DNA of 64,000 nucleotides. Origin: Mumia sp. Pv4-285. Lineage in GTDB: Bacteria > Actinomycetota > Actinomycetes > Propionibacteriales > Nocardioidaceae. The position numbers were made by a program, and so were the translations under genes. The notes under the pieces are model-generated. The model was not told the origin of the DNA and did not search any database. It saw only the letters and a program-made list of their open reading frames with translations. The stretch spans positions 3,162,001 through 3,226,000 of the forward strand of contig NZ_CP162023.1 in assembly GCF_041320275.1 (NCBI RefSeq), given 5' to 3'. Shown here piece after piece: positions 1-64,000 of the stretch (its first letter is position 1; each line of letters opens with the position of its first letter).

Positions 1-542
1 CGACAGCAGGCACCCGCATCACGGGCGACCGCAACACCGCACCGCGTCGGACCATCGCCGACGGTCGCCTGGCGCCGCTCGGCGAGACCGCCGAGTCCTC
101 GTGGCACTTCCCCACCTCACTCGGCGAGCAGCCCGTCGTCACCCTGCCCTTCTCCGAGCCGATCCTCCTCGCCCGACACCTTCCGATCGACAGGCTCGAC
201 TCCTTCCTCAGCACGTCAGCCCTCACCGAGCTCCGCGATCCGGGTACGCCGCCTCCGCCGGCGGCGGACGACAGCGGCCGGTCCGCTCAGCAGTTCGTCG
301 TCGACGTCGTGGCGCGGGTCAGCGGCGAGACGCACCGGATCACCGCGAGCGGCCGCGACATCTATGCCGTGAGCGCCCCGCTCGTCGTCGAGGCCGCCGT
401 CCGGCTGCTCGACGGACGATCCACCGGCGCGGGGGCCGCTGCTCCGGGCGAGCTGTTCGACGCCGCGGACTTCCTCGGCGCGCTCTCGCCTGATCCGCTG
501 ACGCTGCAGCAGTTCGAAGTGGCTGGGGAGCTTCCTGTCTAG
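1..542 (+). CDS. Saccharopine dehydrogenase-like protein, C-terminal part (cut by window start)
   Basis: An open frame enters from the left edge (frame starting at base 3) and runs about 179 codons to a TAG at 540-542. Features such as SSWHFPTSLGEQPVVTLPFSEP and the final segment PLTLQQFEVAGELPV resemble the C-terminal half of saccharopine-dehydrogenase-like (trans-acting enoyl reductase-like) NAD(P)-dependent proteins. The N-terminal Rossmann part lies outside the window, so the call rests on general resemblance only. It converges with the next gene: the two stop codons overlap by four bases. Confidence 0.5.
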   Translation, partial: TAGTRITGDRNTAPRRTIADGRLAPLGETAESSWHFPTSLGEQPVVTLPFSEPILLARHLPIDRLDSFLSTSALTELRDPGTPPPPAADDSGRSAQQFVVDVVARVSGETHRITASGRDIYAVSAPLVVEAAVRLLDGRSTGAGAAAPGELFDAADFLGALSPDPLTLQQFEVAGELPV

Positions 543-1963
543 CAGCAGTCGTCCGACTGGACCCCGGAGGACTTCATGGCTGCAGCGGAGGCCGTGCGCT
601 GCGCATCGAACTTCCTGCGCTCGGCAAAGGGGTACTGATCAAAATGGCGAAGCTGAGCCCGCCGCTGACGATCCGATCCTCCATTGCGCTCCTTGGCGTC
701 GAAGACCATCGGCTTGAGGTAGTCGGCAGGGTCCTGCGTCCACCTGATGTCTGGCCACTGCTCCTCGGGGATGCCCATGTTGCGCAGCTGCTCCAGGTAG
801 ACGGCGTAGTGAACGACGGCCTTGGTCTCGCCGACGTCTGACCCTCCGGTGGTCTGATGGTTCGGCACAAAGATGCGCGCGCCCACCGCCTGCTGGTAGT
901 CGATGAGATCACGGAGCCCGTTGTTGAGGAAGTTCGCAGTCCCGACGGCTGAGGAGTACCAGTCCATCGGCGCCATTCTCTGGAGAAGGTCCGTGATGCG
1001 TCGACCATCCGCGGGTGTACCGTCCGGCCAAGCCGAACCTTTGCCTTCGCGGAGGGCGCCAATAGTGTCCTGCCATCCGAGGCACAGGCGTGAACCGTTG
1101 CGGAGCGTGATCGCAAAGAACATCGCCACTGCACCACCAGCGCCCGCCGCTGTACGCAGATTCATCTGCCCGGGCTGCGGCGGATTGGACGGGCGGAGCG
1201 GAGTCCCCGGAGGGAAGATGCTCGCGTCCCGGGGGTCGACGGGAATCACGCCATCCGGCGGGACCAAGCTGTTGCGAGGGTACGCGGGGTCTGGCGGGGT
1301 CGCGATCGAGTGCAGGTGCCGGAAGGCGACCACCTGCGCGAACGGTTCGAGGAACTTCAGACGAAGCACTTGAGTGCCAGGCGTGGAGCCGACCGAGGTG
1401 ACAGGCACCAGGTCCAGCGAGACGTTCGTCGGGAATCGAGTCACCGGATCGCCCTGGATGACGGGGTCGGTGCGCATCCGCTCAAAGTCGGCGGTCATCG
1501 CCGCACAGGTTTCCTCGCTGGCATAGAGGGTCGCACCAGTCTTGGCAGCGAGATATGCGGCGTTCTCGGCATGGTCCGAATGACCGTGCCCGATGAGGAT
1601 GGCACGAGGGGCAGCATCGACCAGGTCCTTGATCACAAAAGGAGTGCGCCCAGGGGTCACCTCAAGTCGGGTGACGAAGGTGTCGAGGTACACCACATGG
1701 CCACCCACGGCGACGGCGAAACTGCTGTTGGTGATCCAGGAAACCACGACACGGTCGAGCGGAATCAACCCCGTATGTGGGTCGACGTTCTCGACCCCGA
1801 ACAGGAGAGTGCGGGCAGCGATGGTCTCGGGGCGGCGCGCTCTCGCTCGTTGCGCAGGCGACATGGAAGCCGGCGCCGCCGCGATGGCAGGACCCGCCAT
1901 GGTGGCCACAGCACCGCCTGCGGCTGCACCGGCGGCTGACGTGATGAGTGTGCGACGTTTCAC
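539..1963 (-). CDS. Exported metallo-beta-lactamase-fold hydrolase
   Basis: This 474-residue protein begins with a Tat-like signal (MKRRTLITSAAGAAAGG, then an Ala-rich stretch to about residue 31), so it is probably exported folded. Residues 126-131 are HGHSDH, the HxHxDH zinc-binding motif of the metallo-beta-lactamase fold, and later His/Asp residues could complete a dinuclear metal site. The natural substrate cannot be told; distant relatives include lactonases and phosphodiesterases. The start is GTG at 1963, chosen because GGAG lies six bases upstream and the signal peptide begins there. It ends with an unusual Cys-Cys pair. No operon partner is evident; the next leftward gene stops about 200 bases upstream. 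Confidence 0.8.
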   Translation of the reverse strand: MKRRTLITSAAGAAAGGAVATMAGPAIAAAPASMSPAQRARARRPETIAARTLLFGVENVDPHTGLIPLDRVVVSWITNSSFAVAVGGHVVYLDTFVTRLEVTPGRTPFVIKDLVDAAPRAILIGHGHSDHAENAAYLAAKTGATLYASEETCAAMTADFERMRTDPVIQGDPVTRFPTNVSLDLVPVTSVGSTPGTQVLRLKFLEPFAQVVAFRHLHSIATPPDPAYPRNSLVPPDGVIPVDPRDASIFPPGTPLRPSNPPQPGQMNLRTAAGAGGAVAMFFAITLRNGSRLCLGWQDTIGALREGKGSAWPDGTPADGRRITDLLQRMAPMDWYSSAVGTANFLNNGLRDLIDYQQAVGARIFVPNHQTTGGSDVGETKAVVHYAVYLEQLRNMGIPEEQWPDIRWTQDPADYLKPMVFDAKERNGGSDRQRRAQLRHFDQYPFAERRKFDAQRTASAAAMKSSGVQSDDCC

Positions 1964-2161
1964 GGGGGGCTCCTATCTTGGTCGGCGATCCCAGGGGCAC
2001 ACCGATCGCCTCTTGGTCGGAGGCCTCGGAGCGACCGCCCCAAAGGTGAATGAACGGTATGATTCACGTCACATTCCCGACAAATAGTTGCCGGTTTTGT
2101 TGCACCGGAGGCACCTGCGCTGGCCGTAGCCCGCCCTTGATCGCGAGCACCGCCGGCTTGG

Positions 2162-3529
2162 TCACCGCAGCTCGGCGAGCCTCGCGAGTCCGGGACCGGC
2201 GTGCGCGGCCATGCGTGCGCGCGCGTCGTCCAAGGCGGCAGAGTGGCCTTGGGCCTGCGGGCTTTGCGAGGGGTTGAGCGCCACCTGGTCCGACCACTCC
2301 ACGATGTCGGGCTCGGCCGAGAAGGACATGGCGGCCCGGCTGCCCAGGAGCACCATCTTGACCCACCCCGCCGTCGAGTTGCCGTACGGCGTCGGAGGGC
2401 ACAGCCGGTTCTTCTCGTCGTCGCGTTCGCGGGTCGCCTCGACGTACCCGGTCACTGCGGCGCCGAAGCAGGGGAAGCCGGCCCTGATCGGCTGCAGGGT
2501 GATCTCCTCCGGCCGCCAGACGGGGACGAGCGGTGGATTCTTCAGACCGTCCGCCGCGCAGTGGACGACGAGCGCGTCCTCCGCGACCTCGACCGACCCG
2601 TCGGCGAAGGTTAGCGTGCCCCGGCCGACCGACTGGACGTGACCACGACGGACGACGTTCTCGATGGTCCGGAGCTGGTCGAGCTCCCACTGGGCGAGCG
2701 TCGGCGCCTTGGCCATCGTCGGCGTGAGAGCGCGGTCGATGCGCAGCATGATTCCCGCTTCCTCCATCCGGAAGAACAGGTCGTCGAGGGAGGACGCCTC
2801 CTCGGCCGCCTGCATGATGCCGGCGACCATGCCGAGGAACACGGCGGCGTCAGGCTGGACCAACGCCCGGTTGAACATCCACGGCTCGCGGGGGCGTACC
2901 CAGCAGATCGCGTCGGGATCCACGCCGCGCGACAGGAGCCAGATGCACGCATCGGTCGCGGTCTTGCCCGACCCGACGACGACGTACTGGCTCGGCGCCT
3001 CCTCCAGCCGGGCGAGCTCGTTGACCGCGACCACATGAGCATTCTCGTCGACCGCGAACGGCGGCGGCGTCTCCGCGGGGATGCTCGGAGCCAGGTAGCG
3101 GGCGTCGACGACGCGGCAGCGCTCCGCCGCCTCGAACCGCTCCCCCGAGATGTGCGAGACGACGGTGCGGTCGCCGACGTACTCGCAGTTGGGGTAGAAC
3201 TCCACCCGTCCCGAGGCCAGCAGATGGTCGAGCACCTGGGCGTAGTAGGCGCAGATCTCCGGCTGGGTGGCCCGCTCCTGCAGGCCCTCCTCGGGTCCGC
3301 TCTGCTGCAGCTGGCCGCCGCCGAGCAGCGTCGAAGGCACGCCGTAGAAGGCTGAGGCCTGATGGAGTCGTACGAAGGGGTACGCCTCGAGCCAGTGCCC
3401 ACTGACGCTGTGGCGACGGTCGACCAGCGCGACGCGGACGTCGGCGTGGCCGGTCAGGGCGTCGGTGAAGGCCATGCCCATCGCGCCCGCGCCGACCACG
3501 AGGTAGTCGGCATCGATCGTGCGCGTCAC
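2162..3529 (-). CDS. FAD/NAD(P)-binding oxidoreductase (flavin monooxygenase-like)
   Basis: A 455-residue protein starting with a dinucleotide-binding fold: GAGAMG at residues 13-18 directly follows a hydrophobic beta strand (YLVV). A second nucleotide-binding motif, VVVGSGKTATD, lies in the middle, the arrangement of two-dinucleotide-domain flavoproteins such as flavin-containing monooxygenases and lysine/ornithine hydroxylases. The open frame extends about 106 codons upstream, but the GTG at 3529 is preferred because the Rossmann motif must lie near the N-terminus; GGAG lies just upstream of it. The substrate is unknown. It is divergent from the SNF2-type helicase gene, with about 340 bases between them. 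Confidence 0.75.
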   Translation of the reverse strand: MTRTIDADYLVVGAGAMGMAFTDALTGHADVRVALVDRRHSVSGHWLEAYPFVRLHQASAFYGVPSTLLGGGQLQQSGPEEGLQERATQPEICAYYAQVLDHLLASGRVEFYPNCEYVGDRTVVSHISGERFEAAERCRVVDARYLAPSIPAETPPPFAVDENAHVVAVNELARLEEAPSQYVVVGSGKTATDACIWLLSRGVDPDAICWVRPREPWMFNRALVQPDAAVFLGMVAGIMQAAEEASSLDDLFFRMEEAGIMLRIDRALTPTMAKAPTLAQWELDQLRTIENVVRRGHVQSVGRGTLTFADGSVEVAEDALVVHCAADGLKNPPLVPVWRPEEITLQPIRAGFPCFGAAVTGYVEATRERDDEKNRLCPPTPYGNSTAGWVKMVLLGSRAAMSFSAEPDIVEWSDQVALNPSQSPQAQGHSAALDDARARMAAHAGPGLARLAELR

Positions 3530-3872
3530 CGCTCCAACATCGCACCGGGGCAGGTCAGTGTCCACGGCGCTTGCATGCGGGATCGCGCTTCGGCGCGGCG
3601 GCGCGACGTGCCCGACCGGCGCATCCTCCGGCGCACGGGCAGCCCGTGCGCGTATCATCGAAGGCGCAGCCATCCAGAGGCCAGTACGAGGACACCGGCG
3701 CTCGCCGTCTCCTCCGCCGTCGTCAGCAGCCGCTCGACGGACTTCTACGCTCGCTGGGGCCGCGCAGGTCTCGGAGCCGAGATCTCCTGCGCCGCCGCAC
3801 CGGGGCCTCCGGGCGGCCGTCGTCGGTGCACCTCGCTCCGGCGACACAGCGTACGAATCCTGAGGAGGATCG
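3530..3872. other. Intergenic region between divergent genes
   Basis: These 343 bases separate the leftward flavoprotein gene from the rightward helicase gene and should hold both promoters. I see no convincing sigma-70 boxes. Reading frames that cross it are Arg/Ala-rich and lack any recognisable domain. The only clear signal is the helicase ribosome binding site GGAGG at 3864-3868. Confidence 0.5.
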
Positions 3873-6005
3873 TTGGCTCAGCCGGCCAAGCGTCGACCGG
3901 ACCCCCGTCGCAAGGGTGGTCCGCGCCGACAGCAGCGCGCACGCAACGCCGACGTGGACAACGTCGGCATCCTCCCTCTGCTCGCGCAGGCCGTCCGCGA
4001 GGTCGAGCGCGCCGTCCTCCGGGGTACGGCGACCACCTCGACGCGGACCGCCTTCCAGGTCATCGCACTCCTCGTCCGCGAGGAACGCGCCCGCGTGAAG
4101 GTGGACGAGATCCCCGAGTCACGCCGTACGGAGCAGCTCAAGCGCCTCGACGGGATCGCGACGATCCTCGCCACGACGGCCGCACGGGACCCTTCCCTCT
4201 TCACGCTGCTCGCCGACGACGCCGTCCCCTCCCCCGCTGCGACGAAGCTTCGGCGCGACATGCTGACCGCCGCCGGCCTCGAGGTCGAGGACGAGCCGGA
4301 GCCCGAGCCGACGGATGCGCCGGCCGCTCCCGCACCGCGCACGGTCGTACCTCAGTCGGTCGCGTCACGACAGCTCGCGAACCCCTTCCTCACCCCCGAC
4401 TTCTCCGCGGCGGCCACCCCCCGCCGTACGTCCGGTGGCCGGCTCGCCAACTGGGAGCTGATCGAGCCGCTGCTCCGCTCGTTCGAGCGCGGCGGCCCCG
4501 CGTCGAGCATGGAGCTCCCGGACCCGACGTCCTTGCACACTGCGGCCGACTACGACCTCATGCCGCACCAGGCCGCGCTGATCGCGTCGGCTGCCGAGGG
4601 CCACCGCACCTTCCTGCTGGCCGACGAGCCGGGTCTAGGCAAGACGGCCCAGGCGCTGCTCGCCGCCCAGGCCGCCAACGCGTACCCGTTGCTCGTCGTC
4701 GCCCCGAACGTCGTCAAGATCAACTGGGCTCGCGAGGCGGCGCTCTGGACGCCTCGCCGCAGCACGACGGTGATCCACGGCGACGGTCACACCATCGACG
4801 GGTTCGCCGACATCGTCGTCGTGAACTACGAGGTGCTCGACCGCCACGTCGGCTGGCTCGGCGACCACGGGTTCCGCGGGATGGTCGTCGACGAGGCGCA
4901 CTTCATCAAGAACCGGAAGTCGCAGCGCTCCCAGCACGCCCTCGAGCTCTCGGAGCGCATCCGCGCACGCACCGTACGACCGCTGCTGATGGCGCTGACC
5001 GGCACGCCGCTGATCAACGACATCGACGACTTCCGTGCGATCTGGCAGTACCTCGGCTGGATCGACGACCGCAAGCCGATGCCGGAGTTGATGGCAGCGC
5101 TGGAGGACACCGGGCTCGCCCCGGGTGAGCCCGGCTTCTATCCCGCCGCGCGCAAGTGCGTCGTGGACCTCGGCATCGTGCGACGCCGCAAGGTCGACGT
5201 CGCCGCCGACATCCCCGCACGACGCATCGCCGACATCCCGGTCGAGCTCGACGACGAGACCGGCCGCTCGATCCACGCGGCCGAGCAGGAGCTCGCTCGC
5301 CGCATGATGAAGCGGTACGACACGGCGCTGGAGACACGCAAGTCCGGCAAGGTCGTCGAGGGCATCGACCACGAGCTCGTACGCCTCGTCGCCAAGTGGG
5401 AGCGCGAGGAGGACTCGAACGAGACCGGCAACGTGTTCGGCATGATGCGCCGGATCGGTCTCGCGAAGGCCGGGCTCGCCGCCGACTACACGGCGCAGCT
5501 GGCGCGCAGCGTCGGCAAGGTCGTGTTCTTCGCGAAGCACCTCGACGTCATGGACGTCGCCGAGGAGACGCTCGCCAAGCGTGGTCTGCGCTACTCGACG
5601 ATCCGCGGCGACCAGACCTCGACGCAGCGGCAGCGCGACATCGACGCGTTCGTGAACGATCCCGAGGTCGCCGTGATCGTCTGCTCGCTGACCGCCGCCG
5701 GTGTCGGCGTCAACCTCCAGGTCGCGTCGAACGTCGTGCTCGCCGAGCTGTCGTGGACCGACGCGGAGCAGACGCAGGCGATCGACCGCGTCCACCGCAT
5801 CGGGCAGGGAGAGCCCGTCACGGCGTGGCGCATCATCGGCGCACAGACGATCGACGCCAAGGTGGCCGAGCTGATCGACTCCAAGGCGCAGCTCGCCGCC
5901 ACAGCGCTCGATGGTTCGACGGAGGAGACGCACGCGTCGGCCGACGTCCAGCTCGAGGCGCTCGTCGCGCTGCTCACGGAAGCCTTGGAGGAGCGAGGAG
6001 TCTGA
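3873..6005 (+). CDS. SNF2-family DEAH helicase/ATPase
   Basis: A 710-residue SF2 helicase-like ATPase. After a basic, low-complexity N-terminus (about 1-220) come DEPGLGKTAQ (251-260, Walker A, lysine 257) and VVDEAH (338-343, Walker B/DEAH). The TGTPLIND motif follows, then a helicase C domain with GDQTSTQRQRDIDAF and the SNF2 motif VI form QAIDRVHRIGQ. Such proteins translocate on double-stranded DNA or anneal strands (SMARCAL1/HepA-like). It is shorter than RapA and has no recognisable accessory domain. The TTG start at 3873 is supported by GGAGG four bases upstream. The alpha/beta hydrolase gene starts six bases after its stop, so the two are probably co-transcribed. Confidence 0.9.
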   Translation: MAQPAKRRPDPRRKGGPRRQQRARNADVDNVGILPLLAQAVREVERAVLRGTATTSTRTAFQVIALLVREERARVKVDEIPESRRTEQLKRLDGIATILATTAARDPSLFTLLADDAVPSPAATKLRRDMLTAAGLEVEDEPEPEPTDAPAAPAPRTVVPQSVASRQLANPFLTPDFSAAATPRRTSGGRLANWELIEPLLRSFERGGPASSMELPDPTSLHTAADYDLMPHQAALIASAAEGHRTFLLADEPGLGKTAQALLAAQAANAYPLLVVAPNVVKINWAREAALWTPRRSTTVIHGDGHTIDGFADIVVVNYEVLDRHVGWLGDHGFRGMVVDEAHFIKNRKSQRSQHALELSERIRARTVRPLLMALTGTPLINDIDDFRAIWQYLGWIDDRKPMPELMAALEDTGLAPGEPGFYPAARKCVVDLGIVRRRKVDVAADIPARRIADIPVELDDETGRSIHAAEQELARRMMKRYDTALETRKSGKVVEGIDHELVRLVAKWEREEDSNETGNVFGMMRRIGLAKAGLAADYTAQLARSVGKVVFFAKHLDVMDVAEETLAKRGLRYSTIRGDQTSTQRQRDIDAFVNDPEVAVIVCSLTAAGVGVNLQVASNVVLAELSWTDAEQTQAIDRVHRIGQGEPVTAWRIIGAQTIDAKVAELIDSKAQLAATALDGSTEETHASADVQLEALVALLTEALEERGV

Positions 6006-6010
6006 TCGAC

Positions 6011-6805
6011 ATGGGCGCGGTGATCGAAAGCCGTTTCAGCACCGGTCTCCCTTATCTCCGGATGGGAGACGGGCCGCCGTTAGTCGTCGTGTCAGGACTG
6101 ACGCCCGAGCACGCCAACCCGACGGGCATGCAACGGCGCATGATCCTGTCGTGGGCGGCGTCGTTCACCGACCACTTCACGGTGTACGTCACCAACCGCC
6201 GACCCGGTCTCGAGCCCGGCGCGACGATGTCCGACATCGCCGCGGACTACGCCCACGCGATCGAGCACGACCTCGGGGGGTCCGCGTTCGTGCACGGCAC
6301 GTCGACCGGCGGCTCGGTCGCCCTCCAGCTCGCGATCGACTCCCCCGGTCTCGTCAAGCGCCTCGTGATCGCCGCATCTGCCTGCCGGTTGTCGGCGCAT
6401 GGCCGGCACGTCCAGGCTGAGGTGCTGCGCCTGACCCGTGAGGGAGACGGCCGTGGAGCCACCGCCGTACTCATGGAGGCCCTCGCCCCACGGCCCCTCA
6501 CCTACCCCGTACGAGGGGTGGGGTGGCTCGTCGGCGGGAGCTTCGCGAAGGGCGATCGCAGCGACATGATGATCACGATCACGGCGGAGGACGTCTTCGA
6601 CGCGGGGCCCGAACTCGGCCGCATCCAGGCGCCGACGCTCGTGATCGGAGGGGCCGCTGACCCCTTCTACTCGGAGGACCTCTTCCGGCGCACCGCCGCC
6701 GGGATCCCGCAAGGAAGAGCGGTCGTTCTGCCTGGCAAGTCCCACATGTACGTCGCCGGTTCCAAGGTGCCGGCCGCCATCGCCCTGGGCTTCCTGCTGG
6801 GATGA
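6011..6805 (+). CDS. Alpha/beta hydrolase
   Basis: A 264-residue alpha/beta-hydrolase-fold protein. The nucleophile elbow is GTSTGG (a GxSxG motif after the strand AFVH), the expected acid is in GGAADPFYS, and the catalytic histidine is probably in PGKSHMY near the C-terminus. The ATG at 6011 comes five bases after the helicase TGA, with GAGGAG within the end of the helicase gene as ribosome binding site, so translation is probably coupled. The substrate is unknown (esterase, lipase or peptidase are possible). A short GC-rich inverted repeat (CGGGGC ... GCCCCG, 6806-6828) follows and could help terminate the transcript. Confidence 0.85.
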   Translation: MGAVIESRFSTGLPYLRMGDGPPLVVVSGLTPEHANPTGMQRRMILSWAASFTDHFTVYVTNRRPGLEPGATMSDIAADYAHAIEHDLGGSAFVHGTSTGGSVALQLAIDSPGLVKRLVIAASACRLSAHGRHVQAEVLRLTREGDGRGATAVLMEALAPRPLTYPVRGVGWLVGGSFAKGDRSDMMITITAEDVFDAGPELGRIQAPTLVIGGAADPFYSEDLFRRTAAGIPQGRAVVLPGKSHMYVAGSKVPAAIALGFLLG

Positions 6806-6848
6806 CGGGGCGCTCGGCGTGAGCCCCGCCACAAGGGACCCCTCGATT

Positions 6849-6876
6849 TTGGACTCCCCAATCGCCCTGCTAAAGT
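6849..6876 (+). promoter_or_regulatory. Candidate promoter of tRNA-Lys
   Basis: TTGGAC (6849-6854) and TAAAGT (6871-6876) are separated by 16 bases and lie 35 bases upstream of the mature tRNA 5' end. This fits a housekeeping sigma promoter. It is a pattern match only. Confidence 0.4.
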
Positions 6877-6911
6877 TCCAACTGCTTCGGACGACGGTTC
6901 AGAGGCACCAC

Positions 6912-6984
6912 GCGCCATTAGCTCAATTGGCAGAGCAAGTGACTCTTAATCACTGGGTTCGGGGTTCGAGTCCCTGATGGCGCA
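6912..6984 (+). tRNA. tRNA-Lys (anticodon CTT)
   Basis: A full cloverleaf can be drawn. The acceptor stem GCGCCAT pairs with ATGGCGC (6977-6983), followed by discriminator A at 6984. The D arm is GCTC...GAGC. The anticodon stem AGTGA/TCACT encloses the loop CTCTTAA with anticodon CTT, and the T arm is CGGGG-TTCGAGT-CCCTG. No CCA is encoded. The gene stays intact although a genomic island is inserted at its 3' end, because the island carries an identical tRNA 3' segment. Confidence 0.97.
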
Positions 6985-7033
6985 CAAACAAGCAGGCCAG
7001 ATACCCCCTAGGGGTTCTGGCCTTCTTCTTTGC
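6950..7033. repeat. attL: left direct repeat of the tRNA-Lys island
   Basis: The 84 bases from within the anticodon stem of tRNA-Lys, through the tRNA 3' end and its terminator, to TTCTTCTTTGC recur at 34217-34299. The only difference is one G missing from a run of four. Identity stops sharply on both sides. The 3' end of the integrase gene overlaps it. Confidence 0.92.
6994..7023 (+). terminator. Intrinsic terminator of tRNA-Lys
   Basis: A strong hairpin: AGGCCAGATACCCC pairs with GGGGTTCTGGCCT around a three-base loop (one T bulged), followed by TTCTTCTTT. It lies ten bases after the tRNA. The stop codon of the leftward integrase gene reads across its loop at 7008-7010. Confidence 0.75.
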
Positions 7034-8228
7034 CCTCGGAAAACCCTCGGAACTGACGCTCAGGCACGGCGTCACCGAGCGCGGACTCGAGCGCCGTGGC
7101 GGCCTGGGAGTCGACCTTCCGCCGCATCAGGTACACGTCCTGGGTCATCGACGGCCGCGCGTGGCCGAGCTGGTCGGCGACGAGCCGCGCGGACAGCGCA
7201 GCCTCGTCCAGGATCGTCGCCGCGGTCTTGCGGAACGTGTGCGAGGTGACCCAGCTGAAGTCCTCGCCGCGAGCATCTCGGAGGTCGCGCCGGACGTTCG
7301 CGGGGTCGCGGAACCCGCCATTCGTGTCAGGGAAGACAGGTTGGTCGAGCCGTGCTCCCGTCACGAAGCGACGGTGGAGCACCTGGACGGCGCTGAACGG
7401 CATGCCGAGCGTCCGCTCGCCGGCGCTGCTCTTGGTGCTCTTCCGGACCAGGCCCTCGCCCTTCACACGAATCAGCGTGCTGGTGATTCGTACCGTGCCT
7501 GACTCGAGGTCGACGTCCGACCACACGGTCGCGAGGGCCTCCCCGATCCTCACGCCGGTCGCCAGCATGAAGAACACCAGATCCGGAAGGTCCTTTTGCC
7601 ACGCTCGCTCGTGCGCGGCCAGTTGGCGAAGGTAGGTGACGCGCTCGTCGTCCGTCAGGCTTCGCGGTTGGCGACGTGACCGGGCTTCGATCCGGTCGAC
7701 CTCACGAACAGGGTTGTGCGCCACAGCGCCGAGCCTGACGGCGAGCGACATGACGCCCGAGATCACGCTCTTGGCGCTCTTGGCCGTCGCGGGGCTGATC
7801 CGAGTGCGCAGCGAGCTCAGGCAGCGGTCGACGAGCGGCGTGGTGAGCTCTCCGAGTCGGACTTCGCCCATGGCCGGCAGGACATGGTTGCGCAGCTGCC
7901 CCCTGTACGTCTCCACGGTCCCCGGTGACCGGCGGCCGTCCTCCACCATCGTGTCCAGGCGCTGGAGCCAGACGTCGGCCGCAACCGCGAACTTGGTCAT
8001 CCCGGTGAGATCACCACGTGTCGCGGTGGACGAGCGCTCCTGCAACCTCGTTCTCAGGTTCTGACGTGCTTGCGTGGCCGTTGCGCCGGTCGCCTGCATC
8101 CGCCGGATATGGCCGTCGAAGTCGCGGAAGTCAGTGACGGCGACGTACCGCTGCACGTCACCCTTCCGTGGAGTGGGGTTCGTACGGATGAGACCCCAGC
8201 TGCCGATCGGGATCGGTGGGCGTGCCAT
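7008..8228 (-). CDS. Tyrosine recombinase (island integrase)
   Basis: A 406-residue phage-type integrase. It has an N-terminal arm-binding/SAM-like region (about 75-180) and a C-terminal catalytic domain. The catalytic residues are visible: R227 in ATGVRIGEAL, a lysine around 263-266, HxxR at H330/R333 (SHTFRK), H356 in QLGHA and nucleophile Y366 in DVYLM. It probably catalyses integration and excision of the island at the tRNA-Lys 3' end. Its last codons lie inside attL and its stop is in the tRNA terminator loop. The excisionase-like gene is nine bases upstream on the same strand, so the two form an int/xis-type module. All catalytic residues are present, so it is likely active. Confidence 0.93.
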   Translation of the reverse strand: MARPPIPIGSWGLIRTNPTPRKGDVQRYVAVTDFRDFDGHIRRMQATGATATQARQNLRTRLQERSSTATRGDLTGMTKFAVAADVWLQRLDTMVEDGRRSPGTVETYRGQLRNHVLPAMGEVRLGELTTPLVDRCLSSLRTRISPATAKSAKSVISGVMSLAVRLGAVAHNPVREVDRIEARSRRQPRSLTDDERVTYLRQLAAHERAWQKDLPDLVFFMLATGVRIGEALATVWSDVDLESGTVRITSTLIRVKGEGLVRKSTKSSAGERTLGMPFSAVQVLHRRFVTGARLDQPVFPDTNGGFRDPANVRRDLRDARGEDFSWVTSHTFRKTAATILDEAALSARLVADQLGHARPSMTQDVYLMRRKVDSQAATALESALGDAVPERQFRGFSEGKEEGQNP

Positions 8229-8237
8229 GTCGGCGCC

Positions 8238-8438
8238 TCAGGTGGCGACGGCCTGCGCATCGACCCAGGCGTCGACCTCTGCTGGCCGGTAGCGCAGGTA
8301 GCCGCCCACGCGGTAGCTCTTTGGGCCGATTCCGTGGCATCGCCACTGGTAGAGCGTCTTCACCGCAACGCCCAGGTACGCCGCTGCCTCGGCGACCGTC
8401 CAGAGCTGCTCGAACCGGCTCGGTACGTCGTTCTCCAT
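8238..8438 (-). CDS. Excisionase-like helix-turn-helix protein (MerR/AlpA type)
   Basis: A 66-residue protein with the compact winged-helix pattern of excisionases and AlpA-like regulators: LWTVAEAAAYLGVAVKTLYQWR as the helix-turn-helix, then GGYLRYRPAEVDAWVDAQ. Proteins of this type bind near att sites to direct excision or to regulate the integrase. It lies directly upstream of the integrase on the same strand. It could be purely a regulator, but the position favours a recombination directionality factor. Confidence 0.82.
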   Translation of the reverse strand: MENDVPSRFEQLWTVAEAAAYLGVAVKTLYQWRCHGIGPKSYRVGGYLRYRPAEVDAWVDAQAVAT

Positions 8439-8757
8439 CGTTCTCCCCCATCGCTTGGCTGTGCCTCTTCTCAGAGTGCGCGGGAGTCGGCGTCAAGGGA
8501 GGGGTTGCGTCAACCGAAGTCATCAGGTGTCCACCCCTCCACAGGCTGGGTCGAAGACGTTGACAGGGCCACGATCGAGGGCTTGCTGACGACGGTCACG
8601 TGACGGCGCACGGCGAGTGCAAGAGGTGTGAGCCTTCCGCCCTCGACTCACTGCGCTTGCGGATGAAAGGCAATACCACGTCCTCAGGGCCGTTATCGCG
8701 CGGCGCTGCCCAGGTGACATCACGCGAGGTGAACCCCCGCACCTCGACACTGAGCCC
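8439..8757. other. Intergenic region upstream of the int/xis module
   Basis: About 320 bases without a convincing gene. It should hold the leftward int/xis promoter and the start region of the membrane protein gene at 8758. The perfect 10-base palindrome GTCACGTGAC (8595-8604) could be a regulator site. Short frames on the reverse strand lack recognisable features. Confidence 0.4.
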
Positions 8758-9111
8758 ATGAGCGCAGCACGGTGGTGGGGAGGGTGGCTCGTCACTGTGG
8801 TGGTGGGCTACGGGATTCTGCCGGCCGTGATCGGATTCTGGCCATGGCTCTCGGATGCACCTCCTGCCGGATGCGAAGCGCCTGCCTGGTGTCTGTCCAG
8901 CCGCGAGCAAGGGCGCTTCGTGCTCCTCGTCTGGTCGCTAATGGCGCTGCCGTTCGTGCTACCCGCAACCTTCGTCGTGCTGGTCCTCATCCGATGGGCG
9001 ATGGCGCGTGGCGAGAGTCCTATGCTGACGCCCTCGCGCGTCCTCGGTGTTCTTCGCCTGGCAATCCTTCTGATCCCTTCGGCCTTGGCCTTCATGGCGG
9101 TCGCGAGCTGA
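8758..9111 (+). CDS. Small membrane protein of unknown function
   Basis: A 117-residue protein with three predicted membrane segments: about 8-30 (WLVTVVVGYGILPAVIGFW), about 55-80 (LLVWSLMALPFVLPATFVVLVLI) and about 95-115 (LGVLRLAILLIPSALAFMA). A short extracytoplasmic loop with two cysteines (CEAPAWC) may form a disulfide. No family is recognised. The ribosome binding site is weak, so the start is uncertain. It sits alone between the int/xis module and a SnoaL/sigma-factor pair. Confidence 0.65.
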   Translation: MSAARWWGGWLVTVVVGYGILPAVIGFWPWLSDAPPAGCEAPAWCLSSREQGRFVLLVWSLMALPFVLPATFVVLVLIRWAMARGESPMLTPSRVLGVLRLAILLIPSALAFMAVAS

Positions 9112-9298
9112 AGACCCCCGCCGCGCGAGCAAGCTCCCTCCCTGATTGCCGGAGTCTGTGAGCAGCGCGGGGTAGGGCCGATGACGCCAGCCGAATCGGC
9201 ACAAGTAAGTTGCCCCGCCGGCGATCAGTTTGGGGTGTTCCGTCGGTATGTATCTGTGAGATCGCCGGAAGAGCCGGCGGAGCGACGAAGGAGACTCC

Positions 9299-9700
9299 AT
9301 GACGGAGAGCCGCACCACGGACGAGGCCGCTATCCAAGAGGTTCTGGATAATTCCTACCGTGCCTGGGCCTCTGGGGACGCCGACGGGATGGTCGCCAGC
9401 TATACCCCTGATGCCACTGCGATCATGCCCGGCTCCTTCCGAGGCAGTCGGGACGAGATCCGAGAAAGTATGGCGTTTGCTTTCGCCGGACCACTTCACG
9501 GCACTTCGACAGTCAACGAGAGGATCGGTGTCCGATTCGTCGGCAGCGATGCCGCTATCGTCTTGACCCAGTCCGGAATCCTCTTTCCTGGCCAGTCCGA
9601 GGTGCCAGCTCAGGGAAGGGTCAGTTGCACGTGGGTGATGGAGAGGCGAGACGGGCGCTGGCTGATCGCCGCCTACCACAACAGCCCTACGCAGAGGTGA
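9299..9700 (+). CDS. SnoaL/SgcJ-like NTF2-fold protein
   Basis: A 133-residue NTF2-like protein of the SgcJ/EcaC type. It has an N-terminal helix (DEAAIQEVLDNSYRAWASGDADGMVASY), then TPDATAIMPGSFRGSRDEI and the terminal strand DGRWLIAAYHNSP. Such cone-shaped domains bind small molecules or act as isomerases or oxygenases; the ligand is unknown. AAGGAG six bases before the ATG supports the start. The sigma factor gene begins at or just after its stop, and that sigma factor has a related NTF2-like C-terminal domain, so the two probably work together. Confidence 0.85.
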   Translation: MTESRTTDEAAIQEVLDNSYRAWASGDADGMVASYTPDATAIMPGSFRGSRDEIRESMAFAFAGPLHGTSTVNERIGVRFVGSDAAIVLTQSGILFPGQSEVPAQGRVSCTWVMERRDGRWLIAAYHNSPTQR

Positions 9701-9708
9701 CACCTGCA

Positions 9709-10656
9709 TTGACGGAGTTCGACGCCGGGCTGGAACAGTACCGTAGCGAGTTGGTCGCCTACTGCTACCGCATGGTGGGGTCGGCAAACGACGCCGAGGA
9801 TCTGGTGCAGGAGACGCTCCTGCGCGCCTGGCGGGCGCGTGAACAGTACGACACCGCGCGCGCCTCGATCCGCACCTGGCTGTACCGGATTGCGACGAAT
9901 GTCTGTCGGACCGCGCTTGCTGGCAACGGTCGTCGTGCCCTCCCGTCAGGCTTGGTCGCGCCGCGAGATCCGCTGGCGCCGTTCGCGCTGGAAACGGAGA
10001 TCCCATGGCTCCAGCCTCTGCCCGACTCAGCGGTCGAGGCGACAGACCCGGCTGTCGCTTCAGCCGCTCGCAGCAGTTTGCGCCTTGCCTTCGTCGCGGT
10101 CCTACAGCATCTGTCGGCCCGACAACGTGGGACTCTGATCCTCCGTGACGTCCTGGCATTTTCCGCGGCCGAGACAGCCCAGATACTCGACATGACGGTC
10201 GTTGCGGTCAACAGCTCGTTGCAGCGAGCCCGGTCCCGGATCCGAGAAGTCGGCCGTGGGTCGGAGATCGTCGAGGTACCCACAGCAGGCGAGCAACGCC
10301 TGTGGCTTGAGCGCTACATGGCAGCCTTCGTCGCTGCCGACGTCGAGGCCCTCAAGCAACTCTTGGCGGCCGACGTCGTGATGGAGATGCCGCCATTGCT
10401 CAACTGGTTCCGAGGCCCGCACAACTACGGTCTCTTCATGGACTGGGTATTCGACGCCAACGGAAGGGACTGGCGCCTCCTGACCGTGGCCGCAAACGGG
10501 CAACCAGCCTTCGCCGCATATAACCGAGTCGAGGGCGAATACCGCCTGCACACTCTGCAAGTCTTCACCGTCACCCACGCCGGCATCAGCCGCAACTCAG
10601 TCTTTCAAGACCCCGAGATCTTTGCGGCCTTCAAACTGTCGCTGACGCTCAACTGA
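9709..10656 (+). CDS. ECF sigma factor with C-terminal SnoaL-like domain
   Basis: An RNA polymerase sigma-70 factor of about 315 residues. Region 2 is AYCYRMVGSANDAEDLVQET followed by LLRAWRA; region 4 contains LSARQRGTLILRDVLAFSAAE with the helix-turn-helix. A C-terminal extension of about 120 residues (YMAAFVAADVEALKQLLAAD onward) is an NTF2/SnoaL-type domain, the layout of ECF families whose extension replaces an anti-sigma factor. Two starts are possible: TTG at 9709 with GAGGTGA eight bases upstream (preferred), or GTG at 9697 overlapping the previous stop. It is probably translationally coupled to the SnoaL-like gene. No anti-sigma gene is adjacent. Confidence 0.88.
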   Translation: MTEFDAGLEQYRSELVAYCYRMVGSANDAEDLVQETLLRAWRAREQYDTARASIRTWLYRIATNVCRTALAGNGRRALPSGLVAPRDPLAPFALETEIPWLQPLPDSAVEATDPAVASAARSSLRLAFVAVLQHLSARQRGTLILRDVLAFSAAETAQILDMTVVAVNSSLQRARSRIREVGRGSEIVEVPTAGEQRLWLERYMAAFVAADVEALKQLLAADVVMEMPPLLNWFRGPHNYGLFMDWVFDANGRDWRLLTVAANGQPAFAAYNRVEGEYRLHTLQVFTVTHAGISRNSVFQDPEIFAAFKLSLTLN

Positions 10657-10782
10657 ACGTGCTCAACGGATCAGAGCGAGGACTTCGCGCCATTGGTATC
10701 GAGATGAGGCCGAGGGGGCTGCCCCGAGTCAGGTTGACACCTGACCTGTGAGGGTTTCGCGCTCGCTGAGAGGACGTCGACC

Positions 10783-11063
10783 GTTGCTAAGCCCTTTCCC
10801 AAGTTCCGCGACGATGTCGTGGCTGTGGCCCGCAAGGGCCAGGCGCCCCTGCCTCAGATCGCGAAGGACTTCGGCATCTCCGAAGGCTCGCTGGCGAAAT
10901 GGATGAGGCGCGCGCTGACATCGAGGACGGCAAGCGCCCCGGTATGACCGACGACGACCGCAAAGAGCTGCACGAAGCGAACAAGCGGATCCAGCTCCTG
11001 GAGCAGGAGAACGAGGTTCTGCGCAGGGCTGCCGCGGGTGGTTCACAACCGGCCCAACTTTCG
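10783..11063 (+). pseudogene. IS3-family transposase OrfA remnant, frameshifted
   Basis: The first part reads AKPFPKFRDDVVAVARKG, then IAKDFGISEGSLAKWM, the helix-turn-helix of IS3-type OrfA proteins. After WM the frame shifts and continues as ADIEDGKRPGMTDDDRKELH, then RIQLLEQENEVLRRAAA, the OrfA leucine-zipper part. The usual ending is replaced by unrelated sequence. No OrfB is present. A small inverted repeat (GTCAGGT ... ACCTGAC, about 10728-10745) lies upstream. It is a dead IS fragment. Confidence 0.8.
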
Positions 11064-11470
11064 AAGAGCGTTGACAGAGCAACAACACCGAATCGAAAGC
11101 TCCTTGCTTCGCCGGTCGCCTCATTGTCGGTCATCTTCGCTGTCCTCGATTCATGGTGTTTAGCTGTCCCCCTATTGACTGCCGTGCAGGCCTCAACTCC
11201 TCTGCACACGCGAGGCACGATCCCCAGTCGGTTGAAGTGGGGCTTCCTCGACAGCTGAAACTGCTGGCACGGCCGGTTGGCAACGGCGCCATCCATCCAG
11301 CAGCGCGCCCTCAACGCCGCGGACGGGCGCTTGACATCAGGTGCGACTCCCGCTGGTTGACTGGCAGGCACGGGAGTTGCTGGGCCGGGAGTAGTGCCGG
11401 AGAGCGTGCCGCCCAGTACCCATGATTTCGTCGAAAAGAGCAGGCGTCGCCTGACGGCACGGGTCTCGGT
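11064..11470. other. Intergenic scar after the transposase remnant
   Basis: About 400 bases between the IS remnant and ohr. Base composition is less GC-rich than nearby genes in places and no reading frame is convincing on either strand. It probably contains degraded insertion-site sequence. No inverted terminal repeat could be paired with the transposase fragment. Confidence 0.4.
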
Positions 11471-11881
11471 CTATTCGACGACGACCTCGACCGGGATGGT
11501 TCCCCGGGTGGCGCTGGAGTACGGGCAGGAGCGGTGTGCTGCTTCCACCAACCGGTTGCCGGGCTCGCCGCTCAGGTGATCGGGCAGCCCGACCCGGAGC
11601 GCGGCGGCCAGGGTGAAACCCGCGCCGGCCGGAACGAGGCTGATCTCGGCGGTGACCGCGACGTCCGTGGCGTCCAGGCCGTGCCGCTGCGCGATCAGAT
11701 CCAAGGTCGTGGCGAAGCAGGCGGCCCAGCCTGCGGCGAACAGCTGCTCGGGATTGACGCCGTCGCCGGTTCCGCCCATCTCCTTGGGCAGTGCGAGCTG
11801 GACATCCAGCTGCCCGTCGGAGGTGACGGCGCGGTCGTCGCGACCGGACGAGGTGGCGACGGCGGTGTAGGTGGGGTTCAT
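11471..11881 (-). CDS. ohr: Organic hydroperoxide resistance protein (Ohr/OsmC family)
   Basis: A 136-residue Ohr-type thiol peroxidase. The two redox cysteines are at C55 (AACFATTLD) and C119 (SCPYSSAT), and typical Ohr blocks are present (GGTGDGVNPEQLFAAGWAAC, then RGTIPVEV near the end). Ohr reduces organic and fatty-acid hydroperoxides in the cytosol using lipoylated proteins or related thiols. It is divergent from an MmyB-like regulator, and the shared intergenic region holds an 11-base inverted repeat, so the regulator may control it. No OhrR/MarR gene is adjacent, which is unusual for ohr. Confidence 0.93.
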   Translation of the reverse strand: MNPTYTAVATSSGRDDRAVTSDGQLDVQLALPKEMGGTGDGVNPEQLFAAGWAACFATTLDLIAQRHGLDATDVAVTAEISLVPAGAGFTLAAALRVGLPDHLSGEPGNRLVEAAHRSCPYSSATRGTIPVEVVVE

Positions 11882-11943
11882 AGTGTTGCCTTCCGAATGC
11901 GTGGCTGTGGACGCCGTTCACTATCGCCCGGGCGAAGCGCGAC

Positions 11944-11994
11944 ATCCATTACCTCCTTGGTGCAGCCATTCGCATTACCGGGCAGGTAATGGAT
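11944..11994. promoter_or_regulatory. Inverted repeat operator between ohr and the MmyB-like regulator
   Basis: ATCCATTACCT (11944-11954) and AGGTAATGGAT (11984-11994) are perfect inverted copies with 29 bases between. A third ATTACC half-site lies at 11974-11979. The array lies between the divergent start codons, where a regulator could control both genes. Confidence 0.65.
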
Positions 11995-12058
11995 GGTCGG
12001 CGGGCCCTCGTCGTACGCTGACCCGCCATCGAGACCTCAAAGATTGCGACACCGCCAG

Positions 12059-12868
12059 ATGACCGTAGAAGCACGGGTAGAGCCACAGACCGTCGGCGAG
12101 CTGATCCGCTTCTGGCGACTGCACCGGCGGCTCAGTCAGCTCGAGTTGGCCCTCGACGCCGAGATGTCGACCAAGCACCTCAGCTTTGTGGAGACGGGGC
12201 GCGCGCAGCCCAGCCGACAGCTGCTGATCCACCTGTCGAATCACCTCGACCTGCCCATGTCCGAACGCAACCACGTGCTTTTGGCCGGTGGTTTCGCCCC
12301 GATGTACCTCGATGAGCCGTACGACTCTGAGGCGATGAGGCTGCTGCGCGAGTCTCTAGGCCGGTTGCTGGATGCGCATATGCCCAACCCGGCGCTGATA
12401 GTTGACGGGTTGTGGAACCTGGTCGACGCCAACGACGCAGCGTCCCTTCTGTGGCGCGGAGTGGATCCCGAGCTCCTGAAGCCACCGCTGAACATGCTGC
12501 GTCTGTCGGTCCATCCCGGCGGCCTGCCCAGTGTCTCGTCCATGACCGCCGCCTGCAGCCTTCCGCTGATACAACGGCTGAGACGCACGGGCCGCGACAA
12601 CGCCGACCAGGCACTCGTCGAGCTGATCGACGAGGTCGAGTCCTACCTGCCGGACAAAGCGCCGACGGTGGCCGCCCAGCAGCCGATGGTCACGCTCGAG
12701 CTCCGCACGCCATTGGGCCCGGTCCGGCTGTTCACGTTGATCGCAACGATCGGCGCTCCACTGGAGGTTACGGCCGCGAGCCTCGCGATCGAGACATTCC
12801 TTCCCGCCGATGGTGAGAGCGCGGACCGCCTGCGCGAACTAGCGTCGAATGACGAGTGCCGACCGTGA
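12059..12868 (+). CDS. XRE-family regulator with MmyB-like C-terminal domain
   Basis: A 269-residue transcription regulator. It has an N-terminal helix-turn-helix (GELIRFWRLHRRLSQLELAL, then STKHLSFVETGRAQPSRQLL) and a MmyB-like C-terminal ligand-binding domain (NPALIVDGLWNLVDANDAAS; LRTPLGPVRLFTLIATIGAP). MmyB-type domains have a PAS-like fold and may bind fatty acids or similar ligands. The ATG at 12059 is chosen because the HTH follows at the expected distance; the open frame continues 22 codons upstream without family character. It is divergent from ohr, sharing the ATTACC repeats, so repression of ohr with lipid hydroperoxide or fatty acid sensing is plausible. Confidence 0.88.
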   Translation: MTVEARVEPQTVGELIRFWRLHRRLSQLELALDAEMSTKHLSFVETGRAQPSRQLLIHLSNHLDLPMSERNHVLLAGGFAPMYLDEPYDSEAMRLLRESLGRLLDAHMPNPALIVDGLWNLVDANDAASLLWRGVDPELLKPPLNMLRLSVHPGGLPSVSSMTAACSLPLIQRLRRTGRDNADQALVELIDEVESYLPDKAPTVAAQQPMVTLELRTPLGPVRLFTLIATIGAPLEVTAASLAIETFLPADGESADRLRELASNDECRP

Positions 12869-13080
12869 TCTTGTCGAGGACTCGTGGGCCCCGCCTGGTG
12901 ACGATTCGCTGCGGCGGGACCCTCATCGATGCCGACCACCACCTCCTCGCGCTGTGGACAGCAGTGTGCGCGGAACACGTCCTCGACCTCTTCGAGTCCC
13001 CCGCTGCGACCCGGGTCCGCCATGCCGGCCGAGCATTAGACCCGCGTCGTGTCGTCAGCGCCCATCGATCTCCCGTCTGA
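12856..13080 (+). pseudogene. Truncated putative immunity-protein-like fragment
   Basis: A 74-codon frame whose middle part, VTIRCGGTLIDADHHLLALW then AVCAEHVLDLFES, resembles the N-terminus of the actinobacterial 'putative immunity protein' family (RRGGTLTD.DH..LA.WA..CAEHVL.LFE). After that the expected continuation breaks off into Arg-rich sequence and ends at 13080. It seems to be a decayed remnant. I recognise the family from memory only. Confidence 0.4.
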
Positions 13081-13186
13081 TGGGTGCGCGGCGGTGTAGG
13101 CGTCGCGGACACGGGCGGGGATGCGCCCATGTGTTGGGCACGCGACACCCGCGGCTCCCCGACGTCAGCGAAAAAATCGTGAGCGA

Positions 13187-13207
13187 TGTCCGATCGACGC
13201 CTCCGTC
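13187..13207 (+). promoter_or_regulatory. Possible ECF-type promoter of the DHFR/YCII/sigma operon
   Basis: TGTC (13187-13190) and CGTC (13204-13207) are spaced as in many ECF sigma promoters and lie about 60 bases before the dihydrofolate-reductase-like gene. Autoregulation by the sigma factor encoded at 14274 would fit. This is a weak pattern match. Confidence 0.3.
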
Positions 13208-13268
13208 TTCGTAGAAGAGGTGAGTCCGGCCGAAAGGCGGCCGAACACCCCATCAACCGGAGGCGATC

Positions 13269-13904
13269 ATGAAGCTCACGACCATGACCCAGATCAGTGT
13301 CGACGGAGTGATGCAAGGAAACGGCAGCGCATCGGAAGATCGCAGGAACGGGTTCGAGCGCGGCGGATGGGCGTTCGGCAAGGGGGACGACGAGACCCGC
13401 GACTTCATCGCCCAGACCTACAAGCGTGCCGATGCGTTCCTGTTCGGACGGTGGACGTACGAGCTGTTCGCCCAGTCGTGGGGGTCGATCCAGCCCATGA
13501 GCACCCACCCGATCGGTGTGGCCTTGAACGAGCGCCCGAAGTACGTCGCGTCGACCACGCTCACCGATCCGCGATGGTCGAACACCACCGTCCTGGATAG
13601 CGACCTCGCACTGGCCCTCAGCGAGTTGAAGGCCAACCCGGGCGGCGAGCTGCAGGTGCACGGCAGCGGCGCACTGACCCGGTGGCTGTTGGCGCACGAC
13701 CTGATCGACGAGATGACGCTGATCGTCGTACCCGTGATCGTCGGTCAAGGTGCGAGGTTGTTCCCCGAGAGCGGTCGGGACGTCGCCCTGGACCTCGTCG
13801 ACTCACGGGTCGACTCGAAGGGTGTGGCGATCCAGGTCCACCGGCCGGCTGGGCGCCCGACGTACGCCGATCCGTTGCGCGACCTGCGGCCTCAGCCAGC
13901 CTGA
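13269..13904 (+). CDS. Dihydrofolate reductase-like protein (RibD C-terminal fold)
   Basis: A 211-residue protein of the dihydrofolate reductase/RibD C-terminal superfamily: TQISVDGVMQGNG at the N-terminus, FLFGRWTYELFAQ, GELQVHGSGALTRWLL (NADPH-binding loop) and PVIVGQGARLFPE. Members bind NADPH and are usually not true folate enzymes. CGGAGG lies six bases before the ATG. The YCII protein and ECF sigma genes follow at short distance on the same strand. Such genes are frequent partners of DGPF/ECF42-type modules. Confidence 0.88.
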   Translation: MKLTTMTQISVDGVMQGNGSASEDRRNGFERGGWAFGKGDDETRDFIAQTYKRADAFLFGRWTYELFAQSWGSIQPMSTHPIGVALNERPKYVASTTLTDPRWSNTTVLDSDLALALSELKANPGGELQVHGSGALTRWLLAHDLIDEMTLIVVPVIVGQGARLFPESGRDVALDLVDSRVDSKGVAIQVHRPAGRPTYADPLRDLRPQPA

Positions 13905-13953
13905 CGCCGCGACCACCGGAGCAACAACCGACACCAAAGGAGAAGATGTTCAG

Positions 13954-14277
13954 ATGCGCTATCTCGTCTCCGTGATCGATGACTTGGAAAGCCCCGGGAG
14001 CGCCGACAGGCGGTCGGCCATCAGCGCGTTCAACGAACGACTGATCGCCGACGGCTACTGGGTGTTCGCGGGCGGTCTCGCGGACCCCGACGCCGCCACG
14101 GTCATCGACTCCCGCGGCGAGGAGCCGGTCTTCAGCGACGGCCCGTTCCTCGAGTCGAAGGAGTACCTCGCCGGCGTCTGGGTGTGGGAGGCACCGGACC
14201 GGGACGTGGCGCTCAAGCTCGCCACCGAGGCGTCGGCGATCTGCGACCGCAAGCTCGAGGTCCGTCCCTTCCTGTGA
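13954..14277 (+). CDS. YCII-related DGPF-domain protein
   Basis: A 107-residue YCII-fold protein with the family signature DGPFLESKEYLAG after a short N-terminal strand MRYLVSVID. DGPF proteins are conserved partners of the ECF42 group of sigma factors and may bind a small ligand. The ATG at 13954 has AAAGGAGAAG upstream. The following sigma gene starts with GTG inside its stop (GTGA overlap at 14274), so the two are translationally coupled. Confidence 0.9.
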   Translation: MRYLVSVIDDLESPGSADRRSAISAFNERLIADGYWVFAGGLADPDAATVIDSRGEEPVFSDGPFLESKEYLAGVWVWEAPDRDVALKLATEASAICDRKLEVRPFL

Positions 14278-15506
14278 GCGACATCGCGGACGCCGTCACG
14301 CACGCGCACCACGCCGAATGGGCTCGGCTCGTCGCCGTCCTGACGCGGCGCTTCGGCGATCTCGACATCGCGGAGGAAGCCGCAGCCGACGCCTTCGCCA
14401 CCGCCGTCGCGCGCTGGCCCTCCGACGGTGTGCCGCCCAACCCCGGCGCGTGGCTGACGACCACCGCCAGCCGCAAGGCCATCGACCGGATCCGGCGGGA
14501 GAGCAAACGCGACGACAAGCACAAAGAGGCGCAGGTGATCCACGACAGTCCCGCCGAGCCGCACGGTGTCGTCGACGATGACCGGCTTCGGCTGATCCTC
14601 ACCTGCTGCCACCCGGCGCTGGCAATGCCCGCCCGTGTTGCTCTCACCCTGCGCATGGTGGGCGGGCTCACCGTGCCGGAGATCGCGCGGGCGTTCCTCG
14701 TACGGGAAAGCAGCATGGAGAAGCGCATCACGCGTGCGAAGGCGAAGATCAAGGCGGCGCGGATCCCCTACCGGATTCCGTCCGCCGACGACCTCCCTGC
14801 CCGCGGCTCGGGAGTGCTCGCAGTCCTCTACCTCGTCTTCAACGAGGGCTACCTCGCCAGTGGCGCCGACGCCGACCCCATCCGCCACGATCTGACATCC
14901 GAGGCGATCCGCCTCGCCCGCCTGGTCCACGCCCTCCTGCCAGACGACGGAGAGGTGGCCGGCCTGCTGGCGCTCATGCTCCTCAGCGAGGCCCGCGTAC
15001 CGGCACGGATCGCGGCCAACGGCGAGCTCGTCGCCCTCGACGAACAGGACCGTACGGCTTGGGACGCTGAGCTGATCAGTGAGGGTCATCGCCTCGTACG
15101 CGAGCGGCTCGTCGCCGCGGCCGCCGGGACCCCTCCCGGTCGGTACCAGATCCTGGCCGCGATCAACGCCGTACACACCTCCGCCCGCGACAGCAGCCAC
15201 ACCGACTGGTCACAGGTCCTCGCCCTGTACGACCAGCTCACCCGTCTCGACCCGTCCCCGGTCGTCGGCCTCAACCGCGCCATCGCCGTGGCCGAGCTCG
15301 ACGGCCCAGAGGTGGCACTGGCCATCGTCGACAACCTCGCTGAGCCGTTGAACGACTACCACGCCTACCACGCCACTCGCGCCGACCTGCTTCGCCGGCT
15401 CGGTCGCGAGCAGCAGGCTCGGGAGGCCTACACCCGGGCCATCGACCTTGCCGGCAACACCGGCGAAACGGCGACGCTCGAGCGCCGGCGCGGCCAGCTG
15501 CAGTAG
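14274..15506 (+). CDS. ECF42-type sigma factor with TPR-like C-terminus
   Basis: A 410-residue sigma factor. Region 2 is in AEWARLVAVLTRRFGDLDIAEEAAADAFATA with NPGAWLTTTASRKAIDRIRR, and region 4 in ALTLRMVGGLTVPEIARAFL with ESSMEKRITRAK. A long alpha-helical C-terminal part (about 200-410) contains VLAVLYLVFNEGYLASGA, the DUF6596 signature, and ends in TPR-like repeats (YHATRADLLRRLGREQQARE). In this group the C-terminal extension is needed for activity in place of an anti-sigma factor. It starts at GTG 14274, overlapping the DGPF gene stop. Confidence 0.92.
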   Translation: MSDIADAVTHAHHAEWARLVAVLTRRFGDLDIAEEAAADAFATAVARWPSDGVPPNPGAWLTTTASRKAIDRIRRESKRDDKHKEAQVIHDSPAEPHGVVDDDRLRLILTCCHPALAMPARVALTLRMVGGLTVPEIARAFLVRESSMEKRITRAKAKIKAARIPYRIPSADDLPARGSGVLAVLYLVFNEGYLASGADADPIRHDLTSEAIRLARLVHALLPDDGEVAGLLALMLLSEARVPARIAANGELVALDEQDRTAWDAELISEGHRLVRERLVAAAAGTPPGRYQILAAINAVHTSARDSSHTDWSQVLALYDQLTRLDPSPVVGLNRAIAVAELDGPEVALAIVDNLAEPLNDYHAYHATRADLLRRLGREQQAREAYTRAIDLAGNTGETATLERRRGQLQ

Positions 15507-15535
15507 CGGCCACGCGGATGAGTACCGCCGCAGCG

Positions 15536-15962
15536 TCAGCTCGCGTGCTTCCCGGCATCCCATGGGTTGATGCATCGAACGCCGAGTGGTTCGAAGTGCT
15601 GGGAGGTTCTGCTGACGATCGTCATCTCAGCCGCCTGGGCGATCGCGGCGATCAGGGCGTCGTCGAGCGGCGCATGTCCTGGGACTCGATAGGTTGCCAA
15701 GACCCGGGCAGCAGACAGGTCGAACGGCAGCACTCGATCCGCGAAGGCGGGCCGGACGTGCTCGTCGAACCAACGGCGCAACACGTCGCCTTGGGCTGGG
15801 TCGGAACGTTCCTTGGCAAGGATGCCGCGCTCGATCTCGGCGATCGTGGTGGCCGCCACGAACTGATCCTTGGCGGCCACCGACGCTGCCCACGACTCCA
15901 CCAACGGGTTGCGACCGCGGACGCAACGCAGAGACCACATTCGTGTCGAGTACGTACTGCAC
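15536..15962 (-). pseudogene. VapC-type PIN-domain toxin, copy 1, frameshifted
   Basis: The gene starts with MQYVLDTNVVSALR, the PIN-domain N-terminus with the first metal-binding Asp, then loses frame. The rest continues in another frame as RGRNPLVESWAASVAAKDQ through to LDDALIAAIAQAAEMTIVSR, the end of a PIN domain, then CINPW. Compared with the second copy (19407-19597), two bases are missing just after the SALR codons, which explains the shift. It lies eight bases after the intact antitoxin gene. The toxin (a ribonuclease in this family) should be inactive unless frameshifting occurs. Confidence 0.85.
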
Positions 15963-15970
15963 TGCTCGGC

Positions 15971-16198
15971 TCAGAACTCAGCCGTGCGGGCCGTGAGCCG
16001 CAACCGCTCGGGCTCGAAATCGATGTCAGCGCCCTCGTCGGTGCTCAACAGGTCGACGAGCGTGGCCGGCTCGCGCTCGAGCGCATCGGCGAGTATCTCG
16101 CGTGCCTCGGCCTCCACCGAGCGATGATGACTCTTCGCTCGGGCCTTGAGCGCGGCCTTCGTGCCGGGCGGAAGGTTGCGGATGAGAATCTGCTCCAC
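15971..16198 (-). CDS. VapB/FitA-type antitoxin, copy 1
   Basis: A 75-residue ribbon-helix-helix antitoxin: EQILIRNLPPGTKAALKARA is the DNA-binding part, followed by HHRSVEAEAREILADALERE, then an acidic tail ending in LTARTAEF that would wrap the toxin. The GTG at 16198 is preferred since GGAGGT lies six bases upstream; a GTG three codons earlier (16207) touches that site. The palindrome GATATCG-N6-CGGTATC lies just upstream and is probably its own operator. The partner toxin gene is broken while this frame is intact. Confidence 0.85.
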   Translation of the reverse strand: MEQILIRNLPPGTKAALKARAKSHHRSVEAEAREILADALEREPATLVDLLSTDEGADIDFEPERLRLTARTAEF

Positions 16199-16211
16199 AA
16201 CTGTCACCTCC

Positions 16212-16231
16212 GATATCGCTGACGCGGTATC
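16212..16231. promoter_or_regulatory. Operator-like palindrome of antitoxin copy 1
   Basis: GATATCG (16212-16218) and CGGTATC (16225-16231) form an inverted repeat with one mismatch and a six-base spacer. The same element, perfect, lies at the same place upstream of the second antitoxin (19847-19866). Confidence 0.65.
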
Positions 16232-16273
16232 ACGCTTGTTGCGCCCAAATCATCCGTAGATTACCCTGTGGTT

Positions 16274-16660
16274 ATGGAACCGAATGGTAATGTACTGGAA
16301 GAGGCCGACCGTCGTCTCGATGTCGCCTTCTCCGCTCTGGCCGACCCCACCCGCCGGGCAATCCTGACTCGCCTGTCGAGGAGCGAGGCCACGGTGCTGG
16401 AACTGGCCGAGCCATTCCCGCTGAGCCAGCCGGCGATCTCCAAGCACCTGAAGGTCTTGGAACGCGCCGGCCTGATCACCCGCCGCCGCGACGCACAGCG
16501 TCGCCCCTGCCGGCTCGAGGCAGACGCGCTGCGCGGCGCCACCGACTGGCTGGACGAGTACCGGCAGTTTTGGACCGAGAGCTACGAGCGACTCGACACG
16601 CTGCTGGCCGATCTGCACCCGGCCAACCCGGAAGCCGGCGGTCCGGGAGAGCAGCGATGA
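16274..16660 (+). CDS. ArsR-family transcription regulator
   Basis: A 128-residue winged-helix protein: FSALADPTRRAILTRLSR, then PLSQPAISKHLKVLERAGLI (recognition helix) and the wing TRRRDAQRRPCRLEADAL. Metal-binding cysteine motifs of metal-sensing ArsR proteins are absent. It belongs to the type that pairs with SRPBCC/AHSA1 genes. The next gene starts inside its stop codon (ATGA). The ATG at 16274 is chosen; a GTG two codons upstream is possible. It is divergent from the VapBC-type cassette. Confidence 0.92.
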   Translation: MEPNGNVLEEADRRLDVAFSALADPTRRAILTRLSRSEATVLELAEPFPLSQPAISKHLKVLERAGLITRRRDAQRRPCRLEADALRGATDWLDEYRQFWTESYERLDTLLADLHPANPEAGGPGEQR

Positions 16661-17787
16661 GGACCACCGGCGACGTGATCATCGAGCCGCGTCATGCCCG
16701 AGACCTGGTGATCACCCGCACATTCGCCGCACCGCGAGAGCTGGTGTTCGACGCATGGACCCAGCCCGAGCTGCTGCGACAGTGGTACGGGCCGCGGGGC
16801 TGGCAACTGACCACCTGCGAGATGGACCTCCGGGCGGGGGGCCGGTTCCTGTTCGTCTTGGAACGCCCGAATCGGGCGGACATGGCGCTGCGGGGCACAT
16901 ACCAGGCCGTGGACGCCCCGACCCGGCTAGCCACGTCCGAGCGGTGGGACGACGACTGGACCGATGGTGAGACACGTACTACGACGATGTTCGACGAGCG
17001 CGACGGTGTCACCACGGTCTCCCGGATCATCGAGTTCACCTCCGCCGCCGCCCGTGACCGCGCCCTGGGATCGATCGGCCGCGACGGCCTGGAGGAAGCG
17101 TTCGAACGGCTGGACGATGTGGTTAGGGCCGGACGCGACGACGCCGCCCGCCCTGTCGCCGGCCAGAACCACGCTAGCCCCAGCGACGTGGGCCGGGACG
17201 ATATCGCCAGCCGCTACCGGCGCCGCGCGGCGCGCTTTGAAGAACTGATCTCGGGGGTGGGCACTGTCGCGTGGGCATCGCAGTCCCCGTGCCAGGACTG
17301 GACCGCCCGCGACGTCGTTGACCACGTTGTTGACATGCATGCCGCCATGCTTGCGCCACTGGGCCGCTCCCTAGGTCCGGAGTCCTCGGCCGTGGCCGGT
17401 CCGATCGACGCCTTCACCTCCGCGCGGGCCCAGCTGCAGCTCGCTCTAGACGACCCGGCAGTTGCGGGGACCGCGAGCGACACCCCAACGGGAACACTGA
17501 CCTTCGCCGAGCACGTTGACGCGGCACTGAGCGTCGACCTGGTCATGCACGGGTGGGACCTAGCCCGGGCAACCGGCCAGGACGACACCATCCAGGACGA
17601 GGACCTACAGCTGTTGTGGCCGATCGCCCAGGCCATTCCCGAGCAGTTCCGCGTTCCCGGCGCCTTCCGCCCCGGGCTCGTGGTCTTCGGCCCTCAGGTG
17701 CCGGTCGCCGCCGACGCAGCCCTGCAACACAAGATCCTTGGCATGTACGGCCGCGACCCCGCCTGGCAATCGCCACCGGCCGCCTGA
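16657..17787 (+). CDS. Fusion: SRPBCC (AHSA1-like) domain plus TIGR03086/mycothiol-dependent domain
   Basis: A 376-residue two-domain protein. Residues about 10-160 form an AHSA1/SRPBCC domain (ITRTFAAPRELVFDAWTQPE, LLRQWYGPRGW, GRDGLEEAFERLDDVV). Residues about 185-376 match the TIGR03086 / maleylpyruvate-isomerase N-terminal type (FEELISGVGTVAWASQSPCQ, DWTARDVVDHVVDMH, VDLVMHGWDLARATGQ), with His residues placed to bind a divalent metal. The domains are usually separate proteins. It overlaps the ArsR gene by four bases. A small-molecule-binding or mycothiol-dependent role controlled by the ArsR protein is plausible. No frameshift separates the two halves. Confidence 0.85.
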   Translation: MRTTGDVIIEPRHARDLVITRTFAAPRELVFDAWTQPELLRQWYGPRGWQLTTCEMDLRAGGRFLFVLERPNRADMALRGTYQAVDAPTRLATSERWDDDWTDGETRTTTMFDERDGVTTVSRIIEFTSAAARDRALGSIGRDGLEEAFERLDDVVRAGRDDAARPVAGQNHASPSDVGRDDIASRYRRRAARFEELISGVGTVAWASQSPCQDWTARDVVDHVVDMHAAMLAPLGRSLGPESSAVAGPIDAFTSARAQLQLALDDPAVAGTASDTPTGTLTFAEHVDAALSVDLVMHGWDLARATGQDDTIQDEDLQLLWPIAQAIPEQFRVPGAFRPGLVVFGPQVPVAADAALQHKILGMYGRDPAWQSPPAA

Positions 17788-17792
17788 CCGAC

Positions 17793-18248
17793 ATGGAGCT
17801 CGAAGTGGAGGACGGGCATGCCCCGGCCGGTTCGGGAGGCAAGCAACTCCGACGCAGCACTCTGGCAGTCGCCGCAGGGTTCGTCCTCCCCCTCATCTTG
17901 TCAAGAAGCGCTGACATCCTGCTCGAGAACACCGGCGTGTTCCCCACTGTGGCCCAGCAGCGAGCGGACGGATTCGATGTGCTTTGGATGAACATCCTCG
18001 CGCTCTGCTATCGAATGGCATTCGGCGTACTTGGTGGTTTCGTGACCGCCGCAGTCGCGCCGAACCGCCCCGCACGCCATGTTCAACTTCTGGCGATCAT
18101 CGCCACAGCAGTCGCGGTAATCTCCAACGTCGCCGTGGCCACGATACCGGCGACAGCGAATGTGCTCCCGGCATGGTTCGCTGTCGCGCTGGTGCTCATC
18201 GTCTACCCGACTACATGGCTCGGGGGACGCTGGTACCTACGCAAGTAA
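17793..18248 (+). CDS. Small integral membrane protein
   Basis: A 151-residue protein with four probable membrane segments: LAVAAGFVLPLILSRSADIL, LALCYRMAFGVLGGFVTAAV, VQLLAIIATAVAVISNVAVA and WFAVALVLIVYPTTWLGG. The charged N-terminus (about 20 residues) is cytoplasmic. No family is recognised with certainty. It starts five bases after the fusion gene, so it probably belongs to the same ArsR-controlled operon. Confidence 0.75.
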   Translation: MELEVEDGHAPAGSGGKQLRRSTLAVAAGFVLPLILSRSADILLENTGVFPTVAQQRADGFDVLWMNILALCYRMAFGVLGGFVTAAVAPNRPARHVQLLAIIATAVAVISNVAVATIPATANVLPAWFAVALVLIVYPTTWLGGRWYLRK

Positions 18249-18251
18249 CCC

Positions 18252-18380
18252 TTCGGTTAATGCTCCGTCCTTGGGCGCGAAACGCCGCGAATCAGCCAGG
18301 ATTGCCGAGACGCCGCCCGATCGAACCCACCACAGGTCAGTGCACTTTTCGAGCAGACCTTCGAACCCGCGAAAACCGCT
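18252..18380. repeat. Diverged 129-base repeat, island-internal copy
   Basis: The stretch starting with ATGCTCCGTC at 18260 and including CGCGAAACGCCGCGAA and AGCCAGGA, to GCGAAAACCGCT at 18369-18380, is repeated with changes at 34080-34207, immediately left of attR. Here it is followed by unrelated sequence. It may be a relic of an older element end. No gene is seen in the whole 18249-18627 stretch. Confidence 0.75.
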
Positions 18381-18627
18381 CTGGACAACATGTCGTCTTC
18401 GGCTGAGGCCCTACACGTTTTCGGTGAGGGTTGACAGGTTCTTCGGTTGATTGCCGACACTCGCGAGTATGCGGGGGTTCAGTGTGACTGAGACCAAGCA
18501 GGGTCACTGCGCCCTGACAACCTCTGAGCCGCTGCAGCAGGAGAGGCCCCTCCGCGATCGACATCGCCGGGTCGAACGCGCGCCAAGTCCTGCCGGAAAC
18601 GTTTTCACGCCCAGATCCGGTCTTCGG

Positions 18628-19311
18628 CTACGCAGCGAGCGCGGCCAGGAGGGAGCGTGAAGCGTGGTCGGCCGAGCGCATGTTCTGCCCGGTGATCAGT
18701 GAACCGTCCGTCACGACGTGCGACGTGAACACAGGCGCCTCGTCGAACACGGCACCCAGCTCGACAAGACGTTCCTCCAAAAGGAACGGCACGAGCCCTT
18801 CTCGCCCGAGCTCGACCTCCTCCTGGGTGGTCAACGCGGTCACCTTCCGGCCCTGGACCAAAGGGTGACCTGTCCGTGGGTGCCGACCACATAGGGCGGC
18901 AACCCCGTGGCACACCGCTGCCACTGGCGTGCCCGCATCCAACGCAGCGGCGATGAGCGTCGCGACCGTCGGATTGTCGGGAAGATCCCACATGCCACCA
19001 TGGCCGCCCGCGAAGAAGAGACCGTCATATTCGTCAGCCGACAGTGTCGACAAGGGACGCGGATCGCGAAACATCGCCATTGCCATGGTGTCGTGTGTGA
19101 GGCGCTCCAAGGCGACCGTCTCGACGCCCTCCCCGAAGCTCAACGGGTCGATGGGCGGCTCCCCACCCTGCACGGAGGCGACCGCAACTTCCACACCGGC
19201 CTCAGTCAGCACGTAATACGGAGCCGCGAACGTTTGTAGCCCGACGCCCGTCGGCAATCGCGATGAGCCGAGCTGACGATGAGAGGTCACGACGATGAGC
19301 ACGCGCGCCAC
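18628..19311 (-). CDS. DJ-1/PfpI-family (class I glutamine amidotransferase-like) protein
   Basis: A 227-residue DJ-1/Hsp31-type protein. The nucleophile elbow is AVCHGVAAL (Cys, followed by His), the preceding helix is DEYDGLFFAGGHGGMWDLPD, and the end is QNMRSADHASRSLLAAL. Such proteins are glyoxalase III, chaperone or deglycase-like and respond to aldehyde or oxidative stress. GTG at 19311 (VARVLIVVTSH) has GGAGG eight bases upstream and is preferred; an ATG at 19335 is possible. It is single and leftward, between two repeat regions. Confidence 0.88.
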   Translation of the reverse strand: MARVLIVVTSHRQLGSSRLPTGVGLQTFAAPYYVLTEAGVEVAVASVQGGEPPIDPLSFGEGVETVALERLTHDTMAMAMFRDPRPLSTLSADEYDGLFFAGGHGGMWDLPDNPTVATLIAAALDAGTPVAAVCHGVAALCGRHPRTGHPLVQGRKVTALTTQEEVELGREGLVPFLLEERLVELGAVFDEAPVFTSHVVTDGSLITGQNMRSADHASRSLLAALAA

Positions 19312-19406
19312 CGGGTGCGCCTCCCTCCCATTCACTCCCCACGGGCTGTCGAATGCTTGACCGTGCGTCAGCCGAGCATTCAGTTTGGGCCACGATCATA
19401 TTTAGC

Positions 19407-19597
19407 CAGCACTCGACCTGCGAAGGCGGGCAGGACGTGCTCGTCGAACCAAAGGCGCAACACCGCCTTGGGCTGGGTCGGAACGCTCCTTGGCAACAAT
19501 GCCGCGCTCGATCTCAGCGACCGTGGTGGCCGCCACAAACTTTGCGACCACGGACGCGCAACGCAGAAACCACACCCGTGTCGAGTACGTACTGCAC
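19407..19597 (-). pseudogene. VapC-type toxin remnant, copy 2
   Basis: The frame begins VQYVLDTGVVSALRVRGR and then stops. Compared with copy 1 about 45 bases (NPLVESWAASVAAKDQ) are deleted, two more bases are missing further on, and the 3' third of the gene is lost at about 19407. The conserved DTN of the PIN domain has become DTG. It sits eight bases after the antitoxin stop. The toxin is clearly dead. Confidence 0.82.
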
Positions 19598-19605
19598 CGG
19601 TCAGC

Positions 19606-19833
19606 TCAGCACTCAGCCGTGCGGGCGGTGAGCCGCAACCGCTTGGGCTCGAACTCGATGTCAGCGCCCTCGTCCGTGCTCAACAGCTCGACGAGCGTGG
19701 CGGGCTCGCGCTCAAGCGCATCGGCGAGCATCGCGCGTGCCTCCGCTTCCACCGAGCGATGATGACGCTTCGCTCGCGCCTCCAGCGCAGCCTTCGTGCC
19801 GGGCGGAAGGTTGCGGATGAGAATCTGCTCCAC
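19606..19833 (-). CDS. VapB/FitA-type antitoxin, copy 2
   Basis: A 75-residue protein nearly identical to the antitoxin at 15971-16198: EQILIRNLPPGTKAALEARA, then HHRSVEAEARAMLADALERE and a tail ending LTARTAEC. The few changes are mostly conservative (K to E, I to M, D to E), suggesting purifying selection. The GTG at 19833 has GGAGGT upstream; GTG at 19842 is an alternative. A perfect operator-like palindrome lies at 19847-19866. Without a toxin it may serve as a DNA-binding regulator or as an anti-addiction protein. Confidence 0.82.
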   Translation of the reverse strand: MEQILIRNLPPGTKAALEARAKRHHRSVEAEARAMLADALEREPATLVELLSTDEGADIEFEPKRLRLTARTAEC

Positions 19834-19846
19834 GACAGTCACCTCC

Positions 19847-19866
19847 GATATCGCGGCACCGATATC
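19847..19866. promoter_or_regulatory. Operator-like palindrome of antitoxin copy 2
   Basis: GATATCG (19847-19853) and CGATATC (19860-19866) are perfect inverted copies with a six-base spacer, directly upstream of the antitoxin start, matching the element at 16212-16231. Confidence 0.7.
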
Positions 19867-20095
19867 CCGCTTCTCGTGACACCCTCCGCGGGCGCGGCCG
19901 AGGCCTCGGGCGCGCGCCGAATGCTCGTTGACCGAAGAGCCCAAAAGAGGCTCACCGCTGGTGGTGACGGTTCCGCCTCGAGAGGCGAGGCACCGCGCTG
20001 AAGTCGGAATTGCTCCACCTTGACGGTCATTGTGACATCGGACACAGTGAGCGCGGGGTCGGTGTCGCGGCCCCCACTCGACGGAGGGAAGCATC

Positions 20096-22087
20096 GTGAG
20101 CAGAAGTAGTTGGCGCGGGTGGGTGGCCGCCGTCGGGGCGAGCGGGATCGCGCTGGCGACACTCACCGCGCCGGCCACCGCCGATGCTGGAGACGACATC
20201 GAGGCGATCATCGACAGGATGTCCCTTGAGGAGAAGGTCGGGCAGATGTTCGTCCCCTACATGTACGGGACGACCATCGACGAGGCAGACCCGCGCAACA
20301 TCCCGGCCGCCGGAGTGCCGAGCATCGGCGCGATGATCGACGAGTTCCATCCCGGCGGGATCATCTACTTCGGCTGGTCGAACAACCTCCGATCCCCAGA
20401 TCAAGTCGCCCGGCTGTCCAATGATGTCCAGGCCCGGGCCATGAGCGGTGGCCATGGCGTCCCCATGACGACGTCCATCGACCAGGAGGAGGGCGTCGTC
20501 GTCCGTCTGCCCCAGCCGTCCGCCCAACTGCCCGGCGCGATGGCGCTGGGGGCCACCCGCGACGCCAGGCACGCCCGTGATGCCGCGCGCATCACGGCCG
20601 AGAAGCTCTCCGCCGTCGGGGTGAACCAGAACTACTCACCCATCGTGGACGTCAACTCCAATGCCATGAACCCCGTCATCGGGGTGCGCGCATTCGGGGG
20701 TGACACCGACCTCGTCTCTGCGCTGGGCGCTGCTCAGGTGAAGGGCTTCCAGGACGACGGCGGGATCTCCGCCTCCGTCAAGCACTTCCCCGGCCACGGC
20801 GATACCGCGGTCGACTCGCACTACGGCGTCCCACTCATCGACAAGTCCGAGGAAGAGTTCCGCACCGAGGACCTCCCGCCCTTCCAGGCCGCTATCGACG
20901 CCGGGGCCGACTCGATCATGACCGCACACATCGTCGTGCCCGTCCTCGACCCCTCAGGTCGGCCTGCCACCTTCTCCGCTCCGATCCTCACCGATCTGCT
21001 CCGTGAGGAGATGGGTTTCGAGGGCGTCATCATCACCGACTCATTGAGCATGCAGGGTGCCCGGGAGGAGTTCGGCGACGACCGCGTGCCCGTCGAGGCC
21101 ATCCTCGCCGGGGCGGACCAGATGCTCATGCCGCCTAACCTGCGGGTCGCCTACGACGGTGTCATGGCCGCCGTAGCCGACGGAGAGATCACCGAGGAGC
21201 GGATCGACGCCTCGGTGCGACGGATCCTCGAGATGAAGAAGAAGCGGGGGGTCCTCGACGACCCCATTGTCGACGTGGGCGCGGTGGACGACGTCATGGC
21301 CACCCCCGAGCACTACGCCACCGCCACCGACATCGCCGATGACAGCGTCACGCTGCTAAGCAACCACGGCCGGCTGCTCCCGCTGGCCGAGGGCGCCGAC
21401 GTCTTCCTCACCGGCTGGGGCGGCAGCGCCCGGCTCGATTCCATGGCCGAGGAGCTCACCGACCAAGGGGCCGACGTGACCGTCCACCCGGCATCCGATC
21501 CCACTGGCCCTCAGATCGAGGCAACGGTCACCGCATCGGCCGGGCACGACGTCGTGGTCGTCCTCACCCAGTCCGCCGGGTACGCACCGAGTGCGGCACA
21601 GCAGGCGCTCGTCGCCGCCCTCGCGGAATCGGACGTCCCGGTCGCACAAGTCGCGGTCCGCAACCCGTACGACGTCGCCAGCGCGGCCGAGACCGGGGCG
21701 GCCATCGCGACGTACGGCTACGCCGACGTCTCGCTGGAAGCGGCTGCGCGGGTGCTCATGGGGCGGGTCAACCCGGTCGGTCGGCTCCCCGTCGCGATCC
21801 CCGACGGCGCCGACACCCTCTTCCCGCTCGGGCACGGGCTGCACTTTGCCGTGACGCCGGAGCCGCCGGTCTTTGTCGACCGCACCGGCCGCGGCCAGGA
21901 CACCTACCAGATCCCTGAGGTCCAGGGGGTGGACTACCTCGTGCGTGATCGCGTCGTCGCCCCCGGGATCTACCGGAGCAACAGGGACGTCGCCGTCACC
22001 GCCGTGACGCAGGAGGGCTACGAGTTGACGCAAGGCGCGGTCACCAGCTGGGAGTCAGACTTCACCGCTGGCAGGGCAGAGCGGTGA
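20096..22087 (+). CDS. Secreted glycoside hydrolase family 3 protein (NagZ-like)
   Basis: A 663-residue exported GH3 enzyme. A signal peptide (about 1-30, ending TAPATADA) precedes the TIM-barrel: MSLEEKVGQMF, SIDQEEGVVVRLP, KHFPGHGDT (229-237, the His/Asp acid-base motif of NagZ-type enzymes) and VIITDSLSMQ with nucleophile D315. A C-terminal alpha/beta sandwich domain follows (about 420-600) plus a tail of about 60 residues. NagZ-type enzymes release beta-N-acetylglucosamine from cell-wall fragments or chitin; secretion suggests scavenging. The GTG at 20096 has GGAGGG six to seven bases upstream. It stands alone. Confidence 0.9.
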   Translation: MSRSSWRGWVAAVGASGIALATLTAPATADAGDDIEAIIDRMSLEEKVGQMFVPYMYGTTIDEADPRNIPAAGVPSIGAMIDEFHPGGIIYFGWSNNLRSPDQVARLSNDVQARAMSGGHGVPMTTSIDQEEGVVVRLPQPSAQLPGAMALGATRDARHARDAARITAEKLSAVGVNQNYSPIVDVNSNAMNPVIGVRAFGGDTDLVSALGAAQVKGFQDDGGISASVKHFPGHGDTAVDSHYGVPLIDKSEEEFRTEDLPPFQAAIDAGADSIMTAHIVVPVLDPSGRPATFSAPILTDLLREEMGFEGVIITDSLSMQGAREEFGDDRVPVEAILAGADQMLMPPNLRVAYDGVMAAVADGEITEERIDASVRRILEMKKKRGVLDDPIVDVGAVDDVMATPEHYATATDIADDSVTLLSNHGRLLPLAEGADVFLTGWGGSARLDSMAEELTDQGADVTVHPASDPTGPQIEATVTASAGHDVVVVLTQSAGYAPSAAQQALVAALAESDVPVAQVAVRNPYDVASAAETGAAIATYGYADVSLEAAARVLMGRVNPVGRLPVAIPDGADTLFPLGHGLHFAVTPEPPVFVDRTGRGQDTYQIPEVQGVDYLVRDRVVAPGIYRSNRDVAVTAVTQEGYELTQGAVTSWESDFTAGRAER

Positions 22088-22106
22088 GCAGGTTGCACTG
22101 GAGCCT

Positions 22107-22427
22107 GTGCGGCCACGCACAGGCCTGACAGACGTGGTCACCGGTCGCGCGTGCGTTAACAGGGCAGCCAGCGCCTGCGTCCCTGATGGACCCGATATCC
22201 AGCCATTGGCCGAGCAGCCGCTCACCGTCGCCCGCCACGTGTGCCGAGTCCCCGACGACGACCCCGACGCGCCGACCATCGCCGCGGTCAATCGACTGCT
22301 CGACCTGTACGAGGAGCATCGAAAGCACTTCCCGCAGCGCAACCAGGACCTTCCCGGCTGGGACCTGATCTCCGCTGCCGCAACTGTGGCGCGAACCCCG
22401 ACCGCACCGTTGCCTGCGACCGGGTGA
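22107..22427 (+). CDS. Hypothetical short protein or gene fragment
   Basis: A 106-codon frame with the codon-position GC pattern of a real gene in its central part (LTVARHVCRVPDDDPDAPTI, AVNRLLDLYEEHRKHFPQRN, DLPGWDLISAAATVA). No family is recognised, and the N-terminal part looks less coding-like. It may be the remains of a longer gene. The rest of the 22088-22454 interval holds nothing else. Confidence 0.35.
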   Translation: MRPRTGLTDVVTGRACVNRAASACVPDGPDIQPLAEQPLTVARHVCRVPDDDPDAPTIAAVNRLLDLYEEHRKHFPQRNQDLPGWDLISAAATVARTPTAPLPATG

Positions 22428-22454
22428 TTCTCCCCGGGAAGGGCGTACCGACGG

Positions 22455-22823
22455 TCACTGGCCGTACTTGCGATGGTTCCGACCGGCGACGATCCAGCCC
22501 GCGATGAGGGCGGTCTCCTCGGCCGCGTCGATCAGGTAGGTCCACCGGATCCGGCCGCGAGGCACGTAGATCAGGTCGATCGCCAGCAAAGTGGTGGCGG
22601 TCGAGATGCCGAGCCGTCTTGAATGCCGCCAGTCCTCAGCCGTGCCGGCTTTCCATTGGGCATAGCCGACGGAGGTGAGCATGCCGGCGACGGTGTACTC
22701 GAGCCAACGGTCGACCTTCGGACCGAACACGGCCTCGAAGCCACGCATGTGGACGAGCGGCCATAGGCCAGCGGCCATGTTGAAGGCACCGTGCGCCTTG
22801 CCCATGACCGGTGGTTGGAGCAT
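22455..22823 (-). CDS. Small membrane-associated protein of unknown function
   Basis: A protein of about 122 residues when started at the ATG 22823; the open frame continues 21 codons upstream into Arg-rich sequence that looks non-coding. Visible features are HGAFNMAAGLWPLVHMRGFE, VDRWLEYTVAGMLTSVGYAQ and a probable helix around LGISTATTLLAIDLIYVPRG. It resembles small actinobacterial membrane proteins found near stress genes, but I cannot name the family. The ribosome binding site is not clear. Confidence 0.6.
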   Translation of the reverse strand: MLQPPVMGKAHGAFNMAAGLWPLVHMRGFEAVFGPKVDRWLEYTVAGMLTSVGYAQWKAGTAEDWRHSRRLGISTATTLLAIDLIYVPRGRIRWTYLIDAAEETALIAGWIVAGRNHRKYGQ

Positions 22824-23046
22824 GACGATGCGGTACCCACCGCTGGGCCTTCTATGAGACTGGCGATGGCGTGTCGGCCTGCTCATCGGCCAGGAACAGA
22901 GCGACGGCGACTGGACGAATGGGCGTCCTTCCGGGGGGTACTTGCTCCGCTACCAGAGGGGTGGCGCGCGACACGACGCCGGGAGAAGGACCCGACTTCG
23001 TGGTTTCCGCTCAGCCACCCTCGGGCCACCACACATGGAGGACGCC

Positions 23047-23742
23047 ATGAGCACACCCGGATACACAGAGCCGCTCGCGCCGACCACACCGACCGCACGG
23101 GCGGATGAGGGTGGCGCCAAGGAGAACGCGCAGGCGGCAGCAGCCACCGCTGCCGACGAGAGCAGACGTGTCGGATCAGTAGCCAAGGACGAGGCAGCCA
23201 ACGTCGTCGGAGAAGCCAAGGACCAGGCGGCGAACTTGATCGACCAGGCGAGGACCGAGCTCGACGAGCAGTCCCACGTCCAGCGCGACCGGCTGGTGAG
23301 GACACTGCGCTCGTTCACCGACGACCTCGACCAGATGACCGACCGCGCCGAGCCGGGGATGGCCGCCAATCTGGCACGGCAGACGTCCGGCCGGGTCCGG
23401 GACCTGACCGACGTCCTGGAACGGCGCGAACCGGTCGAGCTGCTCGACGACGTGCGCGACTTCGCGCGCCGCCGGCCCGGCACCTTCCTACTCGGCGCCC
23501 TGGCCGCCGGCGTGGTCGCCGGCCGCCTCGTACGCGGAGCGAAGGCAGCGAACGGCAGCGACGACCGTACGAGCACGACCGACGTCGCCCCGGTCTACGA
23601 AGACACCGACGTCGCTCCGGTCTACGAAGACGTGGCCGCGCAGACTCCGGCTGCTCCAGTCACTCCGGTGACGCCGGGAACCATGTCCGTCGACCCGGTG
23701 ACCGACCCCGCCGCGAGCGAGCTGCCAGGCCGGGGTGTGTGA
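23047..23742 (+). CDS. Envelope stress-type protein with amphipathic helices
   Basis: A 231-residue protein. Residues about 25-110 are Ala/Glu/Lys-rich and helical (KDEAANVVGEAKDQAANLID), similar to apolipoprotein-like or LEA-like segments. One membrane segment lies at about 147-162 (TFLLGALAAGVVAGRLV). The C-terminal tail is disordered, with a perfect-frame tandem repeat DVAPVYEDT/DVAPVYEDV. It overlaps the next gene (stop and start share bases at 23742). The trio with the holin-X-like and DUF3618 proteins is common in actinobacteria and probably acts at the membrane under stress. Confidence 0.82.
   Translation: MSTPGYTEPLAPTTPTARADEGGAKENAQAAAATAADESRRVGSVAKDEAANVVGEAKDQAANLIDQARTELDEQSHVQRDRLVRTLRSFTDDLDQMTDRAEPGMAANLARQTSGRVRDLTDVLERREPVELLDDVRDFARRRPGTFLLGALAAGVVAGRLVRGAKAANGSDDRTSTTDVAPVYEDTDVAPVYEDVAAQTPAAPVTPVTPGTMSVDPVTDPAASELPGRGV
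23581..23634 (+). repeat. Tandem 27-base coding repeat
   Basis: Two adjacent 27-base units (23581-23607 and 23608-23634) encode DVAPVYEDT and DVAPVYEDV. They differ at only a few bases, so the duplication is recent or selected. Confidence 0.85.
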
Positions 23743-24188
23743 TGAGCAACTTCGACCACGGCGCGTCGCCGTCCAGGCCACGCGACGTCGACGACTCGGG
23801 CAACGATGACACCCGGTCGTTGGGTGACATCGTGGGCGCCATCGCCAAGGACCTGAGCCAGCTCGTCAAGCAGGAGATGGACCTGGCGAAGACGGAGCTG
23901 AAGGCAGAGGCCACCAAGGCAGGCAAGGGTGCAGGCCTCCTCGGCGGCGCCGGCGTCGCCGCGCACCTGACCGCTATCGCTCTGACCTTCACGGTGATCT
24001 GGCTGCTCGACAACTGGATGCCCATCGAGGTAGCGGGGCTCATCCTCACCATCGTGTGGGGTGCAATCGCCGCGGTCCTCGGACTCCGCGGCCGCAAGGA
24101 GCTCCAGAAGGTCGATCCGACCCTGGAAACCACCCAGCAGACACTGAAGGAGGACGTGCAATGGGCCAAAGCACAGAAGAACAGCTGA
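23742..24188 (+). CDS. Holin-X/DUF1469-like membrane protein
   Basis: A 148-residue protein with a cytoplasmic N-terminus (SLGDIVGAIAKDLSQLVKQE, then MDLAKTELKAEA) followed by two membrane helices (GLLGGAGVAAHLTAIALTFT and IEVAGLILTIVWGAIAAVLG) and a charged tail. This is the actinobacterial holin-X superfamily pattern (phage-holin-related by fold only). The ATG overlaps the previous stop (ATGA). The next gene begins inside its last ten codons. Confidence 0.88.
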   Translation: MSNFDHGASPSRPRDVDDSGNDDTRSLGDIVGAIAKDLSQLVKQEMDLAKTELKAEATKAGKGAGLLGGAGVAAHLTAIALTFTVIWLLDNWMPIEVAGLILTIVWGAIAAVLGLRGRKELQKVDPTLETTQQTLKEDVQWAKAQKNS

Positions 24189-24769
24189 CCAACGACATCG
24201 CCGACACCAGGGAGGACCTGTCGCGCAACATCGACGACCTCGCCGACAAGGTCAGCCCCTCCCGCATGATGGAACGCCGCAAGGAGGCCGCCCGCGGCCG
24301 GATGCGCCGCATGCGTGAGGCGGTCATGGGATCCACGCAGTCCGCCACCCACACGGTCCGTGAAGCCGGGAGCACCGGCAGCAGCAAGATGGGCGACGCC
24401 ACCGATGCCGTCGGCTCCGCCGCTCAGAGCACCGTGGACGCCGTTGGATCGCGCACGCAGGGCAACCCTCTGGCCGCCGGTCTGATGGCGTTCGCCGCCG
24501 GAGCGGTCATCGGCTCCCTGCTGCCAGCCAGCGAGAAGGAGGCCCAAGCTGCGAAACGGGTGGTGGATACGGCCAAGGACAAGGGGCAGCCCCTGATGGA
24601 CGAGGCGAAGTCGGTCGCCCAAGAGATGGGCGGACAGCTCAAGGAGCAGGCCGCCGACGCAGCCGACCAGGTGAAGAGCACGGCTCAGGAGTCGGCACAG
24701 CACGTGAAGGACGAAGGGCAGTCCTCGGCGCAGACTGTGAAGGACGAGGCCAAGCCGCCGGCCAGCTGA
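24161..24769 (+). CDS. DUF3618-type protein
   Basis: A 202-residue protein starting with the DUF3618 signature EEQLTNDIADTREDLSRNID, then LADKVSPSRMMERRKEAARG. A short membrane segment (AAGLMAFAAGAVIGSLLP) lies at about 106-123, followed by a long Lys/Glu/Ala repeat region (KEAQAAKRVVDTAKDKGQP, QSSAQTVKDEAKP). It overlaps the holin-X-like gene by 28 bases, with AAGGAGG eight bases before its ATG. It forms the last member of the envelope trio. Confidence 0.88.
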   Translation: MGQSTEEQLTNDIADTREDLSRNIDDLADKVSPSRMMERRKEAARGRMRRMREAVMGSTQSATHTVREAGSTGSSKMGDATDAVGSAAQSTVDAVGSRTQGNPLAAGLMAFAAGAVIGSLLPASEKEAQAAKRVVDTAKDKGQPLMDEAKSVAQEMGGQLKEQAADAADQVKSTAQESAQHVKDEGQSSAQTVKDEAKPPAS

Positions 24770-24930
24770 CCAGCAGGACTTGGGCAGCACGCGGTGCGCG
24801 AGCGCCGTCACGGCCGTGGCCGCGTCGGTGCTCGCGCACCGCTGCACGACCTACTCGTCCGCTGTGGCTCGAACAGAGCGCCACGGTGGAGGTGTCGAGG
24901 CACGGCCGGGATTCCTAGTTAGATGGGCGC

Positions 24931-25389
24931 ATGTGGCCCGCCCTCATCGCTGTGCTGGGAACGCTCGCTGGTGGAAGCCTTGCCTTCGCCTATCAAGCCC
25001 AACTGGCGCGAACCGCCAGACGCAACGCAAACGCAGACAGACTCCACGCCGAGCGCTTGGAAGCCTGCTCAGCGTTGGGCGCCGCGTTGGTGGCGTACAG
25101 ACATAGTCAGTTGGCAAGGCAGACACACCTGCTGAGAACCAACGCACCCTCGGAGTCACTCCGGGACGAGGTGCGTGCACGCAGGGGCGACGCGTGGGCC
25201 GCCTACTTTCGTGTCGAGCTACTCACCACAAACGAACGGGTCCTGGCTGCAGCGGCACAGTGCATGAACCAGATCCGCGAGTTGAAGAACGCCACGGAGC
25301 TCAAGCGCCTCGATGCCGACGCCGAGTCCGCTCGGCAATCGATCCATTCGCTCGTCAGAAGCGCGCGGGACGAACTGATCTCAGCCTAG
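24931..25389 (+). CDS. Membrane-anchored helical protein of unknown function
   Basis: A 152-residue protein with an N-terminal membrane anchor (MWPALIAVLGTLAGGSLAFAY, no cleavage site obvious) and a long cytoplasmic alpha-helical part (RTARRNANADRLHAERLEAC, ESARQSIHSLVRSARDELIS). Proteins of this shape are common hypotheticals in mobile islands of actinobacteria. No catalytic motif is seen. Confidence 0.7.
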   Translation: MWPALIAVLGTLAGGSLAFAYQAQLARTARRNANADRLHAERLEACSALGAALVAYRHSQLARQTHLLRTNAPSESLRDEVRARRGDAWAAYFRVELLTTNERVLAAAAQCMNQIRELKNATELKRLDADAESARQSIHSLVRSARDELISA

Positions 25390-25539
25390 GAGACAGCGGC
25401 TACTACGCGCGGAGTTCAGTTTTCGCTCGAGCTGGCGGGGGCCGTTCGCGGCTGGGGTGCATGGCTCGATCCTTCGGCCACGATCACGGATCCCGACGAG
25501 TTCACGGGGTTGCCGTGCGGCCCGTGGCAGAGTTCGCCC

Positions 25540-26961
25540 ATGACCGACGTTCCAGACTTCGTCGACACGTTCTCCCGCTTCCTGCGCGAGGTCGTCGACC
25601 AGCACCAGCACCGCTCGACCTCGTCACCGCTCACGGCACTCGTCGACCGCCATCTCGGATGCGCCTCGACCGAGATCGCGGTCGTGACGGAACGACTCAG
25701 CAGGATACGGCTCGCTGACGCCGACGTTGCTCTGACGGAGTTGGCGCGTGATGGTCAGCTGGTCGGACTTGCGAGCCATCACGCGGGACACGGATCGTTC
25801 GCGGACGTCCTCCGCGGTGAGTTCGGCAGCACCGACGTCGGACCAGTTTCTTACGTGACGCTGCCCATCGGACCGGGCAAGGACCGCCAAGTCGTCTCGC
25901 ACGGCGTATGGCTGTTCGAGCACGACGGCGTACCCCTCGCGGTGCGTCAGCGCGACGCCAACCCCATGTTCGGTCTTGGCTCCGCACAGCTCGAAATCGC
26001 ATCACCCACCGCCGAGGCGACCTCACAGTTCCTCGCGAGCCTGCGCGCGCTGATGGCCGAACGCAGCGTCCTGCGCGGCCAGGTCGTTTCCTTCTCCGGT
26101 CAGCGCTACGACGAAGAGACCCTCGACGGTCTGTTCTTCCACGAACGACCCCACGTCCCGTCCGACGAGGTCGTCCTCCCACCGGGGACGCTGGAGCGAA
26201 TCGAACGGCACGTCATCGAGATCGGCGCCAACCACGCGGCGATGCGCCGGGCCGGGCAGCACCTCAAGCGCGGCGTGCTGCTGTACGGACCACCCGGAAC
26301 CGGCAAGACCCACACCGTGCGACACCTCGTCGGCAAGAGCGAAGGCGTCACCGCAATCCTGCTCAGCGGCAACGCGCTGGGCCTCGTGCGTGAGGCGAGC
26401 CAGATCGCACGCAGTCTGGAGCCGGCTATCGTCGTCCTGGAGGACTGCGACCTCGTCGCCGAGGACCGGGACATGATCGACTCACCCGACTCGATGCTGT
26501 TCGAGCTTCTCGATGCGCTCGACGGCCTCGACGGCGACGCCGACGTCGCTTTCGTGATGACCACGAACCGTCCCGACCTCCTCGAACGGGCCCTCGCGCG
26601 CCGTCCCGGACGCGTCGACCTCGCCGTCGAGATCCCGCTCCCCGACGCCGGCGCGCGAGCAGCACTCTTCACCCTCTACTCACGCGACCAGACGTTCTCA
26701 CCAGACGCGCTCCAAAACGCCGCTGAGCGGGCCGAGGGCGTCACCGCGTCGTTCGCCAAAGAGCTCGTACGCCGCGCCGTCCTGCGCGCCGTCCTCGCCG
26801 ACCGCGACGCCGCCGACGAAGACCTCGCAGCCGCCCTCGACGAACTGATGTCAGACCAGGAACTGTTCACGCGCAGCCTCCTTGCGTCCGGCGAGAGTGC
26901 ATTCGCCCATCCCATCGACGACTGGGCAGACGTCTTCGACGACACCGACGATCCCGACTAA
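25540..26961 (+). CDS. AAA+ ATPase with unknown N-terminal domain
   Basis: A 473-residue protein. Residues 1-205 form an unrecognised alpha/beta domain. Residues about 210-440 are a classic AAA+ module: GPPGTGKT (250-257), Walker B IVVLEDCD (297-304, an unusual ED-C-D form), sensor 1 TTN (341-343), and RRPGRVD with the arginine finger, as in FtsH/Cdc48-type proteins. No protease or BCS1 domain is attached. The ATG at 25540 is chosen from the conserved-looking start; an in-frame ATG ten codons earlier lacks support. A strong hairpin terminator follows, so it is a separate transcript from the operon at 27283. It may remodel another island protein. Confidence 0.88.
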   Translation: MTDVPDFVDTFSRFLREVVDQHQHRSTSSPLTALVDRHLGCASTEIAVVTERLSRIRLADADVALTELARDGQLVGLASHHAGHGSFADVLRGEFGSTDVGPVSYVTLPIGPGKDRQVVSHGVWLFEHDGVPLAVRQRDANPMFGLGSAQLEIASPTAEATSQFLASLRALMAERSVLRGQVVSFSGQRYDEETLDGLFFHERPHVPSDEVVLPPGTLERIERHVIEIGANHAAMRRAGQHLKRGVLLYGPPGTGKTHTVRHLVGKSEGVTAILLSGNALGLVREASQIARSLEPAIVVLEDCDLVAEDRDMIDSPDSMLFELLDALDGLDGDADVAFVMTTNRPDLLERALARRPGRVDLAVEIPLPDAGARAALFTLYSRDQTFSPDALQNAAERAEGVTASFAKELVRRAVLRAVLADRDAADEDLAAALDELMSDQELFTRSLLASGESAFAHPIDDWADVFDDTDDPD

Positions 26962-26981
26962 GCGCGTCGCCACATCGGACG

Positions 26982-27014
26982 AGAGGTGTGTCACCAGATC
27001 GGTGACACACCTCT
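26982..27014. terminator. 14-bp hairpin after the AAA+ gene
   Basis: AGAGGTGTGTCACC (26982-26995) pairs perfectly with GGTGACACACCTCT (27001-27014) around the loop AGATC, 20 bases after the AAA+ stop. There is no long T run, but the stem is very stable. The remainder of the 26962-27282 interval shows no gene; it should contain the promoter of the operon starting at 27283. Confidence 0.7.
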
Positions 27015-27282
27015 TGCAGAATGCTCTGTGGTCGAGCGCCTCGGCGCGACGTGCCGCTTCGCGGGAACCGAAGTGACTCCCGGTTGCAGGCCATCCAACA
27101 CACCTGCGGGCGCCGTGGCCACGGCTCGGTGTCCGCTATCCCGATAGAACCAACGTCGAGAGTTCATGCATGGCAATCGATGCGGACGAACTTGGCCAAC
27201 GCCCTGCCTGAACTCGCTATTCTCGATAGGTTCGGCGACTATGCACGGCCACTGCAACTGCGCGCTCGAGAGGAACTAGGCG

Positions 27283-27969
27283 ATGACCACGAGCTCGAGC
27301 GGCGCTTTGGACCGGCCATCGCACACGCGGACCCAGCATGCGTTGCGCCTTCTCGTGCTCGCAGACCGCACCGGTGAGGCGTCAGCTGACGGCGACCCTT
27401 CGGTGGCGGTGAAGGCTGTACGCAGCGAGTTGCGGTTGCAGGCGATGGACTTCTGGATGCGAAATCCGGACTACTTGGCCGACGAGGTCATCTCGCAGGT
27501 CGTAGACGGGACACTCGGAAACAAGTACTTGAAGGTCGCCCGGAGCTTGTTGGAGGACCCGGAGCCGGACCTGCACCACTACCCAATGCCGCGTTGGTTC
27601 TACGGAGCGTACGAGGCCATTGACGATGCGATGTCGTTGCTGGAGACGTACGGCTTGGCGACGTTCCGTCGTTCTGGTACGCCGGGGACAAAGAGTCACC
27701 GCAATCAGGTGTTCATCACGGCGGACGGTGTGGCGGCGGTGGCGGAGGTCGCAAAGGATTCGGAGCTGGACTGGTACACGCGGCAGGCGGACCTCGTGGC
27801 CCTAGTCGCTGGCGATACGGTCGGGACGAAGTTGAAGGAGCGGCAGTACGAGCAGGCGACGTACGCCGGGACGCAGTTGGGTTTGGATATTGCGCCTATC
27901 GCTGATCATGTGCGGAAGCGCCTTGACGGTCTCGATGCCACCTCGGGTGGTTCTGGAGGTGGCATGTGA
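27283..27969 (+). CDS. Winged-helix-like small subunit of a putative defence operon
   Basis: A 228-residue cytoplasmic protein of no recognised family. Residues about 107-150 look like a winged helix: the helix YEAIDDAMSLLETYGLATFR and a basic beta-hairpin GTPGTKSHRNQVFITADG. The C-terminal part (160-215) is helical, and the tail is Gly-rich. It is the first gene of a three-gene operon; the ATPase gene starts with a GTG overlapping its stop. GAGGAAC lies upstream of the ATG. TTG leucine codons are more frequent than in neighbouring genes, consistent with foreign origin. A kite/middle-component role for the SMC-like ATPase is possible. Confidence 0.8.
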   Translation: MTTSSSGALDRPSHTRTQHALRLLVLADRTGEASADGDPSVAVKAVRSELRLQAMDFWMRNPDYLADEVISQVVDGTLGNKYLKVARSLLEDPEPDLHHYPMPRWFYGAYEAIDDAMSLLETYGLATFRRSGTPGTKSHRNQVFITADGVAAVAEVAKDSELDWYTRQADLVALVAGDTVGTKLKERQYEQATYAGTQLGLDIAPIADHVRKRLDGLDATSGGSGGGM

Positions 27970-30212
27970 GTGCGCTTGCTGACGAAATCGTTGGGGTCCT
28001 TGGCCGGCGCCGCAAAGAAAACAAGCTAGTCATGACCGCCGCGGCGGTCGACCAGGTTCTCGCGGACCTCGGCATCCCGACGTCCGCGTCACAGGGTGTG
28101 CCGGTGCATCTGCGGGTAGTGCAGGTGGCGTTCCGTGGAACAAAACGGCTCAAGCCTGACCACCCGGACGCGGCGGGCTTCCCGCTAGAAGAGATCGGCG
28201 ACGCGCAACTTGAGCTCGAACTCGATGGCGACGAGGAGAGCGAAGACGGGGACGGGGAAACCGGGACCGAGTCAGTCTCCCCCTCTGCCGCGGGCGAGCG
28301 TGCCACCGATGGGAAGGTCGACGCGGATAGTGGGGGCGAGGTGGCCCAGGACGAGAAGTCCGACGAGCCCGTCCTGCGGGCCCTCGTGCCGTTCGACTTC
28401 ACGTGGAAGCTCGAGGACGGCGTCAACGGCGTCGGCTCTGGGGTCAACTTGCGCGGCAAGTCGAGCATTATGAACGTCCTCCTGTGGTCCCTGTCGGGCA
28501 GGTGCGCGGAGTTCTCCGTCGCTGTTCGCCGATGGATCGAGCACGTCGAGGTCGACTGGCAGGTCGGCGACGAGACCCTGCGGGTCGCATACGACGCCGC
28601 CAACGGGCTTGCCAGCGCCGGCACGATCACCGTCACCAAGGACGACGGCACGCCCGACACGGTCATCGCACGGTTCGACAATGAGTCGTTTGAGGACGCG
28701 ATGAACTCGGTCATGTTGAACCGTCTGCGCCTGGACCCGTTCACCGTGTCCCAAAAAGGGAGAGTCGTCCCCCACAAGTGGGTTTCCTACATGAACGCGC
28801 TCTGGGTGCGGCCGAAGTACCTGAAGTCCATCATCGGCAAGGAGTCCACTCTCAGCATCCGCCTGATGCAGATGTTCATCGGCACCGACTGGGTTCCGGT
28901 ACTCGCTACCGCGGCGACCGTCTCAGGAGCGCTGGTGGCGAAGCAGAAGGCTGCAGACGCAATGACGAAGACCGCGACCAATGCGGTGGAGGCGACTCGC
29001 CTCCAGGCGGAGAAAACCGTCCAGGACGTCAAGGCAAAGCTCGCCGCGCTGCCGGCCGGGATCCCGGACCCGACGAAGCTCGCTGCGACGAACGTCCAGA
29101 TCGCCGATTTGGCCCGCCAGATCCACGCCCTCGAGACGCAACTGCTGCACAAGTCGGCGGCCGCCGATACCGCCCGCCGGGAACTGAAGGCCGCGAAGGC
29201 TCGGCAACACACCGAGCACGAGCACGCGCTGCTGACAAAGTTCTTCCACCAGATGGAGCCCACCGTTTGCCCGCGGTGCACCGCAGGCGTGACCGCCGAG
29301 CGTCGCAATGCCGAGCCAGAGAAGCACAGGTGCTCGGTGTGCACCAGCGACCTGAACCTGGAGGCGCTCGAGGCGAACATCGTCGTTGCTGAGTCCGTCG
29401 ACGCCGGCGTCGCGGCCGCCCTGGTCTCTTCGACCACGGCGGTTTCCAGCGACGACGACGAACCGGAACCCATCAGCGAAATTGTGGCGCTCGAGAATGC
29501 CGTCGCCGCCGTCGACGTTGTCATGGGTGGGCTTCGCGACCAGATCAACGCGCTGCAGGTCACCCACGATGGCCTGGTTCAGGAGACCGGCATCAGCGGG
29601 GCGCTCCTAAAGTCCGTCGATGAGCGCCGCGTCCTGGACCTGGAGCTTGCCCGGGCCGAAGGTGCCGCCGCGGCGCTCGCAGTCCCGGTCACACCGGTCG
29701 ATGCATCCCCGGTCGACCCGGTGCAGCTCGCGGTCGCCGAGGCTGCCGAGAAGGTCCTCAGCGAGTGGGTCAAGAAGCACCAGGACCCGTTGCTCGCTAC
29801 GATCTCCGCCGAGATTGAAAGGCTAGTCATCAGCTTCGGTGCCGACGGGCTCAGCAACATCAAGCTAGACGGCGCTGCCAACATGTCGTTGCGGCAGAAC
29901 GGTGACGCCTCGACCTACGGTGCCGTGTCTCCGGGCGAGCAGCTGCGATTGAAGATCGCCACCGTCATCGCGCTGATCAAACACGGGTACGTGGAAAACA
30001 TCGGCAGGCACCCGGGGTTCCTGCTGCTCGACTCTCCCGCGGCCGAGGAGATGCCCGACGGTGACCTTTCCAGCATGGTGGAGGCGTTGCTCGCAGTAGC
30101 GAAGGAGGCTCCGATGCAGATCATCGTCGCCACCCGCAGCACCGACCCGCTCGTCAAGCTCCTCCCCGAGGAGAATCGGCTTATCGCCCTCGGCGACAAC
30201 TTCGTGTGGTGA
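27966..30212 (+). CDS. SMC/Rad50-type ATPase with four-cysteine zinc ribbon
   Basis: A 748-residue ABC-type ATPase of the SMC/Rad50/RecN kind. The N-terminal strand VHLRVVQVAFRGTKRL is followed by an acidic, probably disordered insert (about 80-125). Then come Walker A GVNLRGKSS (159-167), coiled coil (about 325-430 and 490-570), a zinc ribbon C435-P-R-C438 ... C456-S-V-C459, an ABC-signature-like SPGEQLRL (from S655) and Walker B FLLLDSP (D689). The coiled coil is far shorter than in condensins, and the two CxxC pairs in one chain differ from the single CxxC zinc hook of Rad50. It overlaps the small gene by four bases (GTGA). Confidence 0.9.
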   Translation: MSALADEIVGVLGRRRKENKLVMTAAAVDQVLADLGIPTSASQGVPVHLRVVQVAFRGTKRLKPDHPDAAGFPLEEIGDAQLELELDGDEESEDGDGETGTESVSPSAAGERATDGKVDADSGGEVAQDEKSDEPVLRALVPFDFTWKLEDGVNGVGSGVNLRGKSSIMNVLLWSLSGRCAEFSVAVRRWIEHVEVDWQVGDETLRVAYDAANGLASAGTITVTKDDGTPDTVIARFDNESFEDAMNSVMLNRLRLDPFTVSQKGRVVPHKWVSYMNALWVRPKYLKSIIGKESTLSIRLMQMFIGTDWVPVLATAATVSGALVAKQKAADAMTKTATNAVEATRLQAEKTVQDVKAKLAALPAGIPDPTKLAATNVQIADLARQIHALETQLLHKSAAADTARRELKAAKARQHTEHEHALLTKFFHQMEPTVCPRCTAGVTAERRNAEPEKHRCSVCTSDLNLEALEANIVVAESVDAGVAAALVSSTTAVSSDDDEPEPISEIVALENAVAAVDVVMGGLRDQINALQVTHDGLVQETGISGALLKSVDERRVLDLELARAEGAAAALAVPVTPVDASPVDPVQLAVAEAAEKVLSEWVKKHQDPLLATISAEIERLVISFGADGLSNIKLDGAANMSLRQNGDASTYGAVSPGEQLRLKIATVIALIKHGYVENIGRHPGFLLLDSPAAEEMPDGDLSSMVEALLAVAKEAPMQIIVATRSTDPLVKLLPEENRLIALGDNFVW

Positions 30213-30280
30213 CCCACAGCTTGGGATCTGCTGAGAGCTCGGGCAACTAACTGACACACCACGACCAGGGAGGCCAGCAA

Positions 30281-32365
30281 ATGAGCGATGTCACCGCTGG
30301 AACGCTGAACGACGTCGTCCTCCAACTGGCCCGAATTGCCCGCGGGAAGCCGCTCCCCAAGACGGCAGTCGCTGACATCGGCGGCTGGGCACGGATCGCC
30401 GCCGACGCCTCGACCCTGGCCAGCCAGGGCACACTCCCTCTCGTCGCGGCGCTCGTCGCCCGAGATGCCGAACCGGGTGATGCCGACGCGGCAACTGCAG
30501 CAGCCGCCGTTGCCGACGCAGTCCTCGCCACCGGACAGCCCTCACTCCTCCGCGACTCCCTCGACGCGCTCCTGACCAGTGCCGCCGCCGTCGGCGCAGC
30601 CGGCGACAAACTTGCTGCCGGGCTTGAAACGGTGGCCGCCGCGTTCCTGGCCAGGGATGAGCGCGAACCCAGAGCCGACCTTGCCTCCGCGGACGCACTT
30701 GAGGTCCTGACCCAGCTCGTCGCCGCCGGGCACGGGTCTCAGTTCTCGCTCCTAGCTCTGCTGCAGAGGTTCACCACACCGACCGTCCGCCCAATGGCCC
30801 GAGCGGTGATGCGGTCGGTCTCGACCGCGATCGACATCTGGCCCGCGGCAGACCCACTTGTGAGCGTCGTACGAATCATCGGGGGCCTCGACCCTGTAGC
30901 CGCGGGCGACCCGGAACTCGCCGCGGACGTCGAGTCCGATGCGTCCTGGGTGCTCGCTATGGTGTCGCTGCTGCGGGCGCTGCGCGCTGCGTCGGTCGAA
31001 GACATGTGCCCGCACCTAGGGGATGCGGCCCAGTACTTCGAGATCGCAGCGACCACTCACGAGCGACCAGACGCCGAACCGATGGCGGCCGTCGTCAAAG
31101 CGCTGCGCGAACTTGTCGCCGGCATCCTGGCCAACGACCCCATGGGCGCATTTGCCACCGACCCGCTGTCCGCTTCAGAGATCGCAGGTATTCGGGACAA
31201 GGTCCACCGCTTTACCATGGACTCCAGCGGCCTCGATCACTGGTATGGCGACAGCAAGCGCGCGACGCTCACCGCTTGGACCGCGCTGACCAATGACCTG
31301 GAGCAGATGGGCAGCCATCTCGGCAAGGACGGCTTCTACCAGGCAGAGGTCGTCATCGGGGGCCTCCTGAACGTCTACGTGTCCTCCCGCTCGTTCCGCG
31401 TCGGAGCCCGGGGCGCCGACATCGCCGGTGTCCAGGACCTCGTCCAGCCTGTCATCGAGTCCGGCTTCGCGCGCAATGCAAGCCACCTGTCGAACCTCGA
31501 GGAGTTCACCGCAACCCTCGAAGCCCAGGAGGCCCCCGACGCCGACGACATCGCGAAGCTCGATGCAGCGCGCGCGCTCGTCGACGCCGCGCGCCGAGTG
31601 GCGAGGGATGGCGATGCCTCGCGAAAAGCCGGCGGCGGCGTCCCATCTACGCCGCTACCCCCGCACCTTGGCCGCCTGGTGCCGCCCGGTTCGCCTGACG
31701 CAGAACTCCTCGGCCAGATGTCCCCGAAGCTCTTGGAGGCCATCGAGGAGCACATGGACCACGTCGCGGCCGGAAGGTCTCACCTCAACCTGCCGCAGCA
31801 AGACCTGCTCGTCTCGCTCCGCGCCAAACTGGCCACGAGTCCGGATTACAAGGACGCCGTCGTCCCCGCCGTCGACGAGATGCTGCTCCTCATCATCAAC
31901 TTCGTCGTCAGCAGGACGAACTCCTCGGCCAGCCACTACGGGTATTTGTTCGACACGACGGCGAACGAGGGCGCCGTCCACGAAGATTTGTACAACTACC
32001 TGGTTGGCAACCTGGGCGACCGCGTTCATTACGAGGTCTCCCATATCGGCGGCGGCCGAATCGACATCCGCCTGGTGTACGACGGGTTCGCACTCCACAT
32101 CGAGATGAAGGTCGACTACACCAAGAGGCCAATGAGCGACCGCACCGCCTACCTCAAGCAGGCCGCCACTTACCAGGGCAACGACATCCGCATCGGGTTC
32201 CTCGTCGCGCTCCGCCACAAGGCGTTCGACCAAACCGGCCCGCCCCCCCACATCGCAGCCCTCATCGGCCACACCGCGTTTGACATCGACGGCGACCCCG
32301 AACCGCGACACATCATCACGGTCGCCGTCCCCGGCAGCCGAGTCAACCCCTCCGCATCCAGGTAG
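30281..32365 (+). CDS. Large protein with C-terminal PD-(D/E)XK nuclease motif
   Basis: A 694-residue protein. The first 540 residues are mostly alpha-helical and unrecognised. Residues 560-640 carry a restriction-endonuclease-like core: E568 (VHEDLYNYL), then GGGRIDIRLVYDG with D595, IEMKVD with E608-x-K610, and the downstream Q627AATY631. D-x12-ExK followed by QxxxY is the PD-(D/E)XK pattern of Mrr/Cap4-like DNA nucleases. GGGAGG seven bases before the ATG supports the start. It follows the SMC-like ATPase by 68 bases on the same strand, with no terminator between. It is probably the DNA-cutting effector of the operon. Confidence 0.85.
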   Translation: MSDVTAGTLNDVVLQLARIARGKPLPKTAVADIGGWARIAADASTLASQGTLPLVAALVARDAEPGDADAATAAAAVADAVLATGQPSLLRDSLDALLTSAAAVGAAGDKLAAGLETVAAAFLARDEREPRADLASADALEVLTQLVAAGHGSQFSLLALLQRFTTPTVRPMARAVMRSVSTAIDIWPAADPLVSVVRIIGGLDPVAAGDPELAADVESDASWVLAMVSLLRALRAASVEDMCPHLGDAAQYFEIAATTHERPDAEPMAAVVKALRELVAGILANDPMGAFATDPLSASEIAGIRDKVHRFTMDSSGLDHWYGDSKRATLTAWTALTNDLEQMGSHLGKDGFYQAEVVIGGLLNVYVSSRSFRVGARGADIAGVQDLVQPVIESGFARNASHLSNLEEFTATLEAQEAPDADDIAKLDAARALVDAARRVARDGDASRKAGGGVPSTPLPPHLGRLVPPGSPDAELLGQMSPKLLEAIEEHMDHVAAGRSHLNLPQQDLLVSLRAKLATSPDYKDAVVPAVDEMLLLIINFVVSRTNSSASHYGYLFDTTANEGAVHEDLYNYLVGNLGDRVHYEVSHIGGGRIDIRLVYDGFALHIEMKVDYTKRPMSDRTAYLKQAATYQGNDIRIGFLVALRHKAFDQTGPPPHIAALIGHTAFDIDGDPEPRHIITVAVPGSRVNPSASR

Positions 32366-32603
32366 GCGGCTGCCAACGTGCACGGAAGCGTCGCACGGTG
32401 TTCTCTCAACCGCGACAAGCGTCATCCGCCGCCTGTACCCGCCGCTTGTGGCATCCGGCTCCCCGCGCTGTTTCACACGGTCCACGGATGAAGGTGCCAA
32501 AGCGTCGAGCGACTGTCTGGCTTGGCCGATGCCGAACTAAGCCCGCAACTGCGTGAGTCAATGAGCGGTCCCCTTCCGATCTCACCCCGCCCGCCGCCCA
32601 AGG

Positions 32604-33551
32604 TCAGATCAAGAATCCGGGGATGGCCTCGTCGAGTCGCGCTGTTAGCCCGTCAATGAGATCGATGGGCCATCCGAAGTAGGAAGTGACGTAGGTCAGG
32701 GTGTTGTAGAACGCGGCAAGCGCCACGCGCGCCAGATTCTCGCTGAAGGCGACGTCGAGCCGCAGGTGGGCCACAGCATGCCCAGCTGTCTCGTCGTGGA
32801 TCCACACCCGCATTTGCTTTATCGGGTACAGGGTCGGATGCGTCAGGTTCGACAAGAAGCCATAGATCCCTTCTGCGCCCCGAGAGTCGATCGTGCCTCC
32901 CGCTGCCGCGGCGAGGTCATACATCCACCGCACCGAGTCGGTTAGCCCGGGCAGGGTCTGGCCGCGGAGTTGACCTGTGCCGAGCTCGTCGGGACTAACA
33001 GCGAATCTGCCCTGGAGCTGTCTGCGCAGGAGTCGGTGCCGTGCGCGCGCGTTCTGGTACTGGCTGCTGTTCGAACCACCCATCAGCTTCGCGGTTCCCT
33101 GCGCTTCCTCGGCGCTCTTCAACTCCTCGAGGTAGGCCCGCGCCAGTCGCTCTTCTGGGTCATCTCCGTCCTCGCCGAGAACCCAGAGCGCGTGGGCACA
33201 GTTCTCCATAACGGCGCGAACGAGAAGACCCGGGGAGAAGTGCACTTCTCCGGTTGCGTACATGCTCTCTAAGCCACCCAGATGACCACTTGCGGCAAGC
33301 ATGTAGGTCTGCACTACCTCGGCGACCAGCCGAAACCCCGTCTCCCCCTGCGGATCCACGATCGCCGGGTCAGGCGATGGCAACACGGTGGCGTCTTGCT
33401 CCGCAGGGGAGCTTTCGGCGGGAGTCCAGTGGTAGCGGTCTGCGCTCTCCAGGAACGCAGACCGACAGAACGCGAACACGTCGGCCAACTCGAGGAGACG
33501 TGGCGATACCTGCGGCTGCGCGTGCGGAGGATTAGGTGTGTCGGTCGGCAT
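32604..33551 (-). CDS. Hypothetical helical protein (DUF5677/HEPN-like appearance)
   Basis: A 315-residue soluble helical protein. The segments SPGLLVRAVMENCAHALWVL and GIYGFLSNLTHPTLYPIKQM recall the R..E and Y..LS...H patterns of DUF5677 and some HEPN-like families, but no strict Rx4-6H RNase motif is seen. It converges with the nuclease gene, with about 240 empty bases between. Its place at the right end of the island beside the putative defence operon makes a linked or separate conflict function possible; this is inference. Confidence 0.75.
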   Translation of the reverse strand: MPTDTPNPPHAQPQVSPRLLELADVFAFCRSAFLESADRYHWTPAESSPAEQDATVLPSPDPAIVDPQGETGFRLVAEVVQTYMLAASGHLGGLESMYATGEVHFSPGLLVRAVMENCAHALWVLGEDGDDPEERLARAYLEELKSAEEAQGTAKLMGGSNSSQYQNARARHRLLRRQLQGRFAVSPDELGTGQLRGQTLPGLTDSVRWMYDLAAAAGGTIDSRGAEGIYGFLSNLTHPTLYPIKQMRVWIHDETAGHAVAHLRLDVAFSENLARVALAAFYNTLTYVTSYFGWPIDLIDGLTARLDEAIPGFLI

Positions 33552-33825
33552 GGCTCAGACCGTATCGGCCGACGATGGCCAAGCTTGGGACACAGGTCAC
33601 TGACTCGGCCAACAGCGCATCAACGGGCTGCTGCCCTGTTGTGTCCGCGATGACGACCCGTGGATCTTCTGGTCGGCCCAAGTTCGCATAGGCATGTTCG
33701 ATGGAGGTTCGGAGCAAGCAGAGCAGTGCGCCTAGGGGTGTTTGGCATGCGCAGCGCTCTCCCGCGTTCTCGCTTTTCGTGTCCACGTCGTTCGTGCGCT
33801 TGTTACCGCCTGCCAGTTTGCCCAC
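33532..33825 (-). CDS. Doubtful small protein or gene remnant
   Basis: A 97-codon frame ending 20 bases inside the next gene. Its C-terminal half (LLRTSIEHAYANLGRPEDPR, DTTGQQPVDALLAESV) looks protein-like, while the N-terminal part does not. No family is recognised. It could be the end of a broken gene at the island edge. Confidence 0.3.
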   Translation of the reverse strand: MGKLAGGNKRTNDVDTKSENAGERCACQTPLGALLCLLRTSIEHAYANLGRPEDPRVVIADTTGQQPVDALLAESVTCVPSLAIVGRYGLSHADRHT

Positions 33826-34079
33826 GAGTCCGGGACGGCACGTCCGAAGGATGCGCTGTCATGCTCACCGCAGGGCATCTCCTGAGACACCTCGCCTTCT
33901 TTCGATTGTTGACGACGTCAACTCAGTGGGGCGCACCGGCCAAGGCCGGCGCGACCGTCGCGCACTTTCGCTTGCTGAGGTACGAGCTGTCCTTCGTGGA
34001 GTAGATAGTTCCGCAGGTCGCCCACCTCGATCCCGCCGGAGCGGCACCCATCGGCAGGCGGCTGCCCGGAGCGCAAACC
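33826..34079. other. Non-coding right flank of the island
   Basis: About 250 bases with no convincing gene on either strand, between the doubtful small frame and the repeat next to attR. It probably belongs to the element's right arm. Confidence 0.4.
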
Positions 34080-34207
34080 TCCGGTTTATGCTCCGTCTTT
34101 GGTCGCGAAACGCCGCGAAATAGCCAGGAACGGCGAGAAACCCAATCGGGCATCGCCGCAGGTCAGAGCACATTTTCGCGCACCCGACCGTACCAGCGAA
34201 AACCGCT
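34080..34207. repeat. Diverged 128-base repeat next to attR
   Basis: This is the partner of the repeat at 18252-18380. Shared blocks include ATGCTCCGTC, CGCGAAACGCCGCGAA, AGCCAGGA and GCGAAAACCGCT. It ends nine bases before the attR core, so it is likely the right arm of the attachment region, where integrase or excisionase could bind. Confidence 0.75.
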
Positions 34208-34216
34208 TCCCGCTTC

Positions 34217-34299
34217 TCACTGGGTTCGGGGTTCGAGTCCCTGATGGCGCACAAACAAGCAGGCCAGATACCCCCTAGGGTTCTGGCCTTCTTCTTTGC
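34217..34299. repeat. attR: right direct repeat of the tRNA-Lys island
   Basis: 83 bases matching 6950-7033, with one G fewer in the terminator stem. It begins within the anticodon-stem part of the tRNA and so lacks the tRNA 5' half: a pseudo-tRNA remnant, not a gene. The hairpin at 34261-34290 is retained. From 34300 to 34528 no feature is seen; this should be the original chromosomal sequence downstream of tRNA-Lys. Confidence 0.92.
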
Positions 34300-34528
34300 G
34301 GAAACGTCTGCGCGGCGGACGCCAATGCGAGAGGTTTGCTATCCCCCGAGCAAGCGGCGTGAGAGGCCCGGGCCGACGCAGTCGTGACGTTCGACGATCT
34401 CAGCCGACCGAGGTCGACCCGCGCGCCCTGAGCATACGTTCCGGCCGCTTGTGGGTTTAGCTCCCGTGCGATCGATCGGGCACCTCACGGAGCGTCACAG
34501 ACGCACACCGGCTCGCCGCGGACAGGAC

Positions 34529-34561
34529 ATCGGGGCGGCACCATTTTGGTGCCGCCCCGAT
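34529..34561. terminator. 15-bp hairpin terminator of the sugar operon
   Basis: ATCGGGGCGGCACCA (34529-34543) pairs perfectly with TGGTGCCGCCCCGAT (34547-34561) around TTT. It begins eight bases after the stop codon of the leftward DUF5107 gene. No T run follows in either direction; the stem alone is very strong. Confidence 0.75.
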
Positions 34562-34568
34562 GGTCCCG

Positions 34569-37289
34569 TCAGTCCGCTGTCTTGTCGGCGGTCAGGATGA
34601 CCTTCCCGGTCCTGTCGGTGAGTTCAAGCCTCACCGTCGCTCCCGCTCCCACGCGGGCGCTCAGGTCGGTCGACTCCTCAGCCGCGCCGGTGAACTGCTT
34701 GCTTGCCAGCACCTTCCCCGTGGCCGTGTCGACCAGGCGAACGCCGAGGCGCTCGCCGATCCGGGTCGAGAAGACGTCACCGCGGACGGTGCGGTTCGCT
34801 CCCGTGCCGCTGAACGCGACCTCGGCCGAGCCCGCCTCGTTGGCGTTGGTGACGTTGGCGAGATCCATCGTCGGCAGGTACGACTCGGTCCACGAGATCG
34901 TCTCGCCGGCACCGATCGTCTTCGCCTCGAAGAACTTGTTCGAGACGCCCGCCCACAGCTCGATGTACGGACGTGCCGAGCTGCCGTTCTTGAAGATGTT
35001 CGTGTCGAACGAGTTCGCGAAGCCCCATTCCCAGAACTTCATGCCCGGCGTGACGTCGTTGTCGCCGACGCGGACGACACCCTCGCCGTTCTCCTGGTTG
35101 ATGACACCCCACCAGTCACCCTGCGGGTTGTCCTTGAGGCCCTGGCCGTAGGCGATCCCGTCGCGGTTCCAGTTGACCATCTTCTTGAGCTTGTCGAGGA
35201 CCTTGTAGCGGTCTCCCGGGGTCGCCGGGTTGGCAGGCTTCTCGACGTCATCCATCCACGGGTACCAGGACTCGCGCTGGATCACGCTGACCGGCGAGAC
35301 GATCTCCATCGTCGGAGACCCGGCGTCGGACGGCGCGCCCGGTGCGAGCGTCGTGCAGGTCCAGTACTCGTACTTCTTCGTCGTGTCCGTCGGGTTGTGG
35401 ATCGAGACCGACATGTCGACCCCCGGGCTCGTCTTCGACACCGTGTAGGTGACGCTGGTCTCGAGCTCGGTCTTGCCGTACGTGTAGTTGCCCGGCTTGT
35501 CGGCGTAGTCGAAGTCGTCCTTCTTGGTCATCGTGATCGCGACCGAGTCCCCGGTCTGCTCGATCTCGTAGTCCCACGGCATGAACCAGTACTTGCCGTG
35601 CTCGGCCTGGGTCAGGGTCGGGAAGATGCCGCCCCAGACCATCAGCCAGTTGTGGTAGAAGGGGCTGTTCCCCTTCTGCCCCGGCGGTGTGCTCGTGAAC
35701 CCGTACGGGGTGCCGGTGGGGTTCGTGTAGAGCAGGTCGTTGCCGGTCGGCTTGTAGATGAGCGACAGCAGGCGGCCGCCGTAGCCCGGGACGAAGGTCG
35801 CCTCGATGTACTTGTTCTCGACGACGATCGCGTCGTGCTTCTCGTCGATCAGCCGGTTCTCGACGTTCTCCGGCCGCACCGAGAAGTCGTCGTTCTCGGG
35901 GTCGGTGTAGGTGAACGCGTTGCGACGCAGGTTCGCGGTCGAGGTCTTGTCGACCTTCAGGTAGTCGCGAGCGCTCGCGTCGAACTCCTTCGGGGTCTTG
36001 CTCCGAGGGACCGTGAACCTGACGGTCTGCTTGCCGTTGTCCGTCCCAGCCAGATCCGTGACGATGCCCTTGTCGAGCGACACCGAGCCACGCGAGCCGG
36101 CGACGAGACGGTCGCCCGCCTCGAGCTTCACGACGAGCGTGTGCAGGTCGGGTGCGTACGCGGCGACTTCCTCGAGGTTGTCCTCGAGCGAGCCCTTGCC
36201 GTCGACCTTGCCCGCGAGCTCGACACCGTCGAGCAGCGAGTCGCGATCGAGAGTGCTGCCGCCGGTGCCCTTCGGCGTCTCCGCGAGCGGGCCCGCGTCC
36301 TCGCCGCCATTGAACGTATCGATCTTGCGATCGAAACGGATGACGACGTTGGCGCGCTGCTTGTCGACCTGCACGTCGGTGATCTTCGGGGCCGTACGCT
36401 GCGACGCGTTTCCGGACACCGATCCTGTCAGGACGTCCGACGCCCCGAGGGATCCACCGGCCGTCACCAGCGCGTGGGTCCCTCCGGCCAGGCTGAGCGT
36501 CCGGTCCCCCTTGCCGAGGTCCTCGGTGAACGTCAGGTCCCAGACTCGGCGATCGCTGCCGGTGACGGCCTGCACGTACGACGGACGGATGTCGCTGCCG
36601 TCGGCGCGCTTGACCGTGATGCCGGTGGCCGAGTAGCGGCCGGCTGGCATGCCCGCAATTACGGACTCGGCGAAGGTGACACGCAGTGTGCGCGAGTCAC
36701 GGGACTTGACCTGTCCGAATGACGCCTTGCCCGGGGCGTGGGTGGCCCCGCGGAACGACTGGGCCTTCGTCGTCTCCCCCCGGAACTCGGCGCCGTTGGC
36801 GGCACGGATCAAGAGATCGTCGGAGAGGGTGTGGCCGTCTCCGTCCAGCCACACCTTGTACGAGGTGGCGCGGAGCGAAACCTCGGCCCCGAGGATCACC
36901 CGCAGCGACCGCGGGTCCCCGTCGACCGTGTACACACGGGTCCCGGTGACCTCGTCGAGCGAGCGGCCGTCGAGGCTGGCGTCCGACTGGCCCGCGCGTC
37001 CGCCCGACACCCGGAGGTACTCGGCGAGGTACGCGGGGTTGCCGTCGACGAAGGTGCGGATCTCGTCGCCGAGCGGCGCGCTGAACCGGATCTCGAAGCT
37101 CTTGCTGTCGACGGCGTACGCTGCCGCGACGTCGAGCGGCTTGGCCGCTGCGGCCGCGGCAGCGCTTTCTGCCACACGCGGGACCTCTGCTGATGTCCCG
37201 CTGGCGGTCGCGGGCACCATCGTGGCGCCCAAGACCGCCGCGACGGCGAGCCCAGCACCCGCCGATGTCACTATTCTGTGGTGACGCAT
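34569..37289 (-). CDS. Secreted DUF5107/galactose-mutarotase-like protein
   Basis: A 906-residue exported protein. The signal peptide (1-30, HRIVTSAGAGLAVAAVLGAT, cleavage near ATASG) is followed by beta-rich Ig-like repeats (about 55-450; RFDRKIDTFNGGED is typical of adhesion/Big-type modules). Then comes a DUF5107 domain (about 485-840: VENKYIEATFVPGYGGRLLS, related in fold to galactose mutarotase and hyaluronate-lyase-like supersandwiches) and a C-terminal beta domain. AAGGAG six bases before the ATG fixes the start. It is the last gene of the leftward operon with the KDPG-type aldolase and ABC importer, so it probably binds or cleaves the polymer whose products that operon uses. Confidence 0.82.
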   Translation of the reverse strand: MRHHRIVTSAGAGLAVAAVLGATMVPATASGTSAEVPRVAESAAAAAAAKPLDVAAAYAVDSKSFEIRFSAPLGDEIRTFVDGNPAYLAEYLRVSGGRAGQSDASLDGRSLDEVTGTRVYTVDGDPRSLRVILGAEVSLRATSYKVWLDGDGHTLSDDLLIRAANGAEFRGETTKAQSFRGATHAPGKASFGQVKSRDSRTLRVTFAESVIAGMPAGRYSATGITVKRADGSDIRPSYVQAVTGSDRRVWDLTFTEDLGKGDRTLSLAGGTHALVTAGGSLGASDVLTGSVSGNASQRTAPKITDVQVDKQRANVVIRFDRKIDTFNGGEDAGPLAETPKGTGGSTLDRDSLLDGVELAGKVDGKGSLEDNLEEVAAYAPDLHTLVVKLEAGDRLVAGSRGSVSLDKGIVTDLAGTDNGKQTVRFTVPRSKTPKEFDASARDYLKVDKTSTANLRRNAFTYTDPENDDFSVRPENVENRLIDEKHDAIVVENKYIEATFVPGYGGRLLSLIYKPTGNDLLYTNPTGTPYGFTSTPPGQKGNSPFYHNWLMVWGGIFPTLTQAEHGKYWFMPWDYEIEQTGDSVAITMTKKDDFDYADKPGNYTYGKTELETSVTYTVSKTSPGVDMSVSIHNPTDTTKKYEYWTCTTLAPGAPSDAGSPTMEIVSPVSVIQRESWYPWMDDVEKPANPATPGDRYKVLDKLKKMVNWNRDGIAYGQGLKDNPQGDWWGVINQENGEGVVRVGDNDVTPGMKFWEWGFANSFDTNIFKNGSSARPYIELWAGVSNKFFEAKTIGAGETISWTESYLPTMDLANVTNANEAGSAEVAFSGTGANRTVRGDVFSTRIGERLGVRLVDTATGKVLASKQFTGAAEESTDLSARVGAGATVRLELTDRTGKVILTADKTAD

Positions 37290-37320
37290 TGCTGCTCCTT
37301 GTCTGGTGTTCTGGCGAATC

Positions 37321-37998
37321 TCAGGAATGGGACGTGGTGCGTGAGTCCCGGGCCGAGCGCACCGCTGTGAGAAAGAGGCGTGCTCGACGTTGGATCTCAG
37401 CCGAGTCGCCGGTGGCGATCGCGGACGAGGGGCACAGCTCCCCGCCCGCGCCGACCGCCGCGGCTCCGGCCTCCATCCAGCTGCGGATGCTCTCCGGTGC
37501 TACACCACCGGTGGGCATGAAGCGAAGTTCCGGGAAGGGTCCTCGGAGGGCTCGCAGGTACGCGGGCCCTCCGAGCGATCCTGGGAACAGCTTGACGACG
37601 GGAATGCCGCTGTAGGCGGCGACCGCCATGACCTCCGTCGGCGAGAGGGCGCCGACGGCACACATGCGACCGGAGTCGATCATGGCGCCTGCGACGGCCG
37701 CATCCAGGCCGGGGCTCACGAGGAATGCGGCTCCGGCTGCGGCCGCATCCTGCACCTGCTGCTGAGTGCGGACGGTTCCTGCTCCGACGACGATCTCGGG
37801 GTGCTCGGTGCGTACCCAGTCGATCACGTCGGTCGCCTCGGGCGTCGTGTAGGCGACCTCGACCGCGGTCACTCCCCCCGTGATCAGCGCCGCGATCGCG
37901 GTTCGGGCGCGTTCGGCGTCCGGCGCGCGGAGCACGGCCACCACGTAGTCGCGCTCGAGTGCCTTGAGCACCGTCGCCGCGTCGGGTCCGTCCGTCAC
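37321..37998 (-). CDS. eda: 2-keto-3-deoxy-6-phosphogluconate (KDPG)-type aldolase
   Basis: A 225-residue class I aldolase of the KDPG/KHG family. It has E47 (AVEV), GAGTV (72-76), the Schiff-base lysine K136 in VVKLFPGS and the phosphate-binding PTGGV (162-166). It should cleave KDPG (or the galacto form) to pyruvate and glyceraldehyde 3-phosphate in the cytosol. It lies 31 bases upstream of the DUF5107 gene and follows the ABC importer. The KDG-type kinase encoded at 44738 would supply its substrate. Confidence 0.92.
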   Translation of the reverse strand: MTDGPDAATVLKALERDYVVAVLRAPDAERARTAIAALITGGVTAVEVAYTTPEATDVIDWVRTEHPEIVVGAGTVRTQQQVQDAAAAGAAFLVSPGLDAAVAGAMIDSGRMCAVGALSPTEVMAVAAYSGIPVVKLFPGSLGGPAYLRALRGPFPELRFMPTGGVAPESIRSWMEAGAAAVGAGGELCPSSAIATGDSAEIQRRARLFLTAVRSARDSRTTSHS

Positions 37999-38054
37999 GT
38001 TGCTTCTCCTCTCCTCTCGTACGACGCCGTGCGCGGCGTCGGTGGTCGTGGTGC

Positions 38055-39020
38055 TCAGAACGTGCCCTTGTCGATGAACTCCTGCGCGTTCTCAGCGGTG
38101 ATCTGCGGCGACGGAACGACGGTGTCCTTCTCGACGTCGTCGCCGTCGAGGATCTCCACGGCGCGATCGAGGCCGAGGCGTCCGATCTCGTCGGCACTGT
38201 TGAGTCCGGTGACCACGTAGTTGCTCGGCTTCGCGATCGCCTGCAGTGCTTCGAGCTGCCCGTCGACCCCGGCGATGATGATCTGGTCGGTCAGTCCGGC
38301 GTCGTCGATCGCCCGCTGCGCGCCGAGGCACATGGCGTCGTTCTCACAGAACACCGCGTCGAGGTCGTCGTGCGAGGCCAGGAGGCTCTCCATTACCGAC
38401 AGGCCGCCGTCGGAGGCCCAGTTACCGAAGTCCGGTGCCTCAACCAAGGTGAAGGCGCTGTTCGACTCGAGCACCGACTTCAGTCCGTCCGTCCGGGCGA
38501 GTCCGATGCTGTTGTCGGCCGGGCCGCCCTTGATGATGGCGACCTTGCCGCCCTCGGGCAGCTCTGCGGTCAGGAACTCGCCGTTCTGGACGCCGATGGC
38601 CTCGTTGTCCGGCCCGATCCAGCTCGTGTAGTCGCCCGATGCGAACTTGCGGTCGACGAGGACGACCGGGATGTCGGCGGCCTTCAACGACGCCAGCACG
38701 CCCGGCGCCGACTCGAGCGGACCGCCCGAGATGATGACGGCGTCGACGTTCTTGCTGATCAGGTCCTCGACGTTGGAGGCGAGCTTGGCAGCATCGCCGT
38801 TGGCGTCGGTGCTGACCGTCTCGACACCGGCCTCGTCAGCCTGTGCCTTGATGGCTTTGTCCATGCCGCCGAAGTAGGGGCCTGACAGCATGAAGTTGGC
38901 GATACCGACGGTGTAGTCGCCGTCGCCGCTACCGCCGCCTTCGTCGTCTCCGCCGCAGGCGGTGAGGCCCATCGCGAGCACGCCCGCGACGACCGCCGTA
39001 CTGATTCGTGTGATGCGCAT
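38055..39020 (-). CDS. Sugar ABC transporter substrate-binding lipoprotein
   Basis: A 321-residue periplasmic-binding protein of the ribose/galactose type I fold. It has a lipoprotein signal with lipobox GLTACGG (Cys at about 22), a Gly/Asp linker, then YTVGIANFMLSGPYFGGMDK, and DAVFCENDAMCLGAQRAIDD in the C-lobe. AGGAG seven bases before ATG 39020 sets the start; the frame upstream is Ser-rich noise. It captures a monosaccharide or sugar acid for the permease and ATPase encoded upstream. Confidence 0.92.
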   Translation of the reverse strand: MRITRISTAVVAGVLAMGLTACGGDDEGGGSGDGDYTVGIANFMLSGPYFGGMDKAIKAQADEAGVETVSTDANGDAAKLASNVEDLISKNVDAVIISGGPLESAPGVLASLKAADIPVVLVDRKFASGDYTSWIGPDNEAIGVQNGEFLTAELPEGGKVAIIKGGPADNSIGLARTDGLKSVLESNSAFTLVEAPDFGNWASDGGLSVMESLLASHDDLDAVFCENDAMCLGAQRAIDDAGLTDQIIIAGVDGQLEALQAIAKPSNYVVTGLNSADEIGRLGLDRAVEILDGDDVEKDTVVPSPQITAENAQEFIDKGTF

Positions 39021-39075
39021 GTCTCTCTCCTGATAGGTGTGGTTCGGTTGATGGGATGGTGTGGCGCGAGATCGG

Positions 39076-40077
39076 TCAGCGGCCTCGGCGTGAACGGGCC
39101 TGGATGATGATGACCGCGACGATGATGAGGCCCTTGAGGACCTGCTGCCAGTAGCTCTGCACTCCGTAGAGGTTGAGCAGGTTGTTGATGAGTGCGAGGA
39201 CGAGGACGCCGCCGAACGTCGCTCGCACGGAACCCTTGCCGCCCGCGAGACTGGCGCCGCCGATGACGCAGGCGGCGATCGCGTCGAGCTCGAAGGCGAC
39301 ACCGACGCTGGGTTGGGCGATCCCGACCCGGCTGGCGAGGATGACACCGGCGAGGCCGGCGCAGAAGCCGCTGATCGTGTAGGCGAGGATCAGGTTCTTC
39401 TTGACGCTGATGCCGGCAAGTCGCACGGTCTCCTTGTTGCCCCCGATCGCGATGATCGAGCGGCCCGCAGGCGTTCGGGACAGGAAGACACCGCCGACAA
39501 GGAACACCACGAGCATGATCACCGTGGTGAGCGGAATCGGGCCGAGCATCTGCGAGCCGAGCGTGAAGAAGCTGGGATCCTCCGGGGCGATGGGTACGTC
39601 GGAGTAGACGAACGCCAACCCTCGGATCGTGGTCAGCGCCGCCAGCGTGACCACGAACGGGGCGAGGTCGAAGCCGGCGATGAGGATGCCGTTGATCGCC
39701 CCGAACGCGACCCCTGCGGCGACCCCGACCAGGAGCGCCAGCGGGAGCGGCAGGTCGGACACCAGGCCCGCGCTGACGATGCCGGCGAACGCGACCACCG
39801 ACCCTACGGACAGGTCGATGCCCCCGGTGAGGATGACGACGAGCATCCCGTACGCCAGTAGTCCGGTGGTCACCATCTGCTTGAGCAGGTTCGTGAGGTT
39901 GCGCTCGGAGAGGAACGTCTCGGTGGTGAACGCAGCGAGGGCGACGAGTGCGACCAGCAGGATGACGAACCCGACGGCGGCAGTGATGTCGCGTTGGGCG
40001 ACGACGATCCGCGGGATGCGTACGCGTGCGTCGCCCTGCTCCTGCGGCGGTGCGGGCGAGGTCGTCCCGGGAGTCAT
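39076..40077 (-). CDS. Sugar ABC transporter permease (RbsC type)
   Basis: A 333-residue permease with about nine membrane segments, starting with FVILLVALVALAAFTTETFL. It contains the family motifs TGGIDLSVGSVVAFAGIVSA and GGASLAGGKGSVRATFGGVL. It forms the channel of the ribose-type importer. Its start overlaps the ATPase stop by four bases. Confidence 0.93.
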   Translation of the reverse strand: MTPGTTSPAPPQEQGDARVRIPRIVVAQRDITAAVGFVILLVALVALAAFTTETFLSERNLTNLLKQMVTTGLLAYGMLVVILTGGIDLSVGSVVAFAGIVSAGLVSDLPLPLALLVGVAAGVAFGAINGILIAGFDLAPFVVTLAALTTIRGLAFVYSDVPIAPEDPSFFTLGSQMLGPIPLTTVIMLVVFLVGGVFLSRTPAGRSIIAIGGNKETVRLAGISVKKNLILAYTISGFCAGLAGVILASRVGIAQPSVGVAFELDAIAACVIGGASLAGGKGSVRATFGGVLVLALINNLLNLYGVQSYWQQVLKGLIIVAVIIIQARSRRGR

Positions 40078-41561
40078 GCTGCTTCTCCGATCGAGTGGGC
40101 GAGCACCTGGTCCTCCGTGGCGCTCGCGGAAGGGATCTCGCCCGCAAGCCGGCCGTCGTGCATCACGAGCACGCGGTCAGTGGCGCCGATGACCTCGGTG
40201 AGGTCCGACGAGATGAGGAGGATGGTGTGGCCGGAGCGCGCCAGCGCATCGACGGTCCGGTAGATGTCGACCCGGGTCGCCATGTCGACGCCGCGTGTCG
40301 GTTCGTCGAGGATCAGCATCTGCGGCTCGACCAGGAGCCACTTGGCGAGGATCGCCTTCTGCTGGTTGCCGCCGGACAGCCGCACGATCGGCATCTGGGC
40401 GCAGTGGGAGGGCAAGATGTCGAAGCGTTCGATCATCGCGCTGACCCGTACGTCGCGGCGTTTCGGGTCGATCAGCGGGCCGACGGTGTCCGACTTCATC
40501 GTCGGCAGCGCGATGTTGTCGCGTACGGTCATCTCCGCGACCAGCCCCGAGCCTTTGCGATCCTCGGTGACGAGTGCCAGGCCGTGCCGGATCGCGGTGC
40601 GGGGACGGTCGATCCGGACCTCACGACCGTTGACGGCGATGGTGCCGCGGTCGGGTCGGGTCTCGCCGAACAGGCAGTGGGCGAGCTCGCTGCGGCCGGC
40701 CCCGACCAGCCCGAACATTCCGACGATCTCGCCGGAGTGGAGGGTGAAGGAGACATCCTCGAACTCTCCGGCGCGGCACAGCCCAGCGACCGTGAGCATG
40801 GGTGCCCCTCGGTCGGTGCGTCGGTCCGGATAGATCCGCTCCAACCTGCGCCCCGCCATCAGGGTGATCAGCTCGTTCTCGGAGGTCAATGCGGGCACGG
40901 TGGTCTCGACGACCGATCCGTCGCGGATGACGACGATCGACGTAGCAAGCGCGGTCACCTCTGTGAGGCGGTGCGAGACGTACACGATCAGCACTCCTCG
41001 CTCCTGCAGCCGGCGGATCAGCGCGAACAGCGAGTCCAGGTCGCCGCCTGCGAGAACGGCCGACGGTTCGTCGAGGATCAGCACTTTAGGCTCGGTCGCC
41101 AGCGCCTTGGCGATCTCGACCATCTGCTGCCGGGCGACGGTGAGGCGCCCTGCCTTCGCGGTCGCATCGACGGCACCGAAACCGAGCTCGTCGAGGAGGC
41201 TCTGGGCGCGTGCATGGGCAGCGGCCCAGTCGATGAACCCATAGCGGCGCGGGAGCATCCCCATCAGCACGTTCTCGGTGACCGACAGCTCAGGTACGAG
41301 GGTCAGCTCTTGGTAGACGGTGCGGATCCCGACCTCCTGCGCGTCGTGGGGCGACTGAAGGTCGAGCACCTCGCCGTTCCAGCGCAGCTCACCGGAGGTC
41401 ATCGGCTCGGCACCGGACAGGATCTTGATCAGCGTCGACTTGCCGGCCCCATTGGCGCCGACCACCGCGACGACGTCTCCCGGACGCCCGGTGAGGTCGA
41501 TGCCGCGAAGCACCTCGACCGGCCCGTACGACTTGTGGACCCCACGGATCTCCAGCGTCAC
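40074..41561 (-). CDS. Sugar ABC transporter ATPase with two ABC domains (RbsA type)
   Basis: A 495-residue duplicated ATPase. The first domain has Walker A GANGAGKST, signature-like LTVARQQMVEIAKAL and Walker B VLILDEPSAV. The second has the degenerate Walker A GLVGAGRSEL usual for this family, LSGGNQQKAILAKWL and MLILDEPTRGVD. It energises the importer. Both ends overlap neighbours by four bases (permease and aldehyde dehydrogenase), so the genes are translationally coupled. Confidence 0.94.
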   Translation of the reverse strand: MTLEIRGVHKSYGPVEVLRGIDLTGRPGDVVAVVGANGAGKSTLIKILSGAEPMTSGELRWNGEVLDLQSPHDAQEVGIRTVYQELTLVPELSVTENVLMGMLPRRYGFIDWAAAHARAQSLLDELGFGAVDATAKAGRLTVARQQMVEIAKALATEPKVLILDEPSAVLAGGDLDSLFALIRRLQERGVLIVYVSHRLTEVTALATSIVVIRDGSVVETTVPALTSENELITLMAGRRLERIYPDRRTDRGAPMLTVAGLCRAGEFEDVSFTLHSGEIVGMFGLVGAGRSELAHCLFGETRPDRGTIAVNGREVRIDRPRTAIRHGLALVTEDRKGSGLVAEMTVRDNIALPTMKSDTVGPLIDPKRRDVRVSAMIERFDILPSHCAQMPIVRLSGGNQQKAILAKWLLVEPQMLILDEPTRGVDMATRVDIYRTVDALARSGHTILLISSDLTEVIGATDRVLVMHDGRLAGEIPSASATEDQVLAHSIGEAA

Positions 41562-42955
41562 TCGAACGCCTCCATCACGATCATCGTCTTCTGGCGGGTG
41601 AGGTCGGTGACGGTCTCGTGGAGGCCCTCGCGGTATCCACCGGTGTCCTTCGTCCCGCCGAACGGGAGGTTCTCGGCCCGCAGGGCGGTCGACCCGTTGA
41701 TCACGACCCCGCCGACGTCGAGCTGCTTGGCAAGCGTGAACGCGCGCGACACGTCGCGGGTGAACACGGCGGCGTGCAGGCCGTACGGGGACTCGTTAGC
41801 CATCCGTACGGCGTCGGCGACGTCGGTGAAGCGAGCGATCGGTGCGACCGGGCCGAAGATCTCGTCGGCGAAGGCCGGACTCTTCTCCGGCACGTCGGCG
41901 AGAACCGCCGGGGTCACGAAGGCCCCGTCGCGCTCCCCGCCGGCCAGCAAGGTGGCTCCGTCGCCGACGAGCCGATTGACCGCAGCCTCGACCGCCTGTG
42001 CGGCCGACTCGGCGATGAGTGGGCCCACGTCAGTGGCCCGGTCGAGCTGGTCACCGACGCGCAGCGCGGCCGCCTTCGGCAGCAGCAGATCCAGGAAAGC
42101 GTCATGGACGGCCTCATCGACGTACACGCGCTTCACCGCACAGCAGATCTGCCCGTTACCTCGCGCCAGCCGACCCAGCACCACGGCGTCGACCGCCTTC
42201 TCGAGGTCGGCGTCCTCGCACACGATCAGCGCGTCGTTGCCGCCGAGCTCGAGCAGGACCTTCTTGAAGGTGTCGGCGCCGCGACGGGCGAGCTCGCGGC
42301 CCGCGACCGTACTGCCGGTCAGCGTCACCGCGGCCACGCCCGGCAGCTCGGCGAGCATCTGAGACACCCGCACACCGCCGGTGACGAGCTGGTGCGCGTA
42401 CGGCGGTGCCCCGGCCTCCGCGAAGATCTCGTTCACCCGCACCAGCGACAGCGGGCAGCGCGACGGCGGTTGGACGACCACCGCGTTGCCGGCCGCGATC
42501 GCAGCGGCCGCCTTGTGCGCGTAGAGCTCGACCGGGTAGTTGAACGGTACGATCGCCGCGACCACGCCCAGCGGCTCGCGCACCGTGATGGCGAGATTGC
42601 GCTCGAGTCCGGGGACTGCGTCGAGCGGAATCTGCCGGCCGAAGATGCGGGTTGCCTCGGCGGCGTAACCGCGGAAGATTCGGATCGCGGCGTCGACCTC
42701 GCCCTCGGTCTGCGGAAGCGGCTTGCCGTTCTCTGCGGCGACGAGTGCGGCGATGCTGTCGCGCTCGGCAGCCATCCGGGTCGCGACCTCTTCGAGCAGC
42801 GCTGCCCGCGCGTGGGACGGCATCGCCGCGACCGCGCGCTGGCCGGTCTGGGCGTCGTCGACGACGCGGCGGACGTCATCCTCGGTCATGTCGGGGACCT
42901 GGCCGAGGAGCTCGCCGGTGCCAGGGTTGGTGACGTCGAACGTGCTGACGGTCAT
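41558..42955 (-). CDS. NAD(P)-dependent aldehyde dehydrogenase
   Basis: A 465-residue aldehyde dehydrogenase. It has PFNYP (137-141), LTGSTVAGRELA (cofactor), general base E236 in LELGGN and catalytic cysteine C271 or C272 in GNGQICCAVKR. The usual lysine of the VKPS cofactor motif is replaced by Q162 (VQPPS), which may weaken NADP use. In this operon it could oxidise a sugar-derived semialdehyde (for example 2,5-dioxopentanoate, lactaldehyde or glycolaldehyde); the sequence does not say which. The ATG at 42955 is chosen by family length. It lies 34 bases after the IclR gene. Confidence 0.9.
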   Translation of the reverse strand: MTVSTFDVTNPGTGELLGQVPDMTEDDVRRVVDDAQTGQRAVAAMPSHARAALLEEVATRMAAERDSIAALVAAENGKPLPQTEGEVDAAIRIFRGYAAEATRIFGRQIPLDAVPGLERNLAITVREPLGVVAAIVPFNYPVELYAHKAAAAIAAGNAVVVQPPSRCPLSLVRVNEIFAEAGAPPYAHQLVTGGVRVSQMLAELPGVAAVTLTGSTVAGRELARRGADTFKKVLLELGGNDALIVCEDADLEKAVDAVVLGRLARGNGQICCAVKRVYVDEAVHDAFLDLLLPKAAALRVGDQLDRATDVGPLIAESAAQAVEAAVNRLVGDGATLLAGGERDGAFVTPAVLADVPEKSPAFADEIFGPVAPIARFTDVADAVRMANESPYGLHAAVFTRDVSRAFTLAKQLDVGGVVINGSTALRAENLPFGGTKDTGGYREGLHETVTDLTRQKTMIVMEAFE

Positions 42956-42989
42956 CAGTCTTGCCTTTCGTGTGTGCGTGGAGTGGGTT

Positions 42990-43772
42990 TCATCCCGCGT
43001 TGCGTCGCGTCGCACCGGCGTAGCCGAGCGCGGCTCCGATCTCGTGCGCGATCCTGAGAGCGGTCGGAGCCAGGTCGTGGCAGGCATCAGCCGTGAACCG
43101 GCTCGCCGGGGCGGACACGCTGAACGCCGCCACCGGCTCGCCCGAGGCGTTCACGATCGGCAGGCCGATGCAGCGGACGCCGAGCTCGTTCTCCTCGTCG
43201 TCGAGGGCGTATCCCTGCTCGCGCACCCGCTCGAGCTCCGCTGCCAGGGAATCGCCGAACAGCGTCTTCGGGGTCGGTCGCGCGAGGTCGCCGGCGAGGC
43301 GGGCAGCCCGCTCGTCCGGTGGCATGAGTGACAGCAGGGCCTTGCCCATCGACGTGCAGTGCAGTGGGACCTCACTGCCGATGCGTGACACGAGCCGCAC
43401 GGACTGATCGCTCTCGACCTTGTCGACGTAGACGATGTGGTCGCCGATCGGAACGCCGAGGTGGGCCGTCTCGCCGCTGACACCTGCCAGCTCCACGAGG
43501 TACGGGTGGGCGACGCGGAGCAGGACGTCCTCCTCCAGGTACTGCCCGGCAAGGCGGACCAGCCCCACGCCGAGCCGGTAGACGCCGGCACCGTCGCGCT
43601 CGACGACGCCGAGGTCGAGGAGCGACGTGACGTAGCGGTGGGCCGTGCTGACGGCGACCTGCGCACGGGCGGCCAGATCCTGCAGCCCGACGCCGTCGGG
43701 ACCGCCGTCGGCGATGACCTGGATGAGCTCGAACGCCTTGGCGACGCTCGAAGATTTGCGCGTTGTAGTCAT
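42990..43772 (-). CDS. IclR-family regulator, first gene of the sugar operon
   Basis: A 260-residue IclR protein: an N-terminal winged helix (KAFELIQVIADGGPDGVGLQ, AVSTAHRYVTSLLDLGVVER) and a GAF-like effector domain (GETAHLGVPIGDHIVYVDKV, LHCTSMGKALLSLMPPDERA, DEENELGVRCIGLPI). It probably senses a pathway intermediate such as KDG or KDPG. The palindrome ATTCGA-N5-TCGAAT overlaps its start codon, indicating autoregulation of the whole leftward operon. ATG 43772 is chosen since the HTH follows at the normal distance. Confidence 0.93.
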   Translation of the reverse strand: MTTTRKSSSVAKAFELIQVIADGGPDGVGLQDLAARAQVAVSTAHRYVTSLLDLGVVERDGAGVYRLGVGLVRLAGQYLEEDVLLRVAHPYLVELAGVSGETAHLGVPIGDHIVYVDKVESDQSVRLVSRIGSEVPLHCTSMGKALLSLMPPDERAARLAGDLARPTPKTLFGDSLAAELERVREQGYALDDEENELGVRCIGLPIVNASGEPVAAFSVSAPASRFTADACHDLAPTALRIAHEIGAALGYAGATRRNAG

Positions 43773-43787
43773 TCGAATAACTCGAAT
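43771..43787. promoter_or_regulatory. Operator-like palindrome at the sugar operon start
   Basis: ATTCGA (43771-43776) and TCGAAT (43782-43787) form a perfect inverted repeat spaced by five bases, overlapping the IclR start codon. The same half-sites border the longer palindrome at 48726-48753. Confidence 0.6.
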
Positions 43788-43863
43788 CTGTTTCGATAAG
43801 TGCGAATGCGTGCGCTCACTGTGCTCTCGGTCACATGCCGGTGTCAAGTAGGTCACATGGCTG

Positions 43864-44628
43864 TCACCGACGGCCGAACCGCCGCCGCGCCTCGACGAGC
43901 TCGGTGACGGCGCGCTGCTCGAGCTCGGGCGTCAGGCGCAGGAGGGGTATCGACACGCTGATGGCGTGCGAACCCGCGTCGCCGACTGGGAGCGCTACGG
44001 CGAAGCACCAGATCCCGTCGGCGTTCTCGCCCCGGTCAACGGCGTATCCCCGTCCACGAGTCTCCGCGATCTCGTCCCGCAGACGGTCCGGCGAGGTGAT
44101 CGTGTTCTCGGTGAGCGCTCGAAGCGACCCGTCGGCGACTGCCTCGACGTCGGTCTCGCTGAGCTCGGCCAGCATCGCCTTCCCCAAGGCCGTGGCGTGA
44201 GCGGGAAGCCGACGGCCGATCGCGGAGAACATCCGCAGCGGGTGCGCGGACTCGCGCTTGGCGAGATAGAGCACGTCGTGGCCATCGAGGCATGCAAGGT
44301 GCACGGTCTCCCCGAGTCGTTCGAGCAAGGCGTCCAGGAGCGGTGCGGACTGCGCCACGACCCGGTCGCCACTCACGTATGCGCTGCCGACCGCGAGCGA
44401 GCGCGGGCCGATGGTGAAGCCGCCCTGCCCCTCCTGCAGCCAGCCCCGGGCCGCGAGGGTGCGCAAGATGCCGGCGAGCGTGCTCTTGGGGACTCCGAGC
44501 TCGCGGGACAGCTCGCTCAGCGTCGCCGGGCGCTCGCGTACGGCCAAGAACTCGAGGACCTCCATCGCCCGGTCGACCGCACGCACCCTCGCGAACGCAT
44601 CCCCGTCCCGACCATCAACCTCGGACAT
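43864..44628 (-). CDS. IclR-family regulator, divergent from the sugar kinase
   Basis: A 254-residue IclR protein: DRAMEVLEFLAVRERPATLS, ELGVPKSTLAGILRTLAARG (HTH) and the effector domain GETVHLACLDGHDVLYLAKR, ATALGKAMLAELSETDVEAV. It is less similar to the other two IclR proteins here. GAGGAGG five bases before ATG 44628 sets the start. It is divergent from the KDG-type kinase, with the GTTCAG-N4-CTGAAC palindrome between, so it probably represses that gene. Confidence 0.93.
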   Translation of the reverse strand: MSEVDGRDGDAFARVRAVDRAMEVLEFLAVRERPATLSELSRELGVPKSTLAGILRTLAARGWLQEGQGGFTIGPRSLAVGSAYVSGDRVVAQSAPLLDALLERLGETVHLACLDGHDVLYLAKRESAHPLRMFSAIGRRLPAHATALGKAMLAELSETDVEAVADGSLRALTENTITSPDRLRDEIAETRGRGYAVDRGENADGIWCFAVALPVGDAGSHAISVSIPLLRLTPELEQRAVTELVEARRRFGRR

Positions 44629-44650
44629 CACGACCTCCTCGGCGCCCGCC

Positions 44651-44681
44651 TTGACAAGCGGCGCGCACGTCGGGCTACATT
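44651..44681 (+). promoter_or_regulatory. Candidate promoter of the KDG-type kinase
   Basis: TTGACA (44651-44656) and TACATT (44676-44681) with a long 19-base spacer, about 57 bases upstream of the kinase GTG. The long spacer suggests a need for activation. The GTTCAG operator lies just downstream. Confidence 0.45.
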
Positions 44682-44702
44682 TCGTTCAGAATATAGCCCA
44701 CT

Positions 44703-44718
44703 GTTCAGCATCCTGAAC
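44703..44718. promoter_or_regulatory. Operator-like palindrome upstream of the sugar kinase
   Basis: GTTCAG-CATC-CTGAAC is a perfect inverted repeat (44703-44718), with another GTTCAG half-site at 44684-44689. It lies between the candidate promoter and the kinase start, a good repressor site for the divergent IclR protein. Confidence 0.7.
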
Positions 44719-44737
44719 ACAGTCTCGAGGGGAACCT

Positions 44738-45853
44738 GTGCCCACCGCCGCCACGCCGATCGAATTCCGACCCGCCGACGAGTGCGCCTACGACGCCGTC
44801 GCCCTCGGCGAGGTGATGCTCCGACTCGACCCCGGCGAGTCGCGGATCCGCACCGCCCGTACGTTCACAGCGTGGGAGGGAGGCGGCGAGTACAACGTCG
44901 TCCGCGGACTACGCCGCGTGTTCGGGCACCGCACGGCGGTGGTGACCGCCCTCGCCGACAACGAGGTCGGGCATCTGGTCGAGGGACTCGTCCTCGCCGG
45001 TGGCGTCGATGCCAGCAAGATCGTCTGGCGCCCGTACGACGGCGTCGGTCGATCCGTCCGCAACGGGCTCAACTTCACCGAGCGTGGCTTCGGCGTACGA
45101 GGAGCCCTCGGGGTATCCGACCGCGGACACACCGCCGCCGCAGCACTGAGGCCGGACGACGTCGACTGGGACCACCTCTTCGGAACCCTCGGCGTCCGCG
45201 TCCTGCACACCGGCGGAATCTTCGCGGGGCTTTCGGAGACGACTCCGGAGGTTGCCGAAGCGGCGATGAAGGCTGCCCGGCGTCACGGCACCGTCGTCTC
45301 GTACGACCTGAACTATCGCCCCAGCCTGTGGAAGGACGTGGGAGGACAGGAGCGGGCGCAGGAGGTCAATCGCGCACTCGCCCGTCACGTCGACATCATG
45401 ATCGGCAACGAGGAGGACTTCACGGCGAGCCTCGGCTTCGACGTACCTGGGGTCGACGCCTCTCTCTCCGCGCTGGAGACGAACGGGTTCCGGCAGATGA
45501 TCGAGCATGCAACGAAGGAGTTCTCGAACTTCGCGGTGGCCGCTACCACGCTGCGTACGGTCAGGACCGCCACCGTCAACGACTGGGGCGCGATCGCGTG
45601 GTCGCGCGACGTCGGCTTCGTCGAGGCGACCCACCGCGAGCGACTCGAGATTCTCGATCGCGTAGGTGGTGGCGACTCGTTCGCGTCAGGCTTGATTCAC
45701 GGTCTCTTGACCGGCAGCGACCTGAAGCGGGCGGTCGAGCTGGGAGCTGCGCACGGGGCTCTTGCTATGACGACACCGGGCGACACCTCAATGGCGAACA
45801 TCGCCGAGGTAGAGCGGTTCGCCGACGGCGGCAACGCCCGCGTCGTGCGTTAG
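44738..45853 (+). CDS. kdgK: PfkB-family sugar kinase, probably 2-keto-3-deoxygluconate kinase
   Basis: A 371-residue ribokinase-fold kinase. ALGEVMLRLDPGE with AWEGGGEYNVVRGLRRVFGH forms the N-terminal sugar-binding part; YDLNYRPSLW and NEEDF are typical of KDG kinases; DRVGGGDSFASGLIHGLL is the PfkB signature with the catalytic Asp. It should phosphorylate KDG to KDPG using ATP, feeding the aldolase at 37321. The GTG at 44738 has GAGGGG six bases upstream. It is slightly longer than typical KDG kinases. Substrate is inferred from motif and neighbours. Confidence 0.85.
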   Translation: MPTAATPIEFRPADECAYDAVALGEVMLRLDPGESRIRTARTFTAWEGGGEYNVVRGLRRVFGHRTAVVTALADNEVGHLVEGLVLAGGVDASKIVWRPYDGVGRSVRNGLNFTERGFGVRGALGVSDRGHTAAAALRPDDVDWDHLFGTLGVRVLHTGGIFAGLSETTPEVAEAAMKAARRHGTVVSYDLNYRPSLWKDVGGQERAQEVNRALARHVDIMIGNEEDFTASLGFDVPGVDASLSALETNGFRQMIEHATKEFSNFAVAATTLRTVRTATVNDWGAIAWSRDVGFVEATHRERLEILDRVGGGDSFASGLIHGLLTGSDLKRAVELGAAHGALAMTTPGDTSMANIAEVERFADGGNARVVR

Positions 45854-45872
45854 GCAGCAAGCTCGGGAACCC

Positions 45873-46661
45873 TCACGTGGCGTTCTGGCCGCGGTGGCCC
45901 AACGCCTGTTCGATGAGTCGGACGGCATCGAGGACCAGCGGCGCGATCTCCTCACGCCGCTCCGTGGTCATCCGGACTGACGGCCCCGAGACACTGATCG
46001 CTGCGACCGGCCGCAACCTGCTGTCGAGGATCGCCGCGCCTACGCAGCAGACCCCGAGTTCGTTCTCCTCCTCGTCCATCGAGATCCCGGACGCACGGAT
46101 CGCCGCCAGATCGGCCAGCAGCTCGTCACGCTCGGTAAGCGTGTGCACCGTCTGGGCCGGTCTCGGCTGAGAGAGCGCGGCGTCGAGCTCGTCCGGCGGC
46201 AGCTGCGCAAGAACGGCCTTTCCCATCGACGTACAGTGCATCGCCACTTGATGGCCGATAGCGGAGACGAGCCGCACGGAGTGCGAGCTCTCGACCTTCT
46301 CGATGTAGACGATCCGTCCGCCCGTCGGCACTCCGAGGTGGACGGTCTCGCCGGTCGAGGCGCCCAGATCTCGCAGGACCGGCGTGGCAGCCGAGCGGAG
46401 GTTGTCCTCATCGAGCAGCTCGGTCGCGAGCGTAAGGAGACGGACGCCGAGGTGAAGGCGACCCCCGTCGTCTCGGCGGAGGACACCGAGGTGCAAGAGC
46501 GTCGTCACGTACCGATGGATCGTGCTCCGCGCCTTGCTCGCTCCGCCGGCGAGCTTTGCGAGGGTGATGCCCTCGGCGCCGGCGGCGGCGACCTGGTCGA
46601 GGATCGCGAACGCGTGCACCACGCTGGTGGAGACACCGCGTGCGTTCGGTTCGTTCTCCAT
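45873..46661 (-). CDS. IclR-family regulator
   Basis: A 262-residue IclR protein, a paralogue of that at 42990: SVVHAFAILDQVAAAGAEGI, ARSTIHRYVTTLLHLGVLRR and GETVHLGVPTGGRIVYIEKV, MHCTSMGKAVLAQLPPDELD, EEENELGVCCVGAAI. The ATG at 46661 is preferred over an earlier ATG eleven codons upstream. It converges with the kinase gene and lies after the secreted protein gene at 46759, from which a hairpin separates it. It may control that gene through the ATTCGA palindrome. Confidence 0.92.
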   Translation of the reverse strand: MENEPNARGVSTSVVHAFAILDQVAAAGAEGITLAKLAGGASKARSTIHRYVTTLLHLGVLRRDDGGRLHLGVRLLTLATELLDEDNLRSAATPVLRDLGASTGETVHLGVPTGGRIVYIEKVESSHSVRLVSAIGHQVAMHCTSMGKAVLAQLPPDELDAALSQPRPAQTVHTLTERDELLADLAAIRASGISMDEEENELGVCCVGAAILDSRLRPVAAISVSGPSVRMTTERREEIAPLVLDAVRLIEQALGHRGQNAT

Positions 46662-46702
46662 GACTCGCACAGTACTGGGATCGGCGACCCACAATACGCC
46701 TA

Positions 46703-46731
46703 GCGCCCGCCCGGAAGTTCCGGACGGGCGC
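46703..46731. terminator. Hairpin terminator of the 637-residue secreted protein gene
   Basis: GCGCCCG (46703-46709) with CCGGAA pairs with TTCCGG and CGGGCGC (46725-46731), with one internal mismatch, forming a long GC-rich stem. It lies about 30 bases after the stop at 46759 (leftward) and before the IclR start. Confidence 0.65.
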
Positions 46732-46758
46732 CCCAGGTGATGGTCAGGCGGTCACCGT

Positions 46759-48672
46759 TCAGCTCCCCTTCGGAACCATGAGAGTGATCGAGTCGATGGT
46801 GGCGCTCCCCTCCCCTGCATCGGTGTAGGGATCACCGATGACCGGGAAGTCGGGGTAGCTCGACCCGGCCGGCCACTGGTCGGCCCACTGCTGCTGGCCG
46901 AACACCCCGTTCTGCACCAACGTCCGGTTGAAGCGGCCGTCGTACTGGTCAGGCGTGTTGTTGTAGTGCCAGATGGGCGTTGCCCCACCGATGAACGGCG
47001 AGTAGAACCGCAGCGTCATGTGGCCGGCGTGCAGGAAGTCACCGGTGACCTCCATCGTGTAGCCGGTCTTGCTGCGCTCCACCGCGAACAAGTAGTCAGA
47101 GTTCGGCATGAACTCCGGCTTCATCTCGGCCGCCGCGTACGGCGAGATCGGAACCGGAAGCCCTCGCGTGCACGTGGTCGAGAACCACTGCGAGTTGCCC
47201 GTGATCCCACCCTTGCCTGGCGTGAAGTTCGGCAGGCCGTTGAACCACATGTCGATCACGTTGTAGGTGCTGTCACGGTAGTCGTACGAGGTGTTGTCGG
47301 CGGGGTTGCAGACCCGACCACCGCTGCCCGACCCGATCCGGTCCGGGTGCTGGGCGAAGGAATCCATGAGGATCTTGCGGCGATAGTGCCAGAAGTGCAG
47401 GTTCGCCGGCTTGGGCTTCTCGAAGTCGACGATCCCGAGCAGGTGGAAGGCGTTGTAGCCGAACGGGCCGTCGACCACACTCTGCCAGGCGCAGGGATCG
47501 GGGTTGGTGGGATCGTTTCCCCATCCGGGCGTGCCGATGCCTTCCGCGTACGGGAACTGGGTCTTGCACTGCGCGTCCTCGGGCGAGTAGCCGTTCTCCT
47601 TGCCGTCGTAGAAGATGCTGCCGTTGCGCTGGCCGCCGAAGTCGAGCGTCTTGAGGCGGTACTCGAGCCGGTACTCCGAAGGGAGCTTCTCGCTCGTGGT
47701 GACGAACGCACCGTCGTAGGAGTCCGGCGAGTCGATCCTGAGCGCCTTCTCGCTCGTGGGCAGCTTCGTCGTCGAGATCCTCGGCGGGTTCTGGGGTGAG
47801 CCGGAGTTGTTCCAGTCCCGCGCGGACAGCGTCGCGGTCAACCAGTCGCCCTTGCCGAACTTGACCTCCTTGCGGTAGGTCGTGAAGCTCTTGAGCACGT
47901 CCGGCTCCCAGGTCGGCCCATAGTCGTTCTTCCACCAGTCGCCCGCGTCGTCCATGATCGTGTCGACCTGCTCGTCGTAGTCGTGGCGGACCCACTCGCT
48001 CTCGTCGGTGTCGACCGCGCGGCTCTGCGCCTGGAAGTTCTCCGAGTGCAGCACCTTCCACCTCGTCGACGGCGCTGCCTCACCGGCCGCGCACGGCAGC
48101 GTCACGCCGTCGTCGTTCTCGATGATCGTCAGCGAGATGCTGTGGATCGACGCGCCACCGGACCCAGCGGACAGCCGGAAGTCGGCGCCTCCGTTCTCGC
48201 GGTTGGCGAAGCGCCCGTCGACGATGTTGAAGGCCGCCGTCTGCCACGTCTTGGTGTCGGCACGCATCACCGTGCCGGCCGCGGCGTAGGCGCTGGCCTG
48301 CGAGTCGTACTGCAGGCTCAAGCCTTCCTTGCCTTCGTCGTAGTACTCGGCGCGCACGCACGCGACGTACGTGCTGTCGAAGGCGACCGAGTCGTCGATC
48401 TTGACGTACATGTAGTGGGCGCCGGTCCCGACCGTCTTGCGGGCGCTCTGCCCGCCGATCGTCACCGGCGATGTCTGCCCATCTCCTTCCTCGATCTGGA
48501 CGAGCCCGCGTGGCTCGTTGGTCTCACCCAGCACGATCGATGCGTCTGGCTCCTCCACAACCGCCTGCGTCGGCTCACTCGCGACCCCTGACGGGGCGAC
48601 GAGAGTGCCGACGCACAAGGCTGCCGTGGCCGCCAAGGCCGCAAGAGTCGCGCTCTTGTGCCGAGTCCTCAT
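46759..48672 (-). CDS. Secreted protein of unknown family, probably polysaccharide-related
   Basis: A 637-residue exported protein. The signal peptide (HKSATLAALAATAALCVGTL, cleavage near GVASE) is followed by a beta-rich module (about 50-200, ending TIIENDDGVTLPC). A large Trp/Tyr-rich domain follows (about 215-637: TWEPDVLKSFTTYRKEV, GQRNGSIFYDGKENGYSP, NLHFWHYRRKILMDSF, EVTGDFLHAGHMTLRFYSPF) that looks like a concanavalin-type glycan-active fold. I cannot name a GH or PL family. AAGGAG nine bases before ATG 48672 sets the start; 66 codons of open frame upstream are not coding. An 11-base palindrome lies in its promoter. It likely acts on the polymer used by the neighbouring operon. Confidence 0.78.
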   Translation of the reverse strand: MRTRHKSATLAALAATAALCVGTLVAPSGVASEPTQAVVEEPDASIVLGETNEPRGLVQIEEGDGQTSPVTIGGQSARKTVGTGAHYMYVKIDDSVAFDSTYVACVRAEYYDEGKEGLSLQYDSQASAYAAAGTVMRADTKTWQTAAFNIVDGRFANRENGGADFRLSAGSGGASIHSISLTIIENDDGVTLPCAAGEAAPSTRWKVLHSENFQAQSRAVDTDESEWVRHDYDEQVDTIMDDAGDWWKNDYGPTWEPDVLKSFTTYRKEVKFGKGDWLTATLSARDWNNSGSPQNPPRISTTKLPTSEKALRIDSPDSYDGAFVTTSEKLPSEYRLEYRLKTLDFGGQRNGSIFYDGKENGYSPEDAQCKTQFPYAEGIGTPGWGNDPTNPDPCAWQSVVDGPFGYNAFHLLGIVDFEKPKPANLHFWHYRRKILMDSFAQHPDRIGSGSGGRVCNPADNTSYDYRDSTYNVIDMWFNGLPNFTPGKGGITGNSQWFSTTCTRGLPVPISPYAAAEMKPEFMPNSDYLFAVERSKTGYTMEVTGDFLHAGHMTLRFYSPFIGGATPIWHYNNTPDQYDGRFNRTLVQNGVFGQQQWADQWPAGSSYPDFPVIGDPYTDAGEGSATIDSITLMVPKGS

Positions 48673-48725
48673 GTGCGTTGCTCCTTCGTGAAGGTCAGTC
48701 CGGAGCAGTCGACCCGAGGTGGTAC

Positions 48726-48753
48726 ATTCGACATATCCGAACATATGTCGAAT
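48726..48753. promoter_or_regulatory. Long perfect palindrome upstream of the secreted protein gene
   Basis: ATTCGACATAT (48726-48736) and ATATGTCGAAT (48743-48753) are perfect inverted copies separated by CCGAAC, 54 bases upstream of the start at 48672. The outer half-sites equal those at 43771-43787, so one IclR protein could control both transcripts. Confidence 0.75.
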
Positions 48754-48848
48754 AGTTCGACACATGGCTGAGACGCTAGGGCTGCCGGGTGGTGCCGTCA
48801 ACCCGTCTCCGCGCTCACGCCGAGCTGTCAAACAGCAATCCCAACGCT

Positions 48849-49037
48849 TCAGCCCGTCGCCACCCGCCATGGATCGAGGGTCCCGCCTTGTTCGACTGCG
48901 GCCTCTACATGGGCGATGTCGAACTTCCCGTCGATCAAGTCGTCGGCGAGGACGAACGCAACCTCCGCCTCGACACGTGCCGCGTCACGGCATTCGCCGG
49001 GGTGCGTGGTCGAAGATCGGCCTGACCCCCGCCCCAC
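48849..49037 (-). pseudogene. Fragment of a 2-keto-4-pentenoate hydratase-like gene
   Basis: A 62-codon frame contains RVEAEVAFVLADDLIDGKFD followed by IAHVEAAVE, which resembles the metal-binding core of the hydratase/fumarylacetoacetase-like family (VEAE.AFVL..DL). Neither the N-terminal nor the C-terminal domain is present nearby. It is a gene fossil in the scar zone between the sugar region and the peptide operon. Confidence 0.55.
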
Positions 49038-49119
49038 TAACCTCCGTCACTCATCACCCGTTGCGATGACTGATGGAACCCAAGGCGTCGAGGCCGTCCA
49101 ACTTTCGAACGCTGCCGAC

Positions 49120-49147
49120 CTTCTCACTGGGTTCGGGGTTCGAGTCC
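49120..49147. repeat. Third copy of the tRNA-Lys 3' segment (att-like scar)
   Basis: 28 bases are identical to 34213-34240 (attR with four bases of its left flank), covering the tRNA anticodon-stem 3' strand, variable loop and T loop. Beyond them the sequence diverges (TTGGTAGGGCACAAAACAAG compared with CTGATGGCGCACAAACAAG). It is not a full tRNA. Confidence 0.75.
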
Positions 49148-49476
49148 TTGGTAGGGCACAAAACAAGAGGGCGACAGCGCCGCTTCCGGACGTGAGATCG
49201 GGCCGGAGGCTGACGTCCGGCCTTCGCCACCCTGGGCCACCTCGAGCATCCGAACGTGCCCGCCGCGGGGTTCGTCCGTCCTCACGCCCAGGGGCATCAG
49301 ACCGGAACGAGCGGCACAGCCGGGAGATTCGGCAGCAGAACAGCAAGCTCAGGTTCTACCCCGAACGATCTGTCCCGCATGAACCCCGACCACCGGACCT
49401 ACCCGACGGTCTGGATCACGACGCGAGCTCGCTGACTCAACAAGGTCGTCGTTCGGACAACCGGGCAAGTAGTGCG
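49148..49476. other. Scar zone downstream of the peptide operon
   Basis: About 330 bases without a convincing gene, between the att-like scar and the stop of the GntR gene. Frames here are Arg/Ser-rich on both strands. The whole stretch 48754-49476 holds only the hydratase fragment and the att-like scar. Confidence 0.45.
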
Positions 49477-50175
49477 TCACCCCTCTCGCCGTGTCTCGCC
49501 CTTCTCGCGCAGGTAGTGGCGGTACAGCTCGGCCGCAATCTCACCGCGATCTGCGCCACGGACGATCTCTGCGAACTGTCGGTGTCGCTTTACAGCCTCA
49601 CCCAGATCGATGTGCTGATCCTCCATCGACGAGCGCATCAGCGCACCCATCTGTGCGTCCAATGTTGACCACAAGCTCGCGAGCCGCTCCTTGTGCGCCT
49701 CGCGAACGATGCACCCGTGGAACTCCGTGTCGAGGTCGACGATCGCCGCCAGGTCGCCGCTCTCGGCAGAGTCGGCCATCTTGTCGACGACCCTGTCCAG
49801 CGCATCGGCGAGCTCCGACAGCCGGTGGTCGTCGATGGCGCGCATCGCGCCCTCCTCGAGGACATACCGTGCGTAGCACGCGTCCTGGACCTCTTCGTAC
49901 GACATGCGTCGCACCGTGCTGTACCGCCTGGGTGCGATGTCGACCAGGCCCTCCTGCGCGAGCTGGCGCAGCGCCGTCCGCAGCGTCGAACGGCTGACCC
50001 CCAGCTCCTCGGCGAGGTTGACCTCGACCAGCCGCGTCCCGGCGGGAAGCTCGTTGTTGAGGATGCGACGGCGCAGCACCTGGTGCACCGACTCCGGGAG
50101 GGACAGGTGTCGCACTGCAGTGTCGGGAATGCCGCCGAGCGAGGACGAAATGTTGGCTTCAGTCACGGTTCTCAC
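49477..50175 (-). CDS. GntR-family regulator (FCD type)
   Basis: A 232-residue GntR/FadR-type repressor: winged helix (VHQVLRRRILNNELPAGTRL, LAEELGVSRSTLRTALRQLA) and an FCD effector domain (YARYVLEEGAMRAIDDHRLS, DTEFHGCIVREAHKERLASL, VKRHRQFAEIV) whose Asp/His residues bind a metal. It is the last gene of the long leftward operon and overlaps the DUF4438 gene, an arrangement suggesting feedback control by an operon metabolite. The GTG start at 50175 is uncertain; GTG at 50166 is possible. Confidence 0.92.
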   Translation of the reverse strand: MRTVTEANISSSLGGIPDTAVRHLSLPESVHQVLRRRILNNELPAGTRLVEVNLAEELGVSRSTLRTALRQLAQEGLVDIAPRRYSTVRRMSYEEVQDACYARYVLEEGAMRAIDDHRLSELADALDRVVDKMADSAESGDLAAIVDLDTEFHGCIVREAHKERLASLWSTLDAQMGALMRSSMEDQHIDLGEAVKRHRQFAEIVRGADRGEIAAELYRHYLREKGETRREG

Positions 50176-51031
50176 ATGCTATGCGTTCGAGGGTCGCCCC
50201 GCGGTGGTCTCGAGGGTCGATGGTAGGGGCAAACGAATCCGTTCGTGCACACACGACGGGCATGAGTCCGGGCCCGTGTCCAGGGAGCGGACTCGCGCCG
50301 TGGACGATCACGCCGAGGGTGCTCCAGCCCTGCCGGTAGCCGATGTTGTGCCGGACGTCGAGGTCCGAGACCAGAACGAGGTCACCGAGACAGAGGTCCG
50401 CAAGTCCCCAGCCTCCTGCGGTCTCGCGGGTCACGCTGAGATCGACGTCCCACTGCTGTGCAGGGCGCCCGAGCCCGTTCCCGACGAGCTTGGACGGAAC
50501 CACCGCTCGTACTGAGGTCGAGATGACGCTGCCGATCGTCACGCCGAGGGCTGCGAGGGCACCCGGGGCGATGTTCAGGACGGCCGCGCCCTCTGCCGCG
50601 AGCTCGGCAGGCAGGCTCAGGCCCTGTCCGATGCCACGGATCATCAGCGCGTCGCCGGGAACGAGCAGGGCGAGGGCCTGCTGCTCGAACACCGCAATCA
50701 CGCGACCCGCCTCACCGCGCTTGCCCAGCACGCGTCCGGTCTCGCCCGCGGCGGCACCCGACCGGACCACGACCTCGTTGCCCAGGCAGGCGAAACTTGT
50801 GAGCGCGTGCCGGGCGGCCGGGTCTGGATGGATCACGGTCACACCCGGCGCGGCATGGTCACCGTCGTGGTCGAAGACTCGATGGCCGAGCTCGAGGCCG
50901 GTGACGACGCCGCCGTCTCCGACGGGGACGTACGGACGACCGTCGACATCGATGCCAAAGGGGCTCGAGCCGAACTGGGGTGTCTCGACGATTCCCGCGA
51001 GGTTGACGGCAACAGGCTTGAGCGTGGTCAT
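50159..51031 (-). CDS. DUF4438 protein, paralogue B
   Basis: A 290-residue DUF4438 protein: PGVTVIHPDPAARHALTSFA, LGNEVVVRSGAAAGETGRVL and the C-terminal WGLADLCLGDLVLVSDLDVR, ending in GHGPGLMPVV. DUF4438 has no assigned reaction. The fold is beta-rich, and conserved Asp/His residues suggest a metal or ligand site. It overlaps paralogue A by four bases and the GntR gene by 17, so both copies are produced together. Confidence 0.88.
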   Translation of the reverse strand: MTTLKPVAVNLAGIVETPQFGSSPFGIDVDGRPYVPVGDGGVVTGLELGHRVFDHDGDHAAPGVTVIHPDPAARHALTSFACLGNEVVVRSGAAAGETGRVLGKRGEAGRVIAVFEQQALALLVPGDALMIRGIGQGLSLPAELAAEGAAVLNIAPGALAALGVTIGSVISTSVRAVVPSKLVGNGLGRPAQQWDVDLSVTRETAGGWGLADLCLGDLVLVSDLDVRHNIGYRQGWSTLGVIVHGASPLPGHGPGLMPVVCARTDSFAPTIDPRDHRGATLERIACENRD

Positions 51032-51903
51032 GACGATGCCTCCATGGCAGCGAAGTAGGTCCTCAGGTTCGCCGTTTCGTCCTCGACGATCTCGAAAGCC
51101 GCCGCCGGTCCGGAGAGGATCGAGGACGGACCCGGGCCATGTCCGAACAGGTGGCAGTGGCCGGTGCTGATCACGCCCACCGTGAGGTAGCCCTCGCGGA
51201 AGCCGCGTCCGAAGCGGTGGTCCTGGTCCTCGAGCACGACGAGGTCGCCGATACGCAAGGTCTCGAGTCCCAGGCTGAGATCCGGGCTGAGCCCGGGGTA
51301 CGCGCCCATGAGGTCGGTGTTCGCGAACTCCGACACCATCCCGGCTCCGGCTCCGACCGCTGAAGCAGGAACCCGGGCCGCGACGCCGACCCGGAGCCGC
51401 CCGTCGCCGGCGGTGTCGAACGGCATGACGGTGGCGAGCGTCGGATCAAGGTTCTTCACGATCACGTCGGGATGGTCGTCGAAGGCGAGCCCTTGCCCGC
51501 GAGCGGTCACCACGACACGGTCGCCGGTCGAGACGTCGTTCATCGCCTCGTCCGCCATGTCGACGAGGACGTACGCGTGCTGCCCGATGACGCGGCCACG
51601 CGCGCCCGCGGAAGGACCACTCTGAACGACCACCTCGTTGCCGACGCAGCTGAGGAACTGCAACGCCATGTTGGCTGCGGGGTCGGCGTGCCTGACCGAC
51701 AGGCCGGGCTCGAGGTGGTCCGCCGCGTAGCCGGTGGCGGGATCACCGACGTGGACGCCGAGGGTCACACCGCCCATGCCGGGCAGCAGGAACGGGTCGC
51801 CGTCTGCATCGACCCGGTAGGCGTGGCGGTCGGCGAGCGGAGGCCACACCTCGCCGACCAACCGCTGCGTGATGATCCGGTCGGCGTTGGTCGCGATGCT
51901 CAC
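51028..51903 (-). CDS. DUF4438 protein, paralogue A
   Basis: A 291-residue DUF4438 protein clearly related to the next gene: PGLSVRHADPAANMALQFLS, VGNEVVVQSGPSAGARGRVI, TLRIGDLVVLEDQDHRFGRG, HLFGHGPGPSSIL. The GTG at 51903 has GGAGG seven bases upstream and overlaps the TldE stop by four bases. Tandem DUF4438 genes may form a heteromer. The link to a TldD/TldE pair and a peptide importer suggests a role in peptide or amide breakdown; this is inference. Confidence 0.88.
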   Translation of the reverse strand: MSIATNADRIITQRLVGEVWPPLADRHAYRVDADGDPFLLPGMGGVTLGVHVGDPATGYAADHLEPGLSVRHADPAANMALQFLSCVGNEVVVQSGPSAGARGRVIGQHAYVLVDMADEAMNDVSTGDRVVVTARGQGLAFDDHPDVIVKNLDPTLATVMPFDTAGDGRLRVGVAARVPASAVGAGAGMVSEFANTDLMGAYPGLSPDLSLGLETLRIGDLVVLEDQDHRFGRGFREGYLTVGVISTGHCHLFGHGPGPSSILSGPAAAFEIVEDETANLRTYFAAMEASS

Positions 51904-53294
51904 TTCCCTGCCTCCAATGGCCGGCTGCCGAAGCGGAAGCCGTGTCCGCGGAGGGCGGGCGCGGACGCGCTGCCGTTCCACACGTTCATCACCGGCTGCG
52001 ACCTGACCGTGTCTCCGACACCGTCGACGGTGGCGAGGAAGCCGAGGACCGACTGGGTGAAGCGGCCGGTCGCCAGCGGCTGGGTCAGGCGACCGTTCTC
52101 GATGAGGAAGCAGCCGTCGCGGCTCACCCCGGTGATCGTCGACGCCGACCTGTCCACCAGCCGCGTGTACCAGAACCGCTCGACGTAGATGCCGCGATCG
52201 ACACCCGCAATCAGATCCGCCTCGGTCGCCGTCCCCGGCTCCATCACGACATTCGCGGCGACCGGGTGCGGCACCTCCTCGCGAGCGATGTGGGCATGGC
52301 CGGTGGACGGCGTGCCGAGCGCGGCCGCTGTCGCCAGGTCGGTGACTGGCTCTCCGACGACACCCCGCTCGAAGAAGGGCACCCGTCGCTTGGCCGTCCC
52401 TTCGAAGTCGAACGGGATCGGGAGCCCGTACGACGACAGCGCGTCGTCGGCGACCGAGACGGTCGGGGCAACCAGACGGTCGCCGTGGTTCTGGGCGCAC
52501 ACGCCGACCCCGGCAGCGGCCAGGTCGCCGGAGAAGCCGAAGGCCTCGAGAAACCCGAGGAGCTCCCCTGCCGCCTCGGGGCCGAGCACGACGGTGAACT
52601 CGCCGTCCGGGACCGCGATCCGGCCTCGACCGCGTACCGCCCGGTCGAGGGTCGCGTCGATCGCGCCCTCGGCGCCGAGTGCGTCCGCCGACCGGTGGAG
52701 GTCGATCCAATGAGCCGTCCCGTCGTCGACGGCGACGGTGAGCGAGCCGGACGCCTCAGTTGCGCTCGCCTCGACCGAGACCCCCGCGCTGTTCGCGACG
52801 GCGATCTGCGTCAGCGCCCGCCCGATCATCCCGTACGCCTGACCGGAGCGTGCCCGGGCGCCGTCCATCGCTCGGCGTACCAGCGCGACGCGTCGACCGG
52901 CATCGAAGGCGACGGTGTCGTCGTGCCGGAGCCGCAGCTCGGGGATCTGCGCGGGCTCGGCGACGACGACCGATCCCGGCCGGTTAGCCGCGCCGGCGAG
53001 CTCCCGCGCCAGACCGGCCGCACGCTGCGCGGTCTCGGCAACGCTGCGCAGGTCGGACGTCGACGCGCGGGCCGCGTGGCCGTCGACGACCGCCTTCACC
53101 ATCGCCGTCACCTCGGTGATGTCCTGCGGCTGATGGATGCGGTCCCCGGCGAACCGGGTGTACTCCCCCGTACGACCGAGCACCGTCACCTCGACGGCAT
53201 CGGCGGCAGAGCCGCGGACCGCAGCGTCCGCGATCTCGAGCGCACGGTCGGCGGTCAAGGGACTTGCGAAGCCCTGCTGAAGGACGGTCATCAT
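51900..53294 (-). CDS. TldE/PmbA-type protease subunit
   Basis: A 464-residue TldD/PmbA family protein lacking the HExxxH motif, so it corresponds to the non-metal TldE subunit. Features: VVGEPVTDLATAAALGTPST, HPVAANVVMEPGTATEADLI, GVDRGIYVERFWYTRLVDRS, ISTG-like loop TITGVSRDGCFLIENGRLTQ. TldD/TldE heterodimers cleave unfolded peptides inside a closed chamber. The start is ATG 53294 (or 53291), overlapping the TldD stop by four bases. GC-rich codon use equals its neighbours. Confidence 0.92.
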   Translation of the reverse strand: MMTVLQQGFASPLTADRALEIADAAVRGSAADAVEVTVLGRTGEYTRFAGDRIHQPQDITEVTAMVKAVVDGHAARASTSDLRSVAETAQRAAGLARELAGAANRPGSVVVAEPAQIPELRLRHDDTVAFDAGRRVALVRRAMDGARARSGQAYGMIGRALTQIAVANSAGVSVEASATEASGSLTVAVDDGTAHWIDLHRSADALGAEGAIDATLDRAVRGRGRIAVPDGEFTVVLGPEAAGELLGFLEAFGFSGDLAAAGVGVCAQNHGDRLVAPTVSVADDALSSYGLPIPFDFEGTAKRRVPFFERGVVGEPVTDLATAAALGTPSTGHAHIAREEVPHPVAANVVMEPGTATEADLIAGVDRGIYVERFWYTRLVDRSASTITGVSRDGCFLIENGRLTQPLATGRFTQSVLGFLATVDGVGDTVRSQPVMNVWNGSASAPALRGHGFRFGSRPLEAGK

Positions 53295-54775
53295 GCGACT
53301 CCGATCCGGAGGTCTCGAACCAGGACAGGGGCAGCGGCGTGGCTGAGGAAGCCCCACTGCTTGGGCTCCCCCTTCCCGCACGGGTAGCCGAAGATCCGAA
53401 GCTCCTCCGGTCCGGCCACGGCCTCGACCGAGCCCCAGAACTGCGGTGTGGTCCCGCCGTACGAGAAGTTCTTGAGGAGCCTGCCCCGCTTGCCGTTGCG
53501 CACCTCGTACGCGACCTCCGTCCCGAACTGGAAGTTCCAGCGGCGGTTGTCGATCGACCAGCTGCGGTTGTCGTCCGCGTACACGCCGTCGCCGAGACGG
53601 TCGAGGAGCTCGTCGAGCGACCCCGAGCCGGGCTCGAGGTAGACGTGTGTGGCGAAGCAGACCGGGAGGTACCCCCAGCCGTCGGCGCGTGCGGCACCGG
53701 TCAGCTCCTGCCCGCTGCGCGCGGCCGCGTCGCGATTGGACAGCGTGGCCCGGACGATCCCCTCGTCAACGAGCCGGGTGCGCCGCGCCGGCGTGCCCTC
53801 GTCGTCGAACGCAAAGCTCCCCCGAGTCCCGGGAATGGTCGGATCCGACGTGATCGTCACCGCCGGCGAGCCGTAGCGCAGCGAGCCGATGTCGTCCACA
53901 CCGATGAACGACGTGCCGGCATAGTTCGCCTCGTCGCCGAGGATCCGGTCCAGCTCGAGCGCGTGCCCGGACGACTCGTGGATCTGCAGCGAGACCTGCT
54001 GGGGACCGAGCACCACGTCGGCACGACCCGCCGGCGCGACTGGCGCTGTGAGCAGCGCGACCGCCTCCTCCCCGACCCGTACGGCCTGCGCAGCGAGGTC
54101 CAACGTCGCGACGTACTCCCAGCCGGCGCCAGCGGTGTTGCCGTGGAAGGAGTTGGGATAGCTCCGGCGCTGGACGTCGCCGTGCCCGGAGGCCGTCGCG
54201 ATCACACCGCCGCCGGTCTCCACGAAGTGCTGGTGCTGGCGCGAGCCCTCGCTGTTGCCGAGATGGCGGTGCTGTCGCTTTGCGTTCAGCCCGGCTTGAG
54301 CCGCAACCACTGACGAGGAGCGGCTCACGTTGGCCAGGACCTCGTCGAGAAGGCACTGCCGCACATCTGCCCCGACCGTGAACGGGTCGATCTCGACCGC
54401 CGACTCGTACCGACCGCTGGCCGGCGACATGGGCTCGAGCTTCACCGGGGCCGTGACGCCTGCGGACGCTCGCGCACTTGCGAGCGCCTGGCGCGCTGCG
54501 ACCTCTGCGTCCTCGCGGTCCATCAACGGACGCGAGGCGAAGCCCCAGGCACCGTCGACGAGAACGCGTACACCGATGCCGCGCGAGTGCTCGAGGCGCT
54601 CGTCGGGGTCGGCACCGACCTGGGTGTAGAGCCTCATCTCCTCGGCCTCGATGAGTCGGACGTCGGCGTACTCGCTGTGTCCGTCCGCGACGGCGAGAGC
54701 CGACTCGACGATCCGATCGGCGACGGCGTCGTCGGCGAGCTCGCCCCAGACGTGCGCGCTCGGGTCACTCGGCAC
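53291..54775 (-). CDS. tldD: TldD-type metalloprotease subunit
   Basis: A 494-residue TldD family protein with the zinc-binding HESSGH (H266-E267...H271), followed by LELDRILGDEANYAGTSFIG and the typical C-terminal TldD segments (YEVRNGKRGRLLKNFSYGGT, FWGSVEAVAGPEELRIFGYP). It is the catalytic partner of the TldE protein in the next gene. The GTG at 54775 has GAGGAGG six bases upstream and lies inside the end of the Gfo/Idh/MocA gene. It is slightly longer than E. coli TldD. Confidence 0.93.
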   Translation of the reverse strand: MPSDPSAHVWGELADDAVADRIVESALAVADGHSEYADVRLIEAEEMRLYTQVGADPDERLEHSRGIGVRVLVDGAWGFASRPLMDREDAEVAARQALASARASAGVTAPVKLEPMSPASGRYESAVEIDPFTVGADVRQCLLDEVLANVSRSSSVVAAQAGLNAKRQHRHLGNSEGSRQHQHFVETGGGVIATASGHGDVQRRSYPNSFHGNTAGAGWEYVATLDLAAQAVRVGEEAVALLTAPVAPAGRADVVLGPQQVSLQIHESSGHALELDRILGDEANYAGTSFIGVDDIGSLRYGSPAVTITSDPTIPGTRGSFAFDDEGTPARRTRLVDEGIVRATLSNRDAAARSGQELTGAARADGWGYLPVCFATHVYLEPGSGSLDELLDRLGDGVYADDNRSWSIDNRRWNFQFGTEVAYEVRNGKRGRLLKNFSYGGTTPQFWGSVEAVAGPEELRIFGYPCGKGEPKQWGFLSHAAAPVLVRDLRIGVA

Positions 54776-55913
54776 GGGCTGCCTCCTCGTTCGCGGCCAG
54801 CGGGAACGACACCCACGCGCGCTGGCGGAACGATGCTTCGAACGCGTTGACCGTCTCCTGCACGAGCGCGCCCTGGGCGAAACCACCCTGGTTCTGAGGG
54901 CCGCCGTCGAGGATCTCGGTCGCGAAGTCCGCGCAGAGGTTCGAGTAGAAGAGGAAGTCCCAGTCCTCGCGCGAGTTGCCGCCCTCGGGGAAGAACTCGG
55001 CCGGGATCTCGCGCTCCACGAACTCGACCTCGTCCTTCGTCGCCGTCTTGATCGTCTGGCAGATGCCGAACTCCTCGACGAGACGGATGATGATCGCGCC
55101 CTGCGAGCCGAAGATCCGCGCCTCGATGCCGGGGAAGTTGCCGACGGTCACGTACGACGACTGGATCGACGCCATCACGTTGTTGTCGAACTCGCAGATC
55201 CACATGTCGCCGTCGTCGATGTTCAACCGCTGCATCTGGCCGGTCGCGCGAACCATGCGCTCCGGGACGAAGTTCCGCATCGTGCCGACCACCGACTTCA
55301 GCTCGGCGCCGACCCACTCGTGCATGATGTCGATGATCGGAGCGCCGTACCCCTCGATCGAGGAAGTCGCGATCACGTCCGGGTCGGCATCCGGGTCGAC
55401 CTGCCGCATCGGGGTCTGGGGGTCGATCCACTGGCTGTTCTGCTCGTAGCCGTTGAAGATGTAGGGCGTCCCGACGAACCCCTGCTCGATGAGGTGGCGC
55501 GCGTACTGGACCGCGGGCGCGTAGCGGAAGGTGAATCCGAGCTTCGTCTTGAGGCCGGTCGACTTCGCCAGGTCCGCGAGGCGCTGTGTCTCACGGTAGT
55601 CGTGGTGGACCGGCTTCTCGCACAGGACGTGCTTGCCGGACTTCAGCGCCGCCTCGGAGATCTCGAAGTGCGCGGTGTTCGCGGTCGCGACGTCCACGAC
55701 GTCGATGTCGGAGCGCTCGAGCATCTCGCGGTAGTCGCTGTAGAGGTCGCTCACCCCGAACGTCGCGCCGGCCTCGGCGAGCACGGCTTCGTCGCTGTCG
55801 ACGAGGGCGACGACCTCCACGCGCGGGTCGCGCTGCCAGCCCGGGATGTGGGCCCGCTGGGCCCAGCGACCCGTGCCGACGACCGCGACACGAAGCTTCT
55901 TGGTGGTGGTCAT
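54765..55913 (-). CDS. Gfo/Idh/MocA-family dehydrogenase
   Basis: A 382-residue oxidoreductase: Rossmann motif VAVVGTGRWAQRAHIPGWQ, the conserved CEKPV, then GFTFRYAPAVQYARHLIEQG and a C-terminal beta-sheet domain. Family members oxidise or reduce sugar-like or inositol-like ring hydroxyls with NAD(P). Its place in a peptide-type importer operon suggests the substrate may be an amino sugar, or a peptide bearing a sugar. It is 19 bases downstream of the permease gene. Confidence 0.92.
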   Translation of the reverse strand: MTTTKKLRVAVVGTGRWAQRAHIPGWQRDPRVEVVALVDSDEAVLAEAGATFGVSDLYSDYREMLERSDIDVVDVATANTAHFEISEAALKSGKHVLCEKPVHHDYRETQRLADLAKSTGLKTKLGFTFRYAPAVQYARHLIEQGFVGTPYIFNGYEQNSQWIDPQTPMRQVDPDADPDVIATSSIEGYGAPIIDIMHEWVGAELKSVVGTMRNFVPERMVRATGQMQRLNIDDGDMWICEFDNNVMASIQSSYVTVGNFPGIEARIFGSQGAIIIRLVEEFGICQTIKTATKDEVEFVEREIPAEFFPEGGNSREDWDFLFYSNLCADFATEILDGGPQNQGGFAQGALVQETVNAFEASFRQRAWVSFPLAANEEAARAE

Positions 55914-55932
55914 GATTTTCCTTTCGTAGGGA

Positions 55933-56859
55933 CTAGCGACGAATCCGCGGGTCGATCGCCGCGTAGGCGAGGTCGACCAGGAGGTTCATCACGACGATGA
56001 AGAGCGCGGCGACGAGCACGGCGCCGGTGATCATCGGGATGTCGAGCGTCCCGATGGCGTCGAAGGTGAGCTTCCCGACCCCGGGCAGCCCGAAGACGGA
56101 CTCGATGACGACCACTCCGCCGAGGAAGTAGCCGAAGTCCATGCCGAGCATGGTGACCAGCGGCGCGACGACGTTGCGGAGCGCGTGGCCGAGCACGACC
56201 CGCCGCTCGGGCATGCCCTTCGCCCGAGCCATCTGCACGTACGGGCCGCGCAGCGCCTCGATCATGTTGGTGCGGGTGAGCCGCGCGTACCAGGCGGCTC
56301 CACCGATGCCCAGGGTGAAGCCGGGAAGGATGAGGTAGTTGATGTACGGCGGCTCCCACCCGGTCAGCGGGAACACGTTCAGCTGGTACGCGAAGACGTA
56401 CAGGAGGATCAGTCCCAGCCAGAACGGCGGCGCCGACAGTCCGAGAAGGGTGCCGAACGTCGTCAACCGGTCGAGGAGACCCTTGGGCCGGTACGCCGCG
56501 ATGATCCCGACGGGCACACCGATCAGGACCTCGAACAGAACCCCCGCGACGGCGACCGCGATGCTGACCGGGAGCGCGTGGAGGATCGCGTCGGCGACCG
56601 ACTGGCCCGCGAGCGCGTAGCTCTGTCCGAGATCCCCGTGCAGCAGCCCTTGGACGTAGAGCAGGTATTGCTGGAAGAGGCTCTCGTCGAGTCCCAGCTC
56701 GTGGTGGATCGACGCGACCGTCTCCGCGCTGGCGTTCGGACCTGCGATGAGTCGAGCCGGATCTCCCGGCACGACGTGCGTGAGGATGAACGTGAGGGTG
56801 ACGACCCCGAACAGGACGACGACGGTCTGCGGGATCCGCCGTACGAAGAATCGGCCCAT
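55933..56859 (-). CDS. Oligopeptide-type ABC permease (DppB type)
   Basis: A 308-residue permease with six membrane helices. The N-terminal FFVRRIPQTVVVLFGVVTLT and FILTHVVPGDPARLIAG are typical of DppB/OppB. The EAA loop is about AKGMPERRVVLGHALRNVVA. It pairs with the DppC-type permease encoded one base upstream to form the channel. Confidence 0.94.
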   Translation of the reverse strand: MGRFFVRRIPQTVVVLFGVVTLTFILTHVVPGDPARLIAGPNASAETVASIHHELGLDESLFQQYLLYVQGLLHGDLGQSYALAGQSVADAILHALPVSIAVAVAGVLFEVLIGVPVGIIAAYRPKGLLDRLTTFGTLLGLSAPPFWLGLILLYVFAYQLNVFPLTGWEPPYINYLILPGFTLGIGGAAWYARLTRTNMIEALRGPYVQMARAKGMPERRVVLGHALRNVVAPLVTMLGMDFGYFLGGVVVIESVFGLPGVGKLTFDAIGTLDIPMITGAVLVAALFIVVMNLLVDLAYAAIDPRIRR

Positions 56860-56860
56860 G

Positions 56861-57820
56861 TCAGCGGCGCTCCTCTGCGGTGGGGTCCAGCAGGTCGCGC
56901 AGCCAGTCCCCGGCGAGGTTGAACGCGAGCACGGTCAGCACCAGGCACAGACCGGGGAAGACGAGGAGCCACGGTGCGATCTGGTAGTACTCCCGTCCTT
57001 GATCGACCATCTGGCCCCACGACGGGTTCGGGATCGGCACCCCGACGCCGAGGAAGGACAGCGACGCCTCGATGAGGATCGACGACGCAACGCCCAACGT
57101 CGCGTACACGATGATCGTGGGCACCAGGTGCGGGAAGAGGTGCTTGCGCATGATCCGCCAGTGACCGAGTCCGAGCGTGCGTGCGGCCACGACGAACTCG
57201 CGCTCCTTCAGCGACATCACGAGACTGCGCACGATCCGAGCGAGGGTCGTCCAGTAGATGAGGGCGACGACAATGATCACGTTCTTCTCGCTCGGTCCGG
57301 TGACAGCGATCAAGGCGATGCAGAGCAGGAGGATCGGGAAGGACATGACGATGTCGGTGATCCGCATGAGGACGGTCTCGACCCAGCCTCCGAGGTAGCC
57401 GGCGCAGGTCCCGACGATCACCCCCAGCACCGTTGCGAGGCCGTTGGCCAGGATCCCGATGGTCAGCGAGACCCGCGCCCCGTAGAGCAGGCGCGAGAGC
57501 ACGTCACGCCCGCTCGGGTCGGTCCCGAGCGGGAAGGACCCGCCCGGTGGAAGCGGCGCACCGTCGGCCGACAGACCGTTGGGGAAGGTCTGGAGCGGGT
57601 CGTGCGGCGCGAGCAGCGGAGCGAAGAGGGCGGCCAGGGCCAGGATGACGAGCAACGCGAGCGAGATCATCGCTGGCAGGTCGTGACGCAGGCTCGCGAG
57701 TACGCGCCGGCGGACGGTGACGGCCGGCAGCGCTGTGTCGGCTCCGTCGGCGACGAGAGTCGCGTCGAGGTCGGCAAGGCTGGGCGCGGCGGTGGCGGCG
57801 TAGTCCGACGAAGGATTCAT
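56861..57820 (-). CDS. Oligopeptide-type ABC permease (DppC type)
   Basis: A 319-residue permease: a cytoplasmic N-terminus of about 50 residues, MISLALLVILALAALFAPLL, the conserved PLGTDPSGRDVLSRLLYGAR, and the EAA loop ARTLGLGHWRIMRKHLFPHL. ATG 57820 is chosen; it overlaps the upstream ATPase gene by four bases. It is one half of the importer channel. Confidence 0.94.
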   Translation of the reverse strand: MNPSSDYAATAAPSLADLDATLVADGADTALPAVTVRRRVLASLRHDLPAMISLALLVILALAALFAPLLAPHDPLQTFPNGLSADGAPLPPGGSFPLGTDPSGRDVLSRLLYGARVSLTIGILANGLATVLGVIVGTCAGYLGGWVETVLMRITDIVMSFPILLLCIALIAVTGPSEKNVIIVVALIYWTTLARIVRSLVMSLKEREFVVAARTLGLGHWRIMRKHLFPHLVPTIIVYATLGVASSILIEASLSFLGVGVPIPNPSWGQMVDQGREYYQIAPWLLVFPGLCLVLTVLAFNLAGDWLRDLLDPTAEERR

Positions 57821-58836
57821 CGAGGCACCTCTGACGTTGGTCGAGCGGAGCTCGTCTCCGCGACGTCGGCGTGATGGCAGGCGACGGCGGCCCCGTTGGC
57901 GCGCGCCTCGAGCGCAGGATCGCGGTCGCGGCAGATCTCGCTGGCCAGAGGACAGCGGGACGCGAACGCGCATCCCGTCGGCCGGTCGTCGTGGCTGGGC
58001 GCCTCACCGGAGACACGGCTGCGTGGGTACGACCGCTTGACGCCAGGCTCCGGCACGGCGTCGATCAGCGCTCGCGTGTACGGATGGCGGGGATCGGCGA
58101 AGACGACCTCCGCAGGCCCCGTCTCCACGATCCGCCCGAAGTACATGATGGCCACGTCGTCGGCGATGAACCGCAGCGTCGAGAGGTCGTGGGAGATGAA
58201 GAGGAGCGCGATCCCGTACCGCTGCTGCAGGTCTTTGAGCAGGTTGAGGAGCTGAGCGCGGATCGAGACGTCGAGGGCCGAGACCGCTTCGTCGCACACC
58301 AGGACCTCAGGCTCGACGGCGAGCGCGCGAGCAATGGAGACCCGCTGGCGCTGGCCGCCGGAGAGCTGGTGCGGATACCGCCGCGCGAACTCCGTCGGCA
58401 GCCCGACCTGGGCCAGCAGCTCGCGGACCCGTACGGCGTGGTCCGGCCGACGGACTCCGGCTGCGACCAGGCCCTCCGCGATGTTCTCGCTGACCGTCAA
58501 CCGTGAGTTGAGCGAGTCGTACGGGTCCTGGAACACCATCTGCATGTGCTTGCGGAACGACCTCAGTGCCCGGCCCGAGAGGCGCCCCACGTCGTGAGCC
58601 GCCACCTCCATGGTGCCGCCGCTGCTCTCCACGACCCGCATCAGGGCACGAGCGACGGTGCTCTTGCCAGAGCCGGACTCGCCGGCGATGCCCAATGTGC
58701 GGCCCGAGACGATCGAGAAGCTGACGTCGTTCGCCGCGAGCACACCAGCCGACCGCCGGAGGCCTGTCCCGCCGTAGCGCACGGACAGGTTGCGTACGTC
58801 GACGACGGGGCGTTCGGCTTGTTCGAGGGATGTCAT
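57817..58836 (-). CDS. Oligopeptide-type ABC ATPase (DppF/OppF type)
   Basis: A 339-residue ATPase: Walker A GESGSGKST, signature LSGGQRQRV, Walker B VLVCDEAVSALDVS (Glu-Ala-Val variant), and the C-terminal oligopeptide domain with GCAFASRCPLASEICRD, whose cysteines can hold an iron-sulfur cluster. The ATG at 58836 overlaps the DppD-type stop by four bases. The unrelated open sequence upstream is not part of it. Confidence 0.94.
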   Translation of the reverse strand: MTSLEQAERPVVDVRNLSVRYGGTGLRRSAGVLAANDVSFSIVSGRTLGIAGESGSGKSTVARALMRVVESSGGTMEVAAHDVGRLSGRALRSFRKHMQMVFQDPYDSLNSRLTVSENIAEGLVAAGVRRPDHAVRVRELLAQVGLPTEFARRYPHQLSGGQRQRVSIARALAVEPEVLVCDEAVSALDVSIRAQLLNLLKDLQQRYGIALLFISHDLSTLRFIADDVAIMYFGRIVETGPAEVVFADPRHPYTRALIDAVPEPGVKRSYPRSRVSGEAPSHDDRPTGCAFASRCPLASEICRDRDPALEARANGAAVACHHADVAETSSARPTSEVPR

Positions 58837-59816
58837 GCGAGAGCAACCTCCGCGTCGAGAGGGAAGTGGCAGGCGGTCTCCCGACCGTCGGGAGCACGAA
58901 CGAGATCGGGCGACTCGACCCCGCAGCGCTCCTCCGCGCGCGGGCACCGCGCCGCGAAGCTGCACCGCTCGTGAGGCGTCGCGCCAGTGGGAGGAGCGCC
59001 GGGAATCGTCGGGAGACGGCGCGGCAGTTCCCCGCGCAGCCGCGGGATCGAGTCGAGGAGCGCCCGGGTGTACGGATGCCGCGGCGACATGATGATCTGC
59101 TCTGTCGATCCGGCCTCCACGATGCGGCCCGCGTACATGATGAGGATCCGGTCGCAGAAGCTGCTGACGACGCCGAGGTCGTGGCTGATCAGCATCACCG
59201 CGGTGCCGTGCTCGTCGGACAGGTGATCGAGGAGGTCGAGGACCTGAGCCTGGATGGTGACGTCGAGCGCCGTCGTCGGCTCGTCCGCGATGATGAGCTT
59301 CGGCGTGCAGGCGGCAGCGATCGCGATGCACACCCGCTGACGCATCCCGCCGCTGAACTGGTGGGGATAGTCACGGACACGGCGCTCGGCGTCGGCGATC
59401 CCGACGACGCGGAGCAGTCGCACCGACTCGGCACGTGCTTCGGACTTCGACAGACCTCGGTGACGCCGGAGCACCTCCATGATCTGCGTACCGACCCGCA
59501 TGAGCGGGTTGAGGCTGGACATCGGGTCCTGGAACACCATCGCGATGTCGGAGCCGCGCCACACGGCGAGACTCGTCGGGTCCATCGAGAGCACGTCCCG
59601 GCCGTCGAACTCGATCGATCCCCCGATCCGTGCGGTATCCGGGAGGAGACGCATCACGGCCTGCGAGGTGACGGACTTGCCCGACCCGGACTCGCCGACG
59701 ACCCCGACGCGCTCGCCCGCCCCGAGCGAGAACGACACGTCGCGTACGGCCTTGACCGGCGAGCCGAGTCCGGTGAATTCGACCGTGAGTCGGTCGACGT
59801 CGAGAAGAGCTGCCAT
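58833..59816 (-). CDS. Oligopeptide-type ABC ATPase (DppD/OppD type)
   Basis: A 327-residue ATPase: Walker A GESGSGKSVTS, signature FSGGMRQRV, Walker B KLIIADEPTTALDVTIQAQV, and the C-terminal CSFAARCPRAEERCG cysteine cluster. It is the partner of the DppF-type ATPase. A gap of about 125 bases separates it from the substrate-binding protein gene upstream, where no terminator is seen. Confidence 0.94.
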   Translation of the reverse strand: MAALLDVDRLTVEFTGLGSPVKAVRDVSFSLGAGERVGVVGESGSGKSVTSQAVMRLLPDTARIGGSIEFDGRDVLSMDPTSLAVWRGSDIAMVFQDPMSSLNPLMRVGTQIMEVLRRHRGLSKSEARAESVRLLRVVGIADAERRVRDYPHQFSGGMRQRVCIAIAAACTPKLIIADEPTTALDVTIQAQVLDLLDHLSDEHGTAVMLISHDLGVVSSFCDRILIMYAGRIVEAGSTEQIIMSPRHPYTRALLDSIPRLRGELPRRLPTIPGAPPTGATPHERCSFAARCPRAEERCGVESPDLVRAPDGRETACHFPLDAEVALA

Positions 59817-59941
59817 GCTGCACGTCCTCGTCGGGGTGTGGTCGTGGTGGAGCCGACCGGATGGTCGGCTAGCGAGGGAGATCGGGTCGATGACGGGTCA
59901 CCGGGCTCGGCGCAGGAGGACGCCGAGCCCGGCGAGCCTGC

Positions 59942-61585
59942 TCAGCCCTTGGCGGGCTTGGTCGTCGACCCGTCGGTCTTCCAGTAGCTGGTCATGTCCC
60001 AACCCCAGACCGGCTGGGAGTGGTATCCCCCGACCTGCTTGCCGAAGACCTCGGTCTTCTTGCCGTAGAACAGCGGGACGATCGGGTTGTCGGCCAGCAT
60101 CTGCTTCGTGGCTTCGGCGTAGATCTTGTCCGCCTCGTCGGTCGTGCCCGCAGCCAGCGCCTGGGCGACGAGGTCGTCGACCTTCGGGTTGCAGTAGAAC
60201 GGGTAGTTCTGACCGCCCGGCACGGCCGCCGCGCACGAGAGCAGCGCCTGATAGAAGTCGCTTCCGTCGGGGTAGTCGGCGACCCAGAACGTCAGCGTCA
60301 TCGGCGCCTTGCCGGGCGTGGCCGCCACGTCGAAGAACGTGCTCTGCTGGATGGGCTGGGCGTCGACCTTGATCCCGATCTTGCCGAGGTCCTGCTGGAT
60401 CTGCGGGAGCATCTGGGTCCACGGGGGCGTGTTCCAGGAGTAGAGCGTCGTGCTGAACCCGTCCGGGTAGCCGGCGTCTGCGAGCAGCTGCTTGGCCTTC
60501 GCAAGATCCTGGTCGTGGAGGAGGTCCTCGTCGGTGTGCCCGACGATGTCCTTCGGCAGGAACTCGTTGGCCTCCGAACCCTGACCGCTGACGAGCTTGA
60601 GCAACATCGTCCGGTCGATCGCATACGAGACGGCCTCACGGACCTTGGGGTCGTCGAACGGCGCCATCTTCGTGTTCATCGTCAGGAAGTACGTCGAAGG
60701 CTTGGTGATGTTCTTGATCTGGCTCTTGAGGGCCGGGTCGTTCTTGACCTGGAGGTACTGCGCGGGCGGGATCGGGTCGCCCATCAGGTCGATGTCGCCC
60801 TTCTGCACCTGGAGCAGCTGCACCGACGGCTCGACGCCGAGCTTCTCGACGACCTCGTCGACGTACGGACGCGGGTAGTCCCAGTACGTCGGGTTCCGCT
60901 TGACCACGATCTCGCGGCCCGGGTCGAAGTGGTCGAGCGAGAACGGGCCGGAACCCACGGGCTCCGTGGCCACCGTGTCGCCGGTCCCCTGCTCGATGAC
61001 CGAGGCGTGCGGCATCGCGAGCACGTACTTGAAGGCGTTGTTCGGAGCCGTCAGCGTGATCTGCAGGTCGGTGTCGGAGACGGCCTTGATCCCTGCGACC
61101 TCACCCTCCGGGTTCTTGGCATACTCCTGCGCGCCCTTGATCCCGGACCAGAAGCTGGCGACGGGCGACTTGGTCTTCGGATCGAGGATCCGCTGGAAGG
61201 AGTACGCGAAGTCCTTGGCGGTCAGCGGCTTGCCGTCGCTGAACACCATCCCCTCCTTGATCGGGATGTCGTACGTCAGACCGTCGGCGCTCACCTTCGG
61301 CATGGCCGCGGCGGCCTGGGGGGCGATCTCCATCGTGTCGCCGACGTAGTCGTACAGGCGGTCGAAGAGCATCCGCATGTTGTTCCAGCAGGTCGCGTCG
61401 TAGCAGACCGCGGGATCGAACGTCTTCGGGTCGCTCTTGTAGGCGACCGTCATGGTCGCGCCGTACCGCGGATCGCGTCCCGATCCGCTCGAACCCGCCT
61501 GGTCGTTGTCGTTCCCGGCGCATGCCGAGGCTGTCAGTGCAACCGCCAGGGCGACCGCACTGAGCAACGTCTTCCGTGGTGCCAT
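59942..61585 (-). CDS. Oligopeptide-type ABC substrate-binding lipoprotein
   Basis: A 547-residue SBP_bac_5 protein. Lipoprotein signal with lipobox TASACAG (Cys at about 22), then TMTVAYKSDPKTFDPAVCYD, the family block LTYDIPIKEGMVFSDGKPLT and VREAVSYAIDRTMLLK. It binds the transported solute outside the membrane. Family members carry peptides, nickel, opines or sugars, so the name is not proof of substrate. The start overlaps the aminotransferase stop by one base. Confidence 0.94.
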   Translation of the reverse strand: MAPRKTLLSAVALAVALTASACAGNDNDQAGSSGSGRDPRYGATMTVAYKSDPKTFDPAVCYDATCWNNMRMLFDRLYDYVGDTMEIAPQAAAAMPKVSADGLTYDIPIKEGMVFSDGKPLTAKDFAYSFQRILDPKTKSPVASFWSGIKGAQEYAKNPEGEVAGIKAVSDTDLQITLTAPNNAFKYVLAMPHASVIEQGTGDTVATEPVGSGPFSLDHFDPGREIVVKRNPTYWDYPRPYVDEVVEKLGVEPSVQLLQVQKGDIDLMGDPIPPAQYLQVKNDPALKSQIKNITKPSTYFLTMNTKMAPFDDPKVREAVSYAIDRTMLLKLVSGQGSEANEFLPKDIVGHTDEDLLHDQDLAKAKQLLADAGYPDGFSTTLYSWNTPPWTQMLPQIQQDLGKIGIKVDAQPIQQSTFFDVAATPGKAPMTLTFWVADYPDGSDFYQALLSCAAAVPGGQNYPFYCNPKVDDLVAQALAAGTTDEADKIYAEATKQMLADNPIVPLFYGKKTEVFGKQVGGYHSQPVWGWDMTSYWKTDGSTTKPAKG

Positions 61586-62844
61586 CAGTTCTCCTCGAGG
61601 GACGTGACGTGCAGGGGCGTGGTTCGCGCCTGCGATGAGGGTGGGGTCCGACGACGCTGTCGGGAGGGCTCGTACGACGGAGACGCCGAGAGCGCCACCT
61701 CGGCAATGCAGTCGAGTCCGTGCATCAGGTGGGGCTGAGCCGCTGCGAGGGACACGCGGACATGGCCTTCTCCGCCTGCGCCGAAGGCCGGTCCGGGAGC
61801 GACTGCCACGCCGGTCCTCTCCAGGAGGTTGAGCGCGAAGGTGGTCGCGTCACCCGCGCCGACAGGAAGCCGCACCCACAGGTAGAACGCACCGGACGGC
61901 CTCAGGACGTCGAGTCCGAGCTCCGTCGCCCGCTGCACAGCGGCATCGCGACGCGACCGATAGGTCGACCGCATCGCCGCCACGCCAGCCTGGTCGCCGG
62001 TGAGCGCGGCGATCGCCGCATGCTGCGTCGGCGTGCTCACCGACGAGGTCGTCGTCTCCTGGACCTTCGCCATGCGGGTGATGACGGCTGGATCGGCGTA
62101 CGCGTAGCCGATCCTCCACCCGGTCATCGCGTACGTCTTCGACAGCGAGAAGACGGTCACGACGGCAGCATCGGGCGCGACGGCGCTGATGCTCGTCGAC
62201 GGCTCGTCGAGCCAGAGCTGGTCGTAGCACTCGTCCGAGATGATCCACAGGCCACGCGACGTCGCCCATTCGGCAACGGCCTCGATGCTGGCGCGCGACC
62301 AGACCGAACCGAGCGGGTTCGACGGCGAGTTCACGACGATCGCCCGCGTCCGGTCGGTCACCAGCGAGTCGAGGGCATCGACGTCCGGCTGGTAGTCGCG
62401 GTCCGCAGTCAGGCGGTACGGGACGGGCACCGCTTTGACGATGTCGGCGATCGTCCGGAGGTTCGGCCACCCGGGATCCGGGACGAGGACCTCGCTGCCG
62501 GTCTCGAGGAGCGCCCGGTAGGCGAGGGTCAGACCGCCGACGCCCCCCGGGGTCACGATGACGTGGTCGCGAGTCGCCTCGGTGATCGCGTTGTCCCGTG
62601 CCAGCTTGGCGCACACGGCGTCGCGAAGCTCCGGGATGCCGGGCGTGGGGGCGTATCGCGTCCTGCCGTCTCGTGCGGCCCGGGCCCCCGCGTCCACGAC
62701 GTGCGTCGGCGTGTCGAAGTCGGGTTCACCGAACTCGAGGTGGATCGCGTCGGGGACGGCCCAGGCGGCCGACGCGATCGCGCGGATGCCCGACGGGGGC
62801 AGCAGGCCGACGTCCTCGGCCATCCGCAGGGCCGGCGTGCTCAC
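61585..62844 (-). CDS. PLP-dependent class I/II aminotransferase
   Basis: A 419-residue fold-type I aminotransferase: HLEFGEPDFDTPTHVVDAG, VVNSPSNPLGSVWS, ISDECYDQL and the PLP lysine in SLSKTYAMTGWRIGYAYA. It should transfer an amino group from the imported compound or its oxidised product. It overlaps the SDR gene by four bases. Confidence 0.93.
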   Translation of the reverse strand: MSTPALRMAEDVGLLPPSGIRAIASAAWAVPDAIHLEFGEPDFDTPTHVVDAGARAARDGRTRYAPTPGIPELRDAVCAKLARDNAITEATRDHVIVTPGGVGGLTLAYRALLETGSEVLVPDPGWPNLRTIADIVKAVPVPYRLTADRDYQPDVDALDSLVTDRTRAIVVNSPSNPLGSVWSRASIEAVAEWATSRGLWIISDECYDQLWLDEPSTSISAVAPDAAVVTVFSLSKTYAMTGWRIGYAYADPAVITRMAKVQETTTSSVSTPTQHAAIAALTGDQAGVAAMRSTYRSRRDAAVQRATELGLDVLRPSGAFYLWVRLPVGAGDATTFALNLLERTGVAVAPGPAFGAGGEGHVRVSLAAAQPHLMHGLDCIAEVALSASPSYEPSRQRRRTPPSSQARTTPLHVTSLEEN

Positions 62845-63614
62845 GTGAGGCTCCGCATCATGCCGCCGTCGCAGGCGAGCATGCTCGCCGTCACGTATGA
62901 GGCGGACTCCGACGCGAGGAACCCCACCACCGCAGCGAACTCCTCAGGGCGTCCGTATCGACCGGCAGGGATCCCCGCCTCGCTGCGCGCCCGCACGGTC
63001 TGGACGCCGAGACCGGTGCGCTCGGCGGCGGACTGGTCGAGGGAGGCGACCCTGCTCGTGTCGATCCGCCCAGGGATCACTCCGTTGACCGTGACGCCGT
63101 CTTCGGCGACGGTCCGTGCGACGGTCTTCATCCAGCTCGCGAGCGCTGAACGGCCGGCGTTGGAGTAGGCCAGCTCGGGGATCGGCTCGCGGACCCCAGA
63201 GGAGAGGACCGCGACGATGCGCCCGAAACCGCGCGCGCGCATCCCGGGCAGCAGTCGCGTCGCCAGGTCGATCGGTGTGATGGCGAGCAGCTGGAGCGCT
63301 GCGCGCCACCCCTCGGCGTCCGTGGCGTCCGCGGGGCAGGGCGGCGGGCCACCCGCATTGAGGACTATGACGTCGACGCCCCCTGCAGCCAGCGCGGCCT
63401 CCGCGACCTCCGCGGCCGCGCCTTCGCTTCCTGCGTCGGCCGCGACGACGTCGACCGTGACATGGTGACGCGATCGCAGGTCGTCGGCCTTCGCCTCCAG
63501 CCGGGCGACATCGCGCGACCACAGCACGAGATCGTGGCCGCTCGACGCCAGGTCGTCGCTGACCGCGGCGCCGATGCCCGACGTCGCGCCGCCGACAAGA
63601 GCACGGCGGGCCAT
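62841..63614 (-). CDS. Short-chain dehydrogenase/reductase with altered active site
   Basis: A 257-residue SDR: cofactor motif GGATSGIGAAV, VLNAGGPPP (NAG motif) and the active-site region VLSSGVREPIPELAYSNAGR, in which the canonical YxxxK is not kept (the residue four after Tyr is Gly, then Arg). This is seen in a known SDR subgroup with LSNALR-like sequences. The reaction is uncertain. It overlaps its neighbours at both ends. Confidence 0.9.
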   Translation of the reverse strand: MARRALVGGATSGIGAAVSDDLASSGHDLVLWSRDVARLEAKADDLRSRHHVTVDVVAADAGSEGAAAEVAEAALAAGGVDVIVLNAGGPPPCPADATDAEGWRAALQLLAITPIDLATRLLPGMRARGFGRIVAVLSSGVREPIPELAYSNAGRSALASWMKTVARTVAEDGVTVNGVIPGRIDTSRVASLDQSAAERTGLGVQTVRARSEAGIPAGRYGRPEEFAAVVGFLASESASYVTASMLACDGGMMRSLT

Positions 63615-64000
63615 CAGCGGTCCCCCAGCTCTTCGATCGTGAGCGGCTCCGGCGACGGCACGAGTCCGACGCGATCGAGAACGTCGTCGAGCTCGTCGCT
63701 GGTCGCCTGGTCGAGCGGTCCCTTGGCAGCGCGCGTCGTGGCGGTGCTGATCACCCCTCGACGTCGCAGGACCTCCTTGCGGATGCGTAGCCCGACCACC
63801 GGCTGGCCTTCGAAGGCGATGTAGGGCAGGTAGTGGTCGAACACACGCGCCGCCGTCTCGATGTCGCCGCGCTCGAACGCCAACCTGATCGCGCGCAAGA
63901 TCTCGGGGAAGGCGAACCCGGTCATCGTCCCGGCTGCACCCCGGCGCAGCTCGCTGTACGCGCTCACTCCACCCAGTCCTCCGAAAACGGTCAGCTCGGG
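63614..64000 (-). CDS. DapA-family (dihydrodipicolinate synthase-like) lyase, C-terminal part
   Basis: The C-terminal portion (about 128 codons) of a protein continuing beyond the right edge: PELTVFGGLGGVSAYSELRR, then GAAGTMTGFAFPEILRAIR, typical of class I aldolases of the DapA/NanA/KdgD family. The Schiff-base lysine lies outside the window. It is the most upstream gene visible in the operon and overlaps the SDR start by one base. It could be a lyase for a 2-oxo acid formed by the aminotransferase or dehydrogenase. Confidence 0.85.
   Translation of the reverse strand, partial: PELTVFGGLGGVSAYSELRRGAAGTMTGFAFPEILRAIRLAFERGDIETAARVFDHYLPYIAFEGQPVVGLRIRKEVLRRRGVISTATTRAAKGPLDQATSDELDDVLDRVGLVPSPEPLTIEELGDR

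What the first reader, a model, noticed from the sequence alone, without database searches (positions are those of the whole stretch)
49120..49147. Third tRNA-Lys 3' segment far downstream: sign of tandem island accretion
28 bases identical to attR plus its left flank recur 15 kb further on, then diverge. The match includes bases outside the tRNA consensus, so it is not just the universal T loop. The sugar region (34.3-49.1 kb) may be a second, older insertion at the same site, followed by a scar with a hydratase fragment.
Basis: partly seen in the sequence, partly recalled or inferred. Interest (0 to 1): 0.55.

Follow-up and report, generated by a model that had tools for sequence, protein, structure and literature searches.

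The report
Stacked genomic islands at tRNA-Lys
A short copy of a tRNA gene's tail, found 42 kb from the gene itself, is best read as the scar of an older DNA insertion, so this stretch of a bacterial chromosome looks like several mobile islands stacked at one tRNA gene, an arrangement already known from other bacteria.

Summary
In detail: 49120-49147 equals 34213-34240, and similarity continues, decayed, to 49167. The 21-base core occurs three times in the 4.65-Mb genome, all here. Tandem accretion is the best explanation. (1) The sugar genes were not at the tRNA-Lys locus of any of five genus relatives; two marker proteins are found only in one of them (G004), at two other loci. (2) In four of five relatives a shared right flank lies 4.6-21.7 kb from the same tRNA, behind differing DNA. 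(3) The flank right of the 34.2-kb core is of element type, not the flank shared by relatives, so an older element lay to its right. (4) The same integrase family sits beside tRNA-Lys elsewhere; one relative has three cores, another an integrase remnant behind an inner core. Refinements: the first island is itself composite (core-less scar at 18.38 kb); 49.1 kb is not the outer border, since 49.2-71.3 kb is also absent from the relatives' fetched loci. Not confirmed: the hydratase fragment. Against: no integrase remnant and no recognisable attachment arm for the sugar unit. Known kind: CIME-like decayed island in a tandem array.

The parts
6912..6985 (+). tRNA-Lys(CTT), the target gene; its 3' half is the left attachment core
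   Evidence: ARAGORN
6950..7033 (+). left attachment site: tRNA 3' end plus type-A terminator-like flank, 84-bp direct repeat of 34217-34299 (98.8 %)
7008..8228 (-). tyrosine integrase, 406 aa, converging on the tRNA
   Evidence: Pfam Phage_integrase E 1.8e-16; PHROG integrase 3e-53; homologues near tRNA-Lys in 13 of 15 non-own loci
8238..8438 (-). excisionase-like small HTH protein
   Evidence: PHROG excisionase 6.2e-12; TIGR01764, just at its cut-off; HTH_17
18247..18460 (+). core-less scar inside the first island: left arm 18247-18380 (76 % to 34075-34207) joined to 18383-18460 (77 % to the flank right of tRNA-Lys in G004); the tRNA core between them is missing
34075..34216 (+). left arm of the second attachment site; 34078-34267 (arm plus core) is 80 % identical to G001 C7:80196-80385
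34217..34299 (+). second attachment core plus element-type (type-A) flank: inner junction
34569..48636 (.). sugar-acid catabolic cluster (DUF5107 protein, KDPG aldolase, sugar-binding protein, permease, ATPase, aldehyde dehydrogenase, three IclR regulators, PfkB kinase, 625-aa protein without family): cargo of the proposed older unit
   Evidence: Pfam/NCBIfam; 34588-45844 collinear in G004 elsewhere; related clusters in Planotetraspora and Conexibacter
49120..49167 (+). third attachment scar: CTTC, 24 perfect core bases (49124-49147), then decayed acceptor end and CACAAAACAAG
49168..64000 (.). further DNA right of the third scar not seen at the relatives' loci (GntR, DUF4438, TldD-like, dipeptide ABC genes); continues to about 71342 in window coordinates, where chromosome shared with G001 and G002 resumes

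Best explanation
The 49.12-kb segment is a decayed attachment scar left by site-specific integration at the 3' end of tRNA-Lys(CTT). Elements of one integrase family entered this tRNA one after another. Each newcomer recombined with the core in the tRNA, restored the tRNA 3' end with its own copy, and pushed the residents to the right, so the newest unit (7.0-18.4 kb, with integrase and excisionase) is next to the tRNA and older ones follow: 18.4-34.2 kb (Lamassu defence genes), 34.3-49.1 kb (sugar catabolism), perhaps 49.2-71.3 kb. The sugar unit is now a remnant without integrase, similar to a cis-mobilizable element; it could move only if the neighbour's integrase recombined outer sites. 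Shown: repeats, arms, flank types, absence from relatives' fetched loci, integrase next to tRNA. Inferred: order of events, former integrase of the sugar unit, mobility.
For: Core found only 3 times in the genome, all here and on the same strand. The type-A flank right of the 34.2-kb core matches the flank of the tRNA in own, G001 and G002 (98, 97, 93 %), where integrase sequence follows, not the flank that relatives share. That shared flank plus a sensor gene is kept in 4 of 5 genus relatives at 21.7, 7.8, 4.6 and 13 kb from the tRNA core, and is absent from own and G004 apart from weak paralogue matches. Right of 49.147 kb the sequence is nearer to the element flank (p 0.02 against shuffles, not corrected for six comparisons) than to five other flanks (p 0.40-0.96). 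The scar lies between two unrelated gene clusters; the sugar cluster is collinear in G004 elsewhere, while the TldD-like marker of the next stretch has no match in any of 5 genus relatives at E 1e-60. Of 11 non-own integrase-bearing genomes whose downstream DNA was fetched, 9 have a second core and one of these (G013) a third; G035 has an integrase C-terminal remnant (41 aa, 71 %, E 6e-15) behind its inner core, and G002 keeps only the last 64 residues of an integrase beside its tRNA.
Against: No integrase remnant in 18.4-34.2, 34.2-49.2 or 49.2-71.4 kb with 15 integrases at E 0.01. The DNA left of the 49.12-kb core shows no similarity to six arms above shuffles (p 0.17-0.75; of five controls between known arms, four passed and G005 failed). 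The four core differences are bunched (span of 8 or less: p 0.016; all in the last nine: p 0.002, a test chosen after seeing the data), which simple uniform decay does not predict. The shared right flank is lost in own, so the outer border cannot be defined. In G005 both ends of the island carry the same flank, so flank type is not an infallible marker of an inner junction.
Confidence: 0.75

Rival explanations
1. The composite 34.3-71.3 kb (or the whole array) arrived in one step from a donor whose tRNA-Lys already carried stacked islands, so the scar records accretion in another genome, not here.
For: Neither the DUF5107 nor the TldD-like marker is found at E 1e-60 in G001, the relative most similar in the flanking DNA; the core-less scar at 18.38 kb carries a flank of G004 type rather than the own/G001 type.
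Against: The core at 49.12 kb has the TCACT stem version that among the six genus genomes is found in the tRNA genes of own and G001 only, which points to this lineage or a near donor.
Confidence: 0.12
2. The 49.12-kb segment is an attachment remnant moved there by rearrangement (deletion or homologous recombination between cores), so the sugar genes were never an integrated unit of their own.
For: DNA was lost right of the array in own: the flank and two-component genes that four relatives keep are gone. The scar has an intact left part and a decayed right part, and no arm or integrase of a sugar unit is seen.
Against: The scar lies between two unrelated clusters, in the same orientation as the other cores, with CTTC as in the 34.2-kb and G001 scars.
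Confidence: 0.1
3. Chance or conserved tRNA T-loop similarity.
For: The T-loop motif is common to tRNA genes (recalled; weak matches to other tRNA-like places appear).
Against: No other place in the genome matches the 21-mer within 2 mismatches; the match covers the anticodon-stem side and CTTC outside the tRNA.
Confidence: 0.01

Closest known systems
CIME (cis-mobilizable element) in tandem accretion, e.g. Streptococcus salivarius, and tRNA-Lys(CTT) of S. agalactiae (PMC7563491, PMC5704250; passages seen)
   Same: Unit between direct attachment sites without recombination or transfer genes; stacked at one target gene; most decayed units farthest from the target gene; tRNA-Lys CTT is a known tandem site.
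   Different: No conjugative or mobilizable ancestor is recognisable here; cis-mobilisation untested; one border lacks its arm.
Tandem ssrA genomic islands of Dehalococcoides (PMC3146451; passages seen)
   Same: Several direct repeats of a small RNA gene 3' end, catabolic cargo, 15 islands without integration module.
   Different: Serine recombinase and tmRNA gene there; tyrosine integrase and tRNA-Lys here.
Tandem actinomycete integrative conjugative elements at tRNA-Lys in Frankia (PMC3218068; passages seen)
   Same: Tandem insertion at tRNA-Lys in Actinobacteria.
   Different: Those were selected for Int, Tra and Rep; no Tra or Rep family appeared among the proteins scanned here.

Membership tests
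CIME (34.3-49.1 kb) | flanked by attachment sites in direct repeat | tested here: met
   cores at 34217 and 49124, same strand; right site partly decayed and without recognisable arm
CIME (34.3-49.1 kb) | lacks integrase and transfer genes | tested here: met
   Pfam on its 11 main called ORFs; tblastn with 15 integrases, none at E 0.01
CIME (34.3-49.1 kb) | derived from a conjugative or mobilizable element by deletion | tested here: inconclusive
   element-type flank kept at 34255-34299, but no conjugation relic seen
CIME (34.3-49.1 kb) | mobilised in cis by a neighbour | not testable with these tools
   needs excision or transfer assays
mobile genomic island with its own integrase (7.0-34.2 kb) | own integrase, but no transfer or phage signature genes | tested here: met
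   integrase and excisionase; no relaxase, Rep, Tra or capsid family in the 25 of 29 called ORFs scanned with Pfam, two more with PHROGs only, two (9299-9700, 19606-19842) with neither; a holin-type membrane protein at 23742-24188 is the one phage-named Pfam hit above its cut-off besides the integrase domains

The most novel reading that the evidence does not exclude
Loss of the tRNA-derived core at old junctions is not mere decay but a recurrent way of locking islands in place: own 18.38 kb and G003 C1:2854.68 kb both keep the arm joined directly to the flank with the core cut out. Each island would then be domesticated by core loss after the next one lands.
Probability: 0.08. Interest if true: 0.45.

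Novelty: new member of a known kind. Interest (0 to 1): 0.3.

Why it matters
It mainly adds one well-resolved case to a known mode of genome growth.

Tried and rejected
Chance T-loop match: rejected. Hydratase fragment near 49 kb: no Pfam hit at E 1 and no NCBIfam hit at 0.001 for 48840-49022. A hidden integrase in the sugar unit: none. An arm left of 49.12 kb: none above shuffles. The 28-mer in viral contigs: 0 exact matches. The species could not be named: the named-genome scan may leave out the own genome and very near ones and gave only one Planotetraspora and two Conexibacter loci. A tRNA other than Lys as source of the decayed right half (acceptor GTAGGGC) was considered; no other place in the genome shares the core, but other acceptor sequences were not searched.

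Counts: of 15 non-own integrase loci at E 1e-60, 11 genomes had downstream DNA fetched (G001, G095, G107, G035, G280, G268, G013, G028, G096, G161, G294); 4 (G012, G074, G102, G282) were not. Of the two without a second core, G294 had under 4 kb downstream and G161 under 30 kb before the contig end. Marginal integrase-like hits not used as evidence: 14 aa behind an inner core of G013 (E 0.002) and 28 aa in G003 (E 0.008).

Full report
Observation. The 28 bases at 49120-49147 are an exact copy of 34213-34240; the tRNA-Lys(CTT) gene at 6912-6985 carries the same core. The 37-base tRNA 3' segment matches 33 of 37 at 49124-49160, and BLAST extends the match to 49167. A search of the 4.65-Mb genome with the central 21-mer and up to 2 mismatches gives three places, all in this window, with none in the reversed control. 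It is therefore not a general T-loop match.

Anatomy. An integrase (7008-8228) and an excisionase-like protein (8238-8438) lie next to the tRNA. The tRNA core and the 34.2-kb core share 84 bp including a terminator-like flank. Left of the 34.2-kb core is an arm of about 140 bp; arm plus core are 80 % identical over 191 positions to the right-hand scar of G001, and the arm occurs again at 18247-18380 inside the first island (76 %). At 18.38 kb this arm is joined directly to 18383-18460, which matches the flank right of tRNA-Lys in G004 (77 %); the core is missing. So the first island looks like two units. G003 has a similar core-less junction at its right-hand border.

Relatives. Six genomes of the genus are held, own included. 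In the stretches fetched all six differ in what follows tRNA-Lys, except that own and G001 share the integrase and excisionase and G002 an integrase end. A shared right flank with a sensor gene is found in G001, G002, G003 and G005 at 21.7, 7.8, 4.6 and about 13 kb from the tRNA core, and is missing from own and G004, which show only weak matches to paralogues elsewhere. Chromosome shared with G001 and G002 resumes in own at about 71.34 kb in window coordinates; for G003-G005 this was not seen in the stretches fetched. So, against these two, nearly the whole stretch from 8.4 to 71.3 kb is variable, not only 34.3-49.1 kb.

Sugar unit. It holds a KDPG aldolase, a sugar ABC transporter, an aldehyde dehydrogenase, a PfkB kinase and IclR regulators. 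Its 900-aa DUF5107 protein is found in 2 of 294 sampled family genomes at E 1e-60, own and G004; its 625-aa protein in 2 of 6 genus genomes, own and G004. The other genes of the cluster were compared only within fetched loci, not searched genome-wide. In G004 the genes are split over two places away from tRNA-Lys: 34588-45844 collinear at 71-73 % DNA identity in C1:2.46-2.48 Mb, and 45889-48782 at 83 % in C1:0.226 Mb; no tRNA was found in those stretches. Conexibacter and Planotetraspora carry related clusters. The stretch to the right of the scar is unrelated; its TldD-like marker has no match in the five genus relatives at E 1e-60, although 153 of 294 family genomes, own included, have one (best non-own 46 % identity).

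Why tandem accretion. In a single insertion the flank right of the right-hand core is chromosomal. In G001 it is: CACCATCC plus the terminator shared with other relatives. In own the flank right of the 34.2-kb core is instead the one that in own, G001 and G002 lies between tRNA and integrase sequence, so the island seems to have landed in the left end of an older element. The bases right of the 49.12-kb core again resemble that flank (p 0.02 against shuffles, uncorrected) and not the five others (p 0.40-0.96). One caution: in G005 both borders carry the same flank. Elsewhere in the family the same integrase type lies near tRNA-Lys in 13 of 15 non-own loci (12 CTT, one TTT; one of the rest has tRNA-Arg, one no tRNA). 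Of 11 with downstream DNA fetched, 9 have a second core, and G013 has a third; G035 keeps an integrase end behind its inner core.

Evidence against. No integrase remnant in any stretch right of the first unit in own, and no arm left of the 49.12-kb core; the arm test missed one of five known pairs, so it is not decisive. The four core differences are bunched, so the scar may be a mosaic of a fresh left and an old right part. These leave room for a rearranged relic.

Comparison with what is known. Passages of PMC7563491 define CIMEs as decayed elements that keep attachment sites and report that the most decayed units always lie farthest from the target gene; that is the order seen here. It also cites CIMEs, alone or in accretion, at tRNA-Lys CTT in S. 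agalactiae. PMC3146451 (passages) describes tandem islands with catabolic cargo at ssrA in Dehalococcoides, 15 of them without integration module. PMC3218068 (passages) reports tandem elements at tRNA-Lys in Frankia. Among the papers listed (4 of 4, 1 of 1, 12 of 26) I saw none on this locus by title or abstract start. The finding is a new member of a known kind.

Noticed in passing
27283-32365: Lamassu defence genes LmuC, LmuB and LmuA, in this order, on the second unit; an AAA ATPase at 25540-26961 with IetA as its best PADLOC match precedes them.
   Followed up: partly
15536-16237 and 19407-19872: FitA-like antitoxin with a weak PIN-domain partner in the first unit, and an 83 % DNA duplicate (antitoxin-like ORFs 91 % identical) on the other side of the 18.38-kb scar.
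   Followed up: partly
22217-22417; its copy lies at 67818-68018 in window coordinates, beyond the window: A 201-bp stretch at 91 % identity: the 3' end of an amidohydrolase gene of the right-hand stretch is repeated inside the Lamassu unit.
   Followed up: no
6912-6985: The anticodon stem is AGTGA/TCACT in own and G001 but GCTGA/TCAGC in G002-G005; the core-borne 3' strand changes together with the 5' strand, as if the tRNA was adjusted to the inserted half. Own, G001 and G004 also lack the encoded CCA.
   Followed up: partly
2162-6805: Left of the tRNA own and G001 carry a hydrolase and a helicase; in G005 both, and in G004 the hydrolase, lie about 100 kb or more from tRNA-Lys, so the left side is rearranged too.
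   Followed up: no
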